The translations under genes were made by a program, and so were the position numbers. From assembly GCA_000018565.1 (NCBI GenBank), contig CP000877.1:1-64000 (forward strand): DNA of 64,000 bases, in the 5' to 3' direction. Origin of the DNA: Herpetosiphon aurantiacus DSM 785 (GTDB lineage Bacteria; Chloroflexota; Chloroflexia; Chloroflexales; Herpetosiphonaceae). The notes under the pieces are model-generated. The model was not told the origin of the DNA and ran no database searches. It worked only from the letters and a program-made list of their open reading frames with translations. Positions 1 to 64,000 of this stretch are shown here, piece after piece; positions within the stretch are counted from its first letter, which is position 1; every line of letters begins with the position of its first letter.

Positions 1-61
1 AAAACCGAGCGTTCGTCCGTGATGCCACGGGGAGTCAACCAGTCTCACCACTCCCTGCCGC

Positions 62-1072
62 TCACTGCAAGAACACATGCTCCAACGCTGTCACCGTGAT
101 TTTTTCCGAGACTTGGCCATACAATCCGGTCGTGGTCGTCGCGCGGGTAATCCCGCCAATCTTCTGCCATTCTGTCCCAATCCGCAGCGGATGCACTGCC
201 TCCCGCAACGCAAACAGATAGCGCGAACTGGCCCCACCAATCACGCTCGCCGTCGTCTGCATTAAGCGTCGCCGCTGCACCGCCGTGGGCGCAATCGTCA
301 AGAGCACAAACGTATCGGTCTGATACCGCGCCCGTAATTCCGTGCTTCCGGCATAGGCATGGTAGGCTTCGATCTTCTCGCGCCAGGTATCGAGGCGGCG
401 GGTTCCCCGATCCACTTCCACAAAAACCCGCAGACGACCCTGCGGATGCACTAAGACAAACGTCCCATCGGGCACCACGGGCAAGGAAACGCGCTCCATC
501 TGGCGATCGCGCTGCCGCACCACCATGATCTGATCATAGCTCCGCGCCGTCTCATGATCCCCCTGCCATCCCTCCATCGCCAGTCCGGCCATACTCGCGA
601 TTTTCACCTGCAAGGCGGCATAGACCTCGCCAATCTCGGCGGTGTGTTGGGTGATTAATGAGGAGCGCTCGCGCACCCGAAAGGCACTGATCGGCACGCG
701 GTCATCATCGTGCTGATCCGCCAAGGCCAAGGCTCCTAATTCGGTCAGCATAAAGAGGTCGGGATCACGCCCACCCCACAGTTGGGCCTGCACCGCCGCA
801 GGCCGCACCAACCGCCCAAGATAGCCCGCACTCACCAACAATTGCAAGCGTCGATAGACCGCTCGCCCGATCCGGTAGGCGGGGCGGGGTTCTCTGCGCA
901 TCCGCGCCTGCATATCGGCTTCCCACACGGGGCGGCGGTCGGGAAAGTGCAGCCATTCCAAGGCCGCAGCGGTCAAAAAGCGCACCTGCGCTAAGGTCTG
1001 AAAAATCGCCAGGTCACGCGGGGTCAACGCGACCCGCACCAAAGCTGAAGCGTTCGTCAGCGTCGTGGGCAT
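62..1072 (-). CDS. Replication-relaxation (Replic_Relax) family protein
   Basis: A 336-residue protein. The N-terminal third (about residues 15-130) reads as a winged-helix DNA-binding segment, starting at LTPRDLAIFQTLAQVRFLT. The C-terminal part carries the family signature VPDGTFVLV followed by VFVEVDRGTRRLDTWREKI, as in Replic_Relax proteins of plasmids and integrative elements, thought to act in mobilisation or replication. The start codon lies 59 bases inside the end of the upstream coupling-protein gene on the same strand, so the two are probably translationally coupled. Being next to VirD4 supports a role in DNA processing for transfer. Family assignment is fairly secure; the exact biochemical role is not known. 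Confidence 0.75.
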   Translation of the reverse strand: MPTTLTNASALVRVALTPRDLAIFQTLAQVRFLTAAALEWLHFPDRRPVWEADMQARMRREPRPAYRIGRAVYRRLQLLVSAGYLGRLVRPAAVQAQLWGGRDPDLFMLTELGALALADQHDDDRVPISAFRVRERSSLITQHTAEIGEVYAALQVKIASMAGLAMEGWQGDHETARSYDQIMVVRQRDRQMERVSLPVVPDGTFVLVHPQGRLRVFVEVDRGTRRLDTWREKIEAYHAYAGSTELRARYQTDTFVLLTIAPTAVQRRRLMQTTASVIGGASSRYLFALREAVHPLRIGTEWQKIGGITRATTTTGLYGQVSEKITVTALEHVFLQ

Positions 1073-2927
1073 GGGCTTCCTCCTCTATCACGGCGGGGTC
1101 GTCGTGGTGATCCATCATCGGCTGGGGGTTGGGCGGTTCCGCCATTGGGGTAACCGTGGCTCCAAAACTGGCCGCGTCCTCCGGAACAGGCGCAAATGCC
1201 TGGGCAGGGGTCGGCGCTCGGCGGGGTCGCTGGATGACAATCGGCACATGCGGCACCGCGGGCATCATCGCGATTTGGACTTTGGCCGCTGCCCCACGGG
1301 CAATCACCCACGCGCAGCCTGTGGGCAAGGTTCTGACATCCTGTGGGTCGATCCGCGCCTCCTCCTCCATGCGGTAGGTTCCGCGCTTCAAAATTTGCTT
1401 GCCCTGAAACTGGTGAATCGTCGTCATCACCTTTTGAACACCCGCGAGCTTGGTCAGTTCTTCGGGGGCACTCATGCGGTGTAACACCACGGTCATATTG
1501 CCAACAATCCGCGCCTGTTGGTCGGCATCACCAAGGCCCGCCAGTGTTTGGGTTCCGAGCATCACGATCCCGCCCAAACTGCGGGCCATTTCCGCCAACC
1601 GGATCACGCTCTCGGTTCCGAGGGATGAAAATTCGTCGATAATCAGCACCGTGCGGCGGTCGCTGGGCTTGCGGGTGGACAAGTAGTGTTTGATGTCCTC
1701 CAAGAGAAACTTGGCAATACTTTGGCTATCGCGCTCGTTGGCCAACACGGGCAGGCCAAAATAGGCGGCGCGGGCCTCGCTCAATCGCCAGCCATCCCGC
1801 CGAATTTGCGTGAGTTTGGGGGTCATGGTCGCAAAGCGCATAAAGACGCTCTTGGCATCCGCTGCGCTGATGCTGGCCACCCGCGCAAACCCCTGCGCGT
1901 TGTTTTTATATTGGTCGGCCAAACGGCCATATTGCAAGCGTTCTTCGAGTTCTTCAAACGAGCTTGGCAACGCCTCATCGGTGTTCAAGACCGCTCGTAA
2001 GTAGACCTCGCTCATGTCGGCATAAAATGAAGCCGCGCCCTCGGTTGCATAGGCCGGAATCGCCATAATCCGACTGAGCAACGCCCCGCTATCCCCCTCC
2101 CAGCCGTTATAGGCTTCTTGCGGGAACAAGCGACATTGCCTATCATAAAACGCCATCACATCATAAAATTCTTGCATCGTTTTGGCATCGTTTTTGGGGT
2201 TGATGAAAAAGATGTCCCAATTCGTGGAAGCCGCTATCGAAGCAGCAAAACGCAACATTGAAATGGTCTTCCCGCTTCCGTTCTCGCCAATAAACAGCAT
2301 ATGCAGACTGGCTGCGCCAATGCTCGTTGTGATATATAATAACCGCTTATGCTCATTGGCAAAGAACAACGGATCGCCCTGAATCTTGGCCCCTAAGACG
2401 GTGGCGCTATCAATCTCCTTGGTCACAGGCCGATGGGTGAGGCTCGCCGCACTCGCTTTCAGCGCCCGTCGTTTGGCCGAGTCCAGCTGAAGCGTGCGCT
2501 TTTCCTGGGCTTGGGCATCCTTGTCGGCTTGTTGCTCGGCTAAGGATTTGGGCCGCACACTCTCCCACACCATCGTCAACGCAGGCGCGAGCGGGATGGT
2601 GTAGAGCCACAACAGCGGAATCGCTCCGGCTCCCGCACTGACTACGCCCATGATCCCATCGCGGCGTTTTTCCCGTTCCATCGCCGTGCGGCTCTCCTTT
2701 AAATGATCCTGCAACGGCGACCACACGACCAAGGCCATCAGCCCTGCGCCTGCTAACGCAAGCATCGCCACCATCGGCTGGTGGGTTTTCATATAGCGTC
2801 TGCCCCACAATGCCCCAATCGCTGCGGGCAAGGCCACGATCACCACGATCAGGCCCATGAAAAAGCCCATCATTGCCCCGCCGCCGTCGCCACTGGACGC
2901 GGGTTGGGCTGCTGGTGGTTGACTCAT
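1014..2927 (-). CDS. VirD4/TraG-type conjugative coupling ATPase
   Basis: A 637-residue type IV coupling protein, which brings the DNA-relaxase complex to the transfer channel. Two hydrophobic segments at about residues 18-40 and 50-70 would anchor it in the membrane, and a third lies near 95-120. Walker A is GENGSGKT (Lys220) and Walker B is LIIDEF (Asp431-Glu432), followed by the TraG-like segment GGIVMLGTQTLAGL. The C-terminus is a Pro/Ala and acidic tail. A good ribosome site (AAGGAGG) sits just before the ATG. Gene order with VirB4, VirB6, pilin and surface proteins on the same strand supports a single-membrane (Gram-positive style) transfer system. Confidence 0.88.
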   Translation of the reverse strand: MSQPPAAQPASSGDGGGAMMGFFMGLIVVIVALPAAIGALWGRRYMKTHQPMVAMLALAGAGLMALVVWSPLQDHLKESRTAMEREKRRDGIMGVVSAGAGAIPLLWLYTIPLAPALTMVWESVRPKSLAEQQADKDAQAQEKRTLQLDSAKRRALKASAASLTHRPVTKEIDSATVLGAKIQGDPLFFANEHKRLLYITTSIGAASLHMLFIGENGSGKTISMLRFAASIAASTNWDIFFINPKNDAKTMQEFYDVMAFYDRQCRLFPQEAYNGWEGDSGALLSRIMAIPAYATEGAASFYADMSEVYLRAVLNTDEALPSSFEELEERLQYGRLADQYKNNAQGFARVASISAADAKSVFMRFATMTPKLTQIRRDGWRLSEARAAYFGLPVLANERDSQSIAKFLLEDIKHYLSTRKPSDRRTVLIIDEFSSLGTESVIRLAEMARSLGGIVMLGTQTLAGLGDADQQARIVGNMTVVLHRMSAPEELTKLAGVQKVMTTIHQFQGKQILKRGTYRMEEEARIDPQDVRTLPTGCAWVIARGAAAKVQIAMMPAVPHVPIVIQRPRRAPTPAQAFAPVPEDAASFGATVTPMAEPPNPQPMMDHHDDPAVIEEEAHAHDADERFSFGAGRVDPA

Positions 2928-2952
2928 TCCGATCCTCCTTCTGGATACACCA

Positions 2953-2981
2953 ACGCGGGATCGTCACTGACCATCCCGCGT
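2953..2981. repeat. Perfect 9-bp inverted repeat before virD4
   Basis: ACGCGGGAT at 2953-2961 pairs perfectly with ATCCCGCGT at 2973-2981 across an 11-base loop, 26 bases upstream of the coupling-protein start. No T-run follows on the minus strand, so an operator or attenuator is as likely as a terminator. Confidence 0.5.
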
Positions 2982-2994
2982 TGCTTAAAACCAA

Positions 2995-3018
2995 ACACCA
3001 GCAGTGCGATGCTGGTGT
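2995..3018 (-). terminator. Putative terminator after paralogue A
   Basis: ACACCAGCA (2995-3003) and TGCTGGTGT (3010-3018) form a perfect 9-bp stem with a 6-base loop, followed on the minus strand by TTTGGTTTT. It lies about 30 bases after the stop of the gene at 3050-3616. The same stem recurs at 3730-3753 behind paralogue B. Confidence 0.55.
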
Positions 3019-3049
3019 CATTGGTCACGTCTTTGGTTGTGTGCGTGGA

Positions 3050-3616
3050 TTAGCGCATGCGCGTCGCCAACGGGGCAAGCTCCGGATCGCGAGCCATCCA
3101 TGCCGCAATCGTCTTGGTTTCCGTCCCTGCTGCGATCTTCGGCAGCGCCCGATCCAGCATCGTGATGACTCCATGCGCACCATTGGCGCGAATCCGCATC
3201 ACCGTTCCCGTATCGGGCAGGGCATAGCGTTGCCCATCCGCTTCCACCCACCCACGCCGTCCATCCCCACTCCACAGCATCCACCGCAACACCGTCTCAT
3301 CATCAAACACAATCCAACAGTGATACACCTGGATCTGATTGTGCCACCGCACCTCGCAGCGATCTTCCACGCCAGGCCCATCCAGCACCAACAGCACCTG
3401 CAACCCTCCCGTCCACGTATACAACCGATAGCCCGCTGCTGGAGCCGTGCGGGTCGCCGTCTGATGCGGGACGACCAATGGCCCTGGTTGGTGCACCAAG
3501 CGCCAGCCCAGACTCACCGCCGTCACAATGATGATCCCCATCACCACACGCGTCAGGATCACCGTCGGATGCCGAGCAGGAAGCCGTATTCGCTGCTGGG
3601 GCGCACGAAATTTCAT
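3050..3616 (-). CDS. Membrane-anchored paralogue A of a three-gene family
   Basis: A 188-residue protein of unknown function. The start at 3616 is chosen because AAGGAGG lies 5 bases before this ATG. A basic N-terminus (MKFRAPQQR) precedes one membrane segment (VVMGIIIVTAVSLGW), so the rest is probably outside the cell. The body has the family pattern YRLYTWTGGLQVLLVLDG, a Cys-containing stretch, WVEADGQRYALP, and a closing MARDPELAPLA. The two next genes (3787-4359 and 4412-4939) share this pattern, so this is a tandem family. Position next to virD4 suggests a transfer-associated envelope protein, but this is inference only. Confidence 0.7.
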   Translation of the reverse strand: MKFRAPQQRIRLPARHPTVILTRVVMGIIIVTAVSLGWRLVHQPGPLVVPHQTATRTAPAAGYRLYTWTGGLQVLLVLDGPGVEDRCEVRWHNQIQVYHCWIVFDDETVLRWMLWSGDGRRGWVEADGQRYALPDTGTVMRIRANGAHGVITMLDRALPKIAAGTETKTIAAWMARDPELAPLATRMR

Positions 3617-3695
3617 CCCAACCTCCTTCACGACGATCAATCATGCTGCCCTATTTAACGCAGCATCGTCGCCAAGGTTGCAGGATCGGCATGGC
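3617..3695 (-). promoter_or_regulatory. Leader of paralogue A, duplicated before paralogue C
   Basis: About 70 bases upstream of paralogue A align closely with 4940-5012 upstream of paralogue C. Both keep CACCGTCG-like and GCAACCTTGGCGACG blocks (minus strand) and the AAGGAGG ribosome site. The conserved leader probably holds the promoter or a control site. Confidence 0.45.
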
Positions 3696-3729
3696 TCCAC
3701 CGGCAACCGCTGCCATGATTTAAACCCAA

Positions 3730-3753
3730 ACACCAGCATTGGGCTGCTGGTGT
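3730..3753 (-). terminator. Putative terminator after paralogue B
   Basis: ACACCAGCA (3730-3738) pairs with TGCTGGTGT (3745-3753) across a 6-base loop, followed on the minus strand by TTTGGGTTTAAAT. The arms are identical to those of the hairpin at 2995-3018, so this terminator was duplicated with the gene. Confidence 0.55.
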
Positions 3754-3786
3754 CGTCATTCGTTTCTTTGGTTGTGGATGCGATGG

Positions 3787-4359
3787 TTACGGCTCAGCCG
3801 CAAAAGCAGGGGCAAGCGGTGCAAGCAGCGGGTCGGTCGCCATCCACGCTTCCAACGCCGGGCCTTCCGCACCCGCTGGAAACACGGGCATCGTGGCCCG
3901 ATGCACCATCGTACTCTCGCCCTTGGCTCCATCCGCCCGAATCAGCAGTACATACCCACGCCCATACAGCGGATAGCGTCGCCCATGCACCTCCACCCAG
4001 CCCCTATCGCGTCCGTTGGCGTAGGACATCCATGGCACGACCGTCCCATCCGTAAACCGCAGGGTACACTGAACCGTCTCGAAGCGCCCTACAATCCCTT
4101 TGCGACAGGGGTCTTGCGTTGCGGCCCCATCCGTTACCAGCACCAACTCCATCGCAGACCAATGATACAGCCAATAGGTCGCCGTCGGTACCGTTCGCGT
4201 CACGGTGATACTGGGAACGTCGGTCAGGCTCGGCTTTTTCCACAGATTCCATAATTGACCGCATATCACAACAAAGCCAAGGAGAAAGAACAGTTTACTC
4301 AGTTGGCGCATGACCTGATCAAACCGCGTCAGGTTTTCTGGGGGTGGGGGTGTATCCAT
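3787..4359 (-). CDS. Membrane-anchored paralogue B
   Basis: A 190-residue protein of the same family as the genes at 3050-3616 and 4412-4939. The start at 4359 gives MDTPPPPENLTRFDQ with GGAG upstream; a longer reading frame would run back through the end of paralogue C and is rejected. There is one membrane segment (LFFLLGFVVICGQLW), then an outside domain with YWLYHWSAMELVLVTDG, WVEVHGRRYPLYGRG and a closing MATDPLLAPLA. It differs from the sisters by a short cytoplasmic Pro-rich head. Function is unknown. Confidence 0.7.
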   Translation of the reverse strand: MDTPPPPENLTRFDQVMRQLSKLFFLLGFVVICGQLWNLWKKPSLTDVPSITVTRTVPTATYWLYHWSAMELVLVTDGAATQDPCRKGIVGRFETVQCTLRFTDGTVVPWMSYANGRDRGWVEVHGRRYPLYGRGYVLLIRADGAKGESTMVHRATMPVFPAGAEGPALEAWMATDPLLAPLAPAFAAEP

Positions 4360-4411
4360 GAGATGACTCCATACCTGGTGGTTGTTCAGCCATTGACGGT
4401 GGATAGTGTCG

Positions 4412-4939
4412 CTACTCCGAACGAAACAGCGCGGCGAATGGCGCAAACTCGCTATCACGGGCCATCCATTGCTCCAGCGTGCGGCTCGCATCGCCCATCG
4501 TCAATGGTGGCAGCATCCGCTGATACGCCGTCACCCGCTGGCCCACGCCATCGGCACTGATCCGCAGCACCGTCGCCTCGCGCGGTAATGCATAGGTCAC
4601 GCCATCCACGGTAATCCGCCCCGTTTTGCCATCCGCACTGCGGATTGACCACTGGGTCGTTGTGCCATTGGCAAAGGGAATCGTACAGCGGTACACCTCG
4701 TCTGCGGCCCCATCGGCAGGGTCGATATCACAGGTTTGGGCCGCCATGGCTCCCTCATAGATCAAGACCACCTGCAATCCGCCGTCCCAGCCATAGATCC
4801 CATAGCCGCCACCATCCACCATGGCCGATTCGGCGACGCTCGGCGCGGCGGCATTCGCAATCGGCAGCGTGCGTATCCATGCCCATCCGGCCAACGCGGC
4901 CACCAGCACTACCACGAGGATTCCAAGCAGTCGTTTCAT
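4412..4939 (-). CDS. Membrane-anchored paralogue C
   Basis: A 175-residue protein, the first gene of the triplet in transcription order. The start at 4939 has AAGGAGG 5 bases upstream. The N-terminus is a signal-anchor or signal peptide (MKRLLGILVVVLVAALAGWAW), followed by YGIYGWDGGLQVVLIYEG, a CDIDPADG stretch, ITVDGVTYALP and a closing MARDSEFAPFA. These blocks line up with paralogues A and B. The upstream 70 bases match those of paralogue A. I see no enzyme motif. An envelope role linked to conjugation is a guess from position. Confidence 0.7.
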   Translation of the reverse strand: MKRLLGILVVVLVAALAGWAWIRTLPIANAAAPSVAESAMVDGGGYGIYGWDGGLQVVLIYEGAMAAQTCDIDPADGAADEVYRCTIPFANGTTTQWSIRSADGKTGRITVDGVTYALPREATVLRISADGVGQRVTAYQRMLPPLTMGDASRTLEQWMARDSEFAPFAALFRSE

Positions 4940-5012
4940 GCGAACCTCCTTCACAACCATCAATCATGCTGCCATGTTAAACGCACGACCGTCGCCAAGG
5001 TTGCATGCCACG
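4940..5012 (-). promoter_or_regulatory. Leader of paralogue C
   Basis: It aligns with 3617-3695 upstream of paralogue A, including the blocks TGCTGCC and CGTCGCCAAGGTTGCA on the plus strand. Conservation of noncoding sequence beyond the ribosome site suggests a shared promoter or control element. Confidence 0.45.
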
Positions 5013-5076
5013 CCTAGAGCCGCGAACAGCACCCCCACTCGCCAACCACACTTTCGTGTCTATCCGCTACGCCCAC

Positions 5077-5100
5077 CGTGTCCCTATACTGCGGGACACG
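5077..5100 (+). promoter_or_regulatory. Inverted repeat with embedded -10-like box
   Basis: CGTGTCCC (5077-5084) and GGGACACG (5093-5100) are perfect 8-bp arms around TATACTGC. TATACT resembles a -10 box reading toward the plus-strand gene at 5132, so the repeat may be a repressor operator. No good -35 was found. Confidence 0.4.
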
Positions 5101-5131
5101 TTTCGACCATATGAACAACAAGGACACAGCA

Positions 5132-5584
5132 ATGAATGCACCCAAACAACCGATGACACCCCTCGCGGACGGGCACGTCCCCGTCCAGGCGAAGCTCGCC
5201 GCCGCTTGGACGAGCTTCATGTTCCTCTATATCTACGTGGACTACTTCCATCTCTACAAGCCTGGAGCCATCGACCAGATCCGGTCGGGGGTGGTCTTTG
5301 AGTTCGCCATCAGCCCAACGTATTTGACCACTGTCCTCGCGCTCGTCTCCATCTCAGCCCTCATGATTGTGCTCTCGATGGCCTTGCCCGCCCGTGCGAA
5401 CCGCATCACCAACCTCATCGTCGCAGCCCTTGAAATCCCGTTCGCCGCCATCAACGCGGTGGGGGAATCCTGGGACTGGGCATCCTTTTATGGCCTCTCC
5501 ATCGGCATCGAAGTGCTGCTGCTACTGTTCATTCTGCGTGCCGCGTGGACGTGGCCCCGCACGACCGCTGCGACCACCCGTTAA
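5132..5584 (+). CDS. DUF6326-like four-helix membrane protein
   Basis: A 150-residue membrane protein and the only plus-strand gene inside the conjugation block. The start at 5132 (MNAPKQP) is preferred because AAGGA lies 7 bases upstream; an in-frame ATG at 5111 is the alternative. Four hydrophobic segments are visible, beginning with SFMFLYIYVDYFHLYKPG, then TTVLALVSISALMIVLS, NLIVAALEIPFAAINAV and a C-terminal GIEVLLLLFILRA. The YIYVDYF-LYKPG start and the LMIVLSMALP-AR block fit the DUF6326 family, whose function is unknown. Opposite orientation to its neighbours suggests it is a passenger gene. Confidence 0.65.
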   Translation: MNAPKQPMTPLADGHVPVQAKLAAAWTSFMFLYIYVDYFHLYKPGAIDQIRSGVVFEFAISPTYLTTVLALVSISALMIVLSMALPARANRITNLIVAALEIPFAAINAVGESWDWASFYGLSIGIEVLLLLFILRAAWTWPRTTAATTR

Positions 5585-5689
5585 TCACTCACCGTCCGTC
5601 GCCATGCCCCGCCGCGTCACGCAGCGAGCACACCCAGCAACGGCGGGAGTCATCAGGCCCACCGATCCCGACCCTCGGTTGCTCGCTTG

Positions 5690-6091
5690 TTAGGGGGTAT
5701 GACGGTTGAGCGATTCACCAGGGCAGAGCGACCAGCCATTGACCGTGATGCGGTTGCTCGTGCCGACTTCGACCGTCATACACTGCGGCTTGGGATCGCC
5801 TGCCCGTGTCCACTGAATTTTTGCCGTGGTTGAGGCTGTCAACACCACCGGATCACCCACCAGCGCATAGGCGGTATAGTCATCCGTGCCATCATCGCCC
5901 CGCAACACTTTTTCCCAGCGCTCCGGCTCCCAGCCAATCATCGCCGTTGCTGTCGACCAATCATCCGCCACCACCGCCTCCGCCCAGGTGGTGATCACAT
6001 CCACTGAGCTTTTTGACGATGCATCCTCACCACACCCGCCCAACACGCTTGCCACTACCAAACCCATCAGCACCAAACACCACCGTTGCAT
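5690..6091 (-). CDS. Small lipoprotein of the transfer operon
   Basis: A 133-residue predicted lipoprotein. The start at 6091 is chosen because GGAGG is 8 bases upstream. The signal peptide MQRWCLVLMGLVVASVLGGC ends in a lipobox, so the mature protein would begin at the Cys and sit on the outer face of the membrane. The mature part begins with Ser/Asp-rich linker residues, then a compact domain with AEAVVADDWSTATAMIGWEP, which resembles small NTF2-like or DUF4878-type folds seen in lipoproteins; that resemblance is weak. It follows the VirB4 gene and a tiny gene on the same strand. Confidence 0.65.
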   Translation of the reverse strand: MQRWCLVLMGLVVASVLGGCGEDASSKSSVDVITTWAEAVVADDWSTATAMIGWEPERWEKVLRGDDGTDDYTAYALVGDPVVLTASTTAKIQWTRAGDPKPQCMTVEVGTSNRITVNGWSLCPGESLNRHTP

Positions 6092-6128
6092 TGCTCTATC
6101 CTCCATACAGTCCACAATCAACCCATCA

Positions 6129-6296
6129 CTATCCTTCGCGGCGGCGCTGCTCAATTTCGAGGCGTTTCGCCGCCAAAAACCCATGCCGCCAGCGCCACCA
6201 GCGCACCACCAACACGCGGTGCAATTGCTCGGTCGCGTTGGCCAAGTCGGCCCGTTCCTGCTGGCCCGTCGTCTTCGTGCGTTTCATCAGCTTCAT
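6129..6296 (-). CDS. 55-residue basic protein between virB4 and lipoprotein
   Basis: A short frame found by reading the gap after virB4. ATG at 6296 has AAGGAGG six bases upstream and lies 11 bases after the virB4 stop; TAG is at 6129-6131. The product begins MKLMKRTKTTGQQERADLAN and is highly basic, with a Trp/Arg patch (VRWWRWRHGF) and a charged C-terminal helix (AAKRLEIEQRRREG). It could be a peripheral membrane or nucleic-acid-binding accessory. No family is recognised. The strong ribosome site and tight packing are the reasons to call it. Confidence 0.55.
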   Translation of the reverse strand: MKLMKRTKTTGQQERADLANATEQLHRVLVVRWWRWRHGFLAAKRLEIEQRRREG

Positions 6297-6307
6297 CCCT
6301 GCCTCCT

Positions 6308-8647
6308 TTAACCCTTCCGAATAAAGTGGGCCACTTCTTGATCGGTCAATTGCATGCGCAGATGGTGGACTTCGTTTGTGCCGAAAATGCCCACAAACTC
6401 GCCTGGGCCTGCCGTTCTGATGGCTGCAATATCGCTGGGGGATAACTCCGGAAACGCCTCACCAAGCAGGTTCGCGTCGGTTCCCTCTTGCCGCCCAAAC
6501 AGCTTCACGGCGGTGTTGTTGGTCGTCAGGTTATTGAAGTCTTGGGCATTGCCGCTACCACCCATGTACGTCGCCGAATTCTGATCACACGACCAAAGCG
6601 CTGCACCGTAATTCCGCCATTCTTTCGTCGCATTAGCGACCTCTTTTTTCAGGCTTTCAATTTGTGAAAGAATGCCGAACTCGTCCACCACACAGACCAG
6701 CTTTTGGCCTCGCGCTCGTCGTTCAGGGCTGCGAATGTAGTGGTTGAGTGCCCCGATGCCATGATCAAGGTACAAGGGGAGCAAGGCTTTATCGGCGTTG
6801 TTGAGGTTGTACGCCACCACATCGCTGCCAAAATCCCACTTCAAGGTCGTTTGGCGATCAAACAAGTGGGCTTGCGATTGCAAGGCAATATCGGTGATCT
6901 CCTCAGCCAATGCCTGCCCCACGGGGCGCTTGGTTTCGCGCAAGGCCAGCACCAGATCGCTCAAGAGCGGCGCGGTGTCGTCATCCATCTGCGCCAAAAA
7001 CACCCCATCGGGGCCATAGATCCGCGTCGATGCGAGGGCGGCATCGAGCGCTCCCCGTTCGGCGTTACTGAACTCACGCGGGCGCAACTGGACACCAGAG
7101 CCACTGGTGATCGCGCGGCCTAAGACCATGGACAACTTGCGCTCCACATGGCTTTTCTGGCGATGCAAGCTGGTTTCCATTGGATCCAGCACATTAATCG
7201 CCACGTCCTCGGCCAAGTGATAGTAGGCCGCCCCACCGCCGACCGCCTCACACAGCCGCGCACAATTCCCGACCGGATCGAACATCACGATCTGGTGGCC
7301 TGCGACGGCATGGCGCAACGCTAGCATGCCTAAACTCACGGTTTTGCCGCTGCCCGATTTGCCGAGCATCAGCAAGTGCGGGTTGTCGGTTCCGGTCGCG
7401 CCAAAGAGGTTATAGTGGTACGGCAATTGGTCGTGGGGATCGTAGCCAAACAGCACCCCGCTGGTCGCATCGCTCTTGCGAATCCCCCAGGGCGTTTTGG
7501 CCGCGACGTGTTCACTCAAGGCATTCCGCCGGATGAGCGGCGCGGCAATCTGCTTGCTCGGCGTGGTCGTGAACAATTTGAGGTATTCGCCTTGGGTTCC
7601 GCTCAGCACATCCAGTTTGAGCCGTGCGCCCATGCGGTCACGCAGGGTTTGGGTGATGCGATTCAAGTCCCGCACGCTCGGTGCTTGAATCAGGATCGCA
7701 TAGGCCACCTCGTGCAACTGCTGGACATCGAGTTGGTTCATGGCGTAGCTGACATCGCGGTAGGCGCGTTCGCTGCGCGAGTCCTTCACGGCATTCCGCG
7801 CCGTCAACGCACCCTCAAGCACATTAAAGGCATCGGTCGTCGCGCGTTGGGCCTTGGCGCGGGGCAAGGTGGTGACATCCAGCGCGACGGCCAGTTCTTC
7901 TTCCCCGCCTAAAAGCTCCTGCATACTGCCCAAATCCCACTCACCCCGCACATCAAAGGCGTGAATCACCCTTAAGTAGGGACGACCCTCGTCGAGCGGG
8001 GTCAAGTAGGTCGCCATTTCGCGGTATTTCCCATGAAACAAGGGTGGTAGCGGTGCGCTCTGGACATCGGGCAATAAGAACGTGCCCTTAAGCACACTGC
8101 GCACCGCCTCGGCATCCGTATACTCGGACGGCCAGGCCACAAAGTAATGCTGAATGCCAAGGGGATTGCCTTCGCGCTCCATGACCTCATACGCCCGCCG
8201 ATAATTCTTGAGCCACCGCCACGGCCAAAGGGCACGGCGGCAGCCATCGGCGACCACGGCCAGCGTCGTGGCATCGCTCGCACCCGTGGCCATCGCGCGG
8301 AAAGCAGCATGCACCGCTGGCGCATCCTGTAATGCCGCAGTCGCCCGTTCATAGGTTGCGAGCCGCTTCTGGACCAAGCTGGTTAATGCCGCGTTTCGGC
8401 TTCCATCCTCCTGCGCTGACACCAGCATGGGCATGAGATCGCGCAGGTCGTCAAGCGGGCTGGTTTGTTGGCGCAAGCGCTGGCGAATCGGCGCAAACGA
8501 AAAGCGCCGCGTACACGAGATCAGCCGTGCATCGTAGGTGATGCCTGCCCAAAAGTTGGCAAAGCGCTGCTCCAGCTGGGGCAATTCCTCACGGTACTGG
8601 CGAACCGAAAAGGGGTCAATCGTCAAACACAGCGGCTGCTGATTCAT
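6308..8647 (-). CDS. VirB4-type conjugation ATPase
   Basis: A 779-residue VirB4/TraC-like ATPase that powers assembly of the conjugation channel at the inner face of the membrane. Walker A is GKSGSGKT (Lys435) and Walker B is CVVDEFGIL (Asp655-Glu656). The N-terminal half (to about residue 380) is the usual VirB4 substrate or scaffold domain, and SCDQNSATYMG lies in the motif region after Walker B. The start overlaps the stop of the upstream VirB3-like gene by 4 bases (ATGA). The order pilin, VirB3-like, VirB4 is the canonical virB2-virB3-virB4 order. Confidence 0.9.
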   Translation of the reverse strand: MNQQPLCLTIDPFSVRQYREELPQLEQRFANFWAGITYDARLISCTRRFSFAPIRQRLRQQTSPLDDLRDLMPMLVSAQEDGSRNAALTSLVQKRLATYERATAALQDAPAVHAAFRAMATGASDATTLAVVADGCRRALWPWRWLKNYRRAYEVMEREGNPLGIQHYFVAWPSEYTDAEAVRSVLKGTFLLPDVQSAPLPPLFHGKYREMATYLTPLDEGRPYLRVIHAFDVRGEWDLGSMQELLGGEEELAVALDVTTLPRAKAQRATTDAFNVLEGALTARNAVKDSRSERAYRDVSYAMNQLDVQQLHEVAYAILIQAPSVRDLNRITQTLRDRMGARLKLDVLSGTQGEYLKLFTTTPSKQIAAPLIRRNALSEHVAAKTPWGIRKSDATSGVLFGYDPHDQLPYHYNLFGATGTDNPHLLMLGKSGSGKTVSLGMLALRHAVAGHQIVMFDPVGNCARLCEAVGGGAAYYHLAEDVAINVLDPMETSLHRQKSHVERKLSMVLGRAITSGSGVQLRPREFSNAERGALDAALASTRIYGPDGVFLAQMDDDTAPLLSDLVLALRETKRPVGQALAEEITDIALQSQAHLFDRQTTLKWDFGSDVVAYNLNNADKALLPLYLDHGIGALNHYIRSPERRARGQKLVCVVDEFGILSQIESLKKEVANATKEWRNYGAALWSCDQNSATYMGGSGNAQDFNNLTTNNTAVKLFGRQEGTDANLLGEAFPELSPSDIAAIRTAGPGEFVGIFGTNEVHHLRMQLTDQEVAHFIRKG

Positions 8648-9060
8648 GGACTTTCTCCTTCGGGCCGTCCGTGGGCCACGGCTTCGGCGGCCATGCGGCG
8701 CGGCGCAACCACCAACTGTCCGGCCTGGCGCACCCCCACGGCATGTTCGCGTTCTTCGATCACCCGATACCAGTCGCCTGCGTCAATCATGCGCGGTTTA
8801 ATCGCGCTCCGCAGATAAAAGAGCAGGGCCAACCACAGCCGCCGTCCCCACATCAAACCGCGTCGATTCAGCGACAACCCTAAGCCCAACGCCACCCCCA
8901 CCACACTCAGCAGCATCACGATGCCGCCTGTGCCCATGAGTTGGCCAACCCGACTGCCCATGAACCCACCAAGGATTGCTGACCCTACGTTTTTATATGT
9001 CAGTATCCAAAAAGCAGCCTCTTCGCCACGGCCTAAAAACTGTTCTAATTCGCGAGCCAT
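8644..9060 (-). CDS. VirB3/PrgI-like small membrane protein
   Basis: A 138-residue protein with two adjacent membrane segments (about residues 25-42 and 45-63) followed by a basic amphipathic stretch (RRGLMWGRRLWLALLFYLRS). That topology and its place directly before virB4, with a 4-base overlap, match VirB3/PrgI/TcpE-type subunits that partner VirB4. Sequence similarity alone would not settle the family. GGGAGGT precedes the ATG. Confidence 0.6.
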   Translation of the reverse strand: MARELEQFLGRGEEAAFWILTYKNVGSAILGGFMGSRVGQLMGTGGIVMLLSVVGVALGLGLSLNRRGLMWGRRLWLALLFYLRSAIKPRMIDAGDWYRVIEEREHAVGVRQAGQLVVAPRRMAAEAVAHGRPEGESP

Positions 9061-9075
9061 TGCGACCTCCCATGA

Positions 9076-9103
9076 TCAACGCGCCGCAGCTGCGGCGCGT
9101 TGA
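9076..9103. repeat. 28-bp perfect palindrome before virB3-like gene
   Basis: The 14-base arm TCAACGCGCCGCAG is followed at once by its exact reverse complement, centred between 9089 and 9090. It lies between the end of the pilin second exon (stop at 9125-9127) and the ribosome site of the next gene. It may be a processing or pausing hairpin that separates pilin and virB3 expression. Confidence 0.6.
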
Positions 9104-9124
9104 CGACAATGCACGATCCGTCGT

Positions 9125-9231
9125 TTAGCTCCCGAACGCGAACCCAACCAAGTCAGGGATGACACCCAAGCCGATAGCCGCAAACAGCACTTTGCGCATC
9201 ATCCCCTTATGTAGAGTAGGAGCATAGCGCC
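9125..9231 (-). CDS. Pilin-like gene, exon 2 (VirB2/TrbC type)
   Basis: This is the downstream part of the gene whose first exon is at 11719-11992. After removal of the intron the frame continues as RRYAPTLHKGMMRKVLFAAI and ends GFAFGS with TAA at 9125-9127. It supplies the second membrane helix (MMRKVLFAAIGLGVIPDLV) missing from exon 1, which is the normal place of the second helix in VirB2/TrbC pilins. The exons sum to 381 bases (127 codons), so the frame is intact after splicing. It has no start site of its own. Confidence 0.7.
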
Positions 9232-9308
9232 GTGCTGACTTTTCAGTCAGTCGATTTCTACACCCCCCTCCCCAAACCGGACATGCACCTTTCAGCGCAT
9301 CCGGCTTT
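9232..9308 (-). ncRNA. Group II intron domains V and VI
   Basis: On the minus strand, AGCCGGATGCGC-TGAAA-GGTGCATGTCCGGTTT (9308 to 9274) has the domain V layout: AGC triad, GAAA loop and closing stem. Domain VI follows, with CTGACT-GAAA-AGTCAG at about 9234-9249, ending in AC at 9233-9232. Confidence 0.8.
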
Positions 9309-9352
9309 CACGGACAACATTTCCTATCGTTCAGCCCCGTTGTTCCGTTGTT

Positions 9353-11116
9353 TCATCGTGGTTCTTTGCCATGCTTCCGAAGATGGCATGCGCGGCAAAG
9401 GCATTGGAGATTTTCCAATTTGTGCGCGGTTTGTCGCCGCGTGAAGCGTTTCAACGGTATCCGGTGGTCAATTTCTGCCGTGCTACGATGCACGCGTGTG
9501 CCGCAGTGTTGGCAGGTGTAGTTGCTCATCTGGAGTACCTCTTGTCGTATCTGTTCCCACGCCTTCCCATAGGCAGGGTTCGCGGGCCGTTCCGGATGGC
9601 TATTTCGCGCCAACAGCAGCGCTAAGCGTTTGCGTTGGTCGAGTTTTGCCCGGTCGGCTTTGCGGTACGGATGCAGTTGTGGGTGTAAGGCGACATATTC
9701 AATCGGCAGGAACGCCAAGCTCGTGACAATGTAGGCTCGCGTTTGGGCGGTGTTTGCCCATACGCCGTAATGGCCCCCTCGTCGATGTGCGTGTTTTCGG
9801 TTGAGACCGTCACGGTATCGTTTGCGATGGCTTCGGCAGTGTGTGCCAAAGTGCCGGACTCCCCGCCCGCGTCGCAGCCGGAACGTCGTTCGCATCACCC
9901 GCCACCAAATGTAGTGGTCGAGACTGCGAAACGTGGTTGAGCTGCTCACTCGTCGGTAATAGTGGCCCCATCCGGTGAGGTAGTGGTTCAACATTACGAT
10001 GCCCGCTTCGTCACTGTCCCGAAATCCTTTGCCGATGCGGTCTGCCGCCTCGCGTTTGAAGGTCGCAATCGCCTTCCGTGATGGGGTTATCCGTGTGCTG
10101 TCTTGGTATTTCCGGATGTGAAATCCAAGAAAGTCAAAGCCCTGTTCCACCGGCGTTATCAGCGTCTTTTCCGCTGATAATTCCAAGTGGAGGTGGTCAG
10201 CGAGAAACGTCGCGAGCGCGGTTTTCAAGGTGGTTGCCTCGGCGTGTGTGCCGTGGAGCAATACCACAAAGTCATCCGCGTAGCGGGTTATCTGACAGGG
10301 ATACCCCGTTCCGGCTTTCCGATGGTAATAGCGCTCTAGTGGGGTGTAGGTGTCCCATCGGTTGGCTACCCATTGGTCAAGCTCGTTCAGGTAGATGTTG
10401 GCCAGCAGTGGCGAGACAATTCCGCCCTGTGGCGTTCCGTCCTCCGTTACGCGCCACTGTCCATCGTCCATCACTCCGGCCTTGAGCATCTGGTGGATGA
10501 CCGTTATCAGGCGTTCATCCTTGATTGTCCGGCGTAGAATCCGGATTAAGGTGGTGTGATGAATTCGGTCAAAGCACGCGCGGATGTCTCCTTCTAGGGC
10601 CATCTGGTAGCCTCGTCGTCCGATCAGGTCGCGGAGTCGTACCACCGCGTGATGGGTTGCCCGATAGGGGCGAAATCCATAACTATGGCGATAAAACGTG
10701 CTTTCATAGATCGGGTCGAGGATCAGCCGTACCATCTCTTGCACCACCCGATCTTTGATCGTGGGAATACCGAGCGGTCGTTGCTGTCCATTGGCTTTGG
10801 GGATATACACCCGACGCACGGGAGCTGGCCGATACTGATGGGTTGTCAGGTCGTGCCAGATTTCCTGAACCAATGCCTGTTGTTCTGTATCCGTTGCGAT
10901 ATGCTTCTTGGTCATTCCGTCAATCCCTGCGGTGCGTGCTCCCGTGTTGGAAAGCACCCGATTGAGTGCCACCGTGGCGAGTCGCCGTGTCCGCATGAGA
11001 TTGAATACCCGATGAAAGGGTTGTTGGTTGAGACTTCGATGGGCTAACACTTCTTGCGTCTGATTGATCCAAGCGGTGAGCGCGGTTCCGCGCTCATCAA
11101 GTGGGGTCGTGTTCAT
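9353..11116 (-). CDS. ltrA: Group II intron reverse transcriptase/maturase with HNH endonuclease
   Basis: A 587-residue intron-encoded protein needed for splicing and retrohoming. Reverse transcriptase blocks run from about residue 60 to 350, including GIPTIKDRVVQ, GFRPYRATHHAV, PQGGIVSPLLANIYL and the catalytic YADD. The maturase (X/thumb) domain follows with a group II maturase segment around LNHYLTGWGHYYR. The C-terminal HNH endonuclease is at about 530-587 (CQHCG, EIDHRIPL, CLCRACHLRKHG). All key residues look intact, so the intron may be active. GAGGT precedes the ATG. Confidence 0.93.
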   Translation of the reverse strand: MNTTPLDERGTALTAWINQTQEVLAHRSLNQQPFHRVFNLMRTRRLATVALNRVLSNTGARTAGIDGMTKKHIATDTEQQALVQEIWHDLTTHQYRPAPVRRVYIPKANGQQRPLGIPTIKDRVVQEMVRLILDPIYESTFYRHSYGFRPYRATHHAVVRLRDLIGRRGYQMALEGDIRACFDRIHHTTLIRILRRTIKDERLITVIHQMLKAGVMDDGQWRVTEDGTPQGGIVSPLLANIYLNELDQWVANRWDTYTPLERYYHRKAGTGYPCQITRYADDFVVLLHGTHAEATTLKTALATFLADHLHLELSAEKTLITPVEQGFDFLGFHIRKYQDSTRITPSRKAIATFKREAADRIGKGFRDSDEAGIVMLNHYLTGWGHYYRRVSSSTTFRSLDHYIWWRVMRTTFRLRRGRGVRHFGTHCRSHRKRYRDGLNRKHAHRRGGHYGVWANTAQTRAYIVTSLAFLPIEYVALHPQLHPYRKADRAKLDQRKRLALLLARNSHPERPANPAYGKAWEQIRQEVLQMSNYTCQHCGTRVHRSTAEIDHRIPLKRFTRRQTAHKLENLQCLCRACHLRKHGKEPR

Positions 11117-11718
11117 AGGCGACTACCTCATTTTTTTTTTAAAATGAGGCCGACGGTCAGACGTGTTGTTGTCCCTAGCCCCCTTCGCCCTGTGGACGGT
11201 TTTCCCGTCCGCCATGGTGGGGTCGTTACCCCCACGACTACTACGGAGCCTCCGCCCTCCTACCACCACCTCAGCGTCAGCTACCCAGCCCTTTTCTCAG
11301 GGCGGGTGGTAGAAGTTCACACGTTCCAATGGTGCCGTCGTTGCAGACAATCCCGTAGGTGCTGGCTATACGCGGAAGTCATCTCCGGACTTATACCTCT
11401 GTAGCCACGGAGCCATCGATTGCTCGATGTCAGGTCGGGAAAGACAAGCCCGCCTGCTGGTCTTATGTCCCCCTATCCATCATCAGCGGGGGGTCTGGGC
11501 TAACCACGCTTGCGCCAATTCGCTCTCGCTCACCATAGGATGTCATTGAGGGTAGCCTGGCTTATTGGGATGATGGCATCCCGCACCAGTACGTTAGGGG
11601 CGGCTTCACACCCTCGGTTTGCTCGAACCGAACGCATGCGCCCCTTTCCCGCATCAACGTGAGGTCGTCAATGGTCTGTATTACAACAGACGGCGACACC
11701 ATTAGCCTCGTGTCGCAC

Positions 11719-11992
11719 TGTCGCGCGCCCAATCTGGGAGTACTGGCTCCGCGACGTAGCTGATAAAGACCAGCACCAGTGCCAAAACCGCCAACGGTCG
11801 CCCAATCGTGGTCAATTGCTCGGTAATATCCTCAATCTTGGCCTCAAGCTGGCCGACCTGATTGTGCGTCGCTTCATCGGCAACAACCGCGCTTCCGCCA
11901 ACAGGGGCGGCGTAACTGGCGGCCACGGGGCCAGCGAACACGGCCAACCCGAACACGATGATCGACAACAAACCATAGGCGAACGATTTCAT
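11719..11992 (-). CDS. Pilin-like gene, exon 1 (VirB2/TrbC type)
   Basis: Upstream exon of a 126-residue predicted conjugative pilin. It starts with a signal peptide (MKSFAYGLLSIIVFGLAVFA, then AASYAAP as a likely cleavage zone), a charged helix (NQVGQLEAKIEDITEQLTT) and the first membrane helix (PLAVLALVLVFISYV). Unspliced, the frame would run only into the intron and stop at 11702 after four wrong residues. Spliced to 9125-9231, it gains the second helix and a normal stop. GGAGG lies before the ATG. Position before VirB3-like and VirB4 genes supports a pilin or T4SS channel subunit. Confidence 0.72.
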
Positions 11993-12016
11993 GGGGGTTC
12001 CTCCACATACAATGAA

Positions 12017-12205
12017 TTAATCCTGTCCAACGCGACCTGTGGGGCGATAGCTCCACACCACCAACCCAACGGCCACTAGCGCCAGCCCACGGCTGACCAG
12101 CGTGGCATCCAACCCAACCAACCCGACCAACCCAACGCCAACACCACTGACCACCCCGATTCCCCACCACCACCCCTGATACCGGCTCCGTTGTTGTCGG
12201 TTCAT
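12017..12205 (-). CDS. 62-residue two-helix membrane protein
   Basis: A small protein with a Trp-rich start and two Gly/Val-rich membrane segments (GIGVVSGVGVGLVGLVGL and GLALVAVGLVVWSY), ending in a short charged tail. AGGAGG lies 6 bases before the ATG. It is packed between the sortase-like gene and the pilin gene on the same strand (gaps of 21 and 24 bases). No family is recognised; an accessory subunit of the transfer channel is plausible. Confidence 0.65.
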   Translation of the reverse strand: MNRQQRSRYQGWWWGIGVVSGVGVGLVGLVGLDATLVSRGLALVAVGLVVWSYRPTGRVGQD

Positions 12206-12226
12206 CGCGTTCCTCCTATGTATCGA

Positions 12227-13822
12227 CTAGGGCAGCGTAATGCGCCAACGCTGCTGCCCGATTTGGATTTCCAGTTGGGCAATATCCGGCACGTTTGCCA
12301 CCAGCCGCAGCTGCGTCGGCGTGCCTGGCGGAAGGACAATCGGCAAGCTGTCACTTGTGCCATCGAGCGGGACGGTGCGCCCGCCATGCCAGATGCTCAC
12401 CGCGTTCATGTCCACCGTCACGGGGTCGCTGCCCGTGGCCGTCAACACCGCCGTAATCGTGAAGCGGTGGCCATTGCCCAATGACTCCAGCCGCACGCTC
12501 GCAGGGTCAAGCGTGGTCACAAACGGGCGGCGGTCGGCTCCCACAGGCGCGGGCAGAATCGTCAGCGCCACCGCCACCGTTTCACCTGTTAAAGCGGTCG
12601 CTCGCCACAGCGCTTGGCCTCCGGCTTCGTTGACGAGATAGCGATAGGTCACGCGCCGCACGGCGTGCGCATCAATCGCATCGTGTTCGACCAGCACCCG
12701 CTCCGCTAAGACCCCATCGAGCACCAGCTGATCGGCCATCCCTTGGCTGGTCCAGACCTGTCCGGTCAGGTTTTCCACTTGTACCGTGATCGCCACCTCG
12801 GCATAGCCCACGGGGGTTGTGGTCGTTAGGGGTAGGGTCTGCACCGTTTGCACCGTGAGTCGCGCCATATCCGGCAAGGTCGCGGCCTGTCCTCGTTGCA
12901 GCACGGCACTGGTGTGGCTCGTCGGCTGGTAGGCCGCTTCGACCACCGTGCGCTCGTTTTGGCCGTCACCACACAGAATCAAGGTCATGCCTGCGCGGCG
13001 CTGATCCAGCACCTCCACTTCCTGTCTGCCGACCTGTCGCACCCGCACCACCGTGTACTCCCGCACGGCTCCGCTGGCGGGGCGCATCGTGATCACACTG
13101 CCACGGGTTAACCCCGCGACGGTGGATCGGGCACTCGGCGGCAGGCAAAACAGGTGATTAATGTAGGAACCATTCAGCCAAGCGGCGACCCCTTCCGGTA
13201 CGGCAGGTTCCCACACGCCGCCAAGCTCGCTGGCACTGGCCAACACCCGATACACATCAGGGCTAGCGCCATCATCACGGGCCAATTCCAGCGACGCGGG
13301 GTAGGCCACCGTCACGTCGCTGCCGCCGCTAAAGTCGGTCAAGGCCGTAGGCGTAACCAAGGCAAGCGTGGTGGTGATCGGCGTGGTCGTCGTGTCCAGC
13401 GCTTGCCCGTTTTCCTCGGCATCGCCGTCGCCGCTGGGCCAAAAGAACCACAGCAGCGGCACGAGCAGCACCGCCGCAATCGCCGCCCAGCGTTGGGGAG
13501 TCATCGCACCCGCGTCGCCACTCCGACTGCCACCCTTGGCGGGTTGGGCCAGGCGGGGGTCACTTTCCGGCGGAATCAAGGCATATTCGCCCTCACTGGT
13601 TGGCACCATGCCCATGCCCGTGGGACTATCCCTGCCTTCGGCCTCGCGAATCAGGGCATCAACAAGTTCTTCTTCAATCTGGTCGGGATCGACCTCCATG
13701 CCACCGCGCCGACTGGCCGCCTGCATCGCAGCATACAAACGCTCTTGGTAAAACGACTGAAATGTGGCCCGTTCATCGGCGGGAATCTCCGCCAACAGGG
13801 CTTCGATTTGATGCTCACTCAT
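12227..13822 (-). CDS. Membrane-anchored protein with sortase-like core
   Basis: A 531-residue protein with an acidic cytoplasmic head (MSEHQIEALLAEIPADER), one membrane helix at about 112-129 (AAIAAVLLVPLLWFFWP), a Thr-rich linker and a large outside part. Around residues 210-310 a segment resembles a sortase: an NGSYINH stretch, LTRGSVITM, YTVVRVRQV, then TLILCGD where sortases have TLxTC, and an Arg (NERTVV) downstream. His, Cys and Arg are thus all present. The C-terminal half has repeated beta-type segments. If active, it would attach surface proteins of this operon. The sortase reading is tentative. Confidence 0.6.
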   Translation of the reverse strand: MSEHQIEALLAEIPADERATFQSFYQERLYAAMQAASRRGGMEVDPDQIEEELVDALIREAEGRDSPTGMGMVPTSEGEYALIPPESDPRLAQPAKGGSRSGDAGAMTPQRWAAIAAVLLVPLLWFFWPSGDGDAEENGQALDTTTTPITTTLALVTPTALTDFSGGSDVTVAYPASLELARDDGASPDVYRVLASASELGGVWEPAVPEGVAAWLNGSYINHLFCLPPSARSTVAGLTRGSVITMRPASGAVREYTVVRVRQVGRQEVEVLDQRRAGMTLILCGDGQNERTVVEAAYQPTSHTSAVLQRGQAATLPDMARLTVQTVQTLPLTTTTPVGYAEVAITVQVENLTGQVWTSQGMADQLVLDGVLAERVLVEHDAIDAHAVRRVTYRYLVNEAGGQALWRATALTGETVAVALTILPAPVGADRRPFVTTLDPASVRLESLGNGHRFTITAVLTATGSDPVTVDMNAVSIWHGGRTVPLDGTSDSLPIVLPPGTPTQLRLVANVPDIAQLEIQIGQQRWRITLP

Positions 13823-13829
13823 AGAATCC

Positions 13830-15752
13830 TCACGGTAAGAGCGCGGGTAGTGGGGTCACGGTGGACACCATGATCGGCTTGACCTGCGGCATGCGGGCGG
13901 ATACCCGTTGGGTCGCATCGAAGCTCGGCATGCTCACAATCAGCATGGCGGTGTCGTGCACCCGCACGCTCATCGCTGCCCGTCCACTGGGGTCGGTCAC
14001 GGCTTGGGCGAGGATGGTTCCGCTCTGCTCGTCAGTCACGTAGACCGTCACACCTGCCACCCCTTCGTCGATGTCACAGCTTTTATTGGCATGCACCCCG
14101 TCGTAACAGACCACGACACTGAGGGGCACGAGGATGGTCGGCTGCGCCGTGGGTTGGGCCGCTTGCGCGATCGGGATTTCTTCAATCTGAATCCCTGCCA
14201 AGGGCGTATCGCGCTCGCTCATCGTTGGTTGCGGCGCGGCAGGCTGGGGCTGCGGATTGCTACCACTCGGAACACCGCCCATGCCATCACCACCGTTGCT
14301 TGGGACGCTACCGCCTGCCGTGCCGCCTGTGCCCATGGGGATCGCCGTGGCCGTGGGCGTGGCCGTGGTCGGTAGCCAACGGTCAACCCTGAGCGTGTAC
14401 GAGCGTTCGTTCAGCGGTGGGGCCAACCGTCCAACCTGGCCAATCAGCAGATAGGCATCCAACACGCCTGCCGCTTCCGGCACACAAAACAGCACTGTGC
14501 TGCCTGCCTCGTCGGGGGCTGCGTCGTCGTTGCCAGCCCACGGTGCGGCCATGTCGCGGTCGGGGCCATAGACAATTAAGTTGGTATCAACCCCTGCTGC
14601 AACCGTGGTGTTGGCCGAATAACACAGCCCGCCCTTCACACTGATCGTGAAAAAGTCGGGCACGGTGCAGCTATCCAGATCCAAATAGGTGTAGTCAGGA
14701 CAGCCAAAGGTCAAGCCCTCCACCGTGTCGCCAATCGGAATCAAGGCGGCGGTGTCCCACTGGTAGTTGCCGTGGTAGCTATCCCATGGGGCCGCTGCGG
14801 GCGAGGCTTCGGGTGGGGTGGTTGGCGCGGCGGTGGGAGCCATCATCAGCGCCACCTCCAAGCGATAGGTTTTGAAGGCTGGATGCGTCGGGGCGACGTT
14901 CCGCACTTCGAGCAGATAGGTTCCGGCTTCCGCGCGGATGGCCAGTGACGAACGTGGATCGGTTGGCCCAACATCGTCATTGCTCGCGACCTCGGCTCCA
15001 TCACGCGTGAGCAATCGCAGCTGGGTATCCAAGCCCACCGTCAGATAGGTATTAATGGTTAAGGTCAATCCGGCTTGGCTCGGCTTCACCTGCACCGCGA
15101 AATAATCCACATCCCCAAGCGGCCAAAACGAGAGTTTATCCAGCGTGATGGGCACACCCAACGGGGTGGCGCGACCTGCCTCATTGTTTGGCTCAGCACT
15201 ATCCGGCACTGGCTCAGCGCTGGGGAGGATGGGGGTCGGGGTCAGCCATGGCGTAGCCGTGAGCCACGGGGTTTCGGTCGCGCCGCTTGGACTCGTCGCC
15301 GTTACGCTTGGTTGACTGGTGGCGGTGGTCGTCGCGGTCGCCGTGGCTGCCGGAATCCCCACCGCCACCAGCTGCGCCGTTGCGCTGGCATTGGGCGCGG
15401 TGACATGGGCCGTTGCCACCGTTCCGGCGGGGGTCGCGGGGTCAAACGCCACCGCAAACACCCCGATCCATGGGCTGTCGCTCGTGCGGCACTGCCACTG
15501 GGCCGCGACACGGCGGCAATCGCTGGCCGAGGCCGTCACGGTCAAACTGAGGTCAAGGTCGAGCGTGATCAGCGTGGCCAACGGCACAGCGGCGGTGATC
15601 GTTAACGTCACGGCCTCACCGTGGCCTGCTTCGGACACATTGAATGCAACGGCCAGCGGCGTGGATGCGCGGGCGGTCGTCGTGAGCAGCACCAACCACA
15701 CGATCAGCAGCATGCTCATCGTGGGCCAGCGCCGCACAAGGGTGCGGGTCAT
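13830..15752 (-). CDS. Secreted surface protein with two PPC-type domains
   Basis: A 640-residue exported protein with an N-terminal signal (MSMLLIVWLVLLTTTARA). After an Ig-like start comes a Thr/Ala/Pro linker, then a PPC-like beta domain at about 180-310 (DSAEPNNEAGRATPLG, LGDVDYFAV, GTYLLEVRNV). A second diverged copy lies at about 330-470 (NYQWDTAALIPIGDTVEGL, DFFTISVKGG). A Gly/Ser/Pro-rich stretch and a Cna-B-like tail (GVAGVTVYVTDEQSGTIL) follow. PPC domains usually aid surface attachment or folding. It lies 7 bases before the sortase-like gene, and may be an adhesin of the mating apparatus. Confidence 0.7.
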   Translation of the reverse strand: MTRTLVRRWPTMSMLLIVWLVLLTTTARASTPLAVAFNVSEAGHGEAVTLTITAAVPLATLITLDLDLSLTVTASASDCRRVAAQWQCRTSDSPWIGVFAVAFDPATPAGTVATAHVTAPNASATAQLVAVGIPAATATATTTATSQPSVTATSPSGATETPWLTATPWLTPTPILPSAEPVPDSAEPNNEAGRATPLGVPITLDKLSFWPLGDVDYFAVQVKPSQAGLTLTINTYLTVGLDTQLRLLTRDGAEVASNDDVGPTDPRSSLAIRAEAGTYLLEVRNVAPTHPAFKTYRLEVALMMAPTAAPTTPPEASPAAAPWDSYHGNYQWDTAALIPIGDTVEGLTFGCPDYTYLDLDSCTVPDFFTISVKGGLCYSANTTVAAGVDTNLIVYGPDRDMAAPWAGNDDAAPDEAGSTVLFCVPEAAGVLDAYLLIGQVGRLAPPLNERSYTLRVDRWLPTTATPTATAIPMGTGGTAGGSVPSNGGDGMGGVPSGSNPQPQPAAPQPTMSERDTPLAGIQIEEIPIAQAAQPTAQPTILVPLSVVVCYDGVHANKSCDIDEGVAGVTVYVTDEQSGTILAQAVTDPSGRAAMSVRVHDTAMLIVSMPSFDATQRVSARMPQVKPIMVSTVTPLPALLP

Positions 15753-15777
15753 CGGCTATTCCTTTCTCAATCAGGGG

Positions 15778-17985
15778 TTATCGAGTCGCTGAGTGTCCCG
15801 CGCGGGATCGGCGCGGCGTGCGCCCATAGCCCGTTGTCCGGCGTTGTTCCGCTGGCGCGGTCAAGGCAGCGGGTGGGGGACTCGCCAGCCGTTCGGGTGT
15901 CGGCGTAATCACCGGGTCGCGTTCAATGGGTCGCTGGCGATGCTCGGCGCTATAGCCTGCATAGGCACTGGATTGCTGCTGAAGCGCAGCGGCGGCCTCG
16001 GCATCGCTCACCTGGATCGCGCCTGGCACGCGCTGCATCTGCTGCTCCATGGTCTGCATCCGGCGGGTTGCTGCGGTTTCACGCATCCCACTGGCAATGA
16101 GGTCGTTTTGGGCCTCGGCGCGGGTGTCGGGTCGGAATTGCCCTTCCTGTCCAGCCTCCACCATCAAACGTTGGGCCAAATCCGGCGCAAATGGCGTTTG
16201 GTGCAAGCTCTCCAACACGGTCTGCACGGCGGCGGTTTGGTGGCCAAACGCACCTGGCGCAAGGCCCATCGCGCTGGTCACGCTGTCCACGCTGGCAGGG
16301 CTGGTTGGGTCGCTCGCATACGCGCTGACATACGCGCTAGTCATGGCCTCGGTAATCTGCGGTCGGCCAATCGCCTTAATCGGCGCTTCATAGGCTTCCC
16401 GTGCCATGCGTTTTTGGCGCTCGGCCTGGCGTTCGGCATCCTGTTGGGCTTGGCGTGCCTGTGCCTGGTCGCGCACCATGGCCTGCTGGGCCTGCCGCTC
16501 CATTGCTTGCACCCGATCTGCCTCCTGCTGCTGCTGGCGGGCCATGGCCATTTGGCGATCCTGCTGGCGTTCGCCGCGTTGCTGTTCACGGTCGGCGTGC
16601 ATCCCGAGTTGATGGCGAGCCATCGGACTGTGCATGCCGTAGCGCCGTTCTCGTGCGTTCTGGCCAATCGCCGCTCCGGCGGTAAACTCGCTATTGCCGT
16701 AGCCCATCAACGTGGCAAGGTTGCCGATCGCGGCCAGCGGTCGATTGCTTTGGGCCGCGTAGCCAAGCGCCGCGCTACTGCTGGCTCCTGACTGGCGGGC
16801 GGTGGCATAAGCGGCTGCGGCTTTCGGGGCAGCGGTTGCCATACCCACGGCAGCGCCAATCCCCCCCGTCGCCAACGCCGCAGCGGGAGCCAACGCCCGC
16901 CCGACCGAACTGATGCCGCCGCCGCTGCCCATGCCCGTGATCGCGCCAATCACCGCCTTATAGGCCACGGTGACATAGACAATTTCGAGGGCTAAGCCAA
17001 GAATGCCCACGCCCAGCACCGCAATCGAGCCGCTTTGGTTCGCGGCACCGACCACGGCGGCTAAGGTCAGTCCTTGTACGGCGCTAATCCCCCAACTTTG
17101 CAGCATCAAATCAGCCATCTTTTTAATGATGCCGACCACCATGCCCTCAAACGGGGTAAACCACATAAACAAGGTGGCGATGATCAGGGCAATCAACTGA
17201 AAGCCTAACGCAAGCGTAAAGGCCACGTTGATTAAGGTTTCGAGGAATGCGAAGGCCACCAGAATCAAACCATACACCGTGCGGGTAATTCCGCCGCCTG
17301 CGCGTTCAATCAATTGCCAGCGCACCGCACTGTCCTGATCCCCAAACGCGCCAATATCGTAGGGAAAATACTGCTGTTCAAACGCCGTCGGTAACAGGCG
17401 GCTACTCTCCATCACATCCGCCCGCGTCGCCCACAGATAGGATGCTGCGATGTCCACGCCGCGTAAGCCGGAACGCCCATCATTGCGTGGTCCATACGCC
17501 GGAATCTGGCCGCTGCCATCCACCAAAATGCCGCGATCCGTGCCTTGGTTCGCGTCGCCAGGCGCGATATTAAAGGATGACCCGCTGAAGATTTGGTTAT
17601 AAAACAGCGACCCTAAGTCACTGCGGGCCGCGTCGATGTCTTGGAATCCTCCCGCCAGCATGGGCAAGAGCAAGGGGACAATCACCGCCAAGCCTAAGAC
17701 CTTCTTGATATTCACCCACTGAAAGCGAATCACGGGCGTGGCAATGATTAAGAGCATGCCAATCGTCAACGACAGTTCGACCACGGGGCGGCTGATCCCC
17801 AAGATCTCGGTGCTGACCGTATCCAGCGCCTTGGTAAAGCCGTGGCTCACCAGCTGCGCCCGAAAACGGTCTAATACGTCAATGATGAACAAGCCTGCAC
17901 GATTAAAACCCCAGGTCACTTGGGCAATGGTTTGTTCTAATTGGTAGAGGGGTTGTTGGACAAGATTATCCATCCAATCCGGCAT
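15778..17985 (-). CDS. VirB6/TrbL-like polytopic membrane protein
   Basis: A 735-residue protein. The start at 17985 (MPDWMDNLVQQPL) has AAGGAGG upstream and overlaps the preceding gene by 20 bases. Several membrane helices lie between residues 60 and 400 (such as PVVELSLTIGMLLIIATP and FTLALGFQLIALIIATLFMW), as in VirB6/TrbL channel proteins. The region 400-460 is Ala/Gly-rich. From 460 to 560 a very Gln/Arg-rich helix (QQEADRVQAMERQAQQAMVR) probably forms a coiled coil. The C-terminus is disordered and Pro-rich. It forms part of the DNA-conducting channel in the membrane. Confidence 0.75.
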   Translation of the reverse strand: MPDWMDNLVQQPLYQLEQTIAQVTWGFNRAGLFIIDVLDRFRAQLVSHGFTKALDTVSTEILGISRPVVELSLTIGMLLIIATPVIRFQWVNIKKVLGLAVIVPLLLPMLAGGFQDIDAARSDLGSLFYNQIFSGSSFNIAPGDANQGTDRGILVDGSGQIPAYGPRNDGRSGLRGVDIAASYLWATRADVMESSRLLPTAFEQQYFPYDIGAFGDQDSAVRWQLIERAGGGITRTVYGLILVAFAFLETLINVAFTLALGFQLIALIIATLFMWFTPFEGMVVGIIKKMADLMLQSWGISAVQGLTLAAVVGAANQSGSIAVLGVGILGLALEIVYVTVAYKAVIGAITGMGSGGGISSVGRALAPAAALATGGIGAAVGMATAAPKAAAAYATARQSGASSSAALGYAAQSNRPLAAIGNLATLMGYGNSEFTAGAAIGQNARERRYGMHSPMARHQLGMHADREQQRGERQQDRQMAMARQQQQEADRVQAMERQAQQAMVRDQAQARQAQQDAERQAERQKRMAREAYEAPIKAIGRPQITEAMTSAYVSAYASDPTSPASVDSVTSAMGLAPGAFGHQTAAVQTVLESLHQTPFAPDLAQRLMVEAGQEGQFRPDTRAEAQNDLIASGMRETAATRRMQTMEQQMQRVPGAIQVSDAEAAAALQQQSSAYAGYSAEHRQRPIERDPVITPTPERLASPPPAALTAPAEQRRTTGYGRTPRRSRAGHSATR

Positions 17986-18640
17986 CGTTGGCCTCCTTCG
18001 TTGGGGGTCGGGGTCGTCGCAATCGCCACCAGCCCAAAAACGCGATGAGCGCCATGCCCCACAGCAACAACCCAATACCGATCAAACAGCCTGCATCAAA
18101 CCGTGCGCGGATCGGCTGGCCGCTGGCATCCACCCGCCCTTCGACGACATCGCGCAGCAAAAATGGTGTGGGGGTTGGAACCCCGATCATGGCCAGCAAG
18201 GGATCGTAGGGTTGCGGTGGCGCATCGTCACGCTCGGCCATGTCAAAGAGGGGCACCAGCGTGGTTTCGCCGTTCATGGGCGTGAGCACAAAACGCTCGG
18301 TGCGGGCCGCCTCGGCAAACCGCACGCCAAAGCCATTGCTGACTCCACCGCCGTCATCGAGCAGGCCCATGTTTTGTTGCTCCGGCACTTGAATGCCTGC
18401 GCCCTGAAACTGCACAATGTACAGTCCCCAAGCCAACTCCGGCAGCATGATCCGTCCGGTGGCATCGGTCGTTCCGGTTGTGACCAGCACCCGCCCTGCG
18501 TCGTCCGTATCGTGAAACACCAGCACGGTTAATTGGGGGATGGGCTGGCCGGATGGGTCACGGATAAGCAGCGTCAAATCGCCGCGCCCTGCGACCACGG
18601 GCGTGAGGGTTGCAAAGACAATGAAAAGGATGAGCTTCAT
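17966..18640 (-). CDS. Surface protein with SpaA/Cna-B-like domain
   Basis: A 224-residue protein. The start at 18640 overlaps the previous stop by 4 bases (ATGA). A signal peptide (MKLILFIVFATLTPVVAG) is followed by a beta domain like carboxypeptidase-regulatory or Cna-B folds: LTLLIRDPSGQPIPQLTVLV, then TGTTDATGRIMLPELAWGLY. A C-terminal membrane helix (GCLIGIGLLLWGMALIAFLG) with a positive tail anchors it. There is no clear LPxTG motif. The layout fits a cell-surface stalk protein for mating contact. Confidence 0.68.
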   Translation of the reverse strand: MKLILFIVFATLTPVVAGRGDLTLLIRDPSGQPIPQLTVLVFHDTDDAGRVLVTTGTTDATGRIMLPELAWGLYIVQFQGAGIQVPEQQNMGLLDDGGGVSNGFGVRFAEAARTERFVLTPMNGETTLVPLFDMAERDDAPPQPYDPLLAMIGVPTPTPFLLRDVVEGRVDASGQPIRARFDAGCLIGIGLLLWGMALIAFLGWWRLRRPRPPTKEANDAGLDG

Positions 18641-19014
18641 GCACCCACCTCTCGGAGTGCCAGCGGCGGAATCCGTACCCGTGGGCTGGCCACGCCGTAG
18701 CGATCCAGCCAGCGCACCACGGTACAAATCTCGCCTTTCCACGGCAACACCGTCACCAGCAACGTGCGCTGATCCAGCGTGAGCCGAATCCCCAACACCG
18801 TGCGGCCATCACTCAGCGAGAGCGGAATGATGCCCGTGCCGTCGCGCTCCATCGCTCGCAAGCCCGACCGACAATGCATCAAGAGCGTCGTATAGGCTTC
18901 CGCTGCCATGGGCTGTCCGGTGATTTGGGTGGTCATATGGGCCAAGGTCAAGGCCACGACATCCGGCGTGCCGCTGGCGTAGCCTGCTACGACTGCCTGC
19001 ACCAAGGTATGCAT
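18637..19014 (-). CDS. 125-residue protein of unknown function
   Basis: A soluble protein with no signal peptide. The first half is helical (VVALTLAHMTTQITGQP) and the second half beta-rich (GRTVLGIRLTLDQRTLLVTV, then GEICTVVRWLDRYG). Its stop overlaps the start of the SpaA-like gene by 4 bases and it begins 15 bases after the M23 gene, so it belongs to the same operon. I do not recognise the family; a cytoplasmic accessory of the transfer system is possible. Confidence 0.6.
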   Translation of the reverse strand: MHTLVQAVVAGYASGTPDVVALTLAHMTTQITGQPMAAEAYTTLLMHCRSGLRAMERDGTGIIPLSLSDGRTVLGIRLTLDQRTLLVTVLPWKGEICTVVRWLDRYGVASPRVRIPPLALREVGA

Positions 19015-19029
19015 CCTTTCCTCCTTGGG

Positions 19030-20289
19030 TTATTTCGAAATAACGTCTAAAGGATTTCTGTCCAACCCATTCAGCCGCACCCGAAAGTGCAGGTGTGATC
19101 CGGTGGAACAGCCCGTTGATCCCATCGACGCGATCTGCTGGCCTGCCCGCACGGTTTGGCCTGCACTGACTGACCACGCCGAAACGTGCCCATACCAGTA
19201 CGAAAAACCGAGGCTATCTTGGGTTTTGACATAATTTCCAAAGCCGAAATGGGGGAAACGCGACCCGCTGATCCCCGAACAATCAATCGTCGAGGTGTCG
19301 CGTCCGGCAAACAGCACCGTCATGTCACGGGTCGCATACAGCGGCGTGCCTTCGGGCTTGGCGAAGTCGATGCCATCATGCCACCACGGGGTCGCGCCGC
19401 CACAGGGGCCGCGCGTCCCCGTGAAAAACCCGTGGCAGCCGAAAGCACGGGTAATTGGCGTATCCAGCGGCACAGGCCAACGGCCTGATCCGGTACTCGG
19501 TGTGCCTGCGGTCGGAATCGTGCCGCCCTCACTGGCTCCGCCGCCTACGCCCGTGGTACAGTTGGGGTCGCTGCGCAGTAATACCCAGACTTGGCCACTG
19601 CCCGCGCCGTCATCGCGGCTGGTGTCCTCGTTGGTCAACGTAATTCCCCACGCCTGCGCGTCGCCTGCGGGCGCTTCAAACACCAGCGTGCGGCTACTCG
19701 TGCCGATGGGATAGCCACCCACCAACGTGTCGCCAACTTCCTCAAGCGGCGGGTCTTTGGCGGGGCTAATGCCCAACTGCTGCGCGGCCTCCTCGCTCGG
19801 ATACCACGTCGCTTGGATCATGCGTCCGTCCGTTCCTTTGATCGCCCGCAGCTGCGAGAAGTCCAGATACAGCGGCCATTGCGTTTGGGTGGGGTTTTCT
19901 AAGGCCAGCGTCACCAGATGGTAAGCATTGCCGTTGCTCGCAGGCTGCGTCCGGTAGCTGGTCACGCGTAAGGTATAGCGATTGATTTGAATCCGCTGGT
20001 TGACATAGTAATCACTGCCGGTTCGCACATACGGGGTCGCCGTGGGCAGCGGGGTCGTGTAGATCGCTTCGGCAGTTGGCTCCTGCCCTGGCACGTAGGT
20101 CGCGTTGATCGGCGGTTCCGGCGTAGGCAATACCCCCGATTGGATCGTTGGCAGCGGTGAGGGCGTGGGGCATTGCCAGTTGACCACAATCGTTGGCGGC
20201 TGGTCGTCGTCGCCGTAGGTCGGCGCACATGCCAACAAAACAATCAGGCTTGCCACAAGGATGCTTGATCCAATGGCTCGCTCGTTCAT
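19030..20289 (-). CDS. M23-family peptidoglycan peptidase lipoprotein
   Basis: A 419-residue predicted lipoprotein (signal with LLAC, lipid Cys21). Residues 25-100 are a Pro/Thr linker. Residues 100-240 form a beta domain resembling the DUF4352-like region of lipoproteins (YVNQRIQINRYTLRV). The C-terminal M23 (lysostaphin-like) endopeptidase runs from about 285: HDGIDF gives the metal ligands His304 and Asp308, YGH has His368, and HLHF gives His399 and His401. It likely cuts wall cross-bridges so the conjugation channel can cross the wall, as VirB1-type hydrolases do. Confidence 0.85.
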   Translation of the reverse strand: MNERAIGSSILVASLIVLLACAPTYGDDDQPPTIVVNWQCPTPSPLPTIQSGVLPTPEPPINATYVPGQEPTAEAIYTTPLPTATPYVRTGSDYYVNQRIQINRYTLRVTSYRTQPASNGNAYHLVTLALENPTQTQWPLYLDFSQLRAIKGTDGRMIQATWYPSEEAAQQLGISPAKDPPLEEVGDTLVGGYPIGTSSRTLVFEAPAGDAQAWGITLTNEDTSRDDGAGSGQVWVLLRSDPNCTTGVGGGASEGGTIPTAGTPSTGSGRWPVPLDTPITRAFGCHGFFTGTRGPCGGATPWWHDGIDFAKPEGTPLYATRDMTVLFAGRDTSTIDCSGISGSRFPHFGFGNYVKTQDSLGFSYWYGHVSAWSVSAGQTVRAGQQIASMGSTGCSTGSHLHFRVRLNGLDRNPLDVISK

Positions 20290-20301
20290 AGGGTTCTCCT
20301 G

Positions 20302-21900
20302 TTAGTTCTCGGCGCGGGTTAAGAGGGTGGCGGGCAGAAAGCCGCCGACATAGACCTCAAGGTTTTCATCGCGCTCCACTTCCATCCACGCGACCATCGC
20401 CACGCCCTGTCCAGCAAAGGCTAAGCGCGGATTGCGGGCGGCACTGCGGCGGGTTGCGCCAAACACGCCCAATGCGGGTTCCGTGGTGATGGTATTCATC
20501 ACGGGCAACCATGCCCCGCCCTGGGCAGGTCGATAGCTGTAGACAATGGTTGAGGCGCTGCCATCGAGCAGACTCCACACGGCCATCAGGCTATCCGTCG
20601 CGGGTTCATACAAGAGTTCGGGGTGAAAGCCGCGCTGGCCGCTGCCCTCACTGGGACTGGGATTGTCTTCCAAGGCGGGCGTTGGCGCGGCGGGATCGGG
20701 CGTTGGCGCGGCTCCTGGTGCCGCGTGGGTGGCCAGAATCTCCGGCACATCCCACGTTTGGCCACCGTCGCGCGAGCAGGCGACAAACACCCCGCTTTTG
20801 CTATATTGGCCCCAACTGACACAGACCTGGGCCTGACCCGCCTGATCGGTAAAGGCCACCAGGTCAATCCATGCCACGACCTGCGGCTGGATTGGCAACC
20901 CGCCAAATGACAACGGTCGCGCCACCCATGGGCCATTGCGTCCGTCCTGCGTCACGATGCGCACCCCATCGCCCACCCCAATCGCCACGACCGTGCGGAT
21001 CGTGCCATTGGCCAACGGCACGGTGGCGATGTCACCATAAAGTTGTTTGGAGTCATTGATCAGCCAATCCTGCCATACCCATGGCCCGCTGCCATCGCTG
21101 GCGCGTTGGGCATGCACCGCGTGAAAGCAATCAAAACAGGCATCCGCACTGATAAAAAACACATGCAGCTGGCCCACTGCATCAACTGCCACCTGAAACA
21201 TCCGCCCGCCCTGACTGCCACTGGGCAGTGGGATGGGTTCGGGCGGTGTCCACGTTCGGCCCGCGTCACTGCTGCTCGTGATCACCACCTGCCCATTTTG
21301 CGCAAAGACCACATGGATGCGACCTTGGGCATCGATGGCAATTGCGGGTGCGCCTGCGCCTTTGGTGACGGTTGCCGTGTTCACCCCAATCCCCTGCCGC
21401 CATGTTTTGGTCTGTGGGTCTTGCACCTTGACCAGCACCGTCGCCTCCTGCGGAAACTCATTCAGCCAATTTGACCAGACCACAGCGGCCCAGCCCTGCG
21501 TGGGGTGGACGGCAATCGCGGGGTCTTGGTCGTAGCCTGGCATGTTCGAGAGATTCAGCGGCGGCATGCCTTTGCCCCCAGGTGGGGCGGCGGTGGGTCG
21601 TGTCCATGGGGTTGGCGAGGGCGTAGGACTGGGGGTCAGGGTTGGTGTGTTCGGGGCGGGGGTACAGACAGGCATGGTTGGCGCGGCGGTCGGGCTAGCG
21701 GTCAACGTGGGCAATGGCGTTCCCGTGCCGCTCGGCGGTGGTGACAGCATCACCGGATTGGTCGCCGTCGGTGGCGGCGGCTCAAACCCATAGGGCCAAC
21801 AGCCCAAGACCGCTGCGGTTCCGGCAAGCTGGCTTGGCGCAAGGCGGCTACAGCCTGCCAAGAACACGAGCATACCAACCCCAAGCCAACGGCGGCTCAT
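20302..21900 (-). CDS. Asp-box (BNR) beta-propeller lipoprotein
   Basis: A 532-residue predicted lipoprotein (MLVFLAGC lipobox) with a long Thr/Pro-rich linker (residues 40-110) that would hold the domain away from the membrane. The rest looks like a six-blade sialidase-type propeller. Two Asp-boxes are clear: SSDAGRTW and SRDGGQTW. I cannot place the catalytic Arg triad or Tyr/Glu of true sialidases, so binding of glycans or proteins is as likely as hydrolysis. It sits between ssb and the M23 peptidase on the same strand. Confidence 0.75.
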   Translation of the reverse strand: MSRRWLGVGMLVFLAGCSRLAPSQLAGTAAVLGCWPYGFEPPPPTATNPVMLSPPPSGTGTPLPTLTASPTAAPTMPVCTPAPNTPTLTPSPTPSPTPWTRPTAAPPGGKGMPPLNLSNMPGYDQDPAIAVHPTQGWAAVVWSNWLNEFPQEATVLVKVQDPQTKTWRQGIGVNTATVTKGAGAPAIAIDAQGRIHVVFAQNGQVVITSSSDAGRTWTPPEPIPLPSGSQGGRMFQVAVDAVGQLHVFFISADACFDCFHAVHAQRASDGSGPWVWQDWLINDSKQLYGDIATVPLANGTIRTVVAIGVGDGVRIVTQDGRNGPWVARPLSFGGLPIQPQVVAWIDLVAFTDQAGQAQVCVSWGQYSKSGVFVACSRDGGQTWDVPEILATHAAPGAAPTPDPAAPTPALEDNPSPSEGSGQRGFHPELLYEPATDSLMAVWSLLDGSASTIVYSYRPAQGGAWLPVMNTITTEPALGVFGATRRSAARNPRLAFAGQGVAMVAWMEVERDENLEVYVGGFLPATLLTRAEN

Positions 21901-22253
21901 CGCTCGGCTCCGCGTGGCTCGTGGGTGACGGCCACATCATCGGCCACCAGTTCGTGGCCTTCGCGTTGTTGGCCACTCTCTGCATCCTGCCATTGGCGCA
22001 CCTGCCACCGTCCCTTCACAACCACTTTGCAGCCTTTGCTCACCCGCTGCGCCACGCGGTCGGCCACATTTCCCCAACAACTCACCGCCAGAAAGTTGAC
22101 CTCCTCGCGACCCTCGCGACCCTCACCACCAGGTATCCAACGGTGATTGGCGATGCGGAAGGTCGTCAGCGACGTATTCCCCAGCGTCACCTTCACCTCC
22201 GGCTCGTTCACCACCCGCCCTTCGATCACCACCAGATTGACATCGCTTGCCAT
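21897..22253 (-). CDS. ssb: Single-stranded DNA-binding protein
   Basis: A 118-residue OB-fold protein. The start at 22253 (MASDVNLVVIEGRVVNEPEV) has GGAGGT upstream; an in-frame extension upstream runs toward the insertion sequence and is rejected. It includes the SSB blocks LTTFRIANHRW, VNFLAVSCWGNVADRVAQRV and KGCKVVVKGRWQVRQW. The usual acidic tail is missing: it ends EPRGAER, so it may be a plasmid-type SSB that does not recruit host partners in the normal way. Its stop overlaps the next gene by 4 bases. It would coat transferred single strands. Confidence 0.9.
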   Translation of the reverse strand: MASDVNLVVIEGRVVNEPEVKVTLGNTSLTTFRIANHRWIPGGEGREGREEVNFLAVSCWGNVADRVAQRVSKGCKVVVKGRWQVRQWQDAESGQQREGHELVADDVAVTHEPRGAER

Positions 22254-22322
22254 CGGAAACACCTCCATACAAAAAAAGCCAACACAAAATCCATCCTGCT
22301 CGACGAGCAGCATGGAACAGAT

Positions 22323-22365
22323 CACGCTAAGCCACGACATGGTGGACACATAGGGATCACTTAGC
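22323..22365. repeat. Left (transposase 3' side) terminal inverted repeat
   Basis: 43 bases, an exact reverse complement of 24210-24252. The outer end reads CACGCTAAGCC and the inner end CACTTAGC. Confidence 0.85.
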
Positions 22366-22373
22366 GAAGAGGC

Positions 22374-24107
22374 TTACCCAAGAGCGAAGCGCAACTGCTC
22401 TGCGAGGGGGATGGTGGACTTTCGGCGCGGCGTACTGCCGACATACTGGGTCTTGCCCCAGTCGTCTTCAATCACATCCCACAGCATTAACTGCCGACTC
22501 CCAAAGGGATGCTCGTAGCGCGTGCCCGTCTCCATCGTCCGTATCCACCCATCGGTATCAATCGTCGCCGGATACGACCGCAGGTGGTGATCCGCATAGG
22601 TAATCGTGACATGCTGCGCCTCCAGCCATACCTCAACGGCTTCCTTGGCCAAGCCAATTTCACTGTAGATCCGCCAGCGGCGCACCCGCAGAAAGCCCAC
22701 CCGATCCAAACGCCGTTTCACCCGTGTTGCGGCAAAAATGCGCTGGAGCAGCCGTTCCGGATAGGGGCGACCGCGAATCCACGTCAGGACTTCGGCTGGC
22801 GTTTCTCGCCCATCTTGGCGCTGCCGATGTGCCCAATGCACTTCGGTGTTGTAGTGGAGTAGCCATGTGCGATGCGCGTGCCAGAGCGCATCCCAACTCT
22901 GCGCGGCCCGAAACCCCTCCTCTGCTTCGTCAGCCATACGCCGTTGGATACCGAAGGTCGTCTCGATGTAGGATTGCCAGGGTTGGCGCTTCTCAATCGG
23001 GCACTGCTGAATCCGCAGGTGCTGACACACCTCCTGGAGCCGATGCGAGCGGAACACACTGCCTGAATCGCTCACAATCCCATCAGGACAGCCGTACTTT
23101 GCCACCGCATCATAGAGCACTTTCAACACGGCAGTGGTGTCCTGAATCCGACTGATCGCGCTGGAAAGAATGGCGCGGCTGTAATTTTCGACAATCGAGA
23201 TACAGTAAATATGGCCGCCACCCAAGCGGTGCATATCGAGATAGCGGATGTCAATCGTCCAGTACTGATGTCGGTACTGGGCAGCAAAGGGCATGGCACG
23301 CGGTTCATGCTTCCGTGATCGCTGCCGTTTGGGCAATTCGGGGCAGAGGTCGCGATTGACCGCCATAATGCGCCCACAGGTGCGCGGACTGAGGCGGATG
23401 CCCTCACGGCGCAGAGCGGCATGCATGCGCCACGCACCCAACAAGTGGTTGCGCTGTAAGCGGCGAACCCGCTGCTGGATAGCGATGGTGACTTTGGGAT
23501 GGCGACGGCGCGGCGCACGGGACTTTGCTTGTAACCCTGCGAAGCCCTCCTTGTGCCAGCGTGCAAAGGTGTTGTACACGGTGGAACGGCTAATCTGAAG
23601 ATAGGTCGCAATCCGTTTTTTCGTCCAGCCCTCAAGGCTTAAGACCAGGATGGCGTGGCGGCGTTGGATGGGATCAGGATTGTCATGGAACGGAGGGAAC
23701 CGCCGCGTGGTGAGCTGCGGGAGCGGGTGATGGGCGAGCACGCGCCGAATGGTTTTGATACTGGGCCGCCGACCGTGTTTGATAAAACAAATCGTAGCCA
23801 GTTCATGGGCGGTGAGCGGCGGATGCTCCGCTTTGAGCGCCAGCACAAAGGCGACCAATTCTTCGGGAAAGCGGGCAGCGCGTTGGAGGGGCGTGGGAGC
23901 GGCAACCAAGCCAGGTAAGCCATTGGTGCGAAAATGGTCAAGATGATAGGTGATGATGTGATCGGGCACGGCGGTTTCGCTAGCGCGGTCGGCCACCGAC
24001 TCTTCGGTTAAGACAATGGGGCGAATGAGTTCATAGAGATACTGTTTGGGGCAGGTAATCTGCATTTGGAGTTGTTGCCACGCAGGCGCAGCGGCACGTT
24101 TGGGCAT
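22374..24107 (-). CDS. DDE (rve-type) transposase
   Basis: A 577-residue transposase. Two helix-turn-helix regions occupy residues 1-200 (IATYLQISRSTVYNTFARWH is the clearest). The integrase-like catalytic core follows, with Asp in WTIDIRYLD, Asp in IVSDSGSVF and Glu in SYIETTFG. A C-terminal beta region (about 450-560) resembles the Mu-type C-terminal domain. The architecture is like long IS481/IS3-type integrases, but I do not assign an IS family. The reading frame is whole and the ends are perfect, so the element may be recent or active. Confidence 0.88.
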   Translation of the reverse strand: MPKRAAAPAWQQLQMQITCPKQYLYELIRPIVLTEESVADRASETAVPDHIITYHLDHFRTNGLPGLVAAPTPLQRAARFPEELVAFVLALKAEHPPLTAHELATICFIKHGRRPSIKTIRRVLAHHPLPQLTTRRFPPFHDNPDPIQRRHAILVLSLEGWTKKRIATYLQISRSTVYNTFARWHKEGFAGLQAKSRAPRRRHPKVTIAIQQRVRRLQRNHLLGAWRMHAALRREGIRLSPRTCGRIMAVNRDLCPELPKRQRSRKHEPRAMPFAAQYRHQYWTIDIRYLDMHRLGGGHIYCISIVENYSRAILSSAISRIQDTTAVLKVLYDAVAKYGCPDGIVSDSGSVFRSHRLQEVCQHLRIQQCPIEKRQPWQSYIETTFGIQRRMADEAEEGFRAAQSWDALWHAHRTWLLHYNTEVHWAHRQRQDGRETPAEVLTWIRGRPYPERLLQRIFAATRVKRRLDRVGFLRVRRWRIYSEIGLAKEAVEVWLEAQHVTITYADHHLRSYPATIDTDGWIRTMETGTRYEHPFGSRQLMLWDVIEDDWGKTQYVGSTPRRKSTIPLAEQLRFALG

Positions 24108-24209
24108 AGCGGCCTCGCTGGTGAACCCGATAGGTCGATGCCCCTCCTATCCTAGCGACTCTGGCCCAGCGTCGCAAGACCAACATGTGTTCGCTTCAGG
24201 CAAAAAAGG

Positions 24210-24252
24210 GCTAAGTGATCCCTATGTGTCCACCATGTCGTGGCTTAGCGTG
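24210..24252. repeat. Right terminal inverted repeat
   Basis: 43 bases, an exact reverse complement of 22323-22365. It is followed by the AACAGAT target duplicate at 24253-24259. Confidence 0.85.
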
Positions 24253-24338
24253 AACAGATTCACTATGCAAAAAGACACAAGAAAAAAGCTCCTGCAGGAC
24301 GCAGGCAGCATGGGGATTCAGGAATTAACCAGCCATCG

Positions 24339-24518
24339 TTATTCCGAGCGCTGGCGTTCCCCAAGCCATGACCACCAGCTGACCAAGGCAATGATCAGCA
24401 TCGCGGCAAGACTCAAGAGCAGATTGGTTGCGGGATCGTCGCGACCGGACAGCAGCGCAAGCGCCACCATGACCGCTAACACCGTGTAAACCCCGCGAAT
24501 CAACGAACGAAGGCGCAT
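24339..24518 (-). CDS. 59-residue two-helix membrane protein
   Basis: A short frame 19 bases after the stop of the replication-type gene on the same strand. ATG is at 24518 with GAGAGG upstream, and TAA is at 24339-24341. The product has two membrane segments, VLAVMVALALLSG and LLLSLAAMLIIALVSWW, separated by GRDDPATN, and ends GERQRSE. No family is recognised. It probably belonged to the rep-ssb-transfer transcript before the insertion sequence arrived. Confidence 0.55.
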   Translation of the reverse strand: MRLRSLIRGVYTVLAVMVALALLSGRDDPATNLLLSLAAMLIIALVSWWSWLGERQRSE

Positions 24519-24537
24519 ACGCAGCCTCTCTGCTAGG

Positions 24538-26157
24538 TTATCGGCGCATAACGGCGGCCATCACCAAGCGCTCGATCTGCGCCTCGTAATCAGCCAGCAT
24601 GCGCTGTCGCCCGCTATCATAGGCCACGACCTGCCGTCCCTGCAACCGTGAGCGCTCCAAGAGATGTTGAAGTCCAGGCGACAGCGTTTGCCACGTTGCT
24701 GGCGCGATCCAGGCAGGGCAATCGGTCGCCGTGGCCTCCTGCTGATCGCCACCGCGTTGCGGTGGGGTGGATGGGAGTTCATCCAGCGAGGTTTCAAGGT
24801 CATCCGCGCGGTTAAACAGACCGCTAGCCAAGGCTTTAGCAACCGCCACCGCAGGATCATCCCACTGGTTCGTCGGCGGCGCTCCTCGCTTGTTGAGCGC
24901 GACCTGCCAGCCATGATCCCGCGCATCACGCGCCATCGAGACCGTCCACGCTGCCAGATCATAGACCGCAGGCCGTGACTGCCCATCGGCAATACAGGCG
25001 TTGATCAACTCCACGGGCAGATCCGCCAACTCAACACAGGTTTGGGGCCGCACGTTCAATTCGCGCAGGCGCTTGGCGCTTGGCGTTTCTGGAATTGACA
25101 TAACGTTGCGGCGGCGGCGCGGCTGATTGGAGCGTTGATTGGTCGTATCCCCTTCGTCGTTTTTGGTCATTAATCGCTCTCCATTTTCTCGAAAAGAGAA
25201 CTCTCCACCACAGAGTGTTTTCTTTTGCACTTGTTTCGTTGTGATTGTGGGGGTAGGGGGATCTCCAATGCCTAAAGTGCTTAACATGCCTGTGACCACC
25301 GTGCTTTCTTTCACAACCGCCGTTTTTGCCGATTGCAATGGGCTATTTCCTGCCTGGTTCAGCGCGTGTTGGCTAGCCAACTGCCTAGCCAACTGCCTAG
25401 CCAACTTCGGTGGCACAAAAAAAAGATGCTGGCTCAGCATGGGCTGCTTCATCGGGCGTGGGCGGGGTTCGTTGAGCAACCCCAGCCGCTGCGCTCCGCA
25501 GGCGCTTAACTCCATTTTGGCCAAGCTTTCCTCGGTCGTCGGAACCGCCAAGGCTTCCGCGTTATAGCACAAATCGAGCTGTTCAAGGGCTGGCGTAGCG
25601 CTGATCGCATGCGGCGTATGTTGCATCACCAGGTACGTCCCCACATCGGCCAAGCTCAAGTGGGCACGCACGCCAAAGCGTTCAATCACGGCAGGAACCC
25701 GCTCATGCGGAATAATCCGCCCCATATAGTCGTCAAAGAGTTTGCGATCACACCGCACCGTCCGGACACGCCGCCGATTGAGTTGCGTGCCCGTTTTCGA
25801 CCAGGCGCGGGTATTGGTGCTTTTGCCCCACGCGGGGCAATACTGGGTTTTGCGGCCACGTTGGCGCACGACCTGCACCCAGCCACCACCAATCAAGCGA
25901 TCGATGGCGGCGCGAATCGAGCCACGGCAGATAGTTGGGTCGTAGCGCTGAATGTCCTGATCGCTCAAGGCGACCATGGCGGTGGTACTGGCGAGCCAGC
26001 GCCGCGCAATCAACGCAAAAAGGCCAATGGCCGTGGGCGAGTCATACAGGGTTTCGAGCAGATAGGAAGGAATCCAGAGATAGTCGGTATCGGGGGCCGC
26101 GAACCAATGCGGCGTGCGCATGGCGGTGGCCCCACCAGATGGGTGGGTCGATGGCAT
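24538..26157 (-). CDS. Plasmid replication-initiator-like winged-helix protein
   Basis: A protein of about 539 residues. The N-terminal 140 residues look like a winged-helix domain (SPTAIGLFALIARRWL, LSDQDIQRYDPTICRGSIR, AAIDRLIGGGWVQVVRQRGR), as in plasmid replication initiators and DnaD-type primosome proteins. A low-complexity middle holds the tandem LARQLARQLA, and an Arg-rich stretch precedes a second folded part (about 370-440). The start at 26157 (MPSTHPSG) is the best guess; 26121 is possible. The frame stays open up to 26295, through a likely RNA leader. The leader, overlapping antisense RNA and neighbouring ssb support a replication role, but no initiator family was pinned down. Confidence 0.55.
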   Translation of the reverse strand: MPSTHPSGGATAMRTPHWFAAPDTDYLWIPSYLLETLYDSPTAIGLFALIARRWLASTTAMVALSDQDIQRYDPTICRGSIRAAIDRLIGGGWVQVVRQRGRKTQYCPAWGKSTNTRAWSKTGTQLNRRRVRTVRCDRKLFDDYMGRIIPHERVPAVIERFGVRAHLSLADVGTYLVMQHTPHAISATPALEQLDLCYNAEALAVPTTEESLAKMELSACGAQRLGLLNEPRPRPMKQPMLSQHLFFVPPKLARQLARQLASQHALNQAGNSPLQSAKTAVVKESTVVTGMLSTLGIGDPPTPTITTKQVQKKTLCGGEFSFRENGERLMTKNDEGDTTNQRSNQPRRRRNVMSIPETPSAKRLRELNVRPQTCVELADLPVELINACIADGQSRPAVYDLAAWTVSMARDARDHGWQVALNKRGAPPTNQWDDPAVAVAKALASGLFNRADDLETSLDELPSTPPQRGGDQQEATATDCPAWIAPATWQTLSPGLQHLLERSRLQGRQVVAYDSGRQRMLADYEAQIERLVMAAVMRR

Positions 26158-26188
26158 ATGGGTATACGATCCTTTGCCACAACCGCGC

Positions 26189-26217
26189 TTGACACAGACT
26201 AAGAGACTGTGTATACT
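26189..26217 (+). promoter_or_regulatory. Strong sigma-70-type promoter for antisense RNA
   Basis: TTGACA (26189-26194), a 17-base spacer and TATACT (26212-26217). The spacer carries the inverted repeat ACACAG...CTGTGT. It reads away from the replication-type gene, into its leader. Confidence 0.7.
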
Positions 26218-26223
26218 CGGTGG

Positions 26224-26308
26224 TAGCAAAATAGCTCCCAGAGTTGGGAGTACAGATACAAGGGGAACGTGTAAAGCTTGGTCGGCTGGCAACACGTTCT
26301 TTCTTTTT
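26224..26308 (+). ncRNA. Candidate antisense copy-control RNA
   Basis: A transcript of about 85 bases is predicted between the promoter at 26189-26217 and an intrinsic terminator ending at 26310. It has a perfect 6-bp hairpin, CTCCCA-GAGT-TGGGAG (26235-26250), then an 8-bp terminator stem. It is fully complementary to the leader of the minus-strand replication-type mRNA, whose promoter lies at 26422-26450. This is the layout of counter-transcribed RNAs controlling plasmid copy number. On the mRNA the same hairpin is followed by CTATTTTG, which could act as an attenuator. No open frame of note is present. Confidence 0.6.
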
Positions 26309-26310
26309 TT
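26265..26310 (+). terminator. Intrinsic terminator of the antisense RNA
   Basis: GAACGTGT (26265-26272) pairs with ACACGTTC (26292-26299), followed by TTTCTTTTTTT to 26310. Confidence 0.7.
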
Positions 26311-26421
26311 AGCTAGTTTTTTTGGTTATCCCCGCTAGCCATTGGGAGACACGACGGTGTCACGGTGGTATTTAAGCTAGAGCCGAATGACGCTCCTTGA
26401 ATAGCGATAAAACTGGTACAC

Positions 26422-26450
26422 ACTATACCACACGAGTGTACTACAGTGAA
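26422..26450 (-). promoter_or_regulatory. Promoter for the replication-type gene
   Basis: On the minus strand: TTCACT (26450-26445), a 17-base spacer and TATAGT (26427-26422). Start near 26415 gives a leader of about 260 bases before ATG 26157 that spans the antisense RNA target. Confidence 0.6.
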
Positions 26451-26518
26451 CAGCGATCATGCAAGCAACATCCCCCGTGGAATAGTCACTACCCCCTTTT
26501 ACTATTCCCTATTGCTTG

Positions 26519-26608
26519 GTTTCCCAGATAGTATCCCCATTTTCTGTATGGTCTGCCGGGTATTAACATAGAAATCATACAGAAAAATAGGTATAGTATC
26601 TCCCAAAC
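26519..26608. repeat. Long imperfect inverted repeat in noncoding region
   Basis: Bases 26519-26550 and 26576-26608 are inverted repeats of about 32 bases with a few mismatches; the innermost ten (TTTCTGTATG and CATACAGAAA) are perfect. The 25-base loop has no coding content. It lies in AT-rich DNA beside the replication-type gene, so an origin or single-strand initiation site is possible. Confidence 0.5.
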
Positions 26609-26698
26609 TTTAAACTGCACCCAACTAGAACTAATCATCATTGATTGTCCTATAAACCAAACTGACTTCATCATGACACTGCATGCGGTGAGCTAGGA

Positions 26699-26727
26699 TT
26701 GAAGAGTTTGGAGTGATCGGGTACAAT
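26699..26727 (+). promoter_or_regulatory. Sigma-70-type promoter of a second small transcript
   Basis: TTGAAG (26699-26704), a 17-base spacer and TACAAT (26722-26727). A terminator-like hairpin follows within 100 bases. Confidence 0.55.
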
Positions 26728-26733
26728 TAAGGC

Positions 26734-26818
26734 ATCGATTGTTAAGGAGCTTTCCTAGCGATCTAAATGAGTGGGGAGCCGCCTAGCCTACGAAACTCAG
26801 CGGCTCTCTCTTGTTGTT
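26734..26818 (+). ncRNA. Candidate small RNA with promoter and terminator
   Basis: A transcript of about 85 bases would run from the promoter at 26699-26727 to the stem GAGCCGC (26776-26782) and GCGGCTC (26800-26806), followed by the U-rich TCTCTTGTTGTT. It contains AAGGAGC and a six-codon frame, ATG at 26768 (MSGEPP), whose stop is inside the hairpin, so a leader peptide or a regulatory RNA is possible. The target is unknown. Confidence 0.4.
26776..26818 (+). terminator. Terminator-like hairpin
   Basis: A 7-bp stem, GAGCCGC/GCGGCTC, with a 17-base loop and a T-rich tail. It ends the candidate small RNA. Confidence 0.5.
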
Positions 26819-27092
26819 AACGACTCATCCACTACTCAAATACAAACCATAACGAGCAAAAAGAAGCTCTGTTTGGCAAAAGAGTATGATAGAATCGCGA
26901 GTATTAATATTTTTAGTATTAATACCCAAGGTCTATATTTTCACTTGCCTTAGTAAAATAATAGACCCTAACATAACCGTATTGGGGATTGATAGTGGGA
27001 TATATATACCCCATTGCCTCAGTTTTAAAGCCAGAGGTACTACCCCATCGGTATGATGGAATTATATGGATGATGCTAGTTTTGTCAATGCA
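26819..27092. other. AT-rich noncoding region with hairpins
   Basis: No convincing gene. It contains GTATTAAT/ATTAATAC (26901-26908 and 26918-26925) and a hairpin with arms GGTCTAT/ATAGACC near 26930-26967. These may be terminators or protein sites between the replication control region and the XRE operon. Confidence 0.4.
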
Positions 27093-27104
27093 AGTTTGCA
27101 AACT
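27093..27104 (+). promoter_or_regulatory. Palindromic operator candidate before XRE gene
   Basis: AGTTTGCAAACT is a perfect 12-bp palindrome 35 bases before the XRE start, and TTGCAAA recurs a few bases downstream (27107-27113). Autoregulation by the XRE protein is likely. Confidence 0.5.
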
Positions 27105-27139
27105 AATTGCAAATCCTCAAACATTGAAAGGCATCTGCT

Positions 27140-27610
27140 ATGAGCAGTAGCAACGAAAATCTACCAGACCCGCCGAATATAGCAAACCTACTCAATGAAC
27201 TATTCGTGACTCATAGACACCCTAGTGGACGCGAATTCACGAATAGAGAAGTAGTCGAAGGAATAACTGGGGTCGCAGGACAAAAGCTCATAGATGAATC
27301 GACAATCTCCCGAATGCGAACGGGGATTATGAAAAAGCCAAGCATGGATGCTGTTGAAGCCCTATGCATGTTTTTTCCTGTTGAGCCAGCTTTCTTTTAC
27401 CCACGGCTTGCAGCATTAAAAAATCGGCAAAGTGGACGTTCGCCCGCAGAACAGGTAAAGGTCGCCTTGCGTTCTACAAGCATTGATCCCTCAGTCCAAG
27501 AACATGTGGCTGGGATCATTCAAGCTCTAACGGCCCATGAAGACCTTAAACGAAAGAGGGATGACGATGATGAAGTAGAAGAGGGTGATAGCAAGGAGAA
27601 GTCTACATAA
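27140..27610 (+). CDS. XRE-type helix-turn-helix regulator
   Basis: A 156-residue cytoplasmic DNA-binding protein. The N-terminal 90 residues form a lambda-repressor-like fold with an insert: IANLLNELFVTHRHPSGREF, then ISRMRTG at the recognition-helix region and SMDAVEALCMFFPVEPAFFY, as in XRE regulators of actinobacterial ImmA-linked clusters. The C-terminus is highly charged (DLKRKRDDDDEVEEGD). The next gene encodes an ImmA/IrrE peptidase, which in known systems cleaves its partner repressor. Start at 27140 has AAAGG upstream. It probably represses its own operon via the palindrome at 27093-27104. Confidence 0.8.
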   Translation: MSSSNENLPDPPNIANLLNELFVTHRHPSGREFTNREVVEGITGVAGQKLIDESTISRMRTGIMKKPSMDAVEALCMFFPVEPAFFYPRLAALKNRQSGRSPAEQVKVALRSTSIDPSVQEHVAGIIQALTAHEDLKRKRDDDDEVEEGDSKEKST

Positions 27611-27635
27611 TCAAACCATCCGTCGGAGTAGGTTG

Positions 27636-28136
27636 ATGGAATCAGATGTCTCAGCACCCATTGAAGATCCTGAAGAAGTTTTTGAAATAATAGCTAGTTC
27701 GATTGGATATACATTTTCATTAGAGGAGCTTATTAGAACCATCGAGGGAGTTTTTGTTAATCGTCCTATCTATATCAAACGTATACAGCTTCCTCCCCAT
27801 ATTACAGGTCGTACCTATAATCTACGAGATGCTGTAGTTATACAACTTAACGCAAGTCTGGATAGGGATCATGCCCAATGCGTGTGTTGCCACGAAATTG
27901 GGCATATTGTTTTTAACCATGTGGAACCGACAGAACTATCATTACAAGAGTTTATTACTGAGTTTGAGTCTGGACGAATCGATCAAATACCTACAATCTA
28001 CCGCCAACATAAAACGGTTTTTGATCACCCATGGGAACAAATTGCCGAAGATATTGGTGTGTTGTTTATAGAGGCTATTGAGCGATGGGAGTCAACCCTC
28101 CCTGACTTGGCACAAGATATTTATGGTATCGATTAG
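27636..28136 (+). CDS. ImmA/IrrE-family metallopeptidase
   Basis: A 166-residue zinc peptidase. The start at 27636 (MESDVSAPIED) has GGAG upstream. The catalytic motif HEIGH is at residues 86-90, giving two His ligands and the Glu base; a downstream acidic residue in the EDIGVLF segment could complete the site. Family members relieve repression by cutting XRE-type repressors after a signal. It lies 25 bases after the XRE gene, which is the obvious substrate candidate. The membrane protein and P450 follow in the same transcription unit. Confidence 0.82.
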   Translation: MESDVSAPIEDPEEVFEIIASSIGYTFSLEELIRTIEGVFVNRPIYIKRIQLPPHITGRTYNLRDAVVIQLNASLDRDHAQCVCCHEIGHIVFNHVEPTELSLQEFITEFESGRIDQIPTIYRQHKTVFDHPWEQIAEDIGVLFIEAIERWESTLPDLAQDIYGID

Positions 28137-28144
28137 GGGGATTG

Positions 28145-29302
28145 ATGATAATCTTGTCGTTGCCGCTAACCGTTGCAATAGGCCGTTATGGCATTCTTCC
28201 ATTACTTGTAATTGGCGCAAGCTTTCATGCGCGGCGGATTTATCAAGATAACAAGCGATTAGGAATCCTCGTTATTATAAAAATGCTCTTAGGAATTGGG
28301 CTATTGTTGATATCAGCATTAACGGCATTAGTTAAACCCACCATATGGTGGGTTCATTGGATTGGTTCAACCAGTTTTCACTTTAGTATTCTTTTTTCAT
28401 ATTTTGCGATTGATCAGTATATCAACAATAAGTTTGATCTGGAAATCATCCGAAACAGGCTCTTTATTGGACTAGTCATCCTATCCCTGTTCCGGATTTA
28501 TCTTGAGTTTGAACGAAGAAATAACCTATACAGCTTCATGGAAAATGAAGTTCCTAGCCCAACGTTTAATTACTATATTTCGACCCTTCTCCATTACCTT
28601 CCCGCCTTATATCTCAATGCGATTATTGCAAACCTCTATTGGGTAAATATCCGAAAAGCAAAATTGACTCCCTCATATTTTATACGGAGGCTTTTTTGTT
28701 TATGTGGTTTCGTGATGGCAACCTTCGCATTTATAAGCCTTACGGCTACGATTCCTCTTGCTATCTTTTTTACTGATCAATATCGGCCATACCTTAACAA
28801 TGTTTATCATCTCGGAAAACCAATCATTCTCCTTTTCCTTATGGCTGGAATGACTTTTCCAAATCGACTTTTCAAGGCTATTGCTTGGCCAATAGAGAAG
28901 TTCCTTATTTGGAGAGATAGGGAGCAGTATAAGCTTCTTATATACCTAATGGATTCTTATAACACGATTATTCCTTCACAACAGTATCGGTCTCGGATAA
29001 AGCGCTCTGCTGATTACGTAATGCCTGTTAAGCGAATTAATGCTTCAATTGGTGATGGTAGACTGCTTGTATTAAGTCATCTGGCTCTGCACGATCCAAA
29101 CCCCCAAAAAGAGGCCGAGTACATTTTTCATCTTCTTCGTGATCAGGTTGTGATTCAAACACCTGGAAGTTTTCAACCTCCACAATCACCGCATGACATC
29201 ACCAAATACAATATTAAGGTGGCAAAACGCCTGAAGGCATTGATAAATGCCAATCAGGGTATACTAGAATTCCATCAAGTTTCTGATAAGGTAAATCAAT
29301 GA
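28145..29302 (+). CDS. Polytopic membrane protein (MAB_1171c/DUF6545-like)
   Basis: A 385-residue protein. ATG 28145 is preferred over the TTG just before it; GGGGG lies just upstream. About seven membrane helices fill residues 1-245, then a cytoplasmic domain of 130-140 residues (RDREQYKLLIYLMDSYNTI to the end). This layout, and its place between an ImmA peptidase and a P450, resembles actinobacterial membrane proteins of the MAB_1171c/DUF6545 group. Their function is not established; a sensor that controls the ImmA-XRE pair is one possibility. It overlaps the P450 start by 4 bases. Confidence 0.6.
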   Translation: MIILSLPLTVAIGRYGILPLLVIGASFHARRIYQDNKRLGILVIIKMLLGIGLLLISALTALVKPTIWWVHWIGSTSFHFSILFSYFAIDQYINNKFDLEIIRNRLFIGLVILSLFRIYLEFERRNNLYSFMENEVPSPTFNYYISTLLHYLPALYLNAIIANLYWVNIRKAKLTPSYFIRRLFCLCGFVMATFAFISLTATIPLAIFFTDQYRPYLNNVYHLGKPIILLFLMAGMTFPNRLFKAIAWPIEKFLIWRDREQYKLLIYLMDSYNTIIPSQQYRSRIKRSADYVMPVKRINASIGDGRLLVLSHLALHDPNPQKEAEYIFHLLRDQVVIQTPGSFQPPQSPHDITKYNIKVAKRLKALINANQGILEFHQVSDKVNQ

Positions 29303-30639
29303 GTAACGATATTCGAGCACTTCCATCATTGCCTCAGTTTCCCTTTCTTGGGAATATTCTGTCATTTCGACAAGACAGATTAAAGTTTCTCCGCGATCTC
29401 GGAAGCCATGGAGATTTAGGGGTGTTCTATCTTGGGTCATATCCTGTTGTTTTTATTAATTCGGCAGAATATGCCCATGGTATTCTTGTCCAGCATGCAC
29501 AATCGGTTGAAAAATCTTTGATGCTTCGTAAATATATGCGACCGTTGCTTGGCAATGGATTACTCACAAGTGAAAATAGCTTCCACAGGCGGCAACGCAA
29601 ACTCGTTGCACCAGCCTTTCAGCATCGCCATATTGCAAACTACGCCAATACCATATCAGCCTATACGGATGAGACACAAGCCCGTTGGCATCAAGGACAA
29701 CGGATTGATATTGCCCAAGAAATGATGCGGTTAACACTGCGTGTTATGAGCCAAACACTCTTCTCTACGGATATCAATACAGAAGCAGATGCATTGGGGC
29801 GTGCACTTACGACGGTTCTCAATTATTCAAATAGTGTGGCTAATACGCTTATCCATATCCCATATCATTGGCCTATTCCGCAGCACAAGCGGGTTCACGC
29901 TGCAATCGCACAACTGGATACAACGATTCAACGCCTTATCCACGAGCGAAGAACTCAACCTACATCAACTAACGATTTGTTATCGGTCTTACTCCAAGCC
30001 CATGACGACGATGATGGGTCATTTATGACCGACACACAAGTCCGTGATGAACTTATGACACTTTTTTTGGCAGGCCACGAAACAACCGCAAATGCCCTTA
30101 CATGGACATGGTATCTCCTTGCACACCATCCTCATATCGCAACGAAGATCAAAGATGAGGTTGATAGCACAGTTGGCACACGACTCCCAACCATGGATGA
30201 TTTATCAAAGCTTCCCTATACATTACAAGTATTCAAGGAAAGTTTGCGACTCTATCCCCCCGTTTATATGATTGCCAGAAAAGCATCACAAGCATTCGAG
30301 CTAGGGAGCTATCATGTCCCTGAGGGAATGGCATTTGTCGTTAGCCCATACACTATTCATCGACGAGCCGACTATTTTGATCATCCTGAGGACTTTAACC
30401 CTGATCGGTTTGATACGTCGCACGAGGCAAGCATCCCAAAAAATGCCTATATTCCGTTCAGCTTAGGCCCACGAAACTGTATTGGGAATCATTTTGCGAT
30501 GATGGAAGGGCATTTGATGTTGGCAATTATCGCTCAACGAATGCGCTTGCTCCTTGCGCCAAACCAGCGAATCGTCCCTGATCCATCAATCACATTACGG
30601 CCCAAAGGGGCTATTCATATGATTGTTGAGCGATTTTAG
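29299..30639 (+). CDS. Cytochrome P450
   Basis: A 446-residue haem monooxygenase of bacterial soluble type, with no membrane anchor. The oxygen-binding I-helix motif AGHETT is at 258-263, the ExxR motif at Glu314-Arg317 and the haem-ligand loop FSLGPRNCIG at 387-396 with Cys394. All essential residues are present. It overlaps the previous gene by 4 bases (ATGA), so it is co-translated with the membrane protein. No ferredoxin or reductase gene is nearby, so electrons must come from elsewhere. The substrate cannot be told from sequence. Confidence 0.92.
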   Translation: MSNDIRALPSLPQFPFLGNILSFRQDRLKFLRDLGSHGDLGVFYLGSYPVVFINSAEYAHGILVQHAQSVEKSLMLRKYMRPLLGNGLLTSENSFHRRQRKLVAPAFQHRHIANYANTISAYTDETQARWHQGQRIDIAQEMMRLTLRVMSQTLFSTDINTEADALGRALTTVLNYSNSVANTLIHIPYHWPIPQHKRVHAAIAQLDTTIQRLIHERRTQPTSTNDLLSVLLQAHDDDDGSFMTDTQVRDELMTLFLAGHETTANALTWTWYLLAHHPHIATKIKDEVDSTVGTRLPTMDDLSKLPYTLQVFKESLRLYPPVYMIARKASQAFELGSYHVPEGMAFVVSPYTIHRRADYFDHPEDFNPDRFDTSHEASIPKNAYIPFSLGPRNCIGNHFAMMEGHLMLAIIAQRMRLLLAPNQRIVPDPSITLRPKGAIHMIVERF

Positions 30640-30642
30640 ATT

Positions 30643-30699
30643 GGCGCGTCCTGTGGCATCCTCACGCTGGGCATGCGCCACAGCCTCGTCGATGCGGGT
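30643..30699 (+). pseudogene. 5' fragment of the beta-CASP nuclease gene
   Basis: These 57 bases match the start region of the gene at 37870 and still read GASCGILTLGMRHSLVDAG, against GASCGILKLGMRHILVDAG in the whole copy. It starts four bases after the P450 stop and is not expressed as a gene. It marks a recombination junction. Confidence 0.6.
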
Positions 30700-30742
30700 A
30701 GCGGCCACACGCTTTTCCCATCGCACATTCGGAGGTAACGAG

Positions 30743-31432
30743 GTGAGTATTAACCACGATTTATTCCCCTTAGTCGTTGATCATGTCTACATTTGGGTCT
30801 CAAAACGCGCACCGGAAATGCAGGTATTGCGGGATATGGGTCTTTACCCCAAAGAAACGATTAACGTCCATACTGGACAAGGTTCGGCCTCGCAGGTCGT
30901 ATTCTTTAAGAACATGTACCTTGAACTGGTATGGATCGAGGATGAGTCAGAGCTTGCTGCCCACCTCGCAGGCGGTGGCGCTGCGGCTCCGGTTCGGGAA
31001 ACGTGGAAGCAGACCGGGGTATCGCCCTTTGGCGTTGGATTGCACTATCGAACGCCTGATGCTGAACCGTTGCCGCTCGGGACGCTGCTGCATCACGCAA
31101 TGGAATGGATGCCTGAGGACTCCTCTATTGAGGGCATTCCCCAGCCGTCGCCCTTCACCCCAAGCTTCTTCATCCTGCATGGAACGCTCGCCTATTGGGA
31201 AAGTCGCATGGGTGAGGAAGAACATCCCGTCGGTATCGAGTACTTAACGGATCTTCAGATCACCGTCACCAGTCTCGAAAACCCTGATGTCCTAACGCCC
31301 TATCTCGCTGAGCGTCACACCATTCGCCTAAAACATGGCGCGTATCCGCTCATGGAATTGACGTTTGATCATCATCGGCAAGGCAAGATGTTTGATCTCC
31401 GGCCTACGTTGCCACTCATCATCACCTGCTAA
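30743..31432 (+). CDS. VOC/glyoxalase-fold protein
   Basis: A 229-residue protein. GTG at 30743 is chosen as start because GGAGGT lies 6 bases before it. The N-terminus has the fold's first beta-alpha-beta unit with a metal-type His (LVVDHVYIWVS) and then VVFFKNMYLELVWIE with a Glu, as in glyoxalase-like (Glyoxalase_3 type) proteins. The second half has matching elements (EYLTDLQITVTSLEN). It may be a small dioxygenase, isomerase or binding protein. It stands about 100 bases after the P450 and may not be part of that operon. Confidence 0.65.
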   Translation: MSINHDLFPLVVDHVYIWVSKRAPEMQVLRDMGLYPKETINVHTGQGSASQVVFFKNMYLELVWIEDESELAAHLAGGGAAAPVRETWKQTGVSPFGVGLHYRTPDAEPLPLGTLLHHAMEWMPEDSSIEGIPQPSPFTPSFFILHGTLAYWESRMGEEEHPVGIEYLTDLQITVTSLENPDVLTPYLAERHTIRLKHGAYPLMELTFDHHRQGKMFDLRPTLPLIITC

Positions 31433-31554
31433 GACCCTGTATCGGATAGGATGTCCATTCGGCGAAAAACGGCCCTATGATTAATAAAAGTCAAAATAGC
31501 GTGATATGGGGGTCAATAGGCTGCCGATTTGGGCATTACCATGGGAGCATGTAC

Positions 31555-32031
31555 ATGGACAAACGCTACGATCGCACTACCCTTATCCATGCCTATATTG
31601 CAACGAAAGCGCCCCCAGGGCATGACGATGTTGCCCGGTTCACCGCTGCGCGGCTGGCGGCGTTGGAGCAGGCATTTGACCTGCGGCTGACGTGGGAGGG
31701 CGTGACGAACCAGGATAACCGTGCGCTGTGGATGCTCTTCACATCGACGGTGCGATCCTATCTCAGCATTCGGACTCCGGGCAGCGACTTTTTGGATGGC
31801 AGCCTGCTGATGCGTCGGTTGGACGCGCTTGGGGATGACGCACGTCCCCTCATGGCGGCGTGGGAGACGATTACCACCGCGACTACTGCCCGTGAGCAGG
31901 CACATCTCACGATGCTCGATGAACTCTTCAGGCTCCTCTGGGGCGAGATCACGACCGTGGTAACATCTGACCAACTGAGGGCGCTCGGCTTCGATGATGC
32001 CCACGAGCCAACTTGGCTGGATTCCGCGTGA
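31555..32031 (+). CDS. 158-residue protein of unknown function
   Basis: The start at 31555 (MDKRYDRTTLIHAYI) is chosen by GGGAG upstream and by the sense of the sequence; 31549 is an alternative. The protein is mostly helical, with an amphipathic region from 25 to 130 (RFTAARLAALEQAFDLRLTW, REQAHLTMLDELFRLLWGEI). No signal peptide or motif is seen. A long reverse-strand frame over it is a shadow. I do not recognise the family. Confidence 0.5.
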   Translation: MDKRYDRTTLIHAYIATKAPPGHDDVARFTAARLAALEQAFDLRLTWEGVTNQDNRALWMLFTSTVRSYLSIRTPGSDFLDGSLLMRRLDALGDDARPLMAAWETITTATTAREQAHLTMLDELFRLLWGEITTVVTSDQLRALGFDDAHEPTWLDSA

Positions 32032-32365
32032 GTGCCGGGCATTGCTCCCTGCCATGCGCTACGGAGCGACAACTGGTCCGGAGCACCAAGAACCGTTCCT
32101 TGCTTTCATAGCTCACATATTCGCTGCACGAAACCGGGACGTTCTGCATTTTAGCCCTATAGTTCTTCGCCAAGAATTTACCATGCGTTCAGGTTTCGCC
32201 AACGGTTTCCTGCACCTGTCCGCTGCGTCCCGAAAAGTAGTCGCGGTCATACGAGGATAAACAAAGCGAGCATGGATGCGATTATGATCTCCGCATGGTC
32301 CTCGGTATTATGCAATGGAATCGTGACTTCTGAAGAAGACTTTGTTATAGCGTAGGTCGAACTGT
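32032..32365. other. Intergenic, nothing clear
   Basis: A 334-base gap before the first leucine-rich repeat gene. An 88-codon plus-strand frame overlaps the end of the preceding gene and has no ribosome site, so it is not called. No clear terminator or promoter was found. Confidence 0.4.
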
Positions 32366-34042
32366 ATGTATCGTAATCCCGTTGGTCGTATCTATCCTCA
32401 GTCCATCAGTCAGGACACGCTTCTTGATTATAGCAGTTTGGATTTAACGGATGTCGCATTTCCGCACCCACCGAATCGCCCTATTACAACGCTCGATCTT
32501 TCTCGCAATCAGATCAAAAGGCTGTCGATAAACTCCACCGACGCGAATTTAATTACACGTATTATCCTCCATGACAATGAAATATCCGACCTGCCAAGCG
32601 ATATTCGTTCCTTTCGCAACCTTCAGGAATTGTATGTCGCTGGTTGCCCTTTAACCACCTTGCCAACATGGCTGGAAGAATTAACCCATCTGCGAATTCT
32701 TGATATCGGTGATACCGACATGATGGATTGCCCTCCAGTATTACGTCGGCTACCAAACCTCTCAACTTTGGCTTTAGCCAACTTACCATGGATGAAACTG
32801 CCACACTGGTTTGGCGATTTGCCAATCACCACCCTGTCTCTTTATGGTATGCCCCAATGCGATCTATCGGTTATTGCAGAATTAAGATCACTCAATCAGC
32901 TTTTTCTGACCAGGATGCACTATACACAAATACCAACATGGCTACAAGCATGTACAAGGTTGACATTCCTTGATCTCAGTGATAATCCGATCACTACACT
33001 CCCACCATGGCTTGGGAAATTATCCTTAGAGACCCTTATCCTTGGACGCATTCGATTAGAACGGTACCCTGATTGGGAACAATGGAATTCGCTAACGACG
33101 CTCGATCTGGTCGGATGTGAGAACGCTGATGCGGTTTTTTCAAAGCCCTTCCCTCAATCACTTCATACATTAATTCTTGACACCTCTACTATTACGGCAG
33201 TTCCTGAATGTATACGCCTTCTTCGTTCCTTACGTGACTGTCGGCTAGCCCATACCACGATAACCAGTGTTCCTACATGGTTATTTGAAGAGGTGGCACT
33301 ACAGTCCCTGGATCTTTCCTATACGCATCTTGAGTTTCCAGCCCTTACCAAGCCATCGATGCTCATAACATTTATTTTTCGAGGGGGACGTACATCAACC
33401 TGGCCATCCGTGTTCGATCAGATGCCGATGCTTCAGCTGTTTGATCTCGAGGATGCTTATTTTGATGACCCGCTCGTCCAACCACTGAAGACGACCTACC
33501 ATGATTTAAAGAATTTTACGAGTCCAAGAACGTACTCTGGTATTCCGTTTGCACTAGCTATGCCTAACCTTCAGACACTGCATATGAGTGCTCCTTGGCC
33601 CCCGACATCCGTTGATACGCTGCATATGATGTTGGAACACTGTCCTCAACTTCAAGCGATTTCGCTTCTTGGATGGAACTTGGATACCATTCCTACCAGC
33701 ATGCAATCCCTTTCAGATCTTCGTTCTTTAAGCGTACCGTATAATCAGATTACGGAAGTTCCGATATGGCTCCAAGGCATGACAAAGCTCCGTTCATTGG
33801 ATATATCGCATAATCGGCTTACGCAGATTCCAATATGGCTCCGAGATATGCCACACCTTGAATCGCTTGATCTTTCCGGGAATCCTTTACAGACGTTCCC
33901 CTCATGGTTAAAAGACATCCCAACGCTCAGTGAGGTCGCCTTCGTGTTCCCACCCGCCAGCCTTCAGTGTGATCACGTCCTTCCAGAATTTCTGGCGGCA
34001 GGGATTCGGCTGGATGTCCGACATCCCCGTGATGACCCGTAA
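32366..34042 (+). CDS. Leucine-rich repeat protein 1
   Basis: A 558-residue protein without signal peptide, made of about 20 leucine-rich repeats of roughly 23 residues (LTFLDLSDNPITTLPPWLGK, LRSLDISHNRLTQIPIWLRD are typical). The repeat ends use the motif LPxWL, as in bacterial LRR proteins linked to small GTPases. It is a full-length paralogue, also 558 residues, of the gene at 34321-35997; the last 80 codons are nearly identical in DNA. It probably binds proteins in the cytoplasm. ATG context is weak, but the paralogue starts at the same relative place. Confidence 0.8.
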   Translation: MYRNPVGRIYPQSISQDTLLDYSSLDLTDVAFPHPPNRPITTLDLSRNQIKRLSINSTDANLITRIILHDNEISDLPSDIRSFRNLQELYVAGCPLTTLPTWLEELTHLRILDIGDTDMMDCPPVLRRLPNLSTLALANLPWMKLPHWFGDLPITTLSLYGMPQCDLSVIAELRSLNQLFLTRMHYTQIPTWLQACTRLTFLDLSDNPITTLPPWLGKLSLETLILGRIRLERYPDWEQWNSLTTLDLVGCENADAVFSKPFPQSLHTLILDTSTITAVPECIRLLRSLRDCRLAHTTITSVPTWLFEEVALQSLDLSYTHLEFPALTKPSMLITFIFRGGRTSTWPSVFDQMPMLQLFDLEDAYFDDPLVQPLKTTYHDLKNFTSPRTYSGIPFALAMPNLQTLHMSAPWPPTSVDTLHMMLEHCPQLQAISLLGWNLDTIPTSMQSLSDLRSLSVPYNQITEVPIWLQGMTKLRSLDISHNRLTQIPIWLRDMPHLESLDLSGNPLQTFPSWLKDIPTLSEVAFVFPPASLQCDHVLPEFLAAGIRLDVRHPRDDP

Positions 34043-34075
34043 CGACCACGTGGATGGCCTATCTTGGCATGGGCA

Positions 34076-34107
34076 GTAATCACGATTGAATGGACAATCA
34101 TGATTAC
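34076..34107. terminator. Hairpin between the two LRR genes
   Basis: GTAATCACGATTG (34076-34088) pairs with CAATCATGATTAC (34095-34107) with one mismatch and a 6-base loop. It lacks a clean T-run, so termination is likely but not certain. Confidence 0.45.
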
Positions 34108-34320
34108 CACATTATGAGAACGATACAATACGGGGGTAGCGGTCTCAGGAGCTGACGGTTCCCGCTGCGGTGTCAATGCTAGCGGGGTGCTTACGACTGC
34201 GAAAGCGCAACCATTCGACTGATTAGCAGTGCCATGTACTACTCGGTTTATGACCCGACCCGACGTGTTTACGTTCTCCCCAGAAGGCACCCTTCCTTTT
34301 CGTTTACCACCGGAGTTCTT

Positions 34321-35997
34321 ATGTATCAGATTCATGCTGGGTATATTATGCCCGAGGATGCGACGCAGACCACCCTTGATTTTAGCCGCTTAAGCCTCAC
34401 AATCCTTCCGACGATGCAGGATGTTTCTTGGAATATTACGGCAATCGATTTATCCTATAATAGCTTAACGATGCTCCCTTATGCGCTTCCGCGTGCGGCA
34501 TCGCTGAAACGCCTTCTGTTACGTGTTAATCCGCTCACTGCGCTTCCTGAATGCATCCGCGAATGCCACAACCTTGAAGAACTCTATGTCTCAGGCTGTC
34601 CCTTGACCATGTTGCCAGATTGGTTGGATGAACTAACGGCCTTGCGAATACTGGAGATCAGTGACACCGCCATTCCTGATTGTCCCTCGGTATTGCGTCG
34701 ATTGCCGAATCTTCGGATGCTTGGCATCGCAAATCTCCCATGGACAACCCTACCGCCATGGTTTTGTGACTTACCGCTGACAACCCTCACTATCGATGGC
34801 ATGCCTAGATGTGATTGTTCTCCCCTCGTAGGATTAAAACAGCTTCAGCATCTTGGCCTCAGTGCCATGGACTATACCATTGTGCCTGAATGGATTCGAC
34901 AATTGCCTTTGTTACACCTGCTTGATCTCAGTCATAATCCCCTTGAAATACTCCCATCTTGGCTAGAAACCATCCCTATAACAACCCTCATGCTTGCCCA
35001 TGTTCCATTAGCGGCGCTTCCCGATTGGCATACGTGGGATCGGTTAACCACACTCGATTTAACGGCATGTCATTTGGCTGATGCTGCCTTTCGAATGCCC
35101 TTGCCGCGCAATTTAACCCACCTGAATCTTGATCAAAATCCCATTACTCAGCTTCCATCAGAGCTTTACCAGTGTCATTCACTCTACGCTTGTAGTCTTG
35201 CGAATACCGCTCTAACCACCCTTCCAGCATGGTTTTTTGAAGATCTTCCACTTGTATCACTCGATATTTCAGGCACCAGCCTCACGTTTCCGGCGCTCTC
35301 CCAGCGATCGATGCTGGAATCATTCATCTTTGGCATGGGGAAAACGTCCGCTTGGCCATACCTTCTCACACACATGCCGACATTACGCGTGCTTGATCTT
35401 TCTGATACGTGGTTGCAGTCTCAAAGTCCATCTATGGGTCACGCGCTCTTTCCGCAGCTTGAGACATTTCGTGGACCACGCGATCAAGACCGTGTTCCTT
35501 TAATAGGAGCTATGCCAAATCTGCGTGTGGCAGTGTTAAGTGGTGGATTATCACGAGGTTCGCGTGAGTATCTTTCTGCACTCTTAGGAAAGAGTCCTCA
35601 GATCCAAGCACTTGACCTTTCGCGTTGGCATTGCAATCCGATCCCTTCTACCCTTGTCGATCTTGCCGAGTTGCAGACCTTGAATATTGCGCATAAGCAC
35701 CTCGATCAGGTTCCTGGATGGGTGAACGATATGCCATACCTTAAATCACTGGATCTTTCTGATAACCGATGTACTGACATACCACGATGGATGAGGAACA
35801 TGACACACCTTGAATCGCTTGATCTTTCCGGGAATCCTTTACAGACCTTTCCCTCATGGTTAAAGGATATCCCAACGCTCAGAGATGTCGCATTCATGTT
35901 TCCATCAGTCAACCTTCAGTGTGATCACGTCCTCCCAGAATTTCTGGCGGCAGGGATTCGCCTGGATGTCCAATATCCCCGTGATGACGCTGAATGA
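34321..35997 (+). CDS. Leucine-rich repeat protein 2
   Basis: A 558-residue paralogue of the gene at 32366-34042. The start at 34321 (MYQIHAGYIMPEDATQTTLD) has CGGAG upstream and matches the start of LRR protein 1. Repeats such as LRILEISDTAIPDCPSVLRR and LESLDLSGNPLQTFPSWLKD continue to the end. No catalytic domain is attached. A small GTPase gene follows at 36354, so the pair may form a split version of an LRR-GTPase (ROCO-like) switch; this is inference. Downstream bases after the stop also match the other copy (GATGGCCTATCTTGGC), showing duplication of whole units. Confidence 0.8.
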   Translation: MYQIHAGYIMPEDATQTTLDFSRLSLTILPTMQDVSWNITAIDLSYNSLTMLPYALPRAASLKRLLLRVNPLTALPECIRECHNLEELYVSGCPLTMLPDWLDELTALRILEISDTAIPDCPSVLRRLPNLRMLGIANLPWTTLPPWFCDLPLTTLTIDGMPRCDCSPLVGLKQLQHLGLSAMDYTIVPEWIRQLPLLHLLDLSHNPLEILPSWLETIPITTLMLAHVPLAALPDWHTWDRLTTLDLTACHLADAAFRMPLPRNLTHLNLDQNPITQLPSELYQCHSLYACSLANTALTTLPAWFFEDLPLVSLDISGTSLTFPALSQRSMLESFIFGMGKTSAWPYLLTHMPTLRVLDLSDTWLQSQSPSMGHALFPQLETFRGPRDQDRVPLIGAMPNLRVAVLSGGLSRGSREYLSALLGKSPQIQALDLSRWHCNPIPSTLVDLAELQTLNIAHKHLDQVPGWVNDMPYLKSLDLSDNRCTDIPRWMRNMTHLESLDLSGNPLQTFPSWLKDIPTLRDVAFMFPSVNLQCDHVLPEFLAAGIRLDVQYPRDDAE

Positions 35998-36353
35998 CCA
36001 ACGAGATGGCCTATCTTGGCGTGATTCTGTCCACCATCCTTCTTGACGCAGACGAATAGACTGCGGAATGGTCGCACACGTTGTGGAGGATTAACCCAGC
36101 TCAGCTCGCCCAAAAACGTGTATTGAACAGACGTTCGCCCATGGTGAACCTTCTTTATGCGCATTAAGGCCCGCTGCCCATGCGGGAATTGGCGATGAAC
36201 AACATTCATGTACGGCTAGCAACTCCTGGTGCAGACACGTTCTATTGTATACGCCCGATCCGGATTAAACGAATTACCAAAAAGCCTTTTTTTCGCCGAT
36301 CTGCGTCTACGCCACAGTAAGCGCGTTCTATGCTTGGACAAGGAGGGATACGG
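35998..36353. other. Intergenic leader of GTPase gene
   Basis: No gene is seen. The first 30 bases repeat the segment behind LRR gene 1. CAAAAAGCCTTTTTTTCG near 36278-36297 is a weak terminator-like site. AAGGAGG at 36341 belongs to the GTPase gene. Confidence 0.4.
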
Positions 36354-36923
36354 ATGCAAACAAGAATTGCCGTCTGTGGTGCTCCGGTGGTTGGAAAGAC
36401 CACCCTTGTTTCCCAGTTGGCCCGACGAACAAAGAGTGATTGGCCAATTGCGAAAAGCACCGAACTCGAAGTCATTGTTCGCGCTATCATTCCAGAAGGC
36501 AAAGGGAACACAACCCTCATCACGCTTGCTGGAAGCTTTTTCTACCACCAAAGCACCGTCCTTGATTGGCTGCTCAAGGATATCCATGGGGTGATCTATG
36601 TGATCGGCGCACTCCCATCGACTCGTGACACCGACGCATATCCAGACGCGGAACAGCAAGAAGGTGCGAGACAAGCCCTCTTCTGGGATCTCTATACACG
36701 CCATGCCGCGCGGTTAAGATCATCATGGTCGTCGATTCCGTGGATCTTTGTCCTCAACAAAATCGATAGGGGAACGACGAATCCCCTACTCCGTCATATC
36801 CCAGTCCAATTTCATGATCAGATTCTCCCATGTAGCGCAACGCAATCACTGGGTATTGATCAGCTTTGGACGCGCATTCGCGTGATCTCGCGATGGTGGG
36901 AGACCAGAAAAAAGATGCCGTAA
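36354..36923 (+). CDS. Small Ras/MglA-like GTPase
   Basis: A 189-residue GTPase. The start at 36354 (MQTRIAVCGAPVVGKTT) has AAGGAGG upstream. The P-loop is GAPVVGKTT at 9-17. The switch II DxxG motif is replaced by LAGSFF, while the guanine-specificity motif NKID and the SAT motif of G5 are present. The missing Asp suggests altered hydrolysis or regulation, as in some MglA-like bacterial GTPases. Two LRR proteins lie just upstream and are natural partners. It could act in polarity, motility or signalling. Confidence 0.75.
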   Translation: MQTRIAVCGAPVVGKTTLVSQLARRTKSDWPIAKSTELEVIVRAIIPEGKGNTTLITLAGSFFYHQSTVLDWLLKDIHGVIYVIGALPSTRDTDAYPDAEQQEGARQALFWDLYTRHAARLRSSWSSIPWIFVLNKIDRGTTNPLLRHIPVQFHDQILPCSATQSLGIDQLWTRIRVISRWWETRKKMP

Positions 36924-37085
36924 TCGCTGTCAAGGATGGATGGTCTCCGATGACGCATCCTATCGCTGAGCGCTACCACTGGGATGAGTGCTCGTGATCC
37001 GTGCAGCACACTATCGCTTGCTAACCCGAACCCCGCCCGTGGCGGTGGAGGATTCATGACCGTGGTATGATTGCTGTTGTTTGAG

Positions 37086-37174
37086 CGGAGCTTCCCTCCA
37101 TGATCAGTTTTCCCCCCTTTGGCGGCGCACAAGCAGTCGGCGCATCCTGTGGCATCTTCAACCGGGGTATGGGC
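37086..37174 (+). pseudogene. Second 5' fragment of the beta-CASP nuclease gene
   Basis: It includes the ribosome-site region and start of the gene at 37870: GGAGCTTCC, then an ATG at 37100 reading MISFPPFGGAQAVGASCGIF, after which similarity ends near 37174. It is about 770 bases before the intact copy and has no continuing frame. Confidence 0.6.
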
Positions 37175-37250
37175 CTGTTGCCACCATTGACAACGGTTGT
37201 GTTTGTTCATACGCGGCATCATAGGATGCCGAATACCCATGGAGAATCCT

Positions 37251-37511
37251 ATGCGTCATCATGAGAGTATCGAATGTGCGCTTGATAGCGCCAATGCAGA
37301 AACTATCGAACTGCTCTTCTTTGTGGTGTATGACCATCGGAATAAACTCAAGGAAGTTGAATGGTGTCTCCAACTCTTAAAAGTGCTTGTTGAGGCAGAT
37401 GCGTCGTTTGCCCCACTGATGGACACGCTTGGATTTGGGCTTCGGAAAACCCAAGGTACTATCGACGAGGTGCAAGAACTGTTAACCAGTATCAATGGTC
37501 GTATACCATAA
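37251..37511 (+). CDS. 86-residue helical protein of unknown function
   Basis: The start at 37251 (MRHHESIECALDSANAETIE) has GGAG seven bases upstream. The product is helical and acidic (LKEVEWCLQLLKVLVEADAS, TIDEVQELLTSINGRIP), with no membrane segment. Nothing is recognised. Its end overlaps a weak minus-strand frame by 30 bases. It lies between a nuclease gene fragment and the intact nuclease gene, so it may have entered with that rearrangement. Confidence 0.45.
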   Translation: MRHHESIECALDSANAETIELLFFVVYDHRNKLKEVEWCLQLLKVLVEADASFAPLMDTLGFGLRKTQGTIDEVQELLTSINGRIP

Positions 37512-37712
37512 AACAGTTAATACCGGAATCATGCTGCGCTTCGTGGGATGCAGCACGCCACGATTAACAGGATATCTCTGCTCTGGATGAACGATGAATC
37601 CATGTGCCATTGCACGATCAATGGTCGATCCATCGGTCAGAATAGCGTTTAATGCCCGTATCCATACCGCGTCATCACATGGACAATCCACCAAATAGTG
37701 ATACAAACGCAT
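37482..37712 (-). CDS. 76-residue protein, doubtful
   Basis: A minus-strand frame starting MRLYHYLVDCPCDDAVWIRA with AGAGG upstream. It is convergent with the 86-residue gene. The composition is protein-like (no long runs, Trp and Cys spread), but there is no family match I know and no supporting operon. Kept because it fills an otherwise empty gap of 350 bases. Confidence 0.3.
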   Translation of the reverse strand: MRLYHYLVDCPCDDAVWIRALNAILTDGSTIDRAMAHGFIVHPEQRYPVNRGVLHPTKRSMIPVLTVLWYTTIDTG

Positions 37713-37869
37713 CGCTGATTCAGCCTCTTTTTTCACGATGGTCGTAGCGGGGATTTTCGGAACGAAAATGTTGTCACCCCAACCACCGCAAACCCATGCT
37801 ACCATAGCACGCAGCAATCACCTATGTAATCATCGGCACGCAGATCAGACACGAGAGGAGCTTCCACGA

Positions 37870-40230
37870 ATGATCAGTTTCCACCCCTTTGGCGGCGCAC
37901 AAGAAGTCGGCGCGTCGTGTGGCATTCTCAAACTGGGTATGCGCCATATCCTCGTCGATGCGGGCATGCGCCCTGCCGCCCGCCCTGGCCAATCGCGCAC
38001 ACCCGATCTCGAAGCCCTCAAAGGTTTTCCGCTCGATGCGATCCTGATTACCCACGCCCACATTGACCACACGGGCTGTCTGCCGCTCGTCGCCAGCTTG
38101 TTCCCGACTGTGCCGATCTATGCAACCGAAAGCACGATCGCGCTGATGCGGATTTTGCTGCTCGACAGTGCGCGGATTATGGAACAGGAACACCTCGCGC
38201 ATGAACTAGAAACGCCCTTGTATGACCAAGCGATGGTCACCGAAACCTTGGCGCGGATCATTCCCGTGGCGTTTCACCAAGAGCTGCGTCCCGTGGCCGC
38301 CAATCAAGAAATTAGCGTGACCTACCTGCCCGCAGGCCATATCCTCGGCGCGGGCATGTTGCATATCACGAGTCCATGGGGCAGTATCTTGCACACGGGC
38401 GATATTTCGGTCGGCCATCACCGCACCATCACGGGCGTTGACCTGAACACCTTGCCGCAGGTGGACATGATGATTTGTGAAGGCACCTATGGCAACCGCA
38501 GCCATAAATCGCGCAAAGACCAAGAGCAGAACGTGGTGGCCACGATTCAACAGGTGATTGGCCACGGCGGGCGGGTACTGATTCCGGCCTTCGCGGTGGG
38601 CCGTGCCCAAGAACTGATCTTGATCCTCAAAGCCTTCCGCACCTCCGGCGTGGTGTCGCCCGTGACGATCTATGTGGACGGCATGTGCAAAGCGGTCTGC
38701 GAGTCGTATCAGCAGCAATCGCATGACCTGCATCCGGCGCTGCAAAAATTCTTGGCCAATAGCCAACGCCCGTTGTTCGTCGATCCGAGCTTTGGCGTGC
38801 TGGCCGTGCATCAGGGGATGCGCCCGCGCGTGATTCAGAGTGATGAGCCAGCGATTATCATCAGCACGTCGGGCATGCTCACAGGTGGGCCAGCGCCGCT
38901 GTATGCGACGAAGTTAGCCCAAGACCCGCGCAATGCGATCATTTTCACGGGCTATCAGGATGAAGAATCGCCAGGCGCGGCGATGCTCAAAGCCACCCAA
39001 GGTGGAACCATCACGTTGAATGGCCAACGGGTGACGCTGGGCTGTCCGGTCTATCGCTATGGCTTGTCGGGCCATGCCGATCTGGGCCAACTCGAACAGG
39101 TGATTCGGCTCGTCCAGCCACAACAGTTAGTCTTGGTGCATGGCGATCACGATGCCCTCAGTCACCTCGCGGCCCGCTTCAAAAAACTGGCAGTGGCCAT
39201 TCCCGCTGCGGGCGATGTCGTCACCCTGACCCGCCGTGCGCCGACCGTGAGTCTGCAAGCGGGGCAACGACTGGATATGCCTACCGCTCTGCCGGTGGCG
39301 GTGGAAGTGGTGGCCGACCCTACGCCGCTGAAGCCTGCGCCCACGTTGGCGGATTTGTACGCGATTGCCACCGCCAATGGGATTCCTGCCCGCCCCTGGA
39401 CAGCGATTGAGCTTGGCGCAGCCTGGTATGGCACAGCCTATCAGCCCACCTTGCGACCGATTGTCGAGGGCGTGTTAAGTGTCGCGCGGAGTCATTTCCG
39501 CACTAAACGGCTCGGTAGCCAAACCGTGTTTACCCCGCGTCCAGTGCTAGAGAGTGGCGAGCCGAACGTGGCCGCACCACCCAAACCACAGCCGGATGAT
39601 CGCTGGGATGTCGTGCCGATTGGCCAGATTGTCTTGGTGCTTGGCTCGGCAGCGCCACCGGATCGCGTGCAGCTGGGGTTGATCACGGGTGAACCCACGG
39701 GCAGTACCGTGCCGCTGGTGGTCGAGGCGTGGAAAAGTCCCAGTCAAGTGCGCGATACGATTCACGGGGTCACGCCGATGAGCAAGCCAGAATGGGTGGG
39801 GCTGGAGCATGCCGAAATTCAAGCCAACTTGAAAGCGCTACGGGCGACGGTGGATGCAATTCCGATTGATGTACTGAAACTCTGGCAGGCACAACAGGGC
39901 CAACCTGCGAGACTCGAAACGCTGATGGCCTCGGCTCCGACCCTGGAGGAACAGGTGGCCACGGGCATCACGCTCATGCGGCGGGGCTTGCTGGTCTGGA
40001 AACGCGAGGGGGTACGCTGGATTCCCAAGCCGTTTGAATCCTTGAATGATCAAGCGCTGATTACGCGGCACTTGGATCTGATTACCCAAGTGGGAGCGAC
40101 GGTCACGCATATTAAGGATGGCCGCACGGGCACGCTCACGGGGCGGGGTGGCTGGTTGCAAGTCGAGGTGCGCTGGGATTCGGGCGTGGTGGAGTTGGTC
40201 AAGGATGGCTTGGTACGGCTAGAAGGATAA
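37870..40230 (+). CDS. Metallo-beta-lactamase/beta-CASP ribonuclease with long C-terminal extension
   Basis: A 786-residue protein. The start at 37870 (MISFHPFGGAQEVGASCGIL) has GAGGAG upstream. The zinc motif HAHIDH (His62, His64, Asp66, His67) and the beta-CASP motifs STSGMLTGGPA and GLSGHADLGQL mark an RNA nuclease of the CPSF/RNase J superfamily. The catalytic part ends near residue 450. The extra 330 residues hold a winged-helix-like segment (AAWYGTAYQPTLRPIVEGVL) and a C-terminal small beta domain (TGRGGWLQVEVRWDSGVVEL). The extension is unusual and may bind RNA or a partner. Confidence 0.8.
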   Translation: MISFHPFGGAQEVGASCGILKLGMRHILVDAGMRPAARPGQSRTPDLEALKGFPLDAILITHAHIDHTGCLPLVASLFPTVPIYATESTIALMRILLLDSARIMEQEHLAHELETPLYDQAMVTETLARIIPVAFHQELRPVAANQEISVTYLPAGHILGAGMLHITSPWGSILHTGDISVGHHRTITGVDLNTLPQVDMMICEGTYGNRSHKSRKDQEQNVVATIQQVIGHGGRVLIPAFAVGRAQELILILKAFRTSGVVSPVTIYVDGMCKAVCESYQQQSHDLHPALQKFLANSQRPLFVDPSFGVLAVHQGMRPRVIQSDEPAIIISTSGMLTGGPAPLYATKLAQDPRNAIIFTGYQDEESPGAAMLKATQGGTITLNGQRVTLGCPVYRYGLSGHADLGQLEQVIRLVQPQQLVLVHGDHDALSHLAARFKKLAVAIPAAGDVVTLTRRAPTVSLQAGQRLDMPTALPVAVEVVADPTPLKPAPTLADLYAIATANGIPARPWTAIELGAAWYGTAYQPTLRPIVEGVLSVARSHFRTKRLGSQTVFTPRPVLESGEPNVAAPPKPQPDDRWDVVPIGQIVLVLGSAAPPDRVQLGLITGEPTGSTVPLVVEAWKSPSQVRDTIHGVTPMSKPEWVGLEHAEIQANLKALRATVDAIPIDVLKLWQAQQGQPARLETLMASAPTLEEQVATGITLMRRGLLVWKREGVRWIPKPFESLNDQALITRHLDLITQVGATVTHIKDGRTGTLTGRGGWLQVEVRWDSGVVELVKDGLVRLEG

Positions 40231-40258
40231 AGGGCAATGAAGCGGCTCGCTGAGCAGT

Positions 40259-40303
40259 ATGATCGGCTCATTTGGCGGGCCGACAATCTTTATTGCCGAT
40301 CAT
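40259..40303. terminator. Hairpin between convergent genes
   Basis: ATGATCGGC (40259-40267) pairs with GCCGATCAT (40295-40303). An inner alternative stem is CGACAAT/ATTGCCG with one mismatch. It is well placed to end both the nuclease gene and the minus-strand TPR gene. Confidence 0.45.
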
Positions 40304-40381
40304 TCCTCTGGCGTGTGGTTCGGGTACGGAAATTCCATCACGGTAATACACGTTTTGTCATAACCGACGGTGGTATCGCTT

Positions 40382-41172
40382 CTACGACTGGCCTTTTGTC
40401 TTCATGATGGCTTGTAAAGAGACGAGATTCGCACGAATAATCTGGGTATCGGGATGCTCGGACCCCAACACTGCTTCATAGATAGCCAATGCCCGTTCAT
40501 ACAAGCGCTGCGCCTCCCCATACCGCCCTTGACGCTCTAAGACCACCGCCAGATTGTTCACACTCGTCGCCGTATCGGGATGCTCCGCCCCCAACACTGC
40601 TTCATAGATAGCCAATGCCCGTTCATACAAGCGCTGCGCCTCAGCATACCGCCCTTGCCGCTTCAAGACCAACGCCAGATTGTTCACACTCGTCGCCGTA
40701 TCGGGATGCTCCGCCCCCAACACCGCTTCCCGCACCGCCAAGGCCCGTTCATACAAGCGCTGCGCCTCAGCATACCGCCCTTGACTCTCCAAGACCACCG
40801 CCAGATTGTTCACACTCGTCGCCGTAGCGGGATGCTCCGCCCCCAACACCGCTTCCCTGATCGCCAAGGCCCGTTCAAACAAGCGCTGCGCCTCAGCATA
40901 CCGCCCTTGACTCTCCAAGACCAACGCCAGATTGTTCACACTCCACGCCGTATTGGGATGCTCCGCCCCCAACACCGTTTCCCGCACCGCCAAGGCCCGT
41001 TCATACAAGCGCTGCGCCTCAGCATACCGCCCTTGCCGCTTCAAGACCGAAGCCAGATTGTGCACACTCGTCGCCGTATCGGGATGCTCCGCCCCCAACA
41101 CCGCTTCCCGCACCGCCAAGGCCCGTTCATACAAGCGCTGCGCCTCCCCATACCGCCCTTGACTCTCCAAGA
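40382..41172 (-). pseudogene. 3' part of the broken STAND-TPR gene
   Basis: It codes for six tetratricopeptide repeats of the form GRYAEAQRLYERALAVREAV with GAEHPDTATS linkers, then the tail SLQAIMKTKGQS. It has no start of its own; the longer frame seen here begins inside the inserted element. Confidence 0.75.
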
Positions 41173-42448
41173 GGTGGTATAACGAAAGTGGTGCAAAATT
41201 AATGAGAGCCAGGTGGACTATACTTGGAGTTACCACACACCCAAGAAAGGACCACCATGACTCCCAGCAAGAAGCATACCCATTCGCCCGTGATCGGTCA
41301 AGCCGAAGCCCAAGCCAGTTTCCAGCAGCTGGTGCAGCACCAGATTCGGCAGGCAATTCGCGCCACCTTCATCGACATTTTGGAAGACGAAGTGGCGGCC
41401 TTCATCGGTGCACAGCCCTATGAACGTACCGACGAGCGGCGTGACCATCGCGCCGGACATCGCTCGCGCACGCTTGGCACGACCGCTGGCGTGATCGACG
41501 ATTTGCCCGTTCCGCGTACTCGTGGTGGCTTTCGCACCCAGCTGTTTGACCGCTACCAGCGCCGCATGCACGATGTCGATACCCTGATGCAGGATATGTT
41601 TGTCGGCGGGGTCAGCCAAACCGCCGTTGGCACGGTGGTCGAGCACTTAACGGGCAACGCGCCCAGTCCCTCAACGGTCTCGCGGGTGTTTCATACCCTT
41701 GATGACGAGTTTCAGGCCTGGCAAGCGCGTCCGTTGCCGCCACGCTACTGCTATGCCTTTGCCGATGGCACCTATTTCAGCGTGATCTACAATGGCCAAG
41801 GCCAGAAAATGCCCATTTTGGCCTTGATTGGCATCACCCCCGATGGCCAGCGCGAGGTGATTGCCTTCACGACGGGTGAGCGGGAAAACCAAGGCGCGTG
41901 GGAAAACCTGCTGGCCGACATCAAGGATCGCGGGGTGGACACCATTGATTTGTGGATTACCGATGGACATCAGGCGATGCTGAACGCGATTGCGGCGAAA
42001 TTTCCCGCGTCCCAGCGCCAGCGCTGTGTCGTGCACAAAATGAGCAACATCGAAAGCCACATTCCCGAGAAATACCGCGATGCACTGCACGCGGAGCTGC
42101 GGGCGATCTTCTATCAACCCGACCGAGCGCAGGCTGACCAAGCGGCAGCGGCGTTTATGGCCAAATACGAGCGCCAGTACCCATCAGCGATCCGCTGTAT
42201 GCAACGCGATTGGGAGGCCTGTTTGACCTTCTATGCCTATCCAGAAGGGCATTGGGTGAACATTCGGACATCGAATATCATTGAACGGACGTTCGAGGAG
42301 GTCAAGAAGCGCAGCAAAAAAATGGCGACGGCCTTTCGGAATGAGGGCAGTTGTTTACTGCTGTTTTATGCGGTCGTTCGAACACTTCAACTTCGCAAAA
42401 TTCGCATGCCTGGCTAAATTAATTTTGCACACTTCTTGACAAACCACC
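41173..42448 (+). mobile_element. IS256-family insertion sequence
   Basis: A 1276-bp element with ends GGTGGTATAAC and GGTGGTTTGTC and further matching inner bases (GTGCAAAATTAAT on both sides). It is flanked by the 8-bp target duplicate CTCCAAGA at 41165-41172 and 42449-42456. One intact mutator-type transposase gene lies inside on the plus strand. Confidence 0.9.
41257..42417 (+). CDS. IS256-family (mutator type) transposase
   Basis: A 386-residue transposase. The start at 41257 ([15 protein letters not shown]) has AAAGGA upstream. The DDE residues fall in [19 protein letters not shown] and [17 protein letters not shown], the last being the family hallmark. RCVVHKMSN and the C-terminal [17 protein letters not shown] are also typical. 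The frame is whole, so the element may still move. Confidence 0.93.
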
Positions 42449-44341
42449 CTCCAAGACCACCGCCAGATTGTTCACACTCGTCGCCGTAGCGGGATGCTCC
42501 GCCCCCAACACCGCTTCCCTGATCGCCAAGGCCCGTTCAAACAAGCGCTGCGCCTCAGCATACCGCCCTTGCCGCTTCAAGACCACCGCCAGATTGTTCA
42601 CACTCGTCGCCGTATCGGGATGCTCCGCCCCCAACACCGCTTCCCGCACCGCCAAGGCCCGTTCATGCAACTCCTCTGCAGCAGCATAGGCTCCTCGCAG
42701 ATCTTCATAAAAACCAAGACTATTGGCAAGGCGGGCTGCCTGGGCATCACCACGATCCAACGCCCGCATGGTGGCATACCGCAGATGCGGCGCAAGCGGC
42801 AGCATCGAACGTGGCACACCCGTCCCATTCGCACGGGATGCTGCAGCACCAATCCGGTCTTCCACCACGGCCAGCGTTTCGGACGATCCTAAATGTGCCT
42901 GCACAACCTGAGCGAGCAATCGGTGTAACACCACGGCATCCGTGCCATCGAGCAATCCAAGCTGCTGTAAGCGCCGCAACGCATCAACCCTGGCGGTATG
43001 GGTTGTCTCATCCGGCATGAATGTCAGCACCAACTCGCGCGGAATTGGTACACCCGGCGCACACCACGCCGCCCCATCAAGCATGCCCAATGCCAAGGCA
43101 TCAATCGTGTTGTCCGGATCAAGCTGGTTAAAACTCAACATAAACGTCGCGTCGACATTCTGTTCATGTTCGGTTGGCGAGTCAAATGCTCCATACCCAT
43201 GCAACGATTCATGGGCAATACTGAGGGCAGCACGATACGCCGTAATCGTAGGCCGATAGGTATGAAGATAGCTTCCTGCCAGATGTAACGCGAGTGGTAA
43301 ATGTCCCAGATCCTCCGCAATCAGATCAGCGTCAGCATCCGTGAGATCACTATAGAGCGACTGCAAGAGTGCTCGACTTTCTACGGGTGAGAGCACCCCA
43401 AGCTGGATCTGGGTTAGGGTTGGCCACTGATTGGATCGAGAAGTCACCAGCACCCGACAGCCGCCGACCGTGGGCTTCCACCGTTTGAGCAGTACGCGAT
43501 CTTCACAGTTATCGAAAATCAGCAAGCGTGGCATGGGCGATTTCCAAACGTTGAGAACCCGTTGCACCTGCTCATCGAGCGCCATCCCAGTAGTATCAAG
43601 TTTCAAGCCAACCGCACACGCGGCTATTTGACTGGCCACTTGATCGGGGTCGGCACAATTCAGCCAAAACACCCCGCCATAAAAGTAGACTCCATAGCGA
43701 TAGGCAAATTCGGTGACGAGGCTGGTTTTGCCAATACCACCAAGCCCTGTGGCCACCGCTGGCATGACGACCGCTGGTTGGGCTGAACCAATCGCCTGTG
43801 CCAACTGTTTCAATGCTTCTTCGCGTCCAACAAAGTGCGGGCTGGCTTCAAAGGGCAGGCGTGAGGGGTGGGGCAAATCCGCACGGGGTTCTGGTACATA
43901 ACCAAGCGGCATTGAGGCAAGGGCAGCGAGGGCAGCGGGCAGCGGATCAATCGGCTGGGGCTGGTGAATCGTCTGATGAATTGACCCATAATTATCGCGG
44001 ACAACAACCCCTGAAACACCACTCTCGTTGATCGTCATATCCCCATGGTGGATGGTGGCAGGCAACGAGGCACGGGCAATGAGCGCGGCGAGAGTCGGAT
44101 CAAGCGGCTGCGGGAGGTGGACGTTCATCGTGTAGCCTGCATGCACGTCGCCTATCGTCACCGTGGCATTGGTAAAATCATTGTTCTGGCCAAATAGCAT
44201 CGAGATCGTCTTGTCACCAAGCAACGCAGGATGGCCAGCAAAGACCGATTCGAGGGCCATCATAACACTCGCACGATCATACTGGGGGCAGTGGGCAAGA
44301 ATGGCATCGGCCACGATGGGTATGAGCGCGGGGACATCCAT
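42419..44341 (-). pseudogene. 5' part of the broken STAND-TPR gene
   Basis: It covers the N-terminal domain, NB-ARC NTPase and the first two tetratricopeptide repeats, then runs into the insertion and stops at 42419 after GGLSRSVQN, residues coded by the element. The truncated 640-residue protein would keep its switch but lose most of its sensor repeats. Confidence 0.75.
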
Positions 44342-44375
44342 GGGCGACTCCTCACACGGCGCTTAAGCGGGGCTT

Positions 44376-44413
44376 CTTCTTTAATAGATACCATGCTTGG
44401 CGATTTCTGGCAT
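44376..44413 (-). promoter_or_regulatory. Shared STAND-gene leader element, copy 1
   Basis: TTTAATAGATACCATGC and GATTTCTGGCATG (plus strand) recur upstream of the other STAND gene at 56760-56796, and as an orphan at 57926-57962. GGTGATTTTT (minus strand) is conserved just upstream in copies 1 and 2. Confidence 0.5.
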
Positions 44414-44905
44414 GGATGATGCAAAAATCACCCGCATGGGGGACGGACGCGATAGGCATGAGTGGCGCGGCGATGATGTGGAAACAGATTGATTATTCGG
44501 CTAATCAATCATTGGGTATTCTTCTTTAATCCAGTATCGAGCACGATACTGGAATGAAATCACGCTGACCAACATTCGTGCGGTAAGCCACAGACTGAAC
44601 ATAATCATTTCTGGCCTATTCTTGCAAATCTACCTATTAACAACGCTTTTACCATGCATCGCAAGCCAAGATTCGTGCTACCGAACGCCACGCCATTAAA
44701 AACATTAATGCGAGGGCCGTTTTTCGCTGAATGGACATGCAGGGTATGTGCGCTCGCCAACGCAGATTCCCCCGGTTTTCTCTATCGACCATGTGTGCTG
44801 ACGTAGGAGTGTTCGGTTGCGTGATCGTGCTATGGTATCAAGGTATGGGGCATCGGATAGAATACGCATCACTCAACACATCACGAACAAACCGTCAGCT
44901 ATCGC
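44414..44905. other. Intergenic between divergent genes, with two inverted repeats
   Basis: No gene is seen. Perfect repeats: TTGATTA/TAATCAA at 44489-44508, and CCAGTATCG/CGATACTGG at 44531-44552 with a 4-base loop. These could be operators or a terminator. A 61-codon frame at 44731 lacks a ribosome site and is not called. Confidence 0.4.
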
Positions 44906-44934
44906 TTGTATCGTGACCATTGCTTTGCTAGGAT
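44906..44934 (+). promoter_or_regulatory. Promoter for the CHAT gene
   Basis: TTGTAT (44906-44911), a 17-base spacer and TAGGAT (44929-44934), giving a leader of about 45 bases before ATG 44985. Confidence 0.45.
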
Positions 44935-44984
44935 AGAGGAACACCACCAACTACACAGTGCCAGCATGCCGAGGGTTTGTCACG

Positions 44985-47900
44985 ATGAGCAGCACGTTTG
45001 CATCCTTCCATCTCACCATTGCCGCCCCCCACGGGGATCGCTATCCCGTGACCGCCCGCACTCAGGCGGGCAATGAAGTCAATGAGGACATCCTACTGCC
45101 GCTTGATGATCCGACCCTGACCGTCTACCAGATGGCGCTGCGTTATCCCATATCTATTGACGAATCCGTGGTGATTGCGGTTGGCCAACTCCTCTACCAA
45201 GCCCTGTTTCAAGGAACCATTGCGGAAGCCTTTGCCACGGCTCGCGCCCACGCCGATCAGCAAAAAGTGGCGTTGCGTCTCCATTTGGCGATTCAGAAAT
45301 CCCTCCCCACAATTGCGGCACTTCCATGGGAACTGATGGCGACTGAGGCGGGCCGCCCGCTTATGCTGGAACATGCCTTAGTGCGAACTTTTTCGTGGAA
45401 CGATCCGATTCCTGATTTGGGGATTCCCTCGGGCGAGCGTATTCGGCTCGCCGTGACCTCGGCCTTACCTATGGAGTTGGCTGATCACCCGATTGCGGCG
45501 GAAGATGAAGTTGCCATCATCCGTGCTGCCATCACGCATAGCGCACGGCCAATTGATCTCATCGAAGTCCCTCACCTCACCCGCGACCGCTTGACCGATC
45601 TGCTCACGAACCAACGCCCCCATATCGTGCATCATATCGGCCATGGCATTATTCAATCAGATATGAGCTATCTCGACCTTGAACGCGCCGACCAGTCCCG
45701 TGATCAGCTCTCGGCTCGCGAGTTCAGCAGTATGCTGCATCAGTCAGGGGTACAGCTGGTGGTCTTGAATGCCTGCCACACGGGCAGCGCTGGCGAGAAC
45801 CTCCTCACCAGCTTTGCCCCAATTTTCATCACCGATCGCATTCCGGCAGCGATTGGCATGCAAGCCGCGATCCTGAATCGCACTGGCCACTGCTTTGCGA
45901 ATGCCTTCTATGCCGCCCTGGGCAACAGTGGATCGATTGATGCCAGCCTGATTGCAGCACGCAAGGCAATTTTGGCCGATGGGCATGAGCATGGGGCATG
46001 GGGGTTTCCAACCCTGTATAGTCGGGTTCCGCACAGCCAACTGTGGGGTTATCGAACGCCACAGCCTGTTGATCCACTCACCCAACGCGACCGCGAACGC
46101 ATCACCAAAGCCGCTCAACAAATCGAGAGTGATCGGCTTTTAAATCTGCGCCTTCAGGGCTTCGTCGGTCGGGTCAACGAACTGGCGGCCATGCGCGAGC
46201 ATATCGAAGCGATGCGGCCTACGGGGGGCTATGTCCTGATCAAAGCGGCAGCAGGCGAAGGCAAGAGTAGCAGCATTGCCAAGCTGATTCAGGAGGCGGG
46301 GATTGCGCAGACCCCGCACCACTTTATTGCCCTCACCACGGGCCGCGACTATCAATTGGGGTTGTTGCGTGCGGTGGTGGCGCAACTGATTCTCAAACAC
46401 AACCTGACGGTTTCCTATTTCCCCGAAGAAAGCTATCCGGCCATGAAGGGCGAGTTTGCGCGGATTCTGGATGATCTTTCCAAACAGGGGATTCAGGAAA
46501 CAATCTATCTGGATGGCCTCGATCAACTCCAACCAGAGCGTGATGGCTCTCGGGATCTCTCCTTTCTGCCACCGCAGCCGCCGCCAGGCATCGTGATCGT
46601 CCTTGGCTCACGACCGGATGAAACCTTGAAACCGCTGGAGATTTTGCATCGGGTTGATTATGCCTTGCCACCACTCAGCGAAGGGGATGCTCTCGCGTTG
46701 TGGCGATCGGTCCAGCCTGCCGTGGCGGATAGCCTCTTGCATGACCTCTATACAGCACTGAAGGGCAATGCGCTGTTTGTCTATTTGGCTGCCGATACGA
46801 TGCGCGATCAATCCGTGGTCGATGCGACCAGTTTGATTCGCCGGATTGAACAGAACCCGCACAACCTTTTCGGCATCACGCTGGAGCGGATCAAAAATCG
46901 TTCTGAGCATCGTTGGCCGACCATTTGGAAGCCCATGCTGGCGCTGTTGCTGGTCGCCCAAGAACCATTGCGGCTGGATGTCTTGGGCGATCTCCTCGAA
47001 CATGACCACGATACCATGCAGGATGCCGTGTGGGTCTTGGGCGGTTTGGTCAGTCAGGGCATTGATCAACGGGTTGCGCTCCATCATCTACTCTTTCGTG
47101 ACTTTTTGGCGGCATCGGTGTTTAATGATCGTGAGGTCAAACGCTGGCACCAACGACTGGCTGACTGGTGTGCGCAGGATGTGGATGCGATTTGGGCCGA
47201 TCATCCCGATACAATGGAACAAGCACGGCGGATCTATGCGCGGTATCACTACATCATCCATCTTGCACTGGCTGAGAACTGGACAACACTCTGGCAGGTC
47301 TTGGATACGGGCGACTATGGCGAACAGAAAACCCGCTTTGATCCGAGTACCCGCTTGTATGCGCTCGATTTGGATCGCGGACGTGAAAGTGCTATCACGG
47401 CGGGGCGATCAACCGAGGAACATATTCAGAACTTGCCACGCTTGTGGAAATATAGTTTGTTGCGGACGAGCTTAACCAGCCGTGTTGATCAATGGCCGGA
47501 TGAGGTGTTTGAGGTTTTGGCAATAGTTGGCCGCACGCACGAAGCATTGGAACGCATTGAACTTCTTTCGAGCAACGAGAATCAGATATCATGTTGGCTC
47601 AGGATTCTTCCATGGTGTGATAACAAACAACAGCATTTACTGGTCATGCGATTGGACGAGGTATGCAGACATCTTTCGGGCTTCGACAAAAAAATGGATG
47701 CGATTCGTGCTATTGCGAACGCTGCTGCCACCCACGGCCAGCGAGAACAGGCATTAGCGATTCTCACCACGGCTGTGTCCATCGCCCACTCCATTGATCA
47801 CCCATACTATAGGAGCGATGCGCTCGCGACCATTGCAAAAGACACCGCCACCTACGGCCAGCGAGAACAGGCATTAGCGATTCTCACCACGGCTGCGTCC

Positions 47901-50861
47901 ATCGCTCACTCCATTGATGACCCATCCGATAAGAGCGCTGCGCTCGCGACCATTGCAATTGCTGCTGCCACCCTCGGCCAGCGAGAACAGGCATTAGCGA
48001 TTCTCACCACGGCTGTATCCATCGCCCACTCCATTGATGACCCATACGAGAAGAGCGATGCGCTCGCGACCATTGCAATTGCTGCTGCCACCCTCGGCCA
48101 GCGAGAACAGGCATTAGCGATTCTTGCCACGGCTGTGTCCATCGCCCACTCCATTGATCACCCATACTATAGGAGCGATGCGCTCGCGACCATTGCAAAA
48201 GACACCGCCACCTACGGCGCTATCGACCAAGCCCTGTCCATCGCCCACTCCATTGATAACCCATACTATAGGAGCGATGCGCTCGCGACCATTGCAAATG
48301 CTGCTGCCACCCACGGCCAGCGAGAACAGGCATTAGCGATTCTCACCACGGCTGTATCCATCGCCCAATCCATTGATGGCTTCAATAAGAGCGCTGTGCT
48401 CGCGACCTTTGCAAATGCTGCTGCCACCTACGGCGCTATCGACCAAGCCCTGTCCATCGCCCACTCCATTGATGGCTTAAATAGGAGCGATGCGCTCGCG
48501 ACCGTTGCAAAAGGCATCGCCACCTACGGCGCTATCGACCAAGCCCTGTCCATCGCCCACTCCATTGATCACCCATACTATAGGAGCGATGCGCTCGCGA
48601 CCATTGCAAATGCTGCTGCCACCCACGGCCAGCGAGAACAGGCATTAGCGATTCTCACCACGGCTGTATCCATCGCCCAATCCATTGATGGCTTCAATAA
48701 GAGCGCTGTGCTCGCGACCTTTGCAAAAGACACCGCCACCTACGGCGCTATCGACCAAGCCCTGTCCATCGCCCACTCCATTGATCACCCATTGCAACGA
48801 CGCGATGTTCTCCTTATTATCGCAGCCACTGCTGCCACCCACGGCCAGCAAGAACAGGCATTAGCGATTCTTGCCACAGCTGTGTCCATCGCCCACTCCA
48901 TTGATGACCCATCCCATAAGAGCGCTGTGCTCGAGACCATTGCAAAAGACACCGCCACCTACGGCGCTATCGACCACGCTGTATCCATCACCCAATCCAT
49001 TGATAGCCCATACCATAAGAGCAAGGCGCTCGCGTCCATTGCAAATGCTGCTGCCACCCTCGGCCAGCGAGAACAGGCATTAGCGATTCTCACCACGGCT
49101 GTATCCATCGCCCACTCCATTGATCACTCATACCATAAGAGCGCTGTGCTCGCGACCTTTGCAAATGCTGCTGCCACCTACGGCGCTATCGACCAAGCCC
49201 TGTCCATCGCCCACTCCATTGATGGCTTAATAAATAGGAGCGATGCGCTCGCGACCGTTGCAAAAGGCACCGCCACCTACGGCGCTATCGACCAAGCCCT
49301 GTCCATCGCCCACTCCATTGATCACCCATTGCAACGGCGCGATGTTCTCCTTATTATCGCAGCCACTGCTGCCACCCACGGCCAGCGAGAACAGGCATTA
49401 GCGATTCTTGCCACGGCTGTGTCCATCGCCCACTCCATTGATATCCCATGGCAGAAGAGCGATGCGCTCGCGACCATTGCAAAAGACACCGCCACCTACG
49501 GCGCTATCGACCACGCTGTGTCCATCACCCACTCCATTGATGACCTATTCTATAAGAGCGATGCTCTCTTTATTATCGCAGCCACTGCTGCCACCCTCGG
49601 ACAGCAAGAACAGGCATTAGCGATTCTCGCCACAGCTGTGTCCATCGCCCAATCCATTGATAGCCTATACTATCTGAGCGATGCGCTCGCGACCATTGTA
49701 AATGCTGCTGCCACCCACGGCCAGCGAGAACAGGCCTTGGCCATCGCCCATTCCATTGATGACCCATCCCATAAGAGCGCTGTGCTCGCGACCATTGCAA
49801 TTGCTGCTGCCACCCACGGCCAGCGAGAACAGGCCTTGGCCATCGCCCATTCCATTGATGACCCATACCATAAGAGCGATGCGCTCACGACCATTGCAAA
49901 TGCTGCTGTCACCCACGGCCAGCGAGAACAGGCATTAGCGATTCTCACCACGGCTGCGTCCATCGCCCACTCCATTGATGACCCATACTATAAGAGCGGT
50001 GCGCTCGCGACCATTGCCAACGCTGCTGCCACCCTCGGCCAGCGAGAACAGGCATTAGCGATTCTCGCCACGGCTGCGTCCATCACCCAATCCATTGATG
50101 ACCCATACGAGAAGAGCGATGCGCTCGCGACCATTGCCAACGCTGCTGCCACCCTCGGCCAGCGAGAACAGGCATTAGCGATTCTCGCCACGGCTGTGTC
50201 CATCACCCACTCCATTGATAGCCCATCCCATAAGAGCACTGTGCTCGCGACCATTGTAAATGCTGCCACCCACAGCGCTATCGACCACGCTGTATCCATC
50301 ACCCAATCCATTGATAGCCCATACCATAAGAGCAAGGCGCTCGCGTCCATTGCAAATGCTGCTGCCACCCTCGGCCAGCGAGAACAGGCATTAGCGATTC
50401 TCACCACGGCTGTATCCATCACCCACTCCATTGATAGCCCATCCCATAAGAGCACTGTGCTCGCGACCATTGCAAATGCTGCTGCCACCTACGGCGCTAT
50501 CGACCAAGCCCTGTCCATCGCCCACTCCATTGATGACCCATTGCAACGGCACGCTGTACTCGCGACCATCGCAGCCGCTGATGCATCCCAAGACGCTATC
50601 GAACGTGCGCTGTCCATTGCCCACTCCATTGACAATCTAGACCACCGTGCCGAGACCTTTCGCATCATTCTTCAAAAAGACCTATCAGTCATAGACGTTT
50701 TAACAAGCATTCAGCATGAATGGTTCCGCAGTAAAATACCTCAGGATCTATGGACAATGACACCAATGATTGCTCCATTATTAAACGACTATCCATGGTT
50801 AGGAACAGTAATTCTGGAAGAAGAGGCATGGGTGAACGAACAACTCAAACGACTGGGGTAA
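44985..50861 (+). CDS. CHAT protease-NTPase protein with about 27 tandem helical repeats
   Basis: A 1958-residue protein. The start at 44985 (MSSTFASFHLTIAAPHG) has GAGGG upstream; an in-frame GTG at 44958 is the alternative. A caspase-like CHAT domain occupies roughly 1-370, with the catalytic pair His220 (HHIGHG) and Cys264 (LNACHTGSA). A NACHT/AAA-type NTPase follows with AAAGEGKSS (Lys427) and the Walker B-like IYLDGLDQLQ. From about 905 to 1885 it is built of long (40-residue) and short (31-residue) helical repeats such as GQREQALAILTTAVSIAHSI, followed by a unique tail. The layout suggests a cytoplasmic sensor-protease that cuts a target on activation, as proposed for CHAT-STAND conflict systems. 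The partner substrate is unknown. Confidence 0.85.
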   Translation: MSSTFASFHLTIAAPHGDRYPVTARTQAGNEVNEDILLPLDDPTLTVYQMALRYPISIDESVVIAVGQLLYQALFQGTIAEAFATARAHADQQKVALRLHLAIQKSLPTIAALPWELMATEAGRPLMLEHALVRTFSWNDPIPDLGIPSGERIRLAVTSALPMELADHPIAAEDEVAIIRAAITHSARPIDLIEVPHLTRDRLTDLLTNQRPHIVHHIGHGIIQSDMSYLDLERADQSRDQLSAREFSSMLHQSGVQLVVLNACHTGSAGENLLTSFAPIFITDRIPAAIGMQAAILNRTGHCFANAFYAALGNSGSIDASLIAARKAILADGHEHGAWGFPTLYSRVPHSQLWGYRTPQPVDPLTQRDRERITKAAQQIESDRLLNLRLQGFVGRVNELAAMREHIEAMRPTGGYVLIKAAAGEGKSSSIAKLIQEAGIAQTPHHFIALTTGRDYQLGLLRAVVAQLILKHNLTVSYFPEESYPAMKGEFARILDDLSKQGIQETIYLDGLDQLQPERDGSRDLSFLPPQPPPGIVIVLGSRPDETLKPLEILHRVDYALPPLSEGDALALWRSVQPAVADSLLHDLYTALKGNALFVYLAADTMRDQSVVDATSLIRRIEQNPHNLFGITLERIKNRSEHRWPTIWKPMLALLLVAQEPLRLDVLGDLLEHDHDTMQDAVWVLGGLVSQGIDQRVALHHLLFRDFLAASVFNDREVKRWHQRLADWCAQDVDAIWADHPDTMEQARRIYARYHYIIHLALAENWTTLWQVLDTGDYGEQKTRFDPSTRLYALDLDRGRESAITAGRSTEEHIQNLPRLWKYSLLRTSLTSRVDQWPDEVFEVLAIVGRTHEALERIELLSSNENQISCWLRILPWCDNKQQHLLVMRLDEVCRHLSGFDKKMDAIRAIANAAATHGQREQALAILTTAVSIAHSIDHPYYRSDALATIAKDTATYGQREQALAILTTAASIAHSIDDPSDKSAALATIAIAAATLGQREQALAILTTAVSIAHSIDDPYEKSDALATIAIAAATLGQREQALAILATAVSIAHSIDHPYYRSDALATIAKDTATYGAIDQALSIAHSIDNPYYRSDALATIANAAATHGQREQALAILTTAVSIAQSIDGFNKSAVLATFANAAATYGAIDQALSIAHSIDGLNRSDALATVAKGIATYGAIDQALSIAHSIDHPYYRSDALATIANAAATHGQREQALAILTTAVSIAQSIDGFNKSAVLATFAKDTATYGAIDQALSIAHSIDHPLQRRDVLLIIAATAATHGQQEQALAILATAVSIAHSIDDPSHKSAVLETIAKDTATYGAIDHAVSITQSIDSPYHKSKALASIANAAATLGQREQALAILTTAVSIAHSIDHSYHKSAVLATFANAAATYGAIDQALSIAHSIDGLINRSDALATVAKGTATYGAIDQALSIAHSIDHPLQRRDVLLIIAATAATHGQREQALAILATAVSIAHSIDIPWQKSDALATIAKDTATYGAIDHAVSITHSIDDLFYKSDALFIIAATAATLGQQEQALAILATAVSIAQSIDSLYYLSDALATIVNAAATHGQREQALAIAHSIDDPSHKSAVLATIAIAAATHGQREQALAIAHSIDDPYHKSDALTTIANAAVTHGQREQALAILTTAASIAHSIDDPYYKSGALATIANAAATLGQREQALAILATAASITQSIDDPYEKSDALATIANAAATLGQREQALAILATAVSITHSIDSPSHKSTVLATIVNAATHSAIDHAVSITQSIDSPYHKSKALASIANAAATLGQREQALAILTTAVSITHSIDSPSHKSTVLATIANAAATYGAIDQALSIAHSIDDPLQRHAVLATIAAADASQDAIERALSIAHSIDNLDHRAETFRIILQKDLSVIDVLTSIQHEWFRSKIPQDLWTMTPMIAPLLNDYPWLGTVILEEEAWVNEQLKRLG
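47690..50640 (+). repeat. Near-identical coding tandem repeats
   Basis: About 27 units, mostly around 120 bases (long) and 93 bases (short), inside the CHAT gene. Blocks like GGCCAGCGAGAACAGGCATT and GCCCACTCCATTGAT recur almost unchanged, so the array has recently expanded or been homogenised. It is coding in one frame throughout. Confidence 0.9.
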
Positions 50862-50896
50862 ATGGGTATGGTTCTGAGTCATGTCATTATTCTATC

Positions 50897-50929
50897 CAAG
50901 GGCCAACTTTGGACGCAAGTCGGCCCTTG
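50897..50929 (+). terminator. Terminator-like hairpin after the CHAT gene
   Basis: CAAGGGCC (50897-50904) pairs with GGCCCTTG (50922-50929), with more pairing inside (ACTT/AAGT). It also lies at the 3' side of the convergent surface-protein gene. Confidence 0.5.
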
Positions 50930-51028
50930 ATGTTAACACAAATTAATGCTGTTTTTCATCATTTCCACACGCGAGATGGACACGCCACGCGGCCCATCCC
51001 CATGGCTGGATGTGGCCACCGCCACCAG

Positions 51029-51946
51029 TCACTTCTGCGCCCACGGCAAAAACACGGTGGAGCGCGGCGGAATCGGGGTCATGGTGGCGGTTGGCGTGCT
51101 CGTTGGTGTGCTGGTCGGTGTCGGGGTCTCCGTCGGCGTGTTGGTTGGTGTATTCGTTGGTGTCGAGGTCTCCGTTGGCGTATTGGTCGGTGTGGTGGTC
51201 GGGGTCTCCGTTGGCGTATTGGTCGGCGTTGGACTGGCATTGCCGACATCGTAGAAGTTATACGGCAGGTGTAGCTCAGGAAACAGTAGGCTTGGATGGA
51301 TACATTGGCCGAGGATGTTAATCTGCGTACACGGCTCAAGACCGAGACCGGGCAATAAGAATCGATAGAATGGGTCTTCCCCAACACTCGGCGCTCCGTA
51401 CACCCGATACCAGACCCGCGTTCCGCTGGGGTATGGCGGAATCATGCACTGTTCGATAAAGTGCGATTGTTCCGGTTGACCACGAAAGCTGCCGACGAAG
51501 ACAAAGGCGAATTCTAGGTCACAGGATTGGTACGGAGCAACATTATTCGGGATGCCCGTCCCATAGAGAATGCTCAAGTCAGTCATGGACTCTGCGGGTC
51601 TGATCACGGAGATCGTCACCCCCGTCGTTTGGTCGATCACCCCATGCGCCGCATGCACAAAGGGATAGGTTTGCCCAGGAACCAATTCCACCTGCGGATC
51701 GACCCCCATGGCCTGGTGGTAGGCATAGTCCCAACCCCTATCGAGGATTGGCGTGGGCACCGACCTCCTGGGCCGATCCGCCCCAGTATTCGTGCCTCCA
51801 TGCAGCGGCGGATCGGTCGCCGCCCCCGCTGGATACACTGCTGGCAGGGCAAGCAGCCACGCCACGAGACCAACCATCCCCACCCCCATCCACCCTCCAA
51901 CGCGCATTCGCCCCATCAGTCGCCCCGATTCGTTCCGGTGATCCAT
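51029..51946 (-). CDS. Secreted protein with TPT-rich stalk and LP-type C-terminal tail
   Basis: A 305-residue protein. The start at 51946 (MDHRNESGRLMGRMRVGGWM) has GGAGG upstream. A signal peptide ends near PAVYPAGAA. The folded part (about 45-235) contains several Cys and a possible beta fold (YAYHQAMGVDPQVELVPG). From 236 on it is a Thr/Pro stalk of TPTNTPTETPT type, ending PPRSTVFLPWAQK. Short LP-containing ends after TP-rich stalks are common in Chloroflexota secreted proteins and may be a sorting signal. Its role is unknown. Confidence 0.65.
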   Translation of the reverse strand: MDHRNESGRLMGRMRVGGWMGVGMVGLVAWLLALPAVYPAGAATDPPLHGGTNTGADRPRRSVPTPILDRGWDYAYHQAMGVDPQVELVPGQTYPFVHAAHGVIDQTTGVTISVIRPAESMTDLSILYGTGIPNNVAPYQSCDLEFAFVFVGSFRGQPEQSHFIEQCMIPPYPSGTRVWYRVYGAPSVGEDPFYRFLLPGLGLEPCTQINILGQCIHPSLLFPELHLPYNFYDVGNASPTPTNTPTETPTTTPTNTPTETSTPTNTPTNTPTETPTPTSTPTSTPTATMTPIPPRSTVFLPWAQK

Positions 51947-52369
51947 CCGCAGCCTCCATTCACACACGCAGCACGCCGCGCCATTCCCTGATGAAAGCGA
52001 TTCCATCATGGGACACTCATTCGCCAAGAACGAGATGCCCGCCGTCGGATTCTGTCAGTTCGGGCTGATCGGCCTCCCGTAGTCCATGATTGATTCCTCA
52101 CCCAATCAATCACGCGCCCGCACACAACGCCGCCAATCGTCGATGCATGGTCGCCTGCCGGAACCGCCGCTGGACACCATGCGCTCGCGCTCGTCAGACG
52201 CTTTTTCTTTGGCTCGTAAAATCATTCCTATGGCTTGCACGACTTAAGCCGCGCTGCCGCCGAATGGCAGCACGCTGGGTGGCGTGCTGATGATCCTCGG
52301 TTAAGCCCCGAAATGCTCCTATTATTTCGTTGTACCATAGGGTAATCAGAACCTAATGCAGGAGCAACC
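51947..52369. other. Intergenic with one perfect hairpin
   Basis: CAGCACGC (52268-52275) and GCGTGCTG (52282-52289) form an 8-bp stem with a 6-base loop. No gene is supported; a 66-codon Arg/Cys-rich frame at 52090 looks like noise. Confidence 0.4.
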
Positions 52370-52915
52370 ATGACACTTAATATTAATCTGTTGACGGATC
52401 AAACAATCTTTCTCTTAACGGCGGCAGGGTGGTCACCTGAACGAACCTATGATCCGACAACGACGATTATTCAACCCCTGACGACGATCGGCTGGCCGAT
52501 TTTTCCGGAGGCCCAGCGCATTTTTACCGCACTTGGCATGCTGAACTTGAATCTTCAGCACCTTCCACCGATTCCCCCCGATCCACGAACGACGACACCC
52601 GATCCAATCGCGTTGCGTGACCATCTCTGGTACGCCGACATCCGGATTGATTTCGATCCCGCCGAGGCATTTGCCATTGATGATGAGGATTTTATTGTGT
52701 ATTGGTCGTCCCACCCGCTCGTTCAACTCCATGGAGGTGGTATCTGCCCCATTGGTAGTTACCACCCATGGGATACCCTCTTGGTGTGTGGTGATGGCTT
52801 AATCGTTCATGGAAGTCCGGAATTTATGAACCCTGCTCCCGGATTGGTGGTGCTTGGGTCAAATATTGAAACGGCACTCAATCAGCTTGCTCATCAGGCA
52901 GTCTTTTTCGTGTAA
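52370..52915 (+). CDS. SUKH-3-like protein 1
   Basis: A 181-residue cytoplasmic protein. GGAG lies 6 bases before the ATG. The N-terminal pattern LTAAGWSPERTYDPTTTI followed by WPIFPEAQRIFTALGMLNL matches the SUKH-3 style of immunity proteins (AGW-P-R, then a fold with a leading Gly-Leu strand). A middle strand set (DEDFIVYWSSHPLVQLHGG) and a C-terminal helix follow. SUKH proteins usually neutralise nuclease or deaminase toxins, but no toxin gene is beside this one. It is followed 18 bases later by a paralogue. Confidence 0.6.
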   Translation: MTLNINLLTDQTIFLLTAAGWSPERTYDPTTTIIQPLTTIGWPIFPEAQRIFTALGMLNLNLQHLPPIPPDPRTTTPDPIALRDHLWYADIRIDFDPAEAFAIDDEDFIVYWSSHPLVQLHGGGICPIGSYHPWDTLLVCGDGLIVHGSPEFMNPAPGLVVLGSNIETALNQLAHQAVFFV

Positions 52916-52933
52916 TGTGTGAAGGAGGATCAG

Positions 52934-53518
52934 ATGCCAGACGATGCCATAGCAATTGCACAATGGCTCTTGACTAACGCCGGATGGAACCCGGAACGGC
53001 AGATTGATCCAATGCCACTCCTTGCTTGGTATCAAACGCATGGCTATACGCTGTGGCCAGAAGCAGACCTCTTTGTTCGCTCGTTTGGGAGGCTTCAGCT
53101 TGATACCAGTGTGTATAGCGAGCAGCATCTCCCGCCAGAAGCGGTTCCCACGCGGGAACCCATCACTCCCATGCGGTTCCGCTGGTGGCGACACGGGCGA
53201 GCATTTGCCATCCACCTGCATCCCGAAAGCATTCCCGACCTTCCGACCGCGATGCAGGTCTGGTCGACAAGTCGCGTCGTCCAAACACGGGATAGAGCAC
53301 TTCCGCTTGGCACATGCCGTACTCCCTTGAGTCCATACCAACGCCCACTCTTCTTGCATCGTCAGTATGGTCTGCTCCTTGAGTGTCCTGGGTATCGAAA
53401 GATGCAGCCCTTTCCCCTGTTTCAATCGTATGGGACGAGCATGTTGGAATTACTGACCATTATTGTTCGGCAATGCGTGATCTATGAGTGGACGAAAGAT
53501 ACATGGCCATATTCGTGA
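52934..53518 (+). CDS. SUKH-3-like protein 2
   Basis: A 194-residue paralogue of the gene at 52370-52915. The start at 52934 (MPDDAIAIAQWLLTNAGW) has GGAGG five bases upstream. It keeps LLTNAGWNPERQIDP and LWPEADLFVRSFGRLQL, and a similar outline after that (HPESIPDLPTAMQVW, then PLGTCRTPLSPYQRPLFLHR). The middle is shorter in Asp and richer in Arg/His than the sister, so the two may bind different partners. The gene is co-transcribed with the first. Confidence 0.58.
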   Translation: MPDDAIAIAQWLLTNAGWNPERQIDPMPLLAWYQTHGYTLWPEADLFVRSFGRLQLDTSVYSEQHLPPEAVPTREPITPMRFRWWRHGRAFAIHLHPESIPDLPTAMQVWSTSRVVQTRDRALPLGTCRTPLSPYQRPLFLHRQYGLLLECPGYRKMQPFPLFQSYGTSMLELLTIIVRQCVIYEWTKDTWPYS

Positions 53519-53864
53519 TGGATGCCACCTCAGATGCCGTGGAAACGAAAGATGTTCGTATTGCACGTCAGGATAGCGTCTAAGATCTTTGAAAACAAGT
53601 GTCAAGAAAGCAAAAAAAGAACCCTACTCTAACGCTGGATTGTGCGGAATCTGACATCAGGAAAGGGTATACGCCAGAATGACACTACTGAGACAATGGC
53701 ACGCATCGTCGCTCCACGATTACTACGAACAAGAATTATTATGTCAATAAAAGTCGCTTCACGATAGAACATAGAAGTGTATCGTTTCACTCATGGTCTG
53801 ACACGGGTCGCAATTCGGCCCCTAGAAATCCTCCTTTTTACTACCATTTTCATGATTTCCACGC
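53519..53864. other. Intergenic, nothing clear
   Basis: 346 AT-richer bases between convergent genes. A run of A bases near 53600-53625 is the only notable feature. No hairpin with a good T-tail and no gene was found. Confidence 0.4.
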
Positions 53865-56726
53865 TCATTGGAACTGGATAGATTCCTTCAATTCGGCACC
53901 ATATACCCGTAGTCGATTGGTCATTTCATGATCTCGCCCAATACTCTGTTCATACAGCATGCATGCGCGTTCGATTAATCCAACCGCTTCAATTGATCGA
54001 TCTTGAAGCATAAGCAGGCATCCCATATTCTCAATAACGGTTGTCGTATCGGAATGGTGGAGGCGGAGTAACGGCTCATAAAGAGCCAGCGCCTGTTCAA
54101 ACAGATATTGGGCATCCTTAAAACAGCCTTGGGACGCGAACAAAACCGCACAATTATTAAGGAGTACGGCTCGGAGACCATACCCTTTAGCCGTAATCAG
54201 ACTGTTCAGATTATTTCTTGTTGTCGCCGTATCGGGATGCTCCGACCCCAACACCGCTTCCCGTATCGCCAAGGCCCGTTCATAGCACTGCTCCGCATCG
54301 CCATACCGCCCTTGATGCGCAAGGACTCCTCCCAAATTACTGATAACTGCTGCGATCTCGGGATGCCGTGGTCCTACGACCCGCTCATAGATCCCAATCG
54401 CCTGCTCCAAGATGGGCTGCGCCTCCGCATAGCGTTCTTGGTGAATCAACGCAAGGCCGAGATGGTGTATGCAGAGTGCGGTCGCTCGATGCTCCCTTCC
54501 ATGAACACGTTCATTAATCCCAATCGCCCGCTCCATAAGGGTCTGCGCCTGGGCTGCTTGCCCTTGGTTGATTAACGCGAAGGCCCAATTATGGAGGCTC
54601 ATCGCGGTATCCGGATGCTCCGCACCCAAGACGGTTTCGATGATCGCAACAACCGTTTCATGAATGCGTGCAGCAGCAGCATACTGTCCTTGCCGCTCCA
54701 ACATCAGCGCGATATTACTCCGATACTTTGCCGTTGTCGGATGGCTATCTCCCACGAGAGCGGTCGTGATCGCCACCGCCTGTTCATAGCAGTGCTGCGC
54801 CTCGCGATATCGTCCTTGGTGTTCGAGCACAACACCACGATTATTCAAGGACATCGCGGTGTCGGGATGATCGGCTCCTAACACCCTATCCCGAATCGCG
54901 ATGCTTCGTTCGATTAATGGCAGGGCTTCAGCATACGCGCCCTGGTGATCCAAAACGACCCCCAAATTCGACAGAATCCCCCCTGTATATGGATGATCCG
55001 CACCCACTACCTGCTCCGTAATAACCAATGCGTGTTCATACCATGCTTGGGCTTCCTTATACCGCCCTTGATGGGCGAGAGTAACTCCTAAATTATGGAG
55101 GATTCCTGCGGTTATGACATGCCCCATACCAAGGTGTGACCCACAAATGACGAGTGCGCGTTCATAGACGATCTGTGCGGCGGCATAGGCACCGTGCAAT
55201 TGCTCAAATGCGCCAAGCTGATCGGCTAACTGAATCGCCACCAGATCGCCACGGTCTAATGCCCGTAGGGTCACATACCGCATATGGGCAATCAGGGGTG
55301 TCAACCGTTGCGGGTTCCCGCTCGCCGTTACCGTCGCCGTTACCCATGCAAGACACGATTCAACCTCGGCCAACATGTCTAACGATCCTAACCGCGACTG
55401 GACAACTTGCGCCAGCAAGCGATGCAGTACGACGAGTTCAGTGCCATTGAGCAATCCAAGCTGCTGCAAACGACGCAGGGCATCAACCGCATCATCACGA
55501 TCCGTCGTTCGACTCGGATGTCCATCGTCACCAGCCTCGGCAAGCACCAACGCCAGCACCAGATCACACGGGATTGGCACACCTGGCGCACACCACGCCG
55601 CGCCATCGAGCATGCCTAAGGCCAACGCATCAAGCGCATTATTGGGATCAAGCTGGTTAAAACTGAGCATAAAGGTCGCTTCGACATCCAGTTCATGGCG
55701 CGTGGGTGAGGGCAGTGCTCCCCGTCCCTTGAGCGAGCGGTGGGCAATCGTTAAATCCTTGCGGTATTGGCCAATCGTATGATGGGGATAGGTTGCGAGA
55801 TAACTGCCCGCCAGATGCAACGCCAGCGGCAAATGCCCCAGATCCTCGGCAATCGCATCGGCTTCAGCATCGGTCAACCGCGCACAGAGTCGCTGCAATA
55901 ACGCGCGACTTTCGACAGGCGACAACAGCCCAAGCCGAATCTGCGTGAGTGTTGGCCACGCATCGGATCGCGCCGTCACCAGTACGCGACAGCCGCCCAC
56001 CGTAGGCTTCCATTGGTCAAGAATCGCTGGATCTTCACAGTTATCAAAAATGAGCAAGCGCGGCATGGGCGATTGCCAGGCATGCAAAACCCGTTGCACC
56101 TGCTCATCGAGTGCCATTCCGGTGGTATCAAGCTTCAAGCCAACCGCACAGGCCGCAATTTGATTGGCCACCTGATCAGGATCGGCACAGTTCAGCCAAA
56201 ACACCCCGCCCTGAAAATACACCCCATAGCGATAGGAAAACTCCGTCACCAGGCTCGTTTTGCCAATCCCGCCAAGACCCGTGGCCACCGCTGGCATAAC
56301 AACCGCTGGCTGCGCCGTGCCAATCGCCTGCGCGAGCGCGTTCAATTCGGCCTCGCGCCCAACAAAATGGGGACTCGATTCAAAGGGCAGGCGTGAGGCT
56401 TGGGGGAGATCGGAACGCGGCGTGGGCACATCTGTCAAGGGAATCGAGGCAAGGGCTGCAAGGGCAGCGGGTAAGGGATCAATCGGCTGGGGGAGCGTCA
56501 CCGTGACATGCACCTGATTTCCGGCATTGACATCGCCAATCGTGATCGTGGCATTGGTATAATCATTGTTTTGGCCAAGCAGCATCGAAATGGAGTTGCC
56601 ACCCAACAGCGTGGGATGACCCGCAAAGACTGATTCGAGCGCAATAGTCACGCTCGCCCGATCATACTGTGGGCATTTGATGAGAATCGCATCGACCAGA
56701 ACGGCAATGAGGGCTGGCAATTCCAT
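53865..56726 (-). CDS. STAND (NB-ARC)-TPR protein, intact
   Basis: A 953-residue protein paralogous to the broken gene at 40382-44341. The N-terminal helical domain (MELPALIAVLVDAILIKCPQ) and the TNATITIGDVNAG beta stretch are shared. The NB-ARC NTPase has GLGGIGKTSL (Lys156), LLIFDNCED (Asp228) and GHLPLALHLAGSYL. Nine or so tetratricopeptide repeats fill the C-terminal half (GRYKEAQAWYEHALVITEQV and GRYGDAEQCYERALAIREAV, among others). The family serves as ATP-driven sensors in defence, regulation or cell death. GGAG lies upstream of the ATG. Confidence 0.85.
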   Translation of the reverse strand: MELPALIAVLVDAILIKCPQYDRASVTIALESVFAGHPTLLGGNSISMLLGQNNDYTNATITIGDVNAGNQVHVTVTLPQPIDPLPAALAALASIPLTDVPTPRSDLPQASRLPFESSPHFVGREAELNALAQAIGTAQPAVVMPAVATGLGGIGKTSLVTEFSYRYGVYFQGGVFWLNCADPDQVANQIAACAVGLKLDTTGMALDEQVQRVLHAWQSPMPRLLIFDNCEDPAILDQWKPTVGGCRVLVTARSDAWPTLTQIRLGLLSPVESRALLQRLCARLTDAEADAIAEDLGHLPLALHLAGSYLATYPHHTIGQYRKDLTIAHRSLKGRGALPSPTRHELDVEATFMLSFNQLDPNNALDALALGMLDGAAWCAPGVPIPCDLVLALVLAEAGDDGHPSRTTDRDDAVDALRRLQQLGLLNGTELVVLHRLLAQVVQSRLGSLDMLAEVESCLAWVTATVTASGNPQRLTPLIAHMRYVTLRALDRGDLVAIQLADQLGAFEQLHGAYAAAQIVYERALVICGSHLGMGHVITAGILHNLGVTLAHQGRYKEAQAWYEHALVITEQVVGADHPYTGGILSNLGVVLDHQGAYAEALPLIERSIAIRDRVLGADHPDTAMSLNNRGVVLEHQGRYREAQHCYEQAVAITTALVGDSHPTTAKYRSNIALMLERQGQYAAAARIHETVVAIIETVLGAEHPDTAMSLHNWAFALINQGQAAQAQTLMERAIGINERVHGREHRATALCIHHLGLALIHQERYAEAQPILEQAIGIYERVVGPRHPEIAAVISNLGGVLAHQGRYGDAEQCYERALAIREAVLGSEHPDTATTRNNLNSLITAKGYGLRAVLLNNCAVLFASQGCFKDAQYLFEQALALYEPLLRLHHSDTTTVIENMGCLLMLQDRSIEAVGLIERACMLYEQSIGRDHEMTNRLRVYGAELKESIQFQ

Positions 56727-56759
56727 CGGGGACTCCTCACACGACGATTAAGGCTGAGG

Positions 56760-56796
56760 TTTGTTATTAATAGATACATTGCTCGTGCATTTCTGG
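56760..56796 (-). promoter_or_regulatory. Shared STAND-gene leader element, copy 2
   Basis: It matches 44376-44413 and 57926-57962. On the minus strand it reads CCAGAAATGC then TATCTATTAATAAC, followed about 40 bases later by the gene start. Confidence 0.5.
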
Positions 56797-56984
56797 CATG
56801 CAGGGCTAAAAAATCACCTGCATGGGGGAGTATTCAGATCGACCCCTCGTGCTATGGTTGCGCAGCGTGGTTGAAGGCTGGCTGCTGATCGTCGTAGATC
56901 GCCAACCACACCTGACCCGCAACAAGACGATGAAGCGAAATGACGCTGATGCGATCATGATCTCGCTGCCACGAAAGAAGATCC

Positions 56985-57179
56985 ATGCCAATCAAGCCGA
57001 TTAAAGTCAATCGCTATTGGGTCTATCGTGACCTGTGGTCAAACACATGGACGAGCGATATTTCTCAGTGTTCGGCCTTAAACGATCGGAACACCCAAGA
57101 CCGCTTTATCGATCGCTATCTGGTCTCGCACTTTCAACCATCACGCTATCCTGAGCATATGCGCTATCACTACAAGTGA
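56985..57179 (+). CDS. 64-residue protein, doubtful
   Basis: Starts MPIKPIKVNRYWVYRDLWSN. Its stop TGA (57177-57179) is the first bases of a perfect hairpin, the position expected for a terminator. The ribosome site is weak (AAGAAG). The composition is plausible for a small basic, Tyr/Trp-rich protein. No family is known. It is upstream of and convergent with a truncated transposase. Confidence 0.35.
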   Translation: MPIKPIKVNRYWVYRDLWSNTWTSDISQCSALNDRNTQDRFIDRYLVSHFQPSRYPEHMRYHYK

Positions 57180-57216
57180 TGTGGTCACGATTAAGGAGAC
57201 AATCGTGACCACATCA
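57177..57216. terminator. Perfect 16-bp hairpin
   Basis: TGATGTGGTCACGATT (57177-57192) pairs perfectly with 57201-57216 across AAGGAGAC. It starts at the stop of the 64-residue frame and overlaps the end of the truncated transposase, so it may be a two-way terminator or an element end. Confidence 0.5.
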
Positions 57217-57628
57217 GTGGCGCGTGGCGCTGGTAGATCCGCTGATGCTGGCGCAGAATCTTCCAGATCGTGACCGGGGAGGTCGGAAGCGGCTCACTGG
57301 CCAAATCGGGATCACGCTGGAGATAGGCGAGAATGGTTTTGGCTCCGACAATACGGTTGTACTGGGCTGACAGCGTATCGCGTAACTCCAAAATATAGGT
57401 GATCACGCGCTCCGTCCAAGGTGCGGCGGGAGTTTTTCGTGCTCGCGACTGGCTTTGGCAGACGGTTTGCGGATCAGGATGCGGTGGAGACCCAAAGCGT
57501 GCCTTCCATTTTTTGACCCATCCGATGGAACGGTGGGTATCCATCGCCAATTGGCGATTCGACCAGCCTGGGTGGGTATGCAGCAACTGATAGAGCGTTA
57601 TGCGATCGGCAAACCAGCGAGCCGTCAT
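57191..57628 (-). pseudogene. Truncated transposase, N-terminal part
   Basis: A 145-residue remnant with a helix-turn-helix segment (WSNRQLAMDTHRSIGWVKKW), a linker and ILAYLQRDPDLASEPLPTSP, as in the front of IS481-like integrases. The catalytic DDE core is absent; the frame ends in the hairpin at 57177-57216. A stop within a repeat suggests the downstream part was lost by deletion. Confidence 0.55.
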
Positions 57629-57925
57629 GGTGCGTCTCCCGCCATACGTTCGATACCGATGATCATAAGCATAGCATAGGCTACGATGAAGATGAACTAG
57701 GTTACGATGTGCGTGAACAGCACATAGCGCTTAAGGCTGGGGGTTCACACTAAGTCAATAGGTGGGTTACACATACCGATCAATCGTGTTGGCAGAGCGT
57801 TTTTGTACCACTGCAATGGCATAAAAACGCATCAATGATGATGGAAAAGCGGCATATCCTTGGGCAATACTGTCATCGTGAATGATCGGTATATGGTACC
57901 AAGGCAATGGCTTAGCGTGCTAGGG
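57629..57925. other. Intergenic, likely element remnant
   Basis: No gene is seen in about 300 bases. The stretch holds leftovers behind the truncated transposase and ends at the orphan STAND leader. Confidence 0.35.
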
Positions 57926-57962
57926 GTTTGTTGTTAATAGATACCTTTCTCGCACATTTCTG
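57926..57962 (-). promoter_or_regulatory. Orphan copy of the STAND-gene leader
   Basis: TTTGTTGTTAATAGATACC, then CATTTCTG, matches the leaders at 44376-44413 and 56760-56796. No STAND gene follows on the minus strand; a transposase remnant is there instead. It is probably the scar of a lost third copy. Confidence 0.5.
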
Positions 57963-57968
57963 AAATCG

Positions 57969-59192
57969 TTATTCCTCATTGTTTAATGTTAAACGAATAC
58001 GTTTACCATGTTCGCGCATATATTCAGTCTGTTGAATCTTTTTCTGTTGCCACTCTTTTATTTCTTCCATAAAAGGCTCCTTGATCTGAGGACTTATAAG
58101 TAAATGGGCTAATAACCACATCATCGCAATAGCATATGGTTCGCGCGAAGATTCTTCTTGATCAAAAAGATACAAAAGCTCATCAAGATATATGATTGCA
58201 GAAGAGTCATCAGTTTCCACATTCATAAACCGTATGTAATCGCGTATGCGGCGAAATAGCTTCTCACCTATTTCGTCAATTCTTATCTGCCAACGCTCAG
58301 GAATATGATAAACTCGGGATAACAGATCATTAAGCATTGAAATATTAAGCGTGGAGGTGGAATCACTTTTTAAACTAAAGGGAGTAAAATTAAACGGATG
58401 TTCATCGGATATAATTTTTAAGATCAGACTTGTACTTAATCCTGAATGACGATAGGGTAACCAGATTTCATCTAGTCGATATGGCTCTCGTGCTTTTGGT
58501 CTTAGTGGATCTTCAGCAGTTTTTACGCCTGAATTACAACTGTGACAAAGTGGGATAAGATTATATGGATGGATTGCAAGATGCGGATAAATCTTTTTAG
58601 GCAGGTAGTGATCGATATCGGTATAGACGGATAAACCTTCTTTTCGGTGTAAAATCGTGAAATAGGCTGTAGAATCACACACAGGGCATACACATAACCT
58701 GTCGTTCTGAGAAAGAAATGCGTCAAGAAATTCCTGAGCTGTGTATTTTTGGTTTCTTGATCGCTGAAAAAAAAAGGCAGGTAACCCACTTTCACTTCGA
58801 AAAAGATCATAAAAATGGATTAGAAAAGTGGCAGCAGCTTCTTGCCACTCAGACGTTACCTCTGTGGTATCACTGGGATTTGCTAATTGACCATGTGGAT
58901 TGCGTAACAACCGCCATGCTTCATTGAAACGTTGGTTGATCCAATCGCGCTTGACTTGAGAGGTTGTTGATAAATCATTAGAGAAATTTCTAAGCGATGA
59001 TTGTTTGCACACCCAATTAGCAATCTTTGTTGCGTTCTGTGCATAACGAGGTTGTTTCTCAAGCCAACCCTGACAATCATCCTTGCTGAAGCCAGGTGTC
59101 ATTAATGCCCAGCGAAGCAAACGGAATTGCCAAAACATTGCTTTGGTGAGACAGCGACGTGACGTTTCGGGAAGTTCAACCTTATGAAGCAT
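57969..59192 (-). CDS. HNH nuclease (PtuB-like) of the restriction operon
   Basis: A 407-residue protein. The HNH core is at about 170-235: CPVCDS, then DIDHYLPKKIYPHLA and LIPLCHSCNSGVK, giving four zinc-type Cys and the catalytic His. The N-terminal 170 residues are helical. Its start overlaps the end of the AAA ATPase gene by 11 bases, so the two are likely made together. ATPase plus HNH partners are known from Septu (PtuA/PtuB), where the complex degrades phage DNA. Here they follow methylase and specificity genes. It is the last gene of the operon. Confidence 0.78.
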   Translation of the reverse strand: MLHKVELPETSRRCLTKAMFWQFRLLRWALMTPGFSKDDCQGWLEKQPRYAQNATKIANWVCKQSSLRNFSNDLSTTSQVKRDWINQRFNEAWRLLRNPHGQLANPSDTTEVTSEWQEAAATFLIHFYDLFRSESGLPAFFFQRSRNQKYTAQEFLDAFLSQNDRLCVCPVCDSTAYFTILHRKEGLSVYTDIDHYLPKKIYPHLAIHPYNLIPLCHSCNSGVKTAEDPLRPKAREPYRLDEIWLPYRHSGLSTSLILKIISDEHPFNFTPFSLKSDSTSTLNISMLNDLLSRVYHIPERWQIRIDEIGEKLFRRIRDYIRFMNVETDDSSAIIYLDELLYLFDQEESSREPYAIAMMWLLAHLLISPQIKEPFMEEIKEWQQKKIQQTEYMREHGKRIRLTLNNEE

Positions 59193-60741
59193 CGTTACTC
59201 ATCCTATACAGTACCCGCCGGATTCGATAGCTCCAATACCCAGGCCCAACTTCGTTAAGCAAGTCTTTAAGCTTTTGCTGTGCCTGCTTGTTATTACGCT
59301 GGCCAACTTCATCCAATATCGCTTTAACTTTCTTAACAGCATATTGGCCTGTCGCATAAGGCGAATCGAAAACATGAATAATAATATCACTCGGATCAGC
59401 AGCCAGTGTTTTAAGCGTAGGACTCCCAGCACTCTGAGTATATTGCTCTCCACGATGCAACACAATAATATCCTCACGTGGAACATCAGTCAGCGTGATG
59501 CTGGAGTGAGATGTAATCAGGGCATGACACTTGCCATCTTCGAGCAATGTTGCTAAACGATCAACTATCTGGCGTTTCCAGTAGTCATTAAAATGAACTT
59601 CAGGTTCATCAAGCAGAATAAGTTGGTCTTGATCGCGGAGCATACTGAATAGACTCATCCGGCCTATGAAGCTACGTTCCCCATCACTCAACCAAGCAAG
59701 TGGGTGCAATGGTGCATTCTGAGCAATCTCGCGATCTTTAACTGGATCTTCGTCCTTCGGGCCACGTTTAACAAAGATATTAACCTCTTGAAGCACCCGC
59801 TCTGCTGCAATTGCATTCCTACTCAACCGCCGTAGTTGTTGGTAGAAAGCGAAAGCTCCACCCCGGTCGCCCAACAAATCTTGGATACTCGATTGTTGCT
59901 GATCTGTTAAGTCGAAATAGAGTAGCCAGTCAGAACCTATATGCACCGCACGCGTAGCCTTTCGCCCAAGCTCCTGAATTTCACGTCGCTCATTCGAGCC
60001 AGCAAGGTTGAGTCGAAAGCGGAGAGAGAACGCACATACTTGCCGAATGCGAACATCTTCGAAAATATCTTTCATTGAGTTAAGTATGCCATTATGCGAA
60101 AGTTCTGCTAAAACCCCGCATAGTGTTACAAGTGGCAATGCTTCGGTTGGGACAAACGTGATTTTCTGTGATTCTGATTGAGCACTTGGTTCAAAAACAA
60201 TTGATGCCCCTACCCGCTCACTAAGTAGTCGTTGCTCATGCTGAGCGTGAATATCGGAATCTGCTAGTGATCCCGATAGAACTTCAAGCGGATCAAGCGT
60301 AACGCTCTGCTGAGATGGTTTCAAAAGTGTTTGCCATTCCTGCTCTCTGCCTGTTGTAAGGATTATTACTCGTGGTAGGATTTCTTCCAATGAGCCATGA
60401 CGCTCCTGCCATTCAGTATTTACTGTACGCGTGTCTGCTCTTGCCCTGTCCAGCTTTTTTTGGTTAGAATCTTCATCCAATTCATAGTTATAAATGCGGA
60501 TACTCTGCTTGGCATTCGCTGAGCCAAGTTCGTACTCTAGATAGAAGCGAAAGGGCACATCGCTTCCCTTTTCTAATTGCTGGATTATAAAAGTAATAGC
60601 TTGAAGCAGAGTTGATTTGCCGCTGCCATTCTGGCCTACTAGAAAATCAATCCCTAGACGTTCGTTATCCGTGTTATTGAATTTAATCTGAAGATTGCGA
60701 AGAACACGATAGTGTCCAATAGTGCAATGGTGTAGTCTCAT
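59182..60741 (-). CDS. SMC/ABC-like AAA ATPase (PtuA-like, restriction-associated)
   Basis: A 519-residue ATPase of the RecF/OLD/PtuA type. Walker A is GQNGSGKST (Lys42), the ABC signature region is LSDGERSFIGR and Walker B is LILLDEPEVHFND (Asp378), followed by LITSHSSITL with the H-loop His. The middle (100-330) is a helical insertion. Its start overlaps the methylase stop by 4 bases. It resembles ATPases annotated as restriction-system-associated, and the HNH partner next door makes a PtuA/PtuB-type complex likely. Confidence 0.82.
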   Translation of the reverse strand: MRLHHCTIGHYRVLRNLQIKFNNTDNERLGIDFLVGQNGSGKSTLLQAITFIIQQLEKGSDVPFRFYLEYELGSANAKQSIRIYNYELDEDSNQKKLDRARADTRTVNTEWQERHGSLEEILPRVIILTTGREQEWQTLLKPSQQSVTLDPLEVLSGSLADSDIHAQHEQRLLSERVGASIVFEPSAQSESQKITFVPTEALPLVTLCGVLAELSHNGILNSMKDIFEDVRIRQVCAFSLRFRLNLAGSNERREIQELGRKATRAVHIGSDWLLYFDLTDQQQSSIQDLLGDRGGAFAFYQQLRRLSRNAIAAERVLQEVNIFVKRGPKDEDPVKDREIAQNAPLHPLAWLSDGERSFIGRMSLFSMLRDQDQLILLDEPEVHFNDYWKRQIVDRLATLLEDGKCHALITSHSSITLTDVPREDIIVLHRGEQYTQSAGSPTLKTLAADPSDIIIHVFDSPYATGQYAVKKVKAILDEVGQRNNKQAQQKLKDLLNEVGPGYWSYRIRRVLYRMSNDAS

Positions 60742-62609
60742 GAGCTAACCCCAGAGCTAGGAAGCTCCCGCCAAATATCTCGTTCGCTCAACAATCGATA
60801 GGCAGATAGATGCTGGTCTTGCGAATCTATCAGCGTTACGGCAACGATCAGCCCCAGCTTCTCAAATAATTCAAGCATGCTTGCCAGTTCTGATTCAGGC
60901 AAATTTGGTTGTTGTTGATGCAGTGATGCCACATCAAAGTAGTTTGGGGTTTCAAAACCAGTACTAGCACTTTCTGAGTGTACGGTCAGGGTTAGGCTCT
61001 TGATACTATCCCAAATCTGGCGCTGTTCTCTACTAAGTACATCAATCGCGGTCGGTTCTAGCTGCCACACCTGCGCCATCAACCTGCCATCGCCAATTTG
61101 GGGTGCTTCAAGTTTTCTTAAAAGACTATCAATATACTGCGCCATACGACCTTGATTGGCCCGAATCTCAACAAGCAGTTCACTCGGTGGGCGATTGACA
61201 ACCGCCATCTCTTCGGCTGGCAAGTAACGATCGATTTTAAATGTATAGTCTGCCTGCTTAATAATCTGATCTTGAAGAACACGAGTGCCTAGCAAACGGC
61301 CACTTGTTGTGATTGCAATGGCTGAACTATAATGGTCTCCGTTCAAAAGTGTTACTAATTTTGGTTTCTCCTCTTTTGATTTGCTAAACTTCTCTGTAAT
61401 TATATCTTCACGTTGCTGTGTCATTAATTTAATTGGGATAGGATCATTAAGATCTACAATGTAACTTTTACGCTGCGCATCTAAACCAACATTGATTAAA
61501 AAGATATGCTTAGAACCTTGACTGTAACGCTCTACCTGTGTGAATATACTCCCAGCGGGTGCACCAATAATTAAAACACGCTCTTCATCAATAGTAAGTT
61601 GCCGATATGATAATAATTGCTGATCGTCAGTAAGATTCCATGTGTTATCCCACCCAAGTATGCTTTCGATTAATGGAAAATCACTCGCATCAGTCGGTTG
61701 CTTAGTTAGATCTCGCCCACGCCCACGCATATAACCATCACGTTCGGCGCGGATAAACCACGTTCCAGCTTGAGGCACTGATTTCGTAATAAGCAGCAGA
61801 TAGGTTTGGAGTGTACTGAAAGGTTGAAAGGTGTCTTTCGGTAGGGCAATAATCGCATTAATTTGTTGATTTGTGCATAGATTCTTTCTTAGCTCTTTTT
61901 CCCTTCCTCCACCAAACAGGATTCCAGCTGGAGCCAGAACACAAAGCCGACCATTGTCAGCTAGCCATTTGATCGCCTGTTCTATCAGACGGGTTTCACT
62001 CCGACCGGATAAACCTTCTGTGGATACTTGTGTGCCAAATGGAGGATTCATAAGTATTCGATTAACGGAAATGGCTTGCGGATAAGTTAAAGCATCAGCT
62101 ATTTCAATCGTAAAATCTTTGAGTCCATGGAGTGCACAGTTGGCCCAGGCTAATCGTGCCCATTGGGGCGAGATTTCAAGTCCGTTGGTAAGGGTCGGAT
62201 GCTCTGCTGATTGAGCACGCCCTGCAAGCATGCCACCACTACCACAGGCCAAGTCAAGCAGGCTATCGTTGGCTGTCACATGAGCAATAGTACGCATAAA
62301 TTTTACTAGATGGCGTGGAGTAGGATAACGTCCGCCAAGATGGGTTTGGTCGAGGCGAAAGAGAATATAACGGTCGAAGAGTTCAGCTGCTCCTCCCTCT
62401 AGTAGAGTTGAAAGAGCGCTCAGCCGCGTTTTAATTTCATCAACCTTAGGAAGTAGAACTGGCTCACCTTGTAAACCTGAAGGAGGCGACAGGCTGTTTT
62501 GCTCAAGCAGTAACGTCGCGATATGATCGATAATTAGGAGATCATCAACGATCCCCTTTGCTCGAAAGATCTTCCATATCTCGTTCAACCCTGCTGCAAT
62601 ATCTGCCAT
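60738..62609 (-). CDS. hsdM: Type I-like N6-adenine DNA methylase (HsdM)
   Basis: A 623-residue methyltransferase. The SAM-binding motif LLDLACGSGG is at about 139-148 and the catalytic NPPF starts at Asn188. The N-terminal helical domain (DRYILFRLDQTHLGGRYPTP just before the fold) is as in HsdM. The C-terminal 200 residues are longer than usual and hold a possible winged-helix segment (LPESELASMLELFEKLGLIV). It would modify host DNA to protect it. It starts 2 bases after the specificity gene stop. Confidence 0.85.
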   Translation of the reverse strand: MADIAAGLNEIWKIFRAKGIVDDLLIIDHIATLLLEQNSLSPPSGLQGEPVLLPKVDEIKTRLSALSTLLEGGAAELFDRYILFRLDQTHLGGRYPTPRHLVKFMRTIAHVTANDSLLDLACGSGGMLAGRAQSAEHPTLTNGLEISPQWARLAWANCALHGLKDFTIEIADALTYPQAISVNRILMNPPFGTQVSTEGLSGRSETRLIEQAIKWLADNGRLCVLAPAGILFGGGREKELRKNLCTNQQINAIIALPKDTFQPFSTLQTYLLLITKSVPQAGTWFIRAERDGYMRGRGRDLTKQPTDASDFPLIESILGWDNTWNLTDDQQLLSYRQLTIDEERVLIIGAPAGSIFTQVERYSQGSKHIFLINVGLDAQRKSYIVDLNDPIPIKLMTQQREDIITEKFSKSKEEKPKLVTLLNGDHYSSAIAITTSGRLLGTRVLQDQIIKQADYTFKIDRYLPAEEMAVVNRPPSELLVEIRANQGRMAQYIDSLLRKLEAPQIGDGRLMAQVWQLEPTAIDVLSREQRQIWDSIKSLTLTVHSESASTGFETPNYFDVASLHQQQPNLPESELASMLELFEKLGLIVAVTLIDSQDQHLSAYRLLSERDIWRELPSSGVSS

Positions 62610-62611
62610 TG

Positions 62612-63868
62612 TTATAGCTCTCCACGAAACGCCTGCTCAAGAATGGATTGTTCAATTTGATCGAATAATAGCTTGTTGATAGATTGAATAGATTGCATGT
62701 CGATCAATTCGTTATACGCTGCATCTAGATAAGATACTACCTGTTGTTGCACGAATATAGGCGGTAATGGCGGTTTTAATTCCTTTATTATTTGAGAATT
62801 AAGATTTGCTTGATTTCCTCCTCTTGCATCGCTCTTTTTGCGAAGATCATGGTACATAAAAATAAACCAAAATTGAAGATAACGCGGAATAAAGATATAG
62901 GGATTTGGTAATATTGCACAGCAGGCTTGATTTGTTGTAGCTTCAATCGCTAATAAACCAGTTCTTCCTCTGGTTTGACCTTGACCGTACATAGCAACTA
63001 AAAGAGTTCCTATCGGTATTTTTTTTGCATTGCTATTCTGCATTGCTTCTAAGGTAATATACTCTTCAGTCTTTTTGATCAGGCCGTCTTTGAGTTCTCC
63101 AGTCTTTACCCAAGGAATATCACCGTTGTAATACTCTGAATGCTTACGACTAGGAGTACCTCCGGTTTTCACTTGTGTGAAGGAGTCAATCCGTTGACGA
63201 GAGGGGTATTTGTTCTCCAAATCTATATAAACATCTCGAAATATACTATCCATCACATTGGAAACATCAAGATCGATTCTTCGATGAAGCTCACGTATCT
63301 CTCCCAGCTCACTTAGGAGCGACTCAATCCGAACAACGATTGACTGCTGGATCTGAAGAGATCGTGCAGGATTAGAAAGAGATGGCAGAGGAATGGGAAA
63401 ATTCCAGAAGCTGTCCTTTCTTAACCTCGGCATTCTGGCACCATTAATATTCTCACCACGAGACACATACCTTAAAAAAGCTGGTGATCGTAAAACATAA
63501 GCAAGATACTTCCTATCCACAACATTTGCATCAGGTTCGACAACAATCCACTCGGTTGTACCAATACCAGGAATAGATGGGACAATAACCTTGTTTAAGT
63601 AAGGGCGTAATTTTGAATAAATAATCTGATTTTCTGTAAATGTGACGCATGTGCTTTCTATGTTAGAACCTTTAACAAGATTCTGTTTTGGTTCTTGAAA
63701 TTGCCCCTTAGTAATTGCATCTAGCCCCCAATAGTTATACACTGTGGATGGATTATCAGCAGGTTTTATCTGTTGCGATATTTCTTTTGCTATCAATTTA
63801 AGTTTTTTTACACCCCAATGAGAAGGTAAATCCCAAATCGAGGAAGTAGTAGTATCTTCTATTTTCAC
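62612..63868 (-). CDS. hsdS: Type I restriction specificity subunit (HsdS)
   Basis: A 418-residue protein. The start is GTG at 63868, overlapping the upstream stop by 4 bases (GTGA). Two target-recognition domains are visible, the first with LPSHWGVKKLKLIAKEIS and the second from FTQVKTGGTPSRKHSEYYNG (a typical TRD start) with IPWVKTGELKDG. Central and C-terminal helices (QSIVVRIESLLSELGEIREL and QQQVVSYLDAAYNELIDMQS) form the conserved coiled-coil arms. The closing SILEQAFRGEL is a hallmark of HsdS. It directs the methylase to its sequence. Confidence 0.9.
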   Translation of the reverse strand: MKIEDTTTSSIWDLPSHWGVKKLKLIAKEISQQIKPADNPSTVYNYWGLDAITKGQFQEPKQNLVKGSNIESTCVTFTENQIIYSKLRPYLNKVIVPSIPGIGTTEWIVVEPDANVVDRKYLAYVLRSPAFLRYVSRGENINGARMPRLRKDSFWNFPIPLPSLSNPARSLQIQQSIVVRIESLLSELGEIRELHRRIDLDVSNVMDSIFRDVYIDLENKYPSRQRIDSFTQVKTGGTPSRKHSEYYNGDIPWVKTGELKDGLIKKTEEYITLEAMQNSNAKKIPIGTLLVAMYGQGQTRGRTGLLAIEATTNQACCAILPNPYIFIPRYLQFWFIFMYHDLRKKSDARGGNQANLNSQIIKELKPPLPPIFVQQQVVSYLDAAYNELIDMQSIQSINKLLFDQIEQSILEQAFRGEL

Positions 63869-64000
63869 TCTTCCACCTCCTCTCTGCCTTGACTCAGCTT
63901 AGCATGCAGACTCTGGATCATAGAATGTAATTCGCGGCTACGCTCTAACAATCGGGCTGTCAGCACGAACGCCGATTCGCGGGACTCTTGTTCAACCCGA
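63865..64000 (-). CDS. C-terminal end of an upstream gene (cut by window edge)
   Basis: An open frame from the window edge to TGA at 63865-63867 reads RVEQESRESAFVLTARLLER and ends SQGREEVEE. It is helical and charged, probably a coiled coil. The stop overlaps the GTG start of hsdS, so it belongs to the same operon. In this position a restriction endonuclease (HsdR) or another operon component is possible. The identity cannot be told from 44 residues. Confidence 0.55.
   Translation of the reverse strand, partial: RVEQESRESAFVLTARLLERSRELHSMIQSLHAKLSQGREEVEE

Follow-up and report, generated by a model that had tools for sequence, protein, structure and literature searches.

The question raised by this locus is how a conjugative plasmid could produce its pilin when the only pilin gene found for it is divided by 2,508 nt of intervening DNA. 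The plasmid, pHAU02 (99,204 bp, CP000877), belongs to Herpetosiphon aurantiacus 114-95T (DSM 785), a predatory bacterium that moves by gliding, and the window, i.e., the whole stretch of DNA that was analysed, covers 64,000 nt of it. The genome of this strain is represented by 3 contigs with a total of 6,785,430 bp, including a chromosome of 6,346,587 bp; the published sizes of the chromosome and pHAU02 agree with these sequences, with 88,204 printed once for pHAU02, and neither "intron" nor "conjugation" occurs in the main text of the genome paper (PMC3368417). No near copy of the plasmid was detected in the plasmid collection searched, from which the window's own record is possibly absent. 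The answer developed below is that a mobile group II intron, probably spliced out in the cell, is located among the conserved codons for the loop between the two membrane helices encoded by the sole pilin gene found, within the conjugation locus of pHAU02.

The gene order on the minus strand of the window, with the interrupted pilin gene followed by VirB3-like and VirB4-like genes, was the same as that proposed in an initial sequence-only reading of this DNA, the VirB3-like gene being named by position only. This gene (8644..9060, minus strand) gave no match in a Pfam search with its protein, and it is syntenic and 79–92% identical in relatives. The VirB4-like ATPase gene (6308..8647, minus strand) was matched by NCBIfam VirB4-type models with E values of 1e-15 to 1e-11, below their cut-offs, and is also syntenic. 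A VirD4/TraG-like coupling protein gene (1014..2927, minus strand), recognised by PF12696 and PF10412 above their cut-offs, is syntenic in two relatives. It is adjoined by the gene of a Replic_Relax protein (62-1072; PF13814, 1.8e-19), which may be the relaxase or a replication protein of pHAU02; a search of the whole H. aurantiacus genome for a PF03432 relaxase was negative.

The pilin frame starts with the ATG at 11992 and, without splicing, reaches a stop after 96 aa. Exon 1 (11719..11992, minus strand; 274 nt, ending with GAC A) encodes a signal-like helix and the first membrane helix, and exon 2 (9125..9210, minus strand; 86 nt including the stop) encodes the second membrane helix. The intron between them (9211..11718, minus strand; GTGCG...CTAC) carries termini that fit the group II rule, namely 5' GUGYG (GTGCG at 11718) and 3' AY (AC at 9211). 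The 5' end, already placed at 11718 in the sequence-only reading, is common to three related introns from other genomes, described below. At the other end, Rfam model RF00029 (cut-off 40 bits) matched positions 9309-9211 of the minus strand with a score of 62.7 bits, so that the last intron base is 9211 (...CCTACTCTAC/ATAAGG, with the slash marking the boundary). Both the catalytic domain V (9274..9307, minus strand), with its two-base bulge, and domain VI (9213..9271, minus strand), with a bulged A at 9217 as the candidate branch point, are present in the intron, and the two domains together fold with a z-score of −4.9. Domain VI exceeds that of the Rfam model by approximately 22 nt (domains V and VI together span 99 positions, compared with 77 in the model), and this extension is common to the three related introns.

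The 3' end had previously been assigned to position 9232. This assignment was 21 nt off, since position 9211 follows alike from the Rfam match, from the folding of domain VI and from the empty sites in relatives; a boundary at 9232 falls inside domain VI and leaves a 21-nt insert that is found in none of the six uninterrupted genes. The earlier frame still worked because the error was a multiple of three. The spliced pilin ORF is consequently 360 nt long (119 aa and the stop) with AAT as the junction codon, rather than 381 bases with AGG, and the protein across the junction reads ...LPDWARD/NKGMMRKVLFAAIGLGVIPDLVGFAFGS.

The empty sites were provided by three other Herpetosiphon genomes (G002, G003 and G004), in which the same conjugation locus is present in the same order and most of the proteins are 79–98% identical. 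Each of them carries two tandem uninterrupted pilin genes at the place where pHAU02 has one interrupted gene, and these six genes are the uninterrupted relatives that the sequence-only reading had recommended seeking. Alignment of the joined exons with them required no gap at the junction and revealed no target duplication in any case (6/6), with nucleotide identities of 75–82% in exon 1 and 79–88% in exon 2; at the protein level, the spliced pilin was 85–95% identical to the relatives over its whole length (E values of 1e-67 to 5e-61). Together with the Rfam match, these sites bear out the central claim made earlier, that a group II intron splits a VirB2-like pilin gene and that its removal restores the gene exactly, with exon 1 at 11992-11719, exon 2 ending at 9125 and the frame restored on joining. 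The differences from the relatives are mostly synonymous, with dN/dS values of about 0.04–0.08 in exon 1 and 0–0.05 in exon 2, which compare whole lineages and not the time after insertion alone.

The unspliced frame is in itself a 96-aa ORF, and exon 1 could on this basis be taken for a complete short gene followed by an unrelated exon 2. Relatives with such an arrangement were looked for, and the six close homologues, as well as several distant ones from other genera of the class, were found to continue uninterrupted through the junction instead, by which the proposal of a stand-alone exon 1 is refuted.

The difference in pilin gene number between pHAU02 and its relatives was considered separately. 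Loss of one tandem copy by recombination between two intron copies predicts that exon 1 should resemble the first copies of the relatives. This prediction was contradicted in all three relatives, where exon 1 was closer to the second copy than to the first (228 against 210, 228 against 225, and 214 against 208 matches), and a loss of this kind is therefore not supported. The single copy may also be ancestral.

As regards the product of the gene, the spliced pilin matched PF04956 (TrbC/VirB2) weakly, with an E value of 0.022 and below the gathering score; other members of the same family gave values of 5e-06 for PF04956 and 3.9e-07 for PF18895 (T4SS_pilin). The AlphaFold model of an uninterrupted relative, of modest confidence (pLDDT 62), contains helices at residues 2–27 (signal-like), 44–82 and 87–118, and places the intron site near the loop joining the last two of them. 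A structure search with this model gave nothing informative, and a search of the PDB with the pilin profile reached VirB2 only at an E value of 0.13. At the same time, a protein of 119 aa with a signal-like helix and two more helices, encoded just upstream of a virB4-type gene, fits the traits of VirB2/TrbC, whose members have a length of about 100–120 aa. The family matches to T4SS pilins, the helix model and the position of the VirB4-like ATPase gene just downstream thus make a VirB2-like pilin the best assignment.

The intron carries its own gene (9353..11116, minus strand), predicted to encode a full-length protein of 587 aa with reverse transcriptase, maturase and HNH parts and an intact YADD motif at residue 279. 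The Pfam matches were PF00078 (1.5e-36), PF08388 (5.8e-10) and PF01844 (4.5e-09), and TIGR04416 was matched at 3.7e-110, with 368 bits against a cut-off of 300. Among solved structures, the best match in sequence was T.el4h (PDB 6me0, E 2.4e-61), followed by LtrA (PDB 5g2x, E 2.8e-58), both being distant relatives only. The nearest proteins in the genome collection, 52–55% identical, are encoded by the three related introns, which come from a Chloroflexota MAG, a Chloroflexi MAG and Bellilinea caldifistulae; the next relative, from Desulfotruncus, is 43% identical. A search of IMG/VR detected no relatives of the pilin or of the intron protein. The three related introns share with the pilin intron the extended domain VI and EBS sites at homologous positions, but differ in their host genes, which, named by reading the sequence, are helicase/methyltransferase-like (cut at the DECH box) and AAA-ATPase-like. 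Joining of their exons without the intron produced open frames as well, in all three cases.

Other group II introns are present in the same strain. Two, with identical match scores, are located on the chromosome at positions 166550 and 6106443, and they belong to a lineage different from that of the pilin intron (39% protein identity). Additionally, a third H. aurantiacus locus contains a reverse transcriptase gene with a domain V.

The sequences guiding the intron to its exons were sought by aligning the four introns (that of the window and its three relatives) and scoring the pairing of each column with the last six exon bases. A single column, taken as EBS1, yielded 23 of 24 possible pairs over the four introns, each of which has its own different exon. 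At most 20 pairs were reached at any column with 2,000 random exon sets, and at most 21 pairs when the exons were reassigned among the four introns. In the window, EBS1 (UGUCUU; 11441..11446, minus strand) lies in the loop of a hairpin at 11452-11436 and pairs with IBS1 (GCGACA; 11719..11724, minus strand) at five of six positions, the mismatch being at −5; the homologous column pairs at 6/6 in the three related introns. A second column pairs exon positions −14 to −9 in 21 of 24 instances and corresponds to EBS2 (GCCCAG; 11495..11500, minus strand), located in the loop of a hairpin at 11505-11492 and pairing with IBS2 (TTGGGC; 11727..11732, minus strand) at all six positions. This result is weaker than that for EBS1/IBS1, as 21 pairs were also reached by one other exon assignment. 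A weak candidate for EBS3, the U at 11368 (minus strand), pairs with the first base of exon 2; three columns show the expected pattern over the four introns, of which the one with this U fits best by context, and only one of the four introns differs at this base. This candidate points to subclass IIB, characterised by EBS3-IBS3 in place of delta-delta' pairing, to which the intron probably belongs, resting in this respect on one differing base, whereas Ll.LtrB, the precedent considered below, is a IIA intron.

The mismatch at −5 might reduce the efficiency of splicing or of homing. In G003, each of the two pilin genes contains CTGGGC..GAGACA/A, with which EBS2, EBS1 and EBS3 are paired at every position, and this offers a lead, based on few alleles, as to the origin of the mismatch: insertion may originally have been into a pilin allele resembling that of G003, with the exon either changed later (synonymous AGA to CGC, both Arg) or recombined. 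The same mismatch, together with the two pilin copies kept by the relatives as against one interrupted copy in pHAU02, is consistent with an insertion that acts as an effective knock-out, in which poor splicing would leave the plasmid without pilin or self-transfer. This outcome appears unlikely, however, given that the intron RNA and protein are intact, and that the exon frame is also intact, with a low dN/dS relative to the relatives, even if the latter value covers more than the period since the insertion.

Taken together, the preserved RNA domains, protein, guide sequences and empty sites make it highly probable that the element is a splicing-competent mobile group II intron. The pilin pre-mRNA would carry the intron, from which the maturase would be translated; the intron RNA would fold and splice with the help of the maturase, and the ligated exons would be translated into the 119-aa pilin. 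The released ribonucleoprotein could then home to empty pilin genes, and translation of unspliced mRNA would end after 96 aa, before the second helix. No second copy of the pilin gene was detected anywhere in the H. aurantiacus genome, and it is a sound inference that pilin production in this organism should depend on splicing. If the pilin is needed for transfer, transfer would depend on splicing too, and its rate might be reduced by the presence of the intron, as happens with Ll.LtrB.

The latter intron is located in the relaxase gene ltrB of the Lactococcus lactis plasmid pRS01. Its splicing has been demonstrated, as has its influence on transfer: relaxase expression and transfer both drop 3- to 4-fold in its presence (PMC6003770). 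Like the pilin intron, Ll.LtrB encodes a maturase and resides in a conjugation gene of a conjugative plasmid, which is restored by splicing; the host gene is different, and the splicing proven for Ll.LtrB is predicted from sequence for the pilin intron. Two further group II introns, B.th.I1 and B.th.I2, are known from the transfer region of the Bacillus thuringiensis plasmid pAW63 (PMC1196294). They also lie inside T4SS/conjugation genes that are uninterrupted in sister plasmids; their hosts differ from a pilin gene, being a Tn916 ORF14-like gene and, for B.th.I2, a VirD4 homologue, and B.th.I2 is devoid of a protein gene (PMC1196294).

The sequence-only reading had suggested that the intron might serve to control conjugation. 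A regulatory switch, with condition-dependent splicing turning conjugation on or off, would be in line with the Ll.LtrB effect and with the location of the intron in the sole pilin gene found. This suggestion received no support in the present analysis and is very unlikely to be correct: no sign of conditional splicing was seen in the sequence, and relatives of the conjugation locus are without the intron, whereas relatives of the intron occupy other genes, so that the pairing of the two looks like a single chance event and not a conserved control. A simpler reading is that of a mobile intron whose homing targets are conserved sites and whose presence there is tolerated because splicing removes it. 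It is likewise quite improbable that splicing controls pilus assembly and transfer in a broader sense, either in a condition-dependent manner or through an attack of the spliced intron on pilin mRNA, as Ll.LtrB does on relaxase mRNA. If such control did operate, a retroelement would, by way of a structural subunit, determine how often its carrier is transferred.

Conjugation genes are thus already known as hosts of group II introns, and the pilin gene is an addition to them; no title or abstract describing a group II intron with a pilin gene as host was found in the open full-text literature. The present case adds a structural subunit to the conjugation genes hosting such introns, in the phylum Chloroflexota, and sister species supply the exact empty sites. 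Since a pilin is likely to be required in large numbers, the expression cost of the intron could exceed that for a relaxase. Moreover, with one occupied and six empty sites at hand, homing into T4SS genes becomes directly testable.

Several other features of the window deserve mention. In the region 40382-44341, a transposase-like ORF (41224-42417) is flanked by two ORFs sharing TPR-type repeats and, by reading of the sequence, apparently interrupts what was once a single NTPase-TPR gene. A 1,967-aa ORF at 44958-50861 contains a STAND-type NTPase match and many similar repeats (AHSIDDP-type) arranged in a long array. Finally, in a defence-like cluster at 57969-63868, type I methyltransferase and specificity genes precede those encoding a PtuA-like ATPase and a protein of the HNH type.

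Follow-up and report, generated by a model that had tools for sequence, protein, structure and literature searches.

A plasmid-borne CHAT-STAND protein with a separately homogenised repeat array in Herpetosiphon aurantiacus, a candidate NLR-like receptor-protease

Results

The locus on plasmid pHAU02

Herpetosiphon aurantiacus is a filamentous and predatory bacterium which can be cultured. The genome of strain DSM 785 comprises three replicons of 6,346,587, 339,639 and 99,204 bp, in agreement with the published sizes of the chromosome, pHAU01 and pHAU02 (PMC3368417). The window, i.e. the whole 64,000-nucleotide stretch of DNA analysed here, corresponds to bases 1-64000 of the 99-kb plasmid pHAU02; a search of PLSDB, which probably omits the H. 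aurantiacus genome, returned no DNA match to this plasmid. The gene under study encodes a protein in which a CHAT protease domain, a STAND NTPase (hereafter the chassis), a long array of TPR-like units and a C-terminal cap follow one another (Table 1), a layout that recalls the immune receptors of animals, plants and fungi. An alternative start codon is present (GTG, 44958), and the ATG at 44985 is the start common to five close CHAT relatives.

Table 1 Features of the CHAT-STAND locus, with coordinates in the window
Feature	Coordinates	Strand	Evidence
Beta-CASP metallo-beta-lactamase-fold protein	37738..40230	+	Pfam; whole or fragmentary copies, 83-94% identical, next to four other chassis loci
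Interrupted STAND-TPR gene, 3' part (TPR repeats)	40382..41164	-	Pfam; target duplication
IS256/Mutator-type insertion sequence	41173..42448	+	PF00872; ends, terminal inverted repeats and duplication
Same divergent STAND gene with KLC-type TPRs, 5' part, interrupted by the insertion sequence	42457..44341	-	Pfam TPR_12/AAA_16/NB-ARC; target duplication
Longer intergenic block	44526..44944	.	blastn, 80-86% identity with the upstream DNA of three EAD-type genes
Short upstream block common to CHAT-type and EAD-type chassis genes	44889..44944	+	47-59 bp, 81-87% identical
CHAT-STAND-repeat protein, 1958 aa	44985..50861	+	ORF; ATG context common to relatives
CHAT protease domain, residues 66-336	45180..45992	+	Pfam PF12770, E=4e-24; genome scan; motif positions
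STAND NTPase chassis (winged-helix and helical region), residues ~370-926	46092..47762	+	70-85% identical in paralogues; VIA-align
Array of 27 helix-turn-helix TPR-like units, residues 932 to ~1909	47778..50711	+	Anchors; AlphaFold; Pfam TPR_8/TPR_12
Conserved C-terminal cap, YPWLGT..L....WV.EQLKRLG	50712..50858	+	Conserved in 26 aligned C-termini; H. giganteus alignment
Two SUKH-3-like genes in tandem	52370..53518	+	Weak Pfam matches; right flank common with H. giganteus

The original prediction placed the protein between two STAND-TPR genes and two SUKH-like genes, a description that holds in part. The two STAND-TPR frames read on the left-hand side (40382-41356 and 42419-44341, minus strand) are a single gene split by an IS256/Mutator-type element, which is bordered by an 8-bp target duplication, CTCCAAGA, at 41165-41172 and 42449-42456. 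Two other chassis loci (C1:2556554 and C2:180785) have further copies of this type of element nearby. The SUKH-like genes are indeed two and in tandem, but their SUKH-3 matches are weak, one falling just above and the other just below the Pfam cut-off. The pair was considered as part of the system and rejected: few homologues occur in the genome, and only the window locus and its H. giganteus counterpart are accompanied by them. Like the STAND-TPR gene, the SUKH pair adjoins the locus without being a conserved partner. A more recurrent neighbour, absent from the original prediction, is the beta-CASP gene, copies or fragments of which adjoin five chassis loci, that of the window included; the other copies, in two further species, stand without a chassis gene in the stretches read. 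This gene may be a partner, or it may indicate a hotspot of integration. The window also contains a minus-strand ORF of 332 aa with low-complexity repeats and without Pfam match (51029-52027) and, at 57969-63868, Septu-like PtuB and PtuA genes, after which come the M and S genes of a type I restriction-modification system.

Domains and fold of the CHAT-STAND-repeat protein

The catalytic positions named in the original prediction, a His220/Cys264 protease and a Lys427 NTPase, were recovered exactly. PF12770 matches the N-terminal domain with 86 bits, against a curated cut-off of 24; His220 (codon 45642-45644) lies in the motif HHIGHG, residues 216-221, and Cys264 (codon 45774-45776) in LNACHT, residues 261-266. 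Judged from these motifs, the CHAT domain would act as a cysteine protease through the His220/Cys264 dyad. In the chassis, the Walker A motif GEGKSS spans residues 424-429, with Lys427 encoded at 46263-46265, and the Walker B motif LDGLDQ begins at 46509; GxGKSS and DGLDQ are invariant in the aligned chassis NTPases.

As modelled, the chassis adopts the STAND NOD fold with a winged helix. With VIA-align, residues 378-762 matched MalT best (Z 16.5, rmsd 6.1, 327 aligned residues) together with Apaf-1 (Z 16.1, rmsd 6.6, 337 aligned), and both matches take in the winged helix. Foldseek placed Avs3 (8dgc), its first hit, the STAND-TPR protein PH0952 and Apaf-1 at the top. The CHAT domain matched the SAVED-CHAT protease 8tl0 both by sequence and by Foldseek; only the NTPase part of the CHAT-NTPase model is reliable, and structure searches with the CHAT part are weak because its model is of low confidence.

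A homogenised repeat array

The original prediction described about 27 nearly identical repeats in two lengths. The number stands, with 27 unit anchors and 26 spacings (13 of 40, nine of 33 and four of 32 aa), as do the 33- and 40-residue lengths apart from the four spacings of 32; the near identity does not hold for the array as a whole, where pairwise DNA identity between units averages 0.785 (range 0.56-1.00). The 40-residue units are 33-residue units in which helix B is longer by two turns, and the last 260 residues were predicted by AlphaFold as an all-helical TPR-like solenoid (pLDDT 90). TRF scores reach 1501, which excludes the array as a product of chance. A few unit pairs are recent copies, namely 12/24 (100%), 5/8 (99%) and 10/15 (97.5%), and some recent duplicates occur in blocks of two to three units (permutation p=0.009). 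Against the fungal criterion of >85% identity over >100 aa, the array averages 66% at the amino acid and 79% at the DNA level, with some unit pairs at 95-100%.

Each array of the family carries its own consensus. Identity within arrays exceeds that between arrays both for amino acids (0.66 vs 0.38) and for DNA (0.79 vs 0.50), and was higher within in every case tested; the arrays are homogenised separately inside each gene. Unit counts vary among paralogues, one genome per species being compared. Near-copy arrays extend beyond the CHAT family, as the neighbouring STAND genes with KLC-type TPRs (window 40446-41172 and 53865-56726) also have units of 42 aa, which in the first of these arrays are ~91% identical in DNA.

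A possible assembly artefact had been raised with the original prediction. The replicons of DSM 785 are finished Sanger sequence at 11x, from 3-kb, 8-kb and fosmid libraries (PMC3368417), and a collapsed or invented array is therefore unlikely, the copy number being that of the finished assembly without a read-level recheck. Comparable arrays are present in six independently assembled genomes.

Selection on the variable columns

The variable columns of the unit are 8-12 and 14, a set which was chosen post hoc on this array and applied a priori to ten others; they lie in the loop preceding helix A and on the first turns of that helix. The ratio of non-synonymous to synonymous polymorphism (pN/pS), which is approximate on recombining repeats, was 2.9 at these columns in the present array (bootstrap 1.8-7.8). 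All six codons seen at column 8 differ in the first two bases only. In all ten other arrays, three of them from other Chloroflexales families, pN/pS was higher at the chosen columns than at the remaining ones; it exceeded 1 in four of the ten, with an interval excluding 1 in a single case, a Chloroflexales array at 1.4 (1.06-1.80). Five of the ten, which are older, gave values of 0.73-0.89, to be read either as saturation or simply as relaxed constraint. In the other arrays, the variable positions are concentrated on a single side of helix A (p=0.011); the same test on the present array alone gave no significant clustering (p=0.10).

Diversifying selection is well supported in this array and suggestive across the family. 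The original prediction of a sensor array under diversifying pressure is supported by within-gene homogenisation together with a non-synonymous excess in a fixed set of columns. Two caspase-STAND proteins of other Chloroflexales (L063 and L064) have near-copy units of 33 aa which vary at the same positions (AIADP-FWR-AEAL).

A modular family with exchangeable effectors

The H. aurantiacus genome encodes about a dozen relatives of the gene, spread over all three replicons, and the Herpetosiphon members of the near clade are 70-85% identical in the NTPase. The chassis is preceded by a CHAT domain, by a caspase (PF00656), or by a domain of ~90 residues with a beta-rich linker, which is here labelled EAD-like from its position and size and matches no library family; in a more distant clade nothing lies ahead of the NTPase. 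The caspase of a paralogue resembles the EACC1-associated type with a score below the cut-off. A separate gene with the EAD-like domain was sought in the genome: only chassis genes were retrieved, the other matches sharing the linker alone, and no trans partner using this domain was found. The linker (ANLAIGNQVGGNLVQ type; window 44069-44374 and 56454-56720, C1:2814197) recurs in STAND families that are unrelated to one another, and also in a membrane protein.

In a tree of the NTPases of 29 proteins, the N-terminal types are intermixed, with at least 11 changes against a minimum of four, and one caspase protein and one CHAT protein are sisters with support 100/100. A first alignment, in which distant CHATs came to lie beneath the NTPase, was left out of the folding. 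Immediately ahead of the start region, CHAT-type and EAD-type genes have 47-59 bp of DNA in common, and in some cases >400 bp; they are alike again from residue ~370, and the effector in between is unrelated. The short block at 44889-44944, presumably the promoter region, forms the left arm of homology that borders the effector cassette. Conserved NTPase and cap, combined with exchangeable N-termini and gene-specific arrays, make this an NLR-like modular family.

Contig C54 of H. giganteus is syntenic with the window. DNA identity amounts to 86.8% for the beta-CASP gene, 87% for the upstream block, 80.8% for the NTPase, 80% for the cap (last 64 bp) and 92.6% across 1336 bp for the SUKH pair. 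The effector there is EAD-like, and neither effector nor array can be aligned to the window gene as DNA; since the flanks, the NTPase and the cap are conserved, effector and sensor have been replaced between conserved arms. The 332-aa protein encoded at 51029-52027 is absent from the H. giganteus locus.

Loss of the catalytic residues in relatives was a further concern raised with the original prediction. Five of the six close CHATs, namely the present protein, L029, L044, L045 and L046, retain both His and Cys. The one loss is found in L039 of H. giganteus, where the Cys loop is deleted and WD40 repeats take the place of the array behind the chassis NTPase. This protein is a 2239-aa fusion (L039:5049-11765) with a truncated NTPase and an alpha-amylase-like domain after the WD40 repeats, and apparently has a second CHAT-like end. 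In H. llansteffanensis (L046:165-5108), a CHAT domain 88% identical to the present one sits on an unrelated STAND NTPase with HEAT repeats, and directly 3' of it lies a caspase-chassis gene which is truncated where the contig ends.

Distribution

Of 301 Chloroflexota genomes sampled, 23 contain the chassis NTPase; they comprise all six sampled Herpetosiphon species, several members of further families in the same order, and a single family that is more distant. A scan for its pattern across 84,980 genomes, of limited sensitivity, matched Chloroflexota only. The Chloroflexota genera in which the chassis occurs are mostly filamentous.

Discussion

A proposed switch with a replaceable sensor and effector

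The protein is probably a bacterial NLR-like (STAND) receptor-protease, in which a diversifying solenoid senses a ligand and a NOD-type switch releases the CHAT protease. At rest, the NTPase would be kept closed through contacts with the C-terminal solenoid. A ligand would bind the solenoid at the variable residues, which occupy the loop ahead of helix A and one side of that helix, upon which the NTPase would open and protomers would assemble. Activation of STAND-TPR proteins as described for MalT and PH0952 serves as the model for such a release of autoinhibition (PMC6468293). Assembly would bring the N-terminal CHAT domains together and turn on cysteine-protease activity, and cleavage of a cell protein would lead to growth arrest or cell death. 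At the family level, two kinds of exchange operate around the constant NTPase and cap: the N-terminal effector is replaced in its entirety between the homologous upstream and NTPase arms, and units are duplicated, lost and homogenised in each gene, accompanied by diversifying change at the putative ligand-facing codons. From the architecture, the defence-gene neighbourhood and the known biology of STAND and CHAT proteins, we infer an immune or cell-death role, with defence or allorecognition as its likely context. More tentatively, the family may constitute a repertoire for the recognition of self/non-self or of pathogens, which diversifies like the fungal HNWD genes, with a fixed switch, effectors swapped at the same loci, arrays re-made under positive selection and about a dozen copies per genome.

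The ligand may not be of phage origin. In an allorecognition reading, the solenoid would recognise a variable protein carried by prey or by other Herpetosiphon filaments, and contact would lead the protease to kill or isolate the cell. The evolutionary regimen is that of the fungal HNWD receptors (PMC4986451), the fungal HET-E and HET-D act likewise, the fungal precedent has been cited for bacterial STANDs (PMC10907252), and most genera with the chassis are filamentous. These parallels make it a serious reading of the repeats, albeit an unlikely one: the Septu-like and type I restriction-modification genes in the plasmid neighbourhood are anti-phage genes, which fits a defence role. Moreover, those STAND sensors that have so far been characterised in bacteria, the Avs proteins, recognise phage proteins, with terminase or portal as their ligands.

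The pattern in the repeats could also arise without diversifying selection, if tandem duplication and gene conversion homogenised the units and the variable columns were merely exposed. Protein repeats in general have been described as being under strongly relaxed purifying selection (PMC5120217), and the five older arrays with ratios below 0.9 are in line with such relaxed constraint. We consider it doubtful as an explanation, given the excess in the present array and in the independent Chloroflexales array, the confinement of the column 8 differences to the first two codon bases, and the swapping of effectors at the same loci. Less probable still is a regulatory STAND of the MalT/AfsR kind, engaged in metabolite sensing or in the control of development or predation, with CHAT in ordinary proteolytic regulation. 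HetF, a CHAT protein, is involved in cyanobacterial cell division; in NCBIfam the present protein matches HetF, NsdA and AfsR weakly, each time under the cut-off, and MalT is its top structural match. Nevertheless, a housekeeping regulator would not be expected in about a dozen divergent copies spread over chromosome and plasmids and differing in presence between species, nor with swapped effectors and replaced arrays.

Relation to known systems

The receptor-protease proposed here has a close parallel in the fungal HET-E/HET-D and HNWD proteins (Dyrka et al. 2014, PMC4986451), which have the same tripartite effector, NOD and repeat design, repeats homogenised within genes, positive selection at fixed unit positions and combinatorial exchange of effectors. 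The selected positions lie on the ligand face in the fungal proteins, whereas here that face is putative; furthermore, the present family is bacterial, resides on plasmids and chromosome, carries CHAT, caspase or EAD-like effectors and is built of 33/40-aa TPR-like units. Exchangeable peptidase or adaptor N-termini on a STAND NTPase are also a trait of the STAND/EAD conflict systems (Kaur et al. 2020, PMC7159879; 2021, PMC8195603), which are enriched in filamentous bacteria. A MoxR-vWA or EACC1 partner, a feature of those systems, was not recognised at the pHAU02 locus; the main texts of the two papers do not name Herpetosiphon, and their accessible parts do not describe concerted repeat evolution in bacterial members.

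Avs (AVAST) proteins, e.g. Avs3 (8dgc), likewise combine an N-terminal effector, a STAND NTPase and a long C-terminal TPR-like sensor, but the protein studied here has an array of near-copies and a CHAT effector, and PADLOC assigned it only generic STAND_TPR and TPR models with weak E-values and no Avs model. STANDs of the PH0952/MalT type share the NOD fold and the helical-repeat sensor (PMC6468293), and are transcription regulators lacking both a protease domain and homogenised arrays. In Craspase (TPR-CHAT/Csx29) and SAVED-CHAT (8tl0) a CHAT protease is gated by another module, which is a CRISPR complex in the former and a cyclic oligoadenylate sensor in the latter, while here the gate would be the STAND NTPase with its solenoid. 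Identity with the TPR-CHAT of type III-E CRISPR was rejected, as the domain order is CHAT-NTPase-repeats and no cas genes were found among the scanned neighbours. The STANDs of multicellular bacteria diversified by diversity-generating retroelements (DGRs) are conflict proteins with a diversifying sensor as well (PMC10907252); diversification here proceeds through repeat units and Pfam detected no C-type lectin domain. DGR diversification has no support on pHAU02, where the only reverse transcriptase lies near 10 kb in a frame of 589 aa, a size like that of group II intron enzymes. Frames with this domain in the genome measure 437-800 aa, the shortest being typed by size only.

Multicellular bacteria were already known to have STANDs whose peptidases are exchangeable (PMC7159879, PMC8195603), and H. 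aurantiacus to have metacaspases (PMC3501461); STAND sensors diversified by DGRs (PMC10907252) and the fungal regimen were known as well. Each element has therefore been described; their occurrence together in a single bacterial family, in which a syntenic locus has had both effector and array replaced, is apparently new, no earlier report having been found in the openly accessible literature.

Conclusions

Replacement of protease and sensor around a constant switch fits a receptor engaged in an arms race or in self/non-self recognition. If this reading is correct, the renewal of NLR receptors seen in fungi, with repeat shuffling, selection on the binding face and effector swapping, would also operate in a bacterium, and would do so in a species that can be cultured and whose genome is finished. 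Module swaps among about twelve natural paralogues, which have one switch in common and differ in effector and sensor, could then be used in the search for sensor-ligand and protease-substrate pairs.
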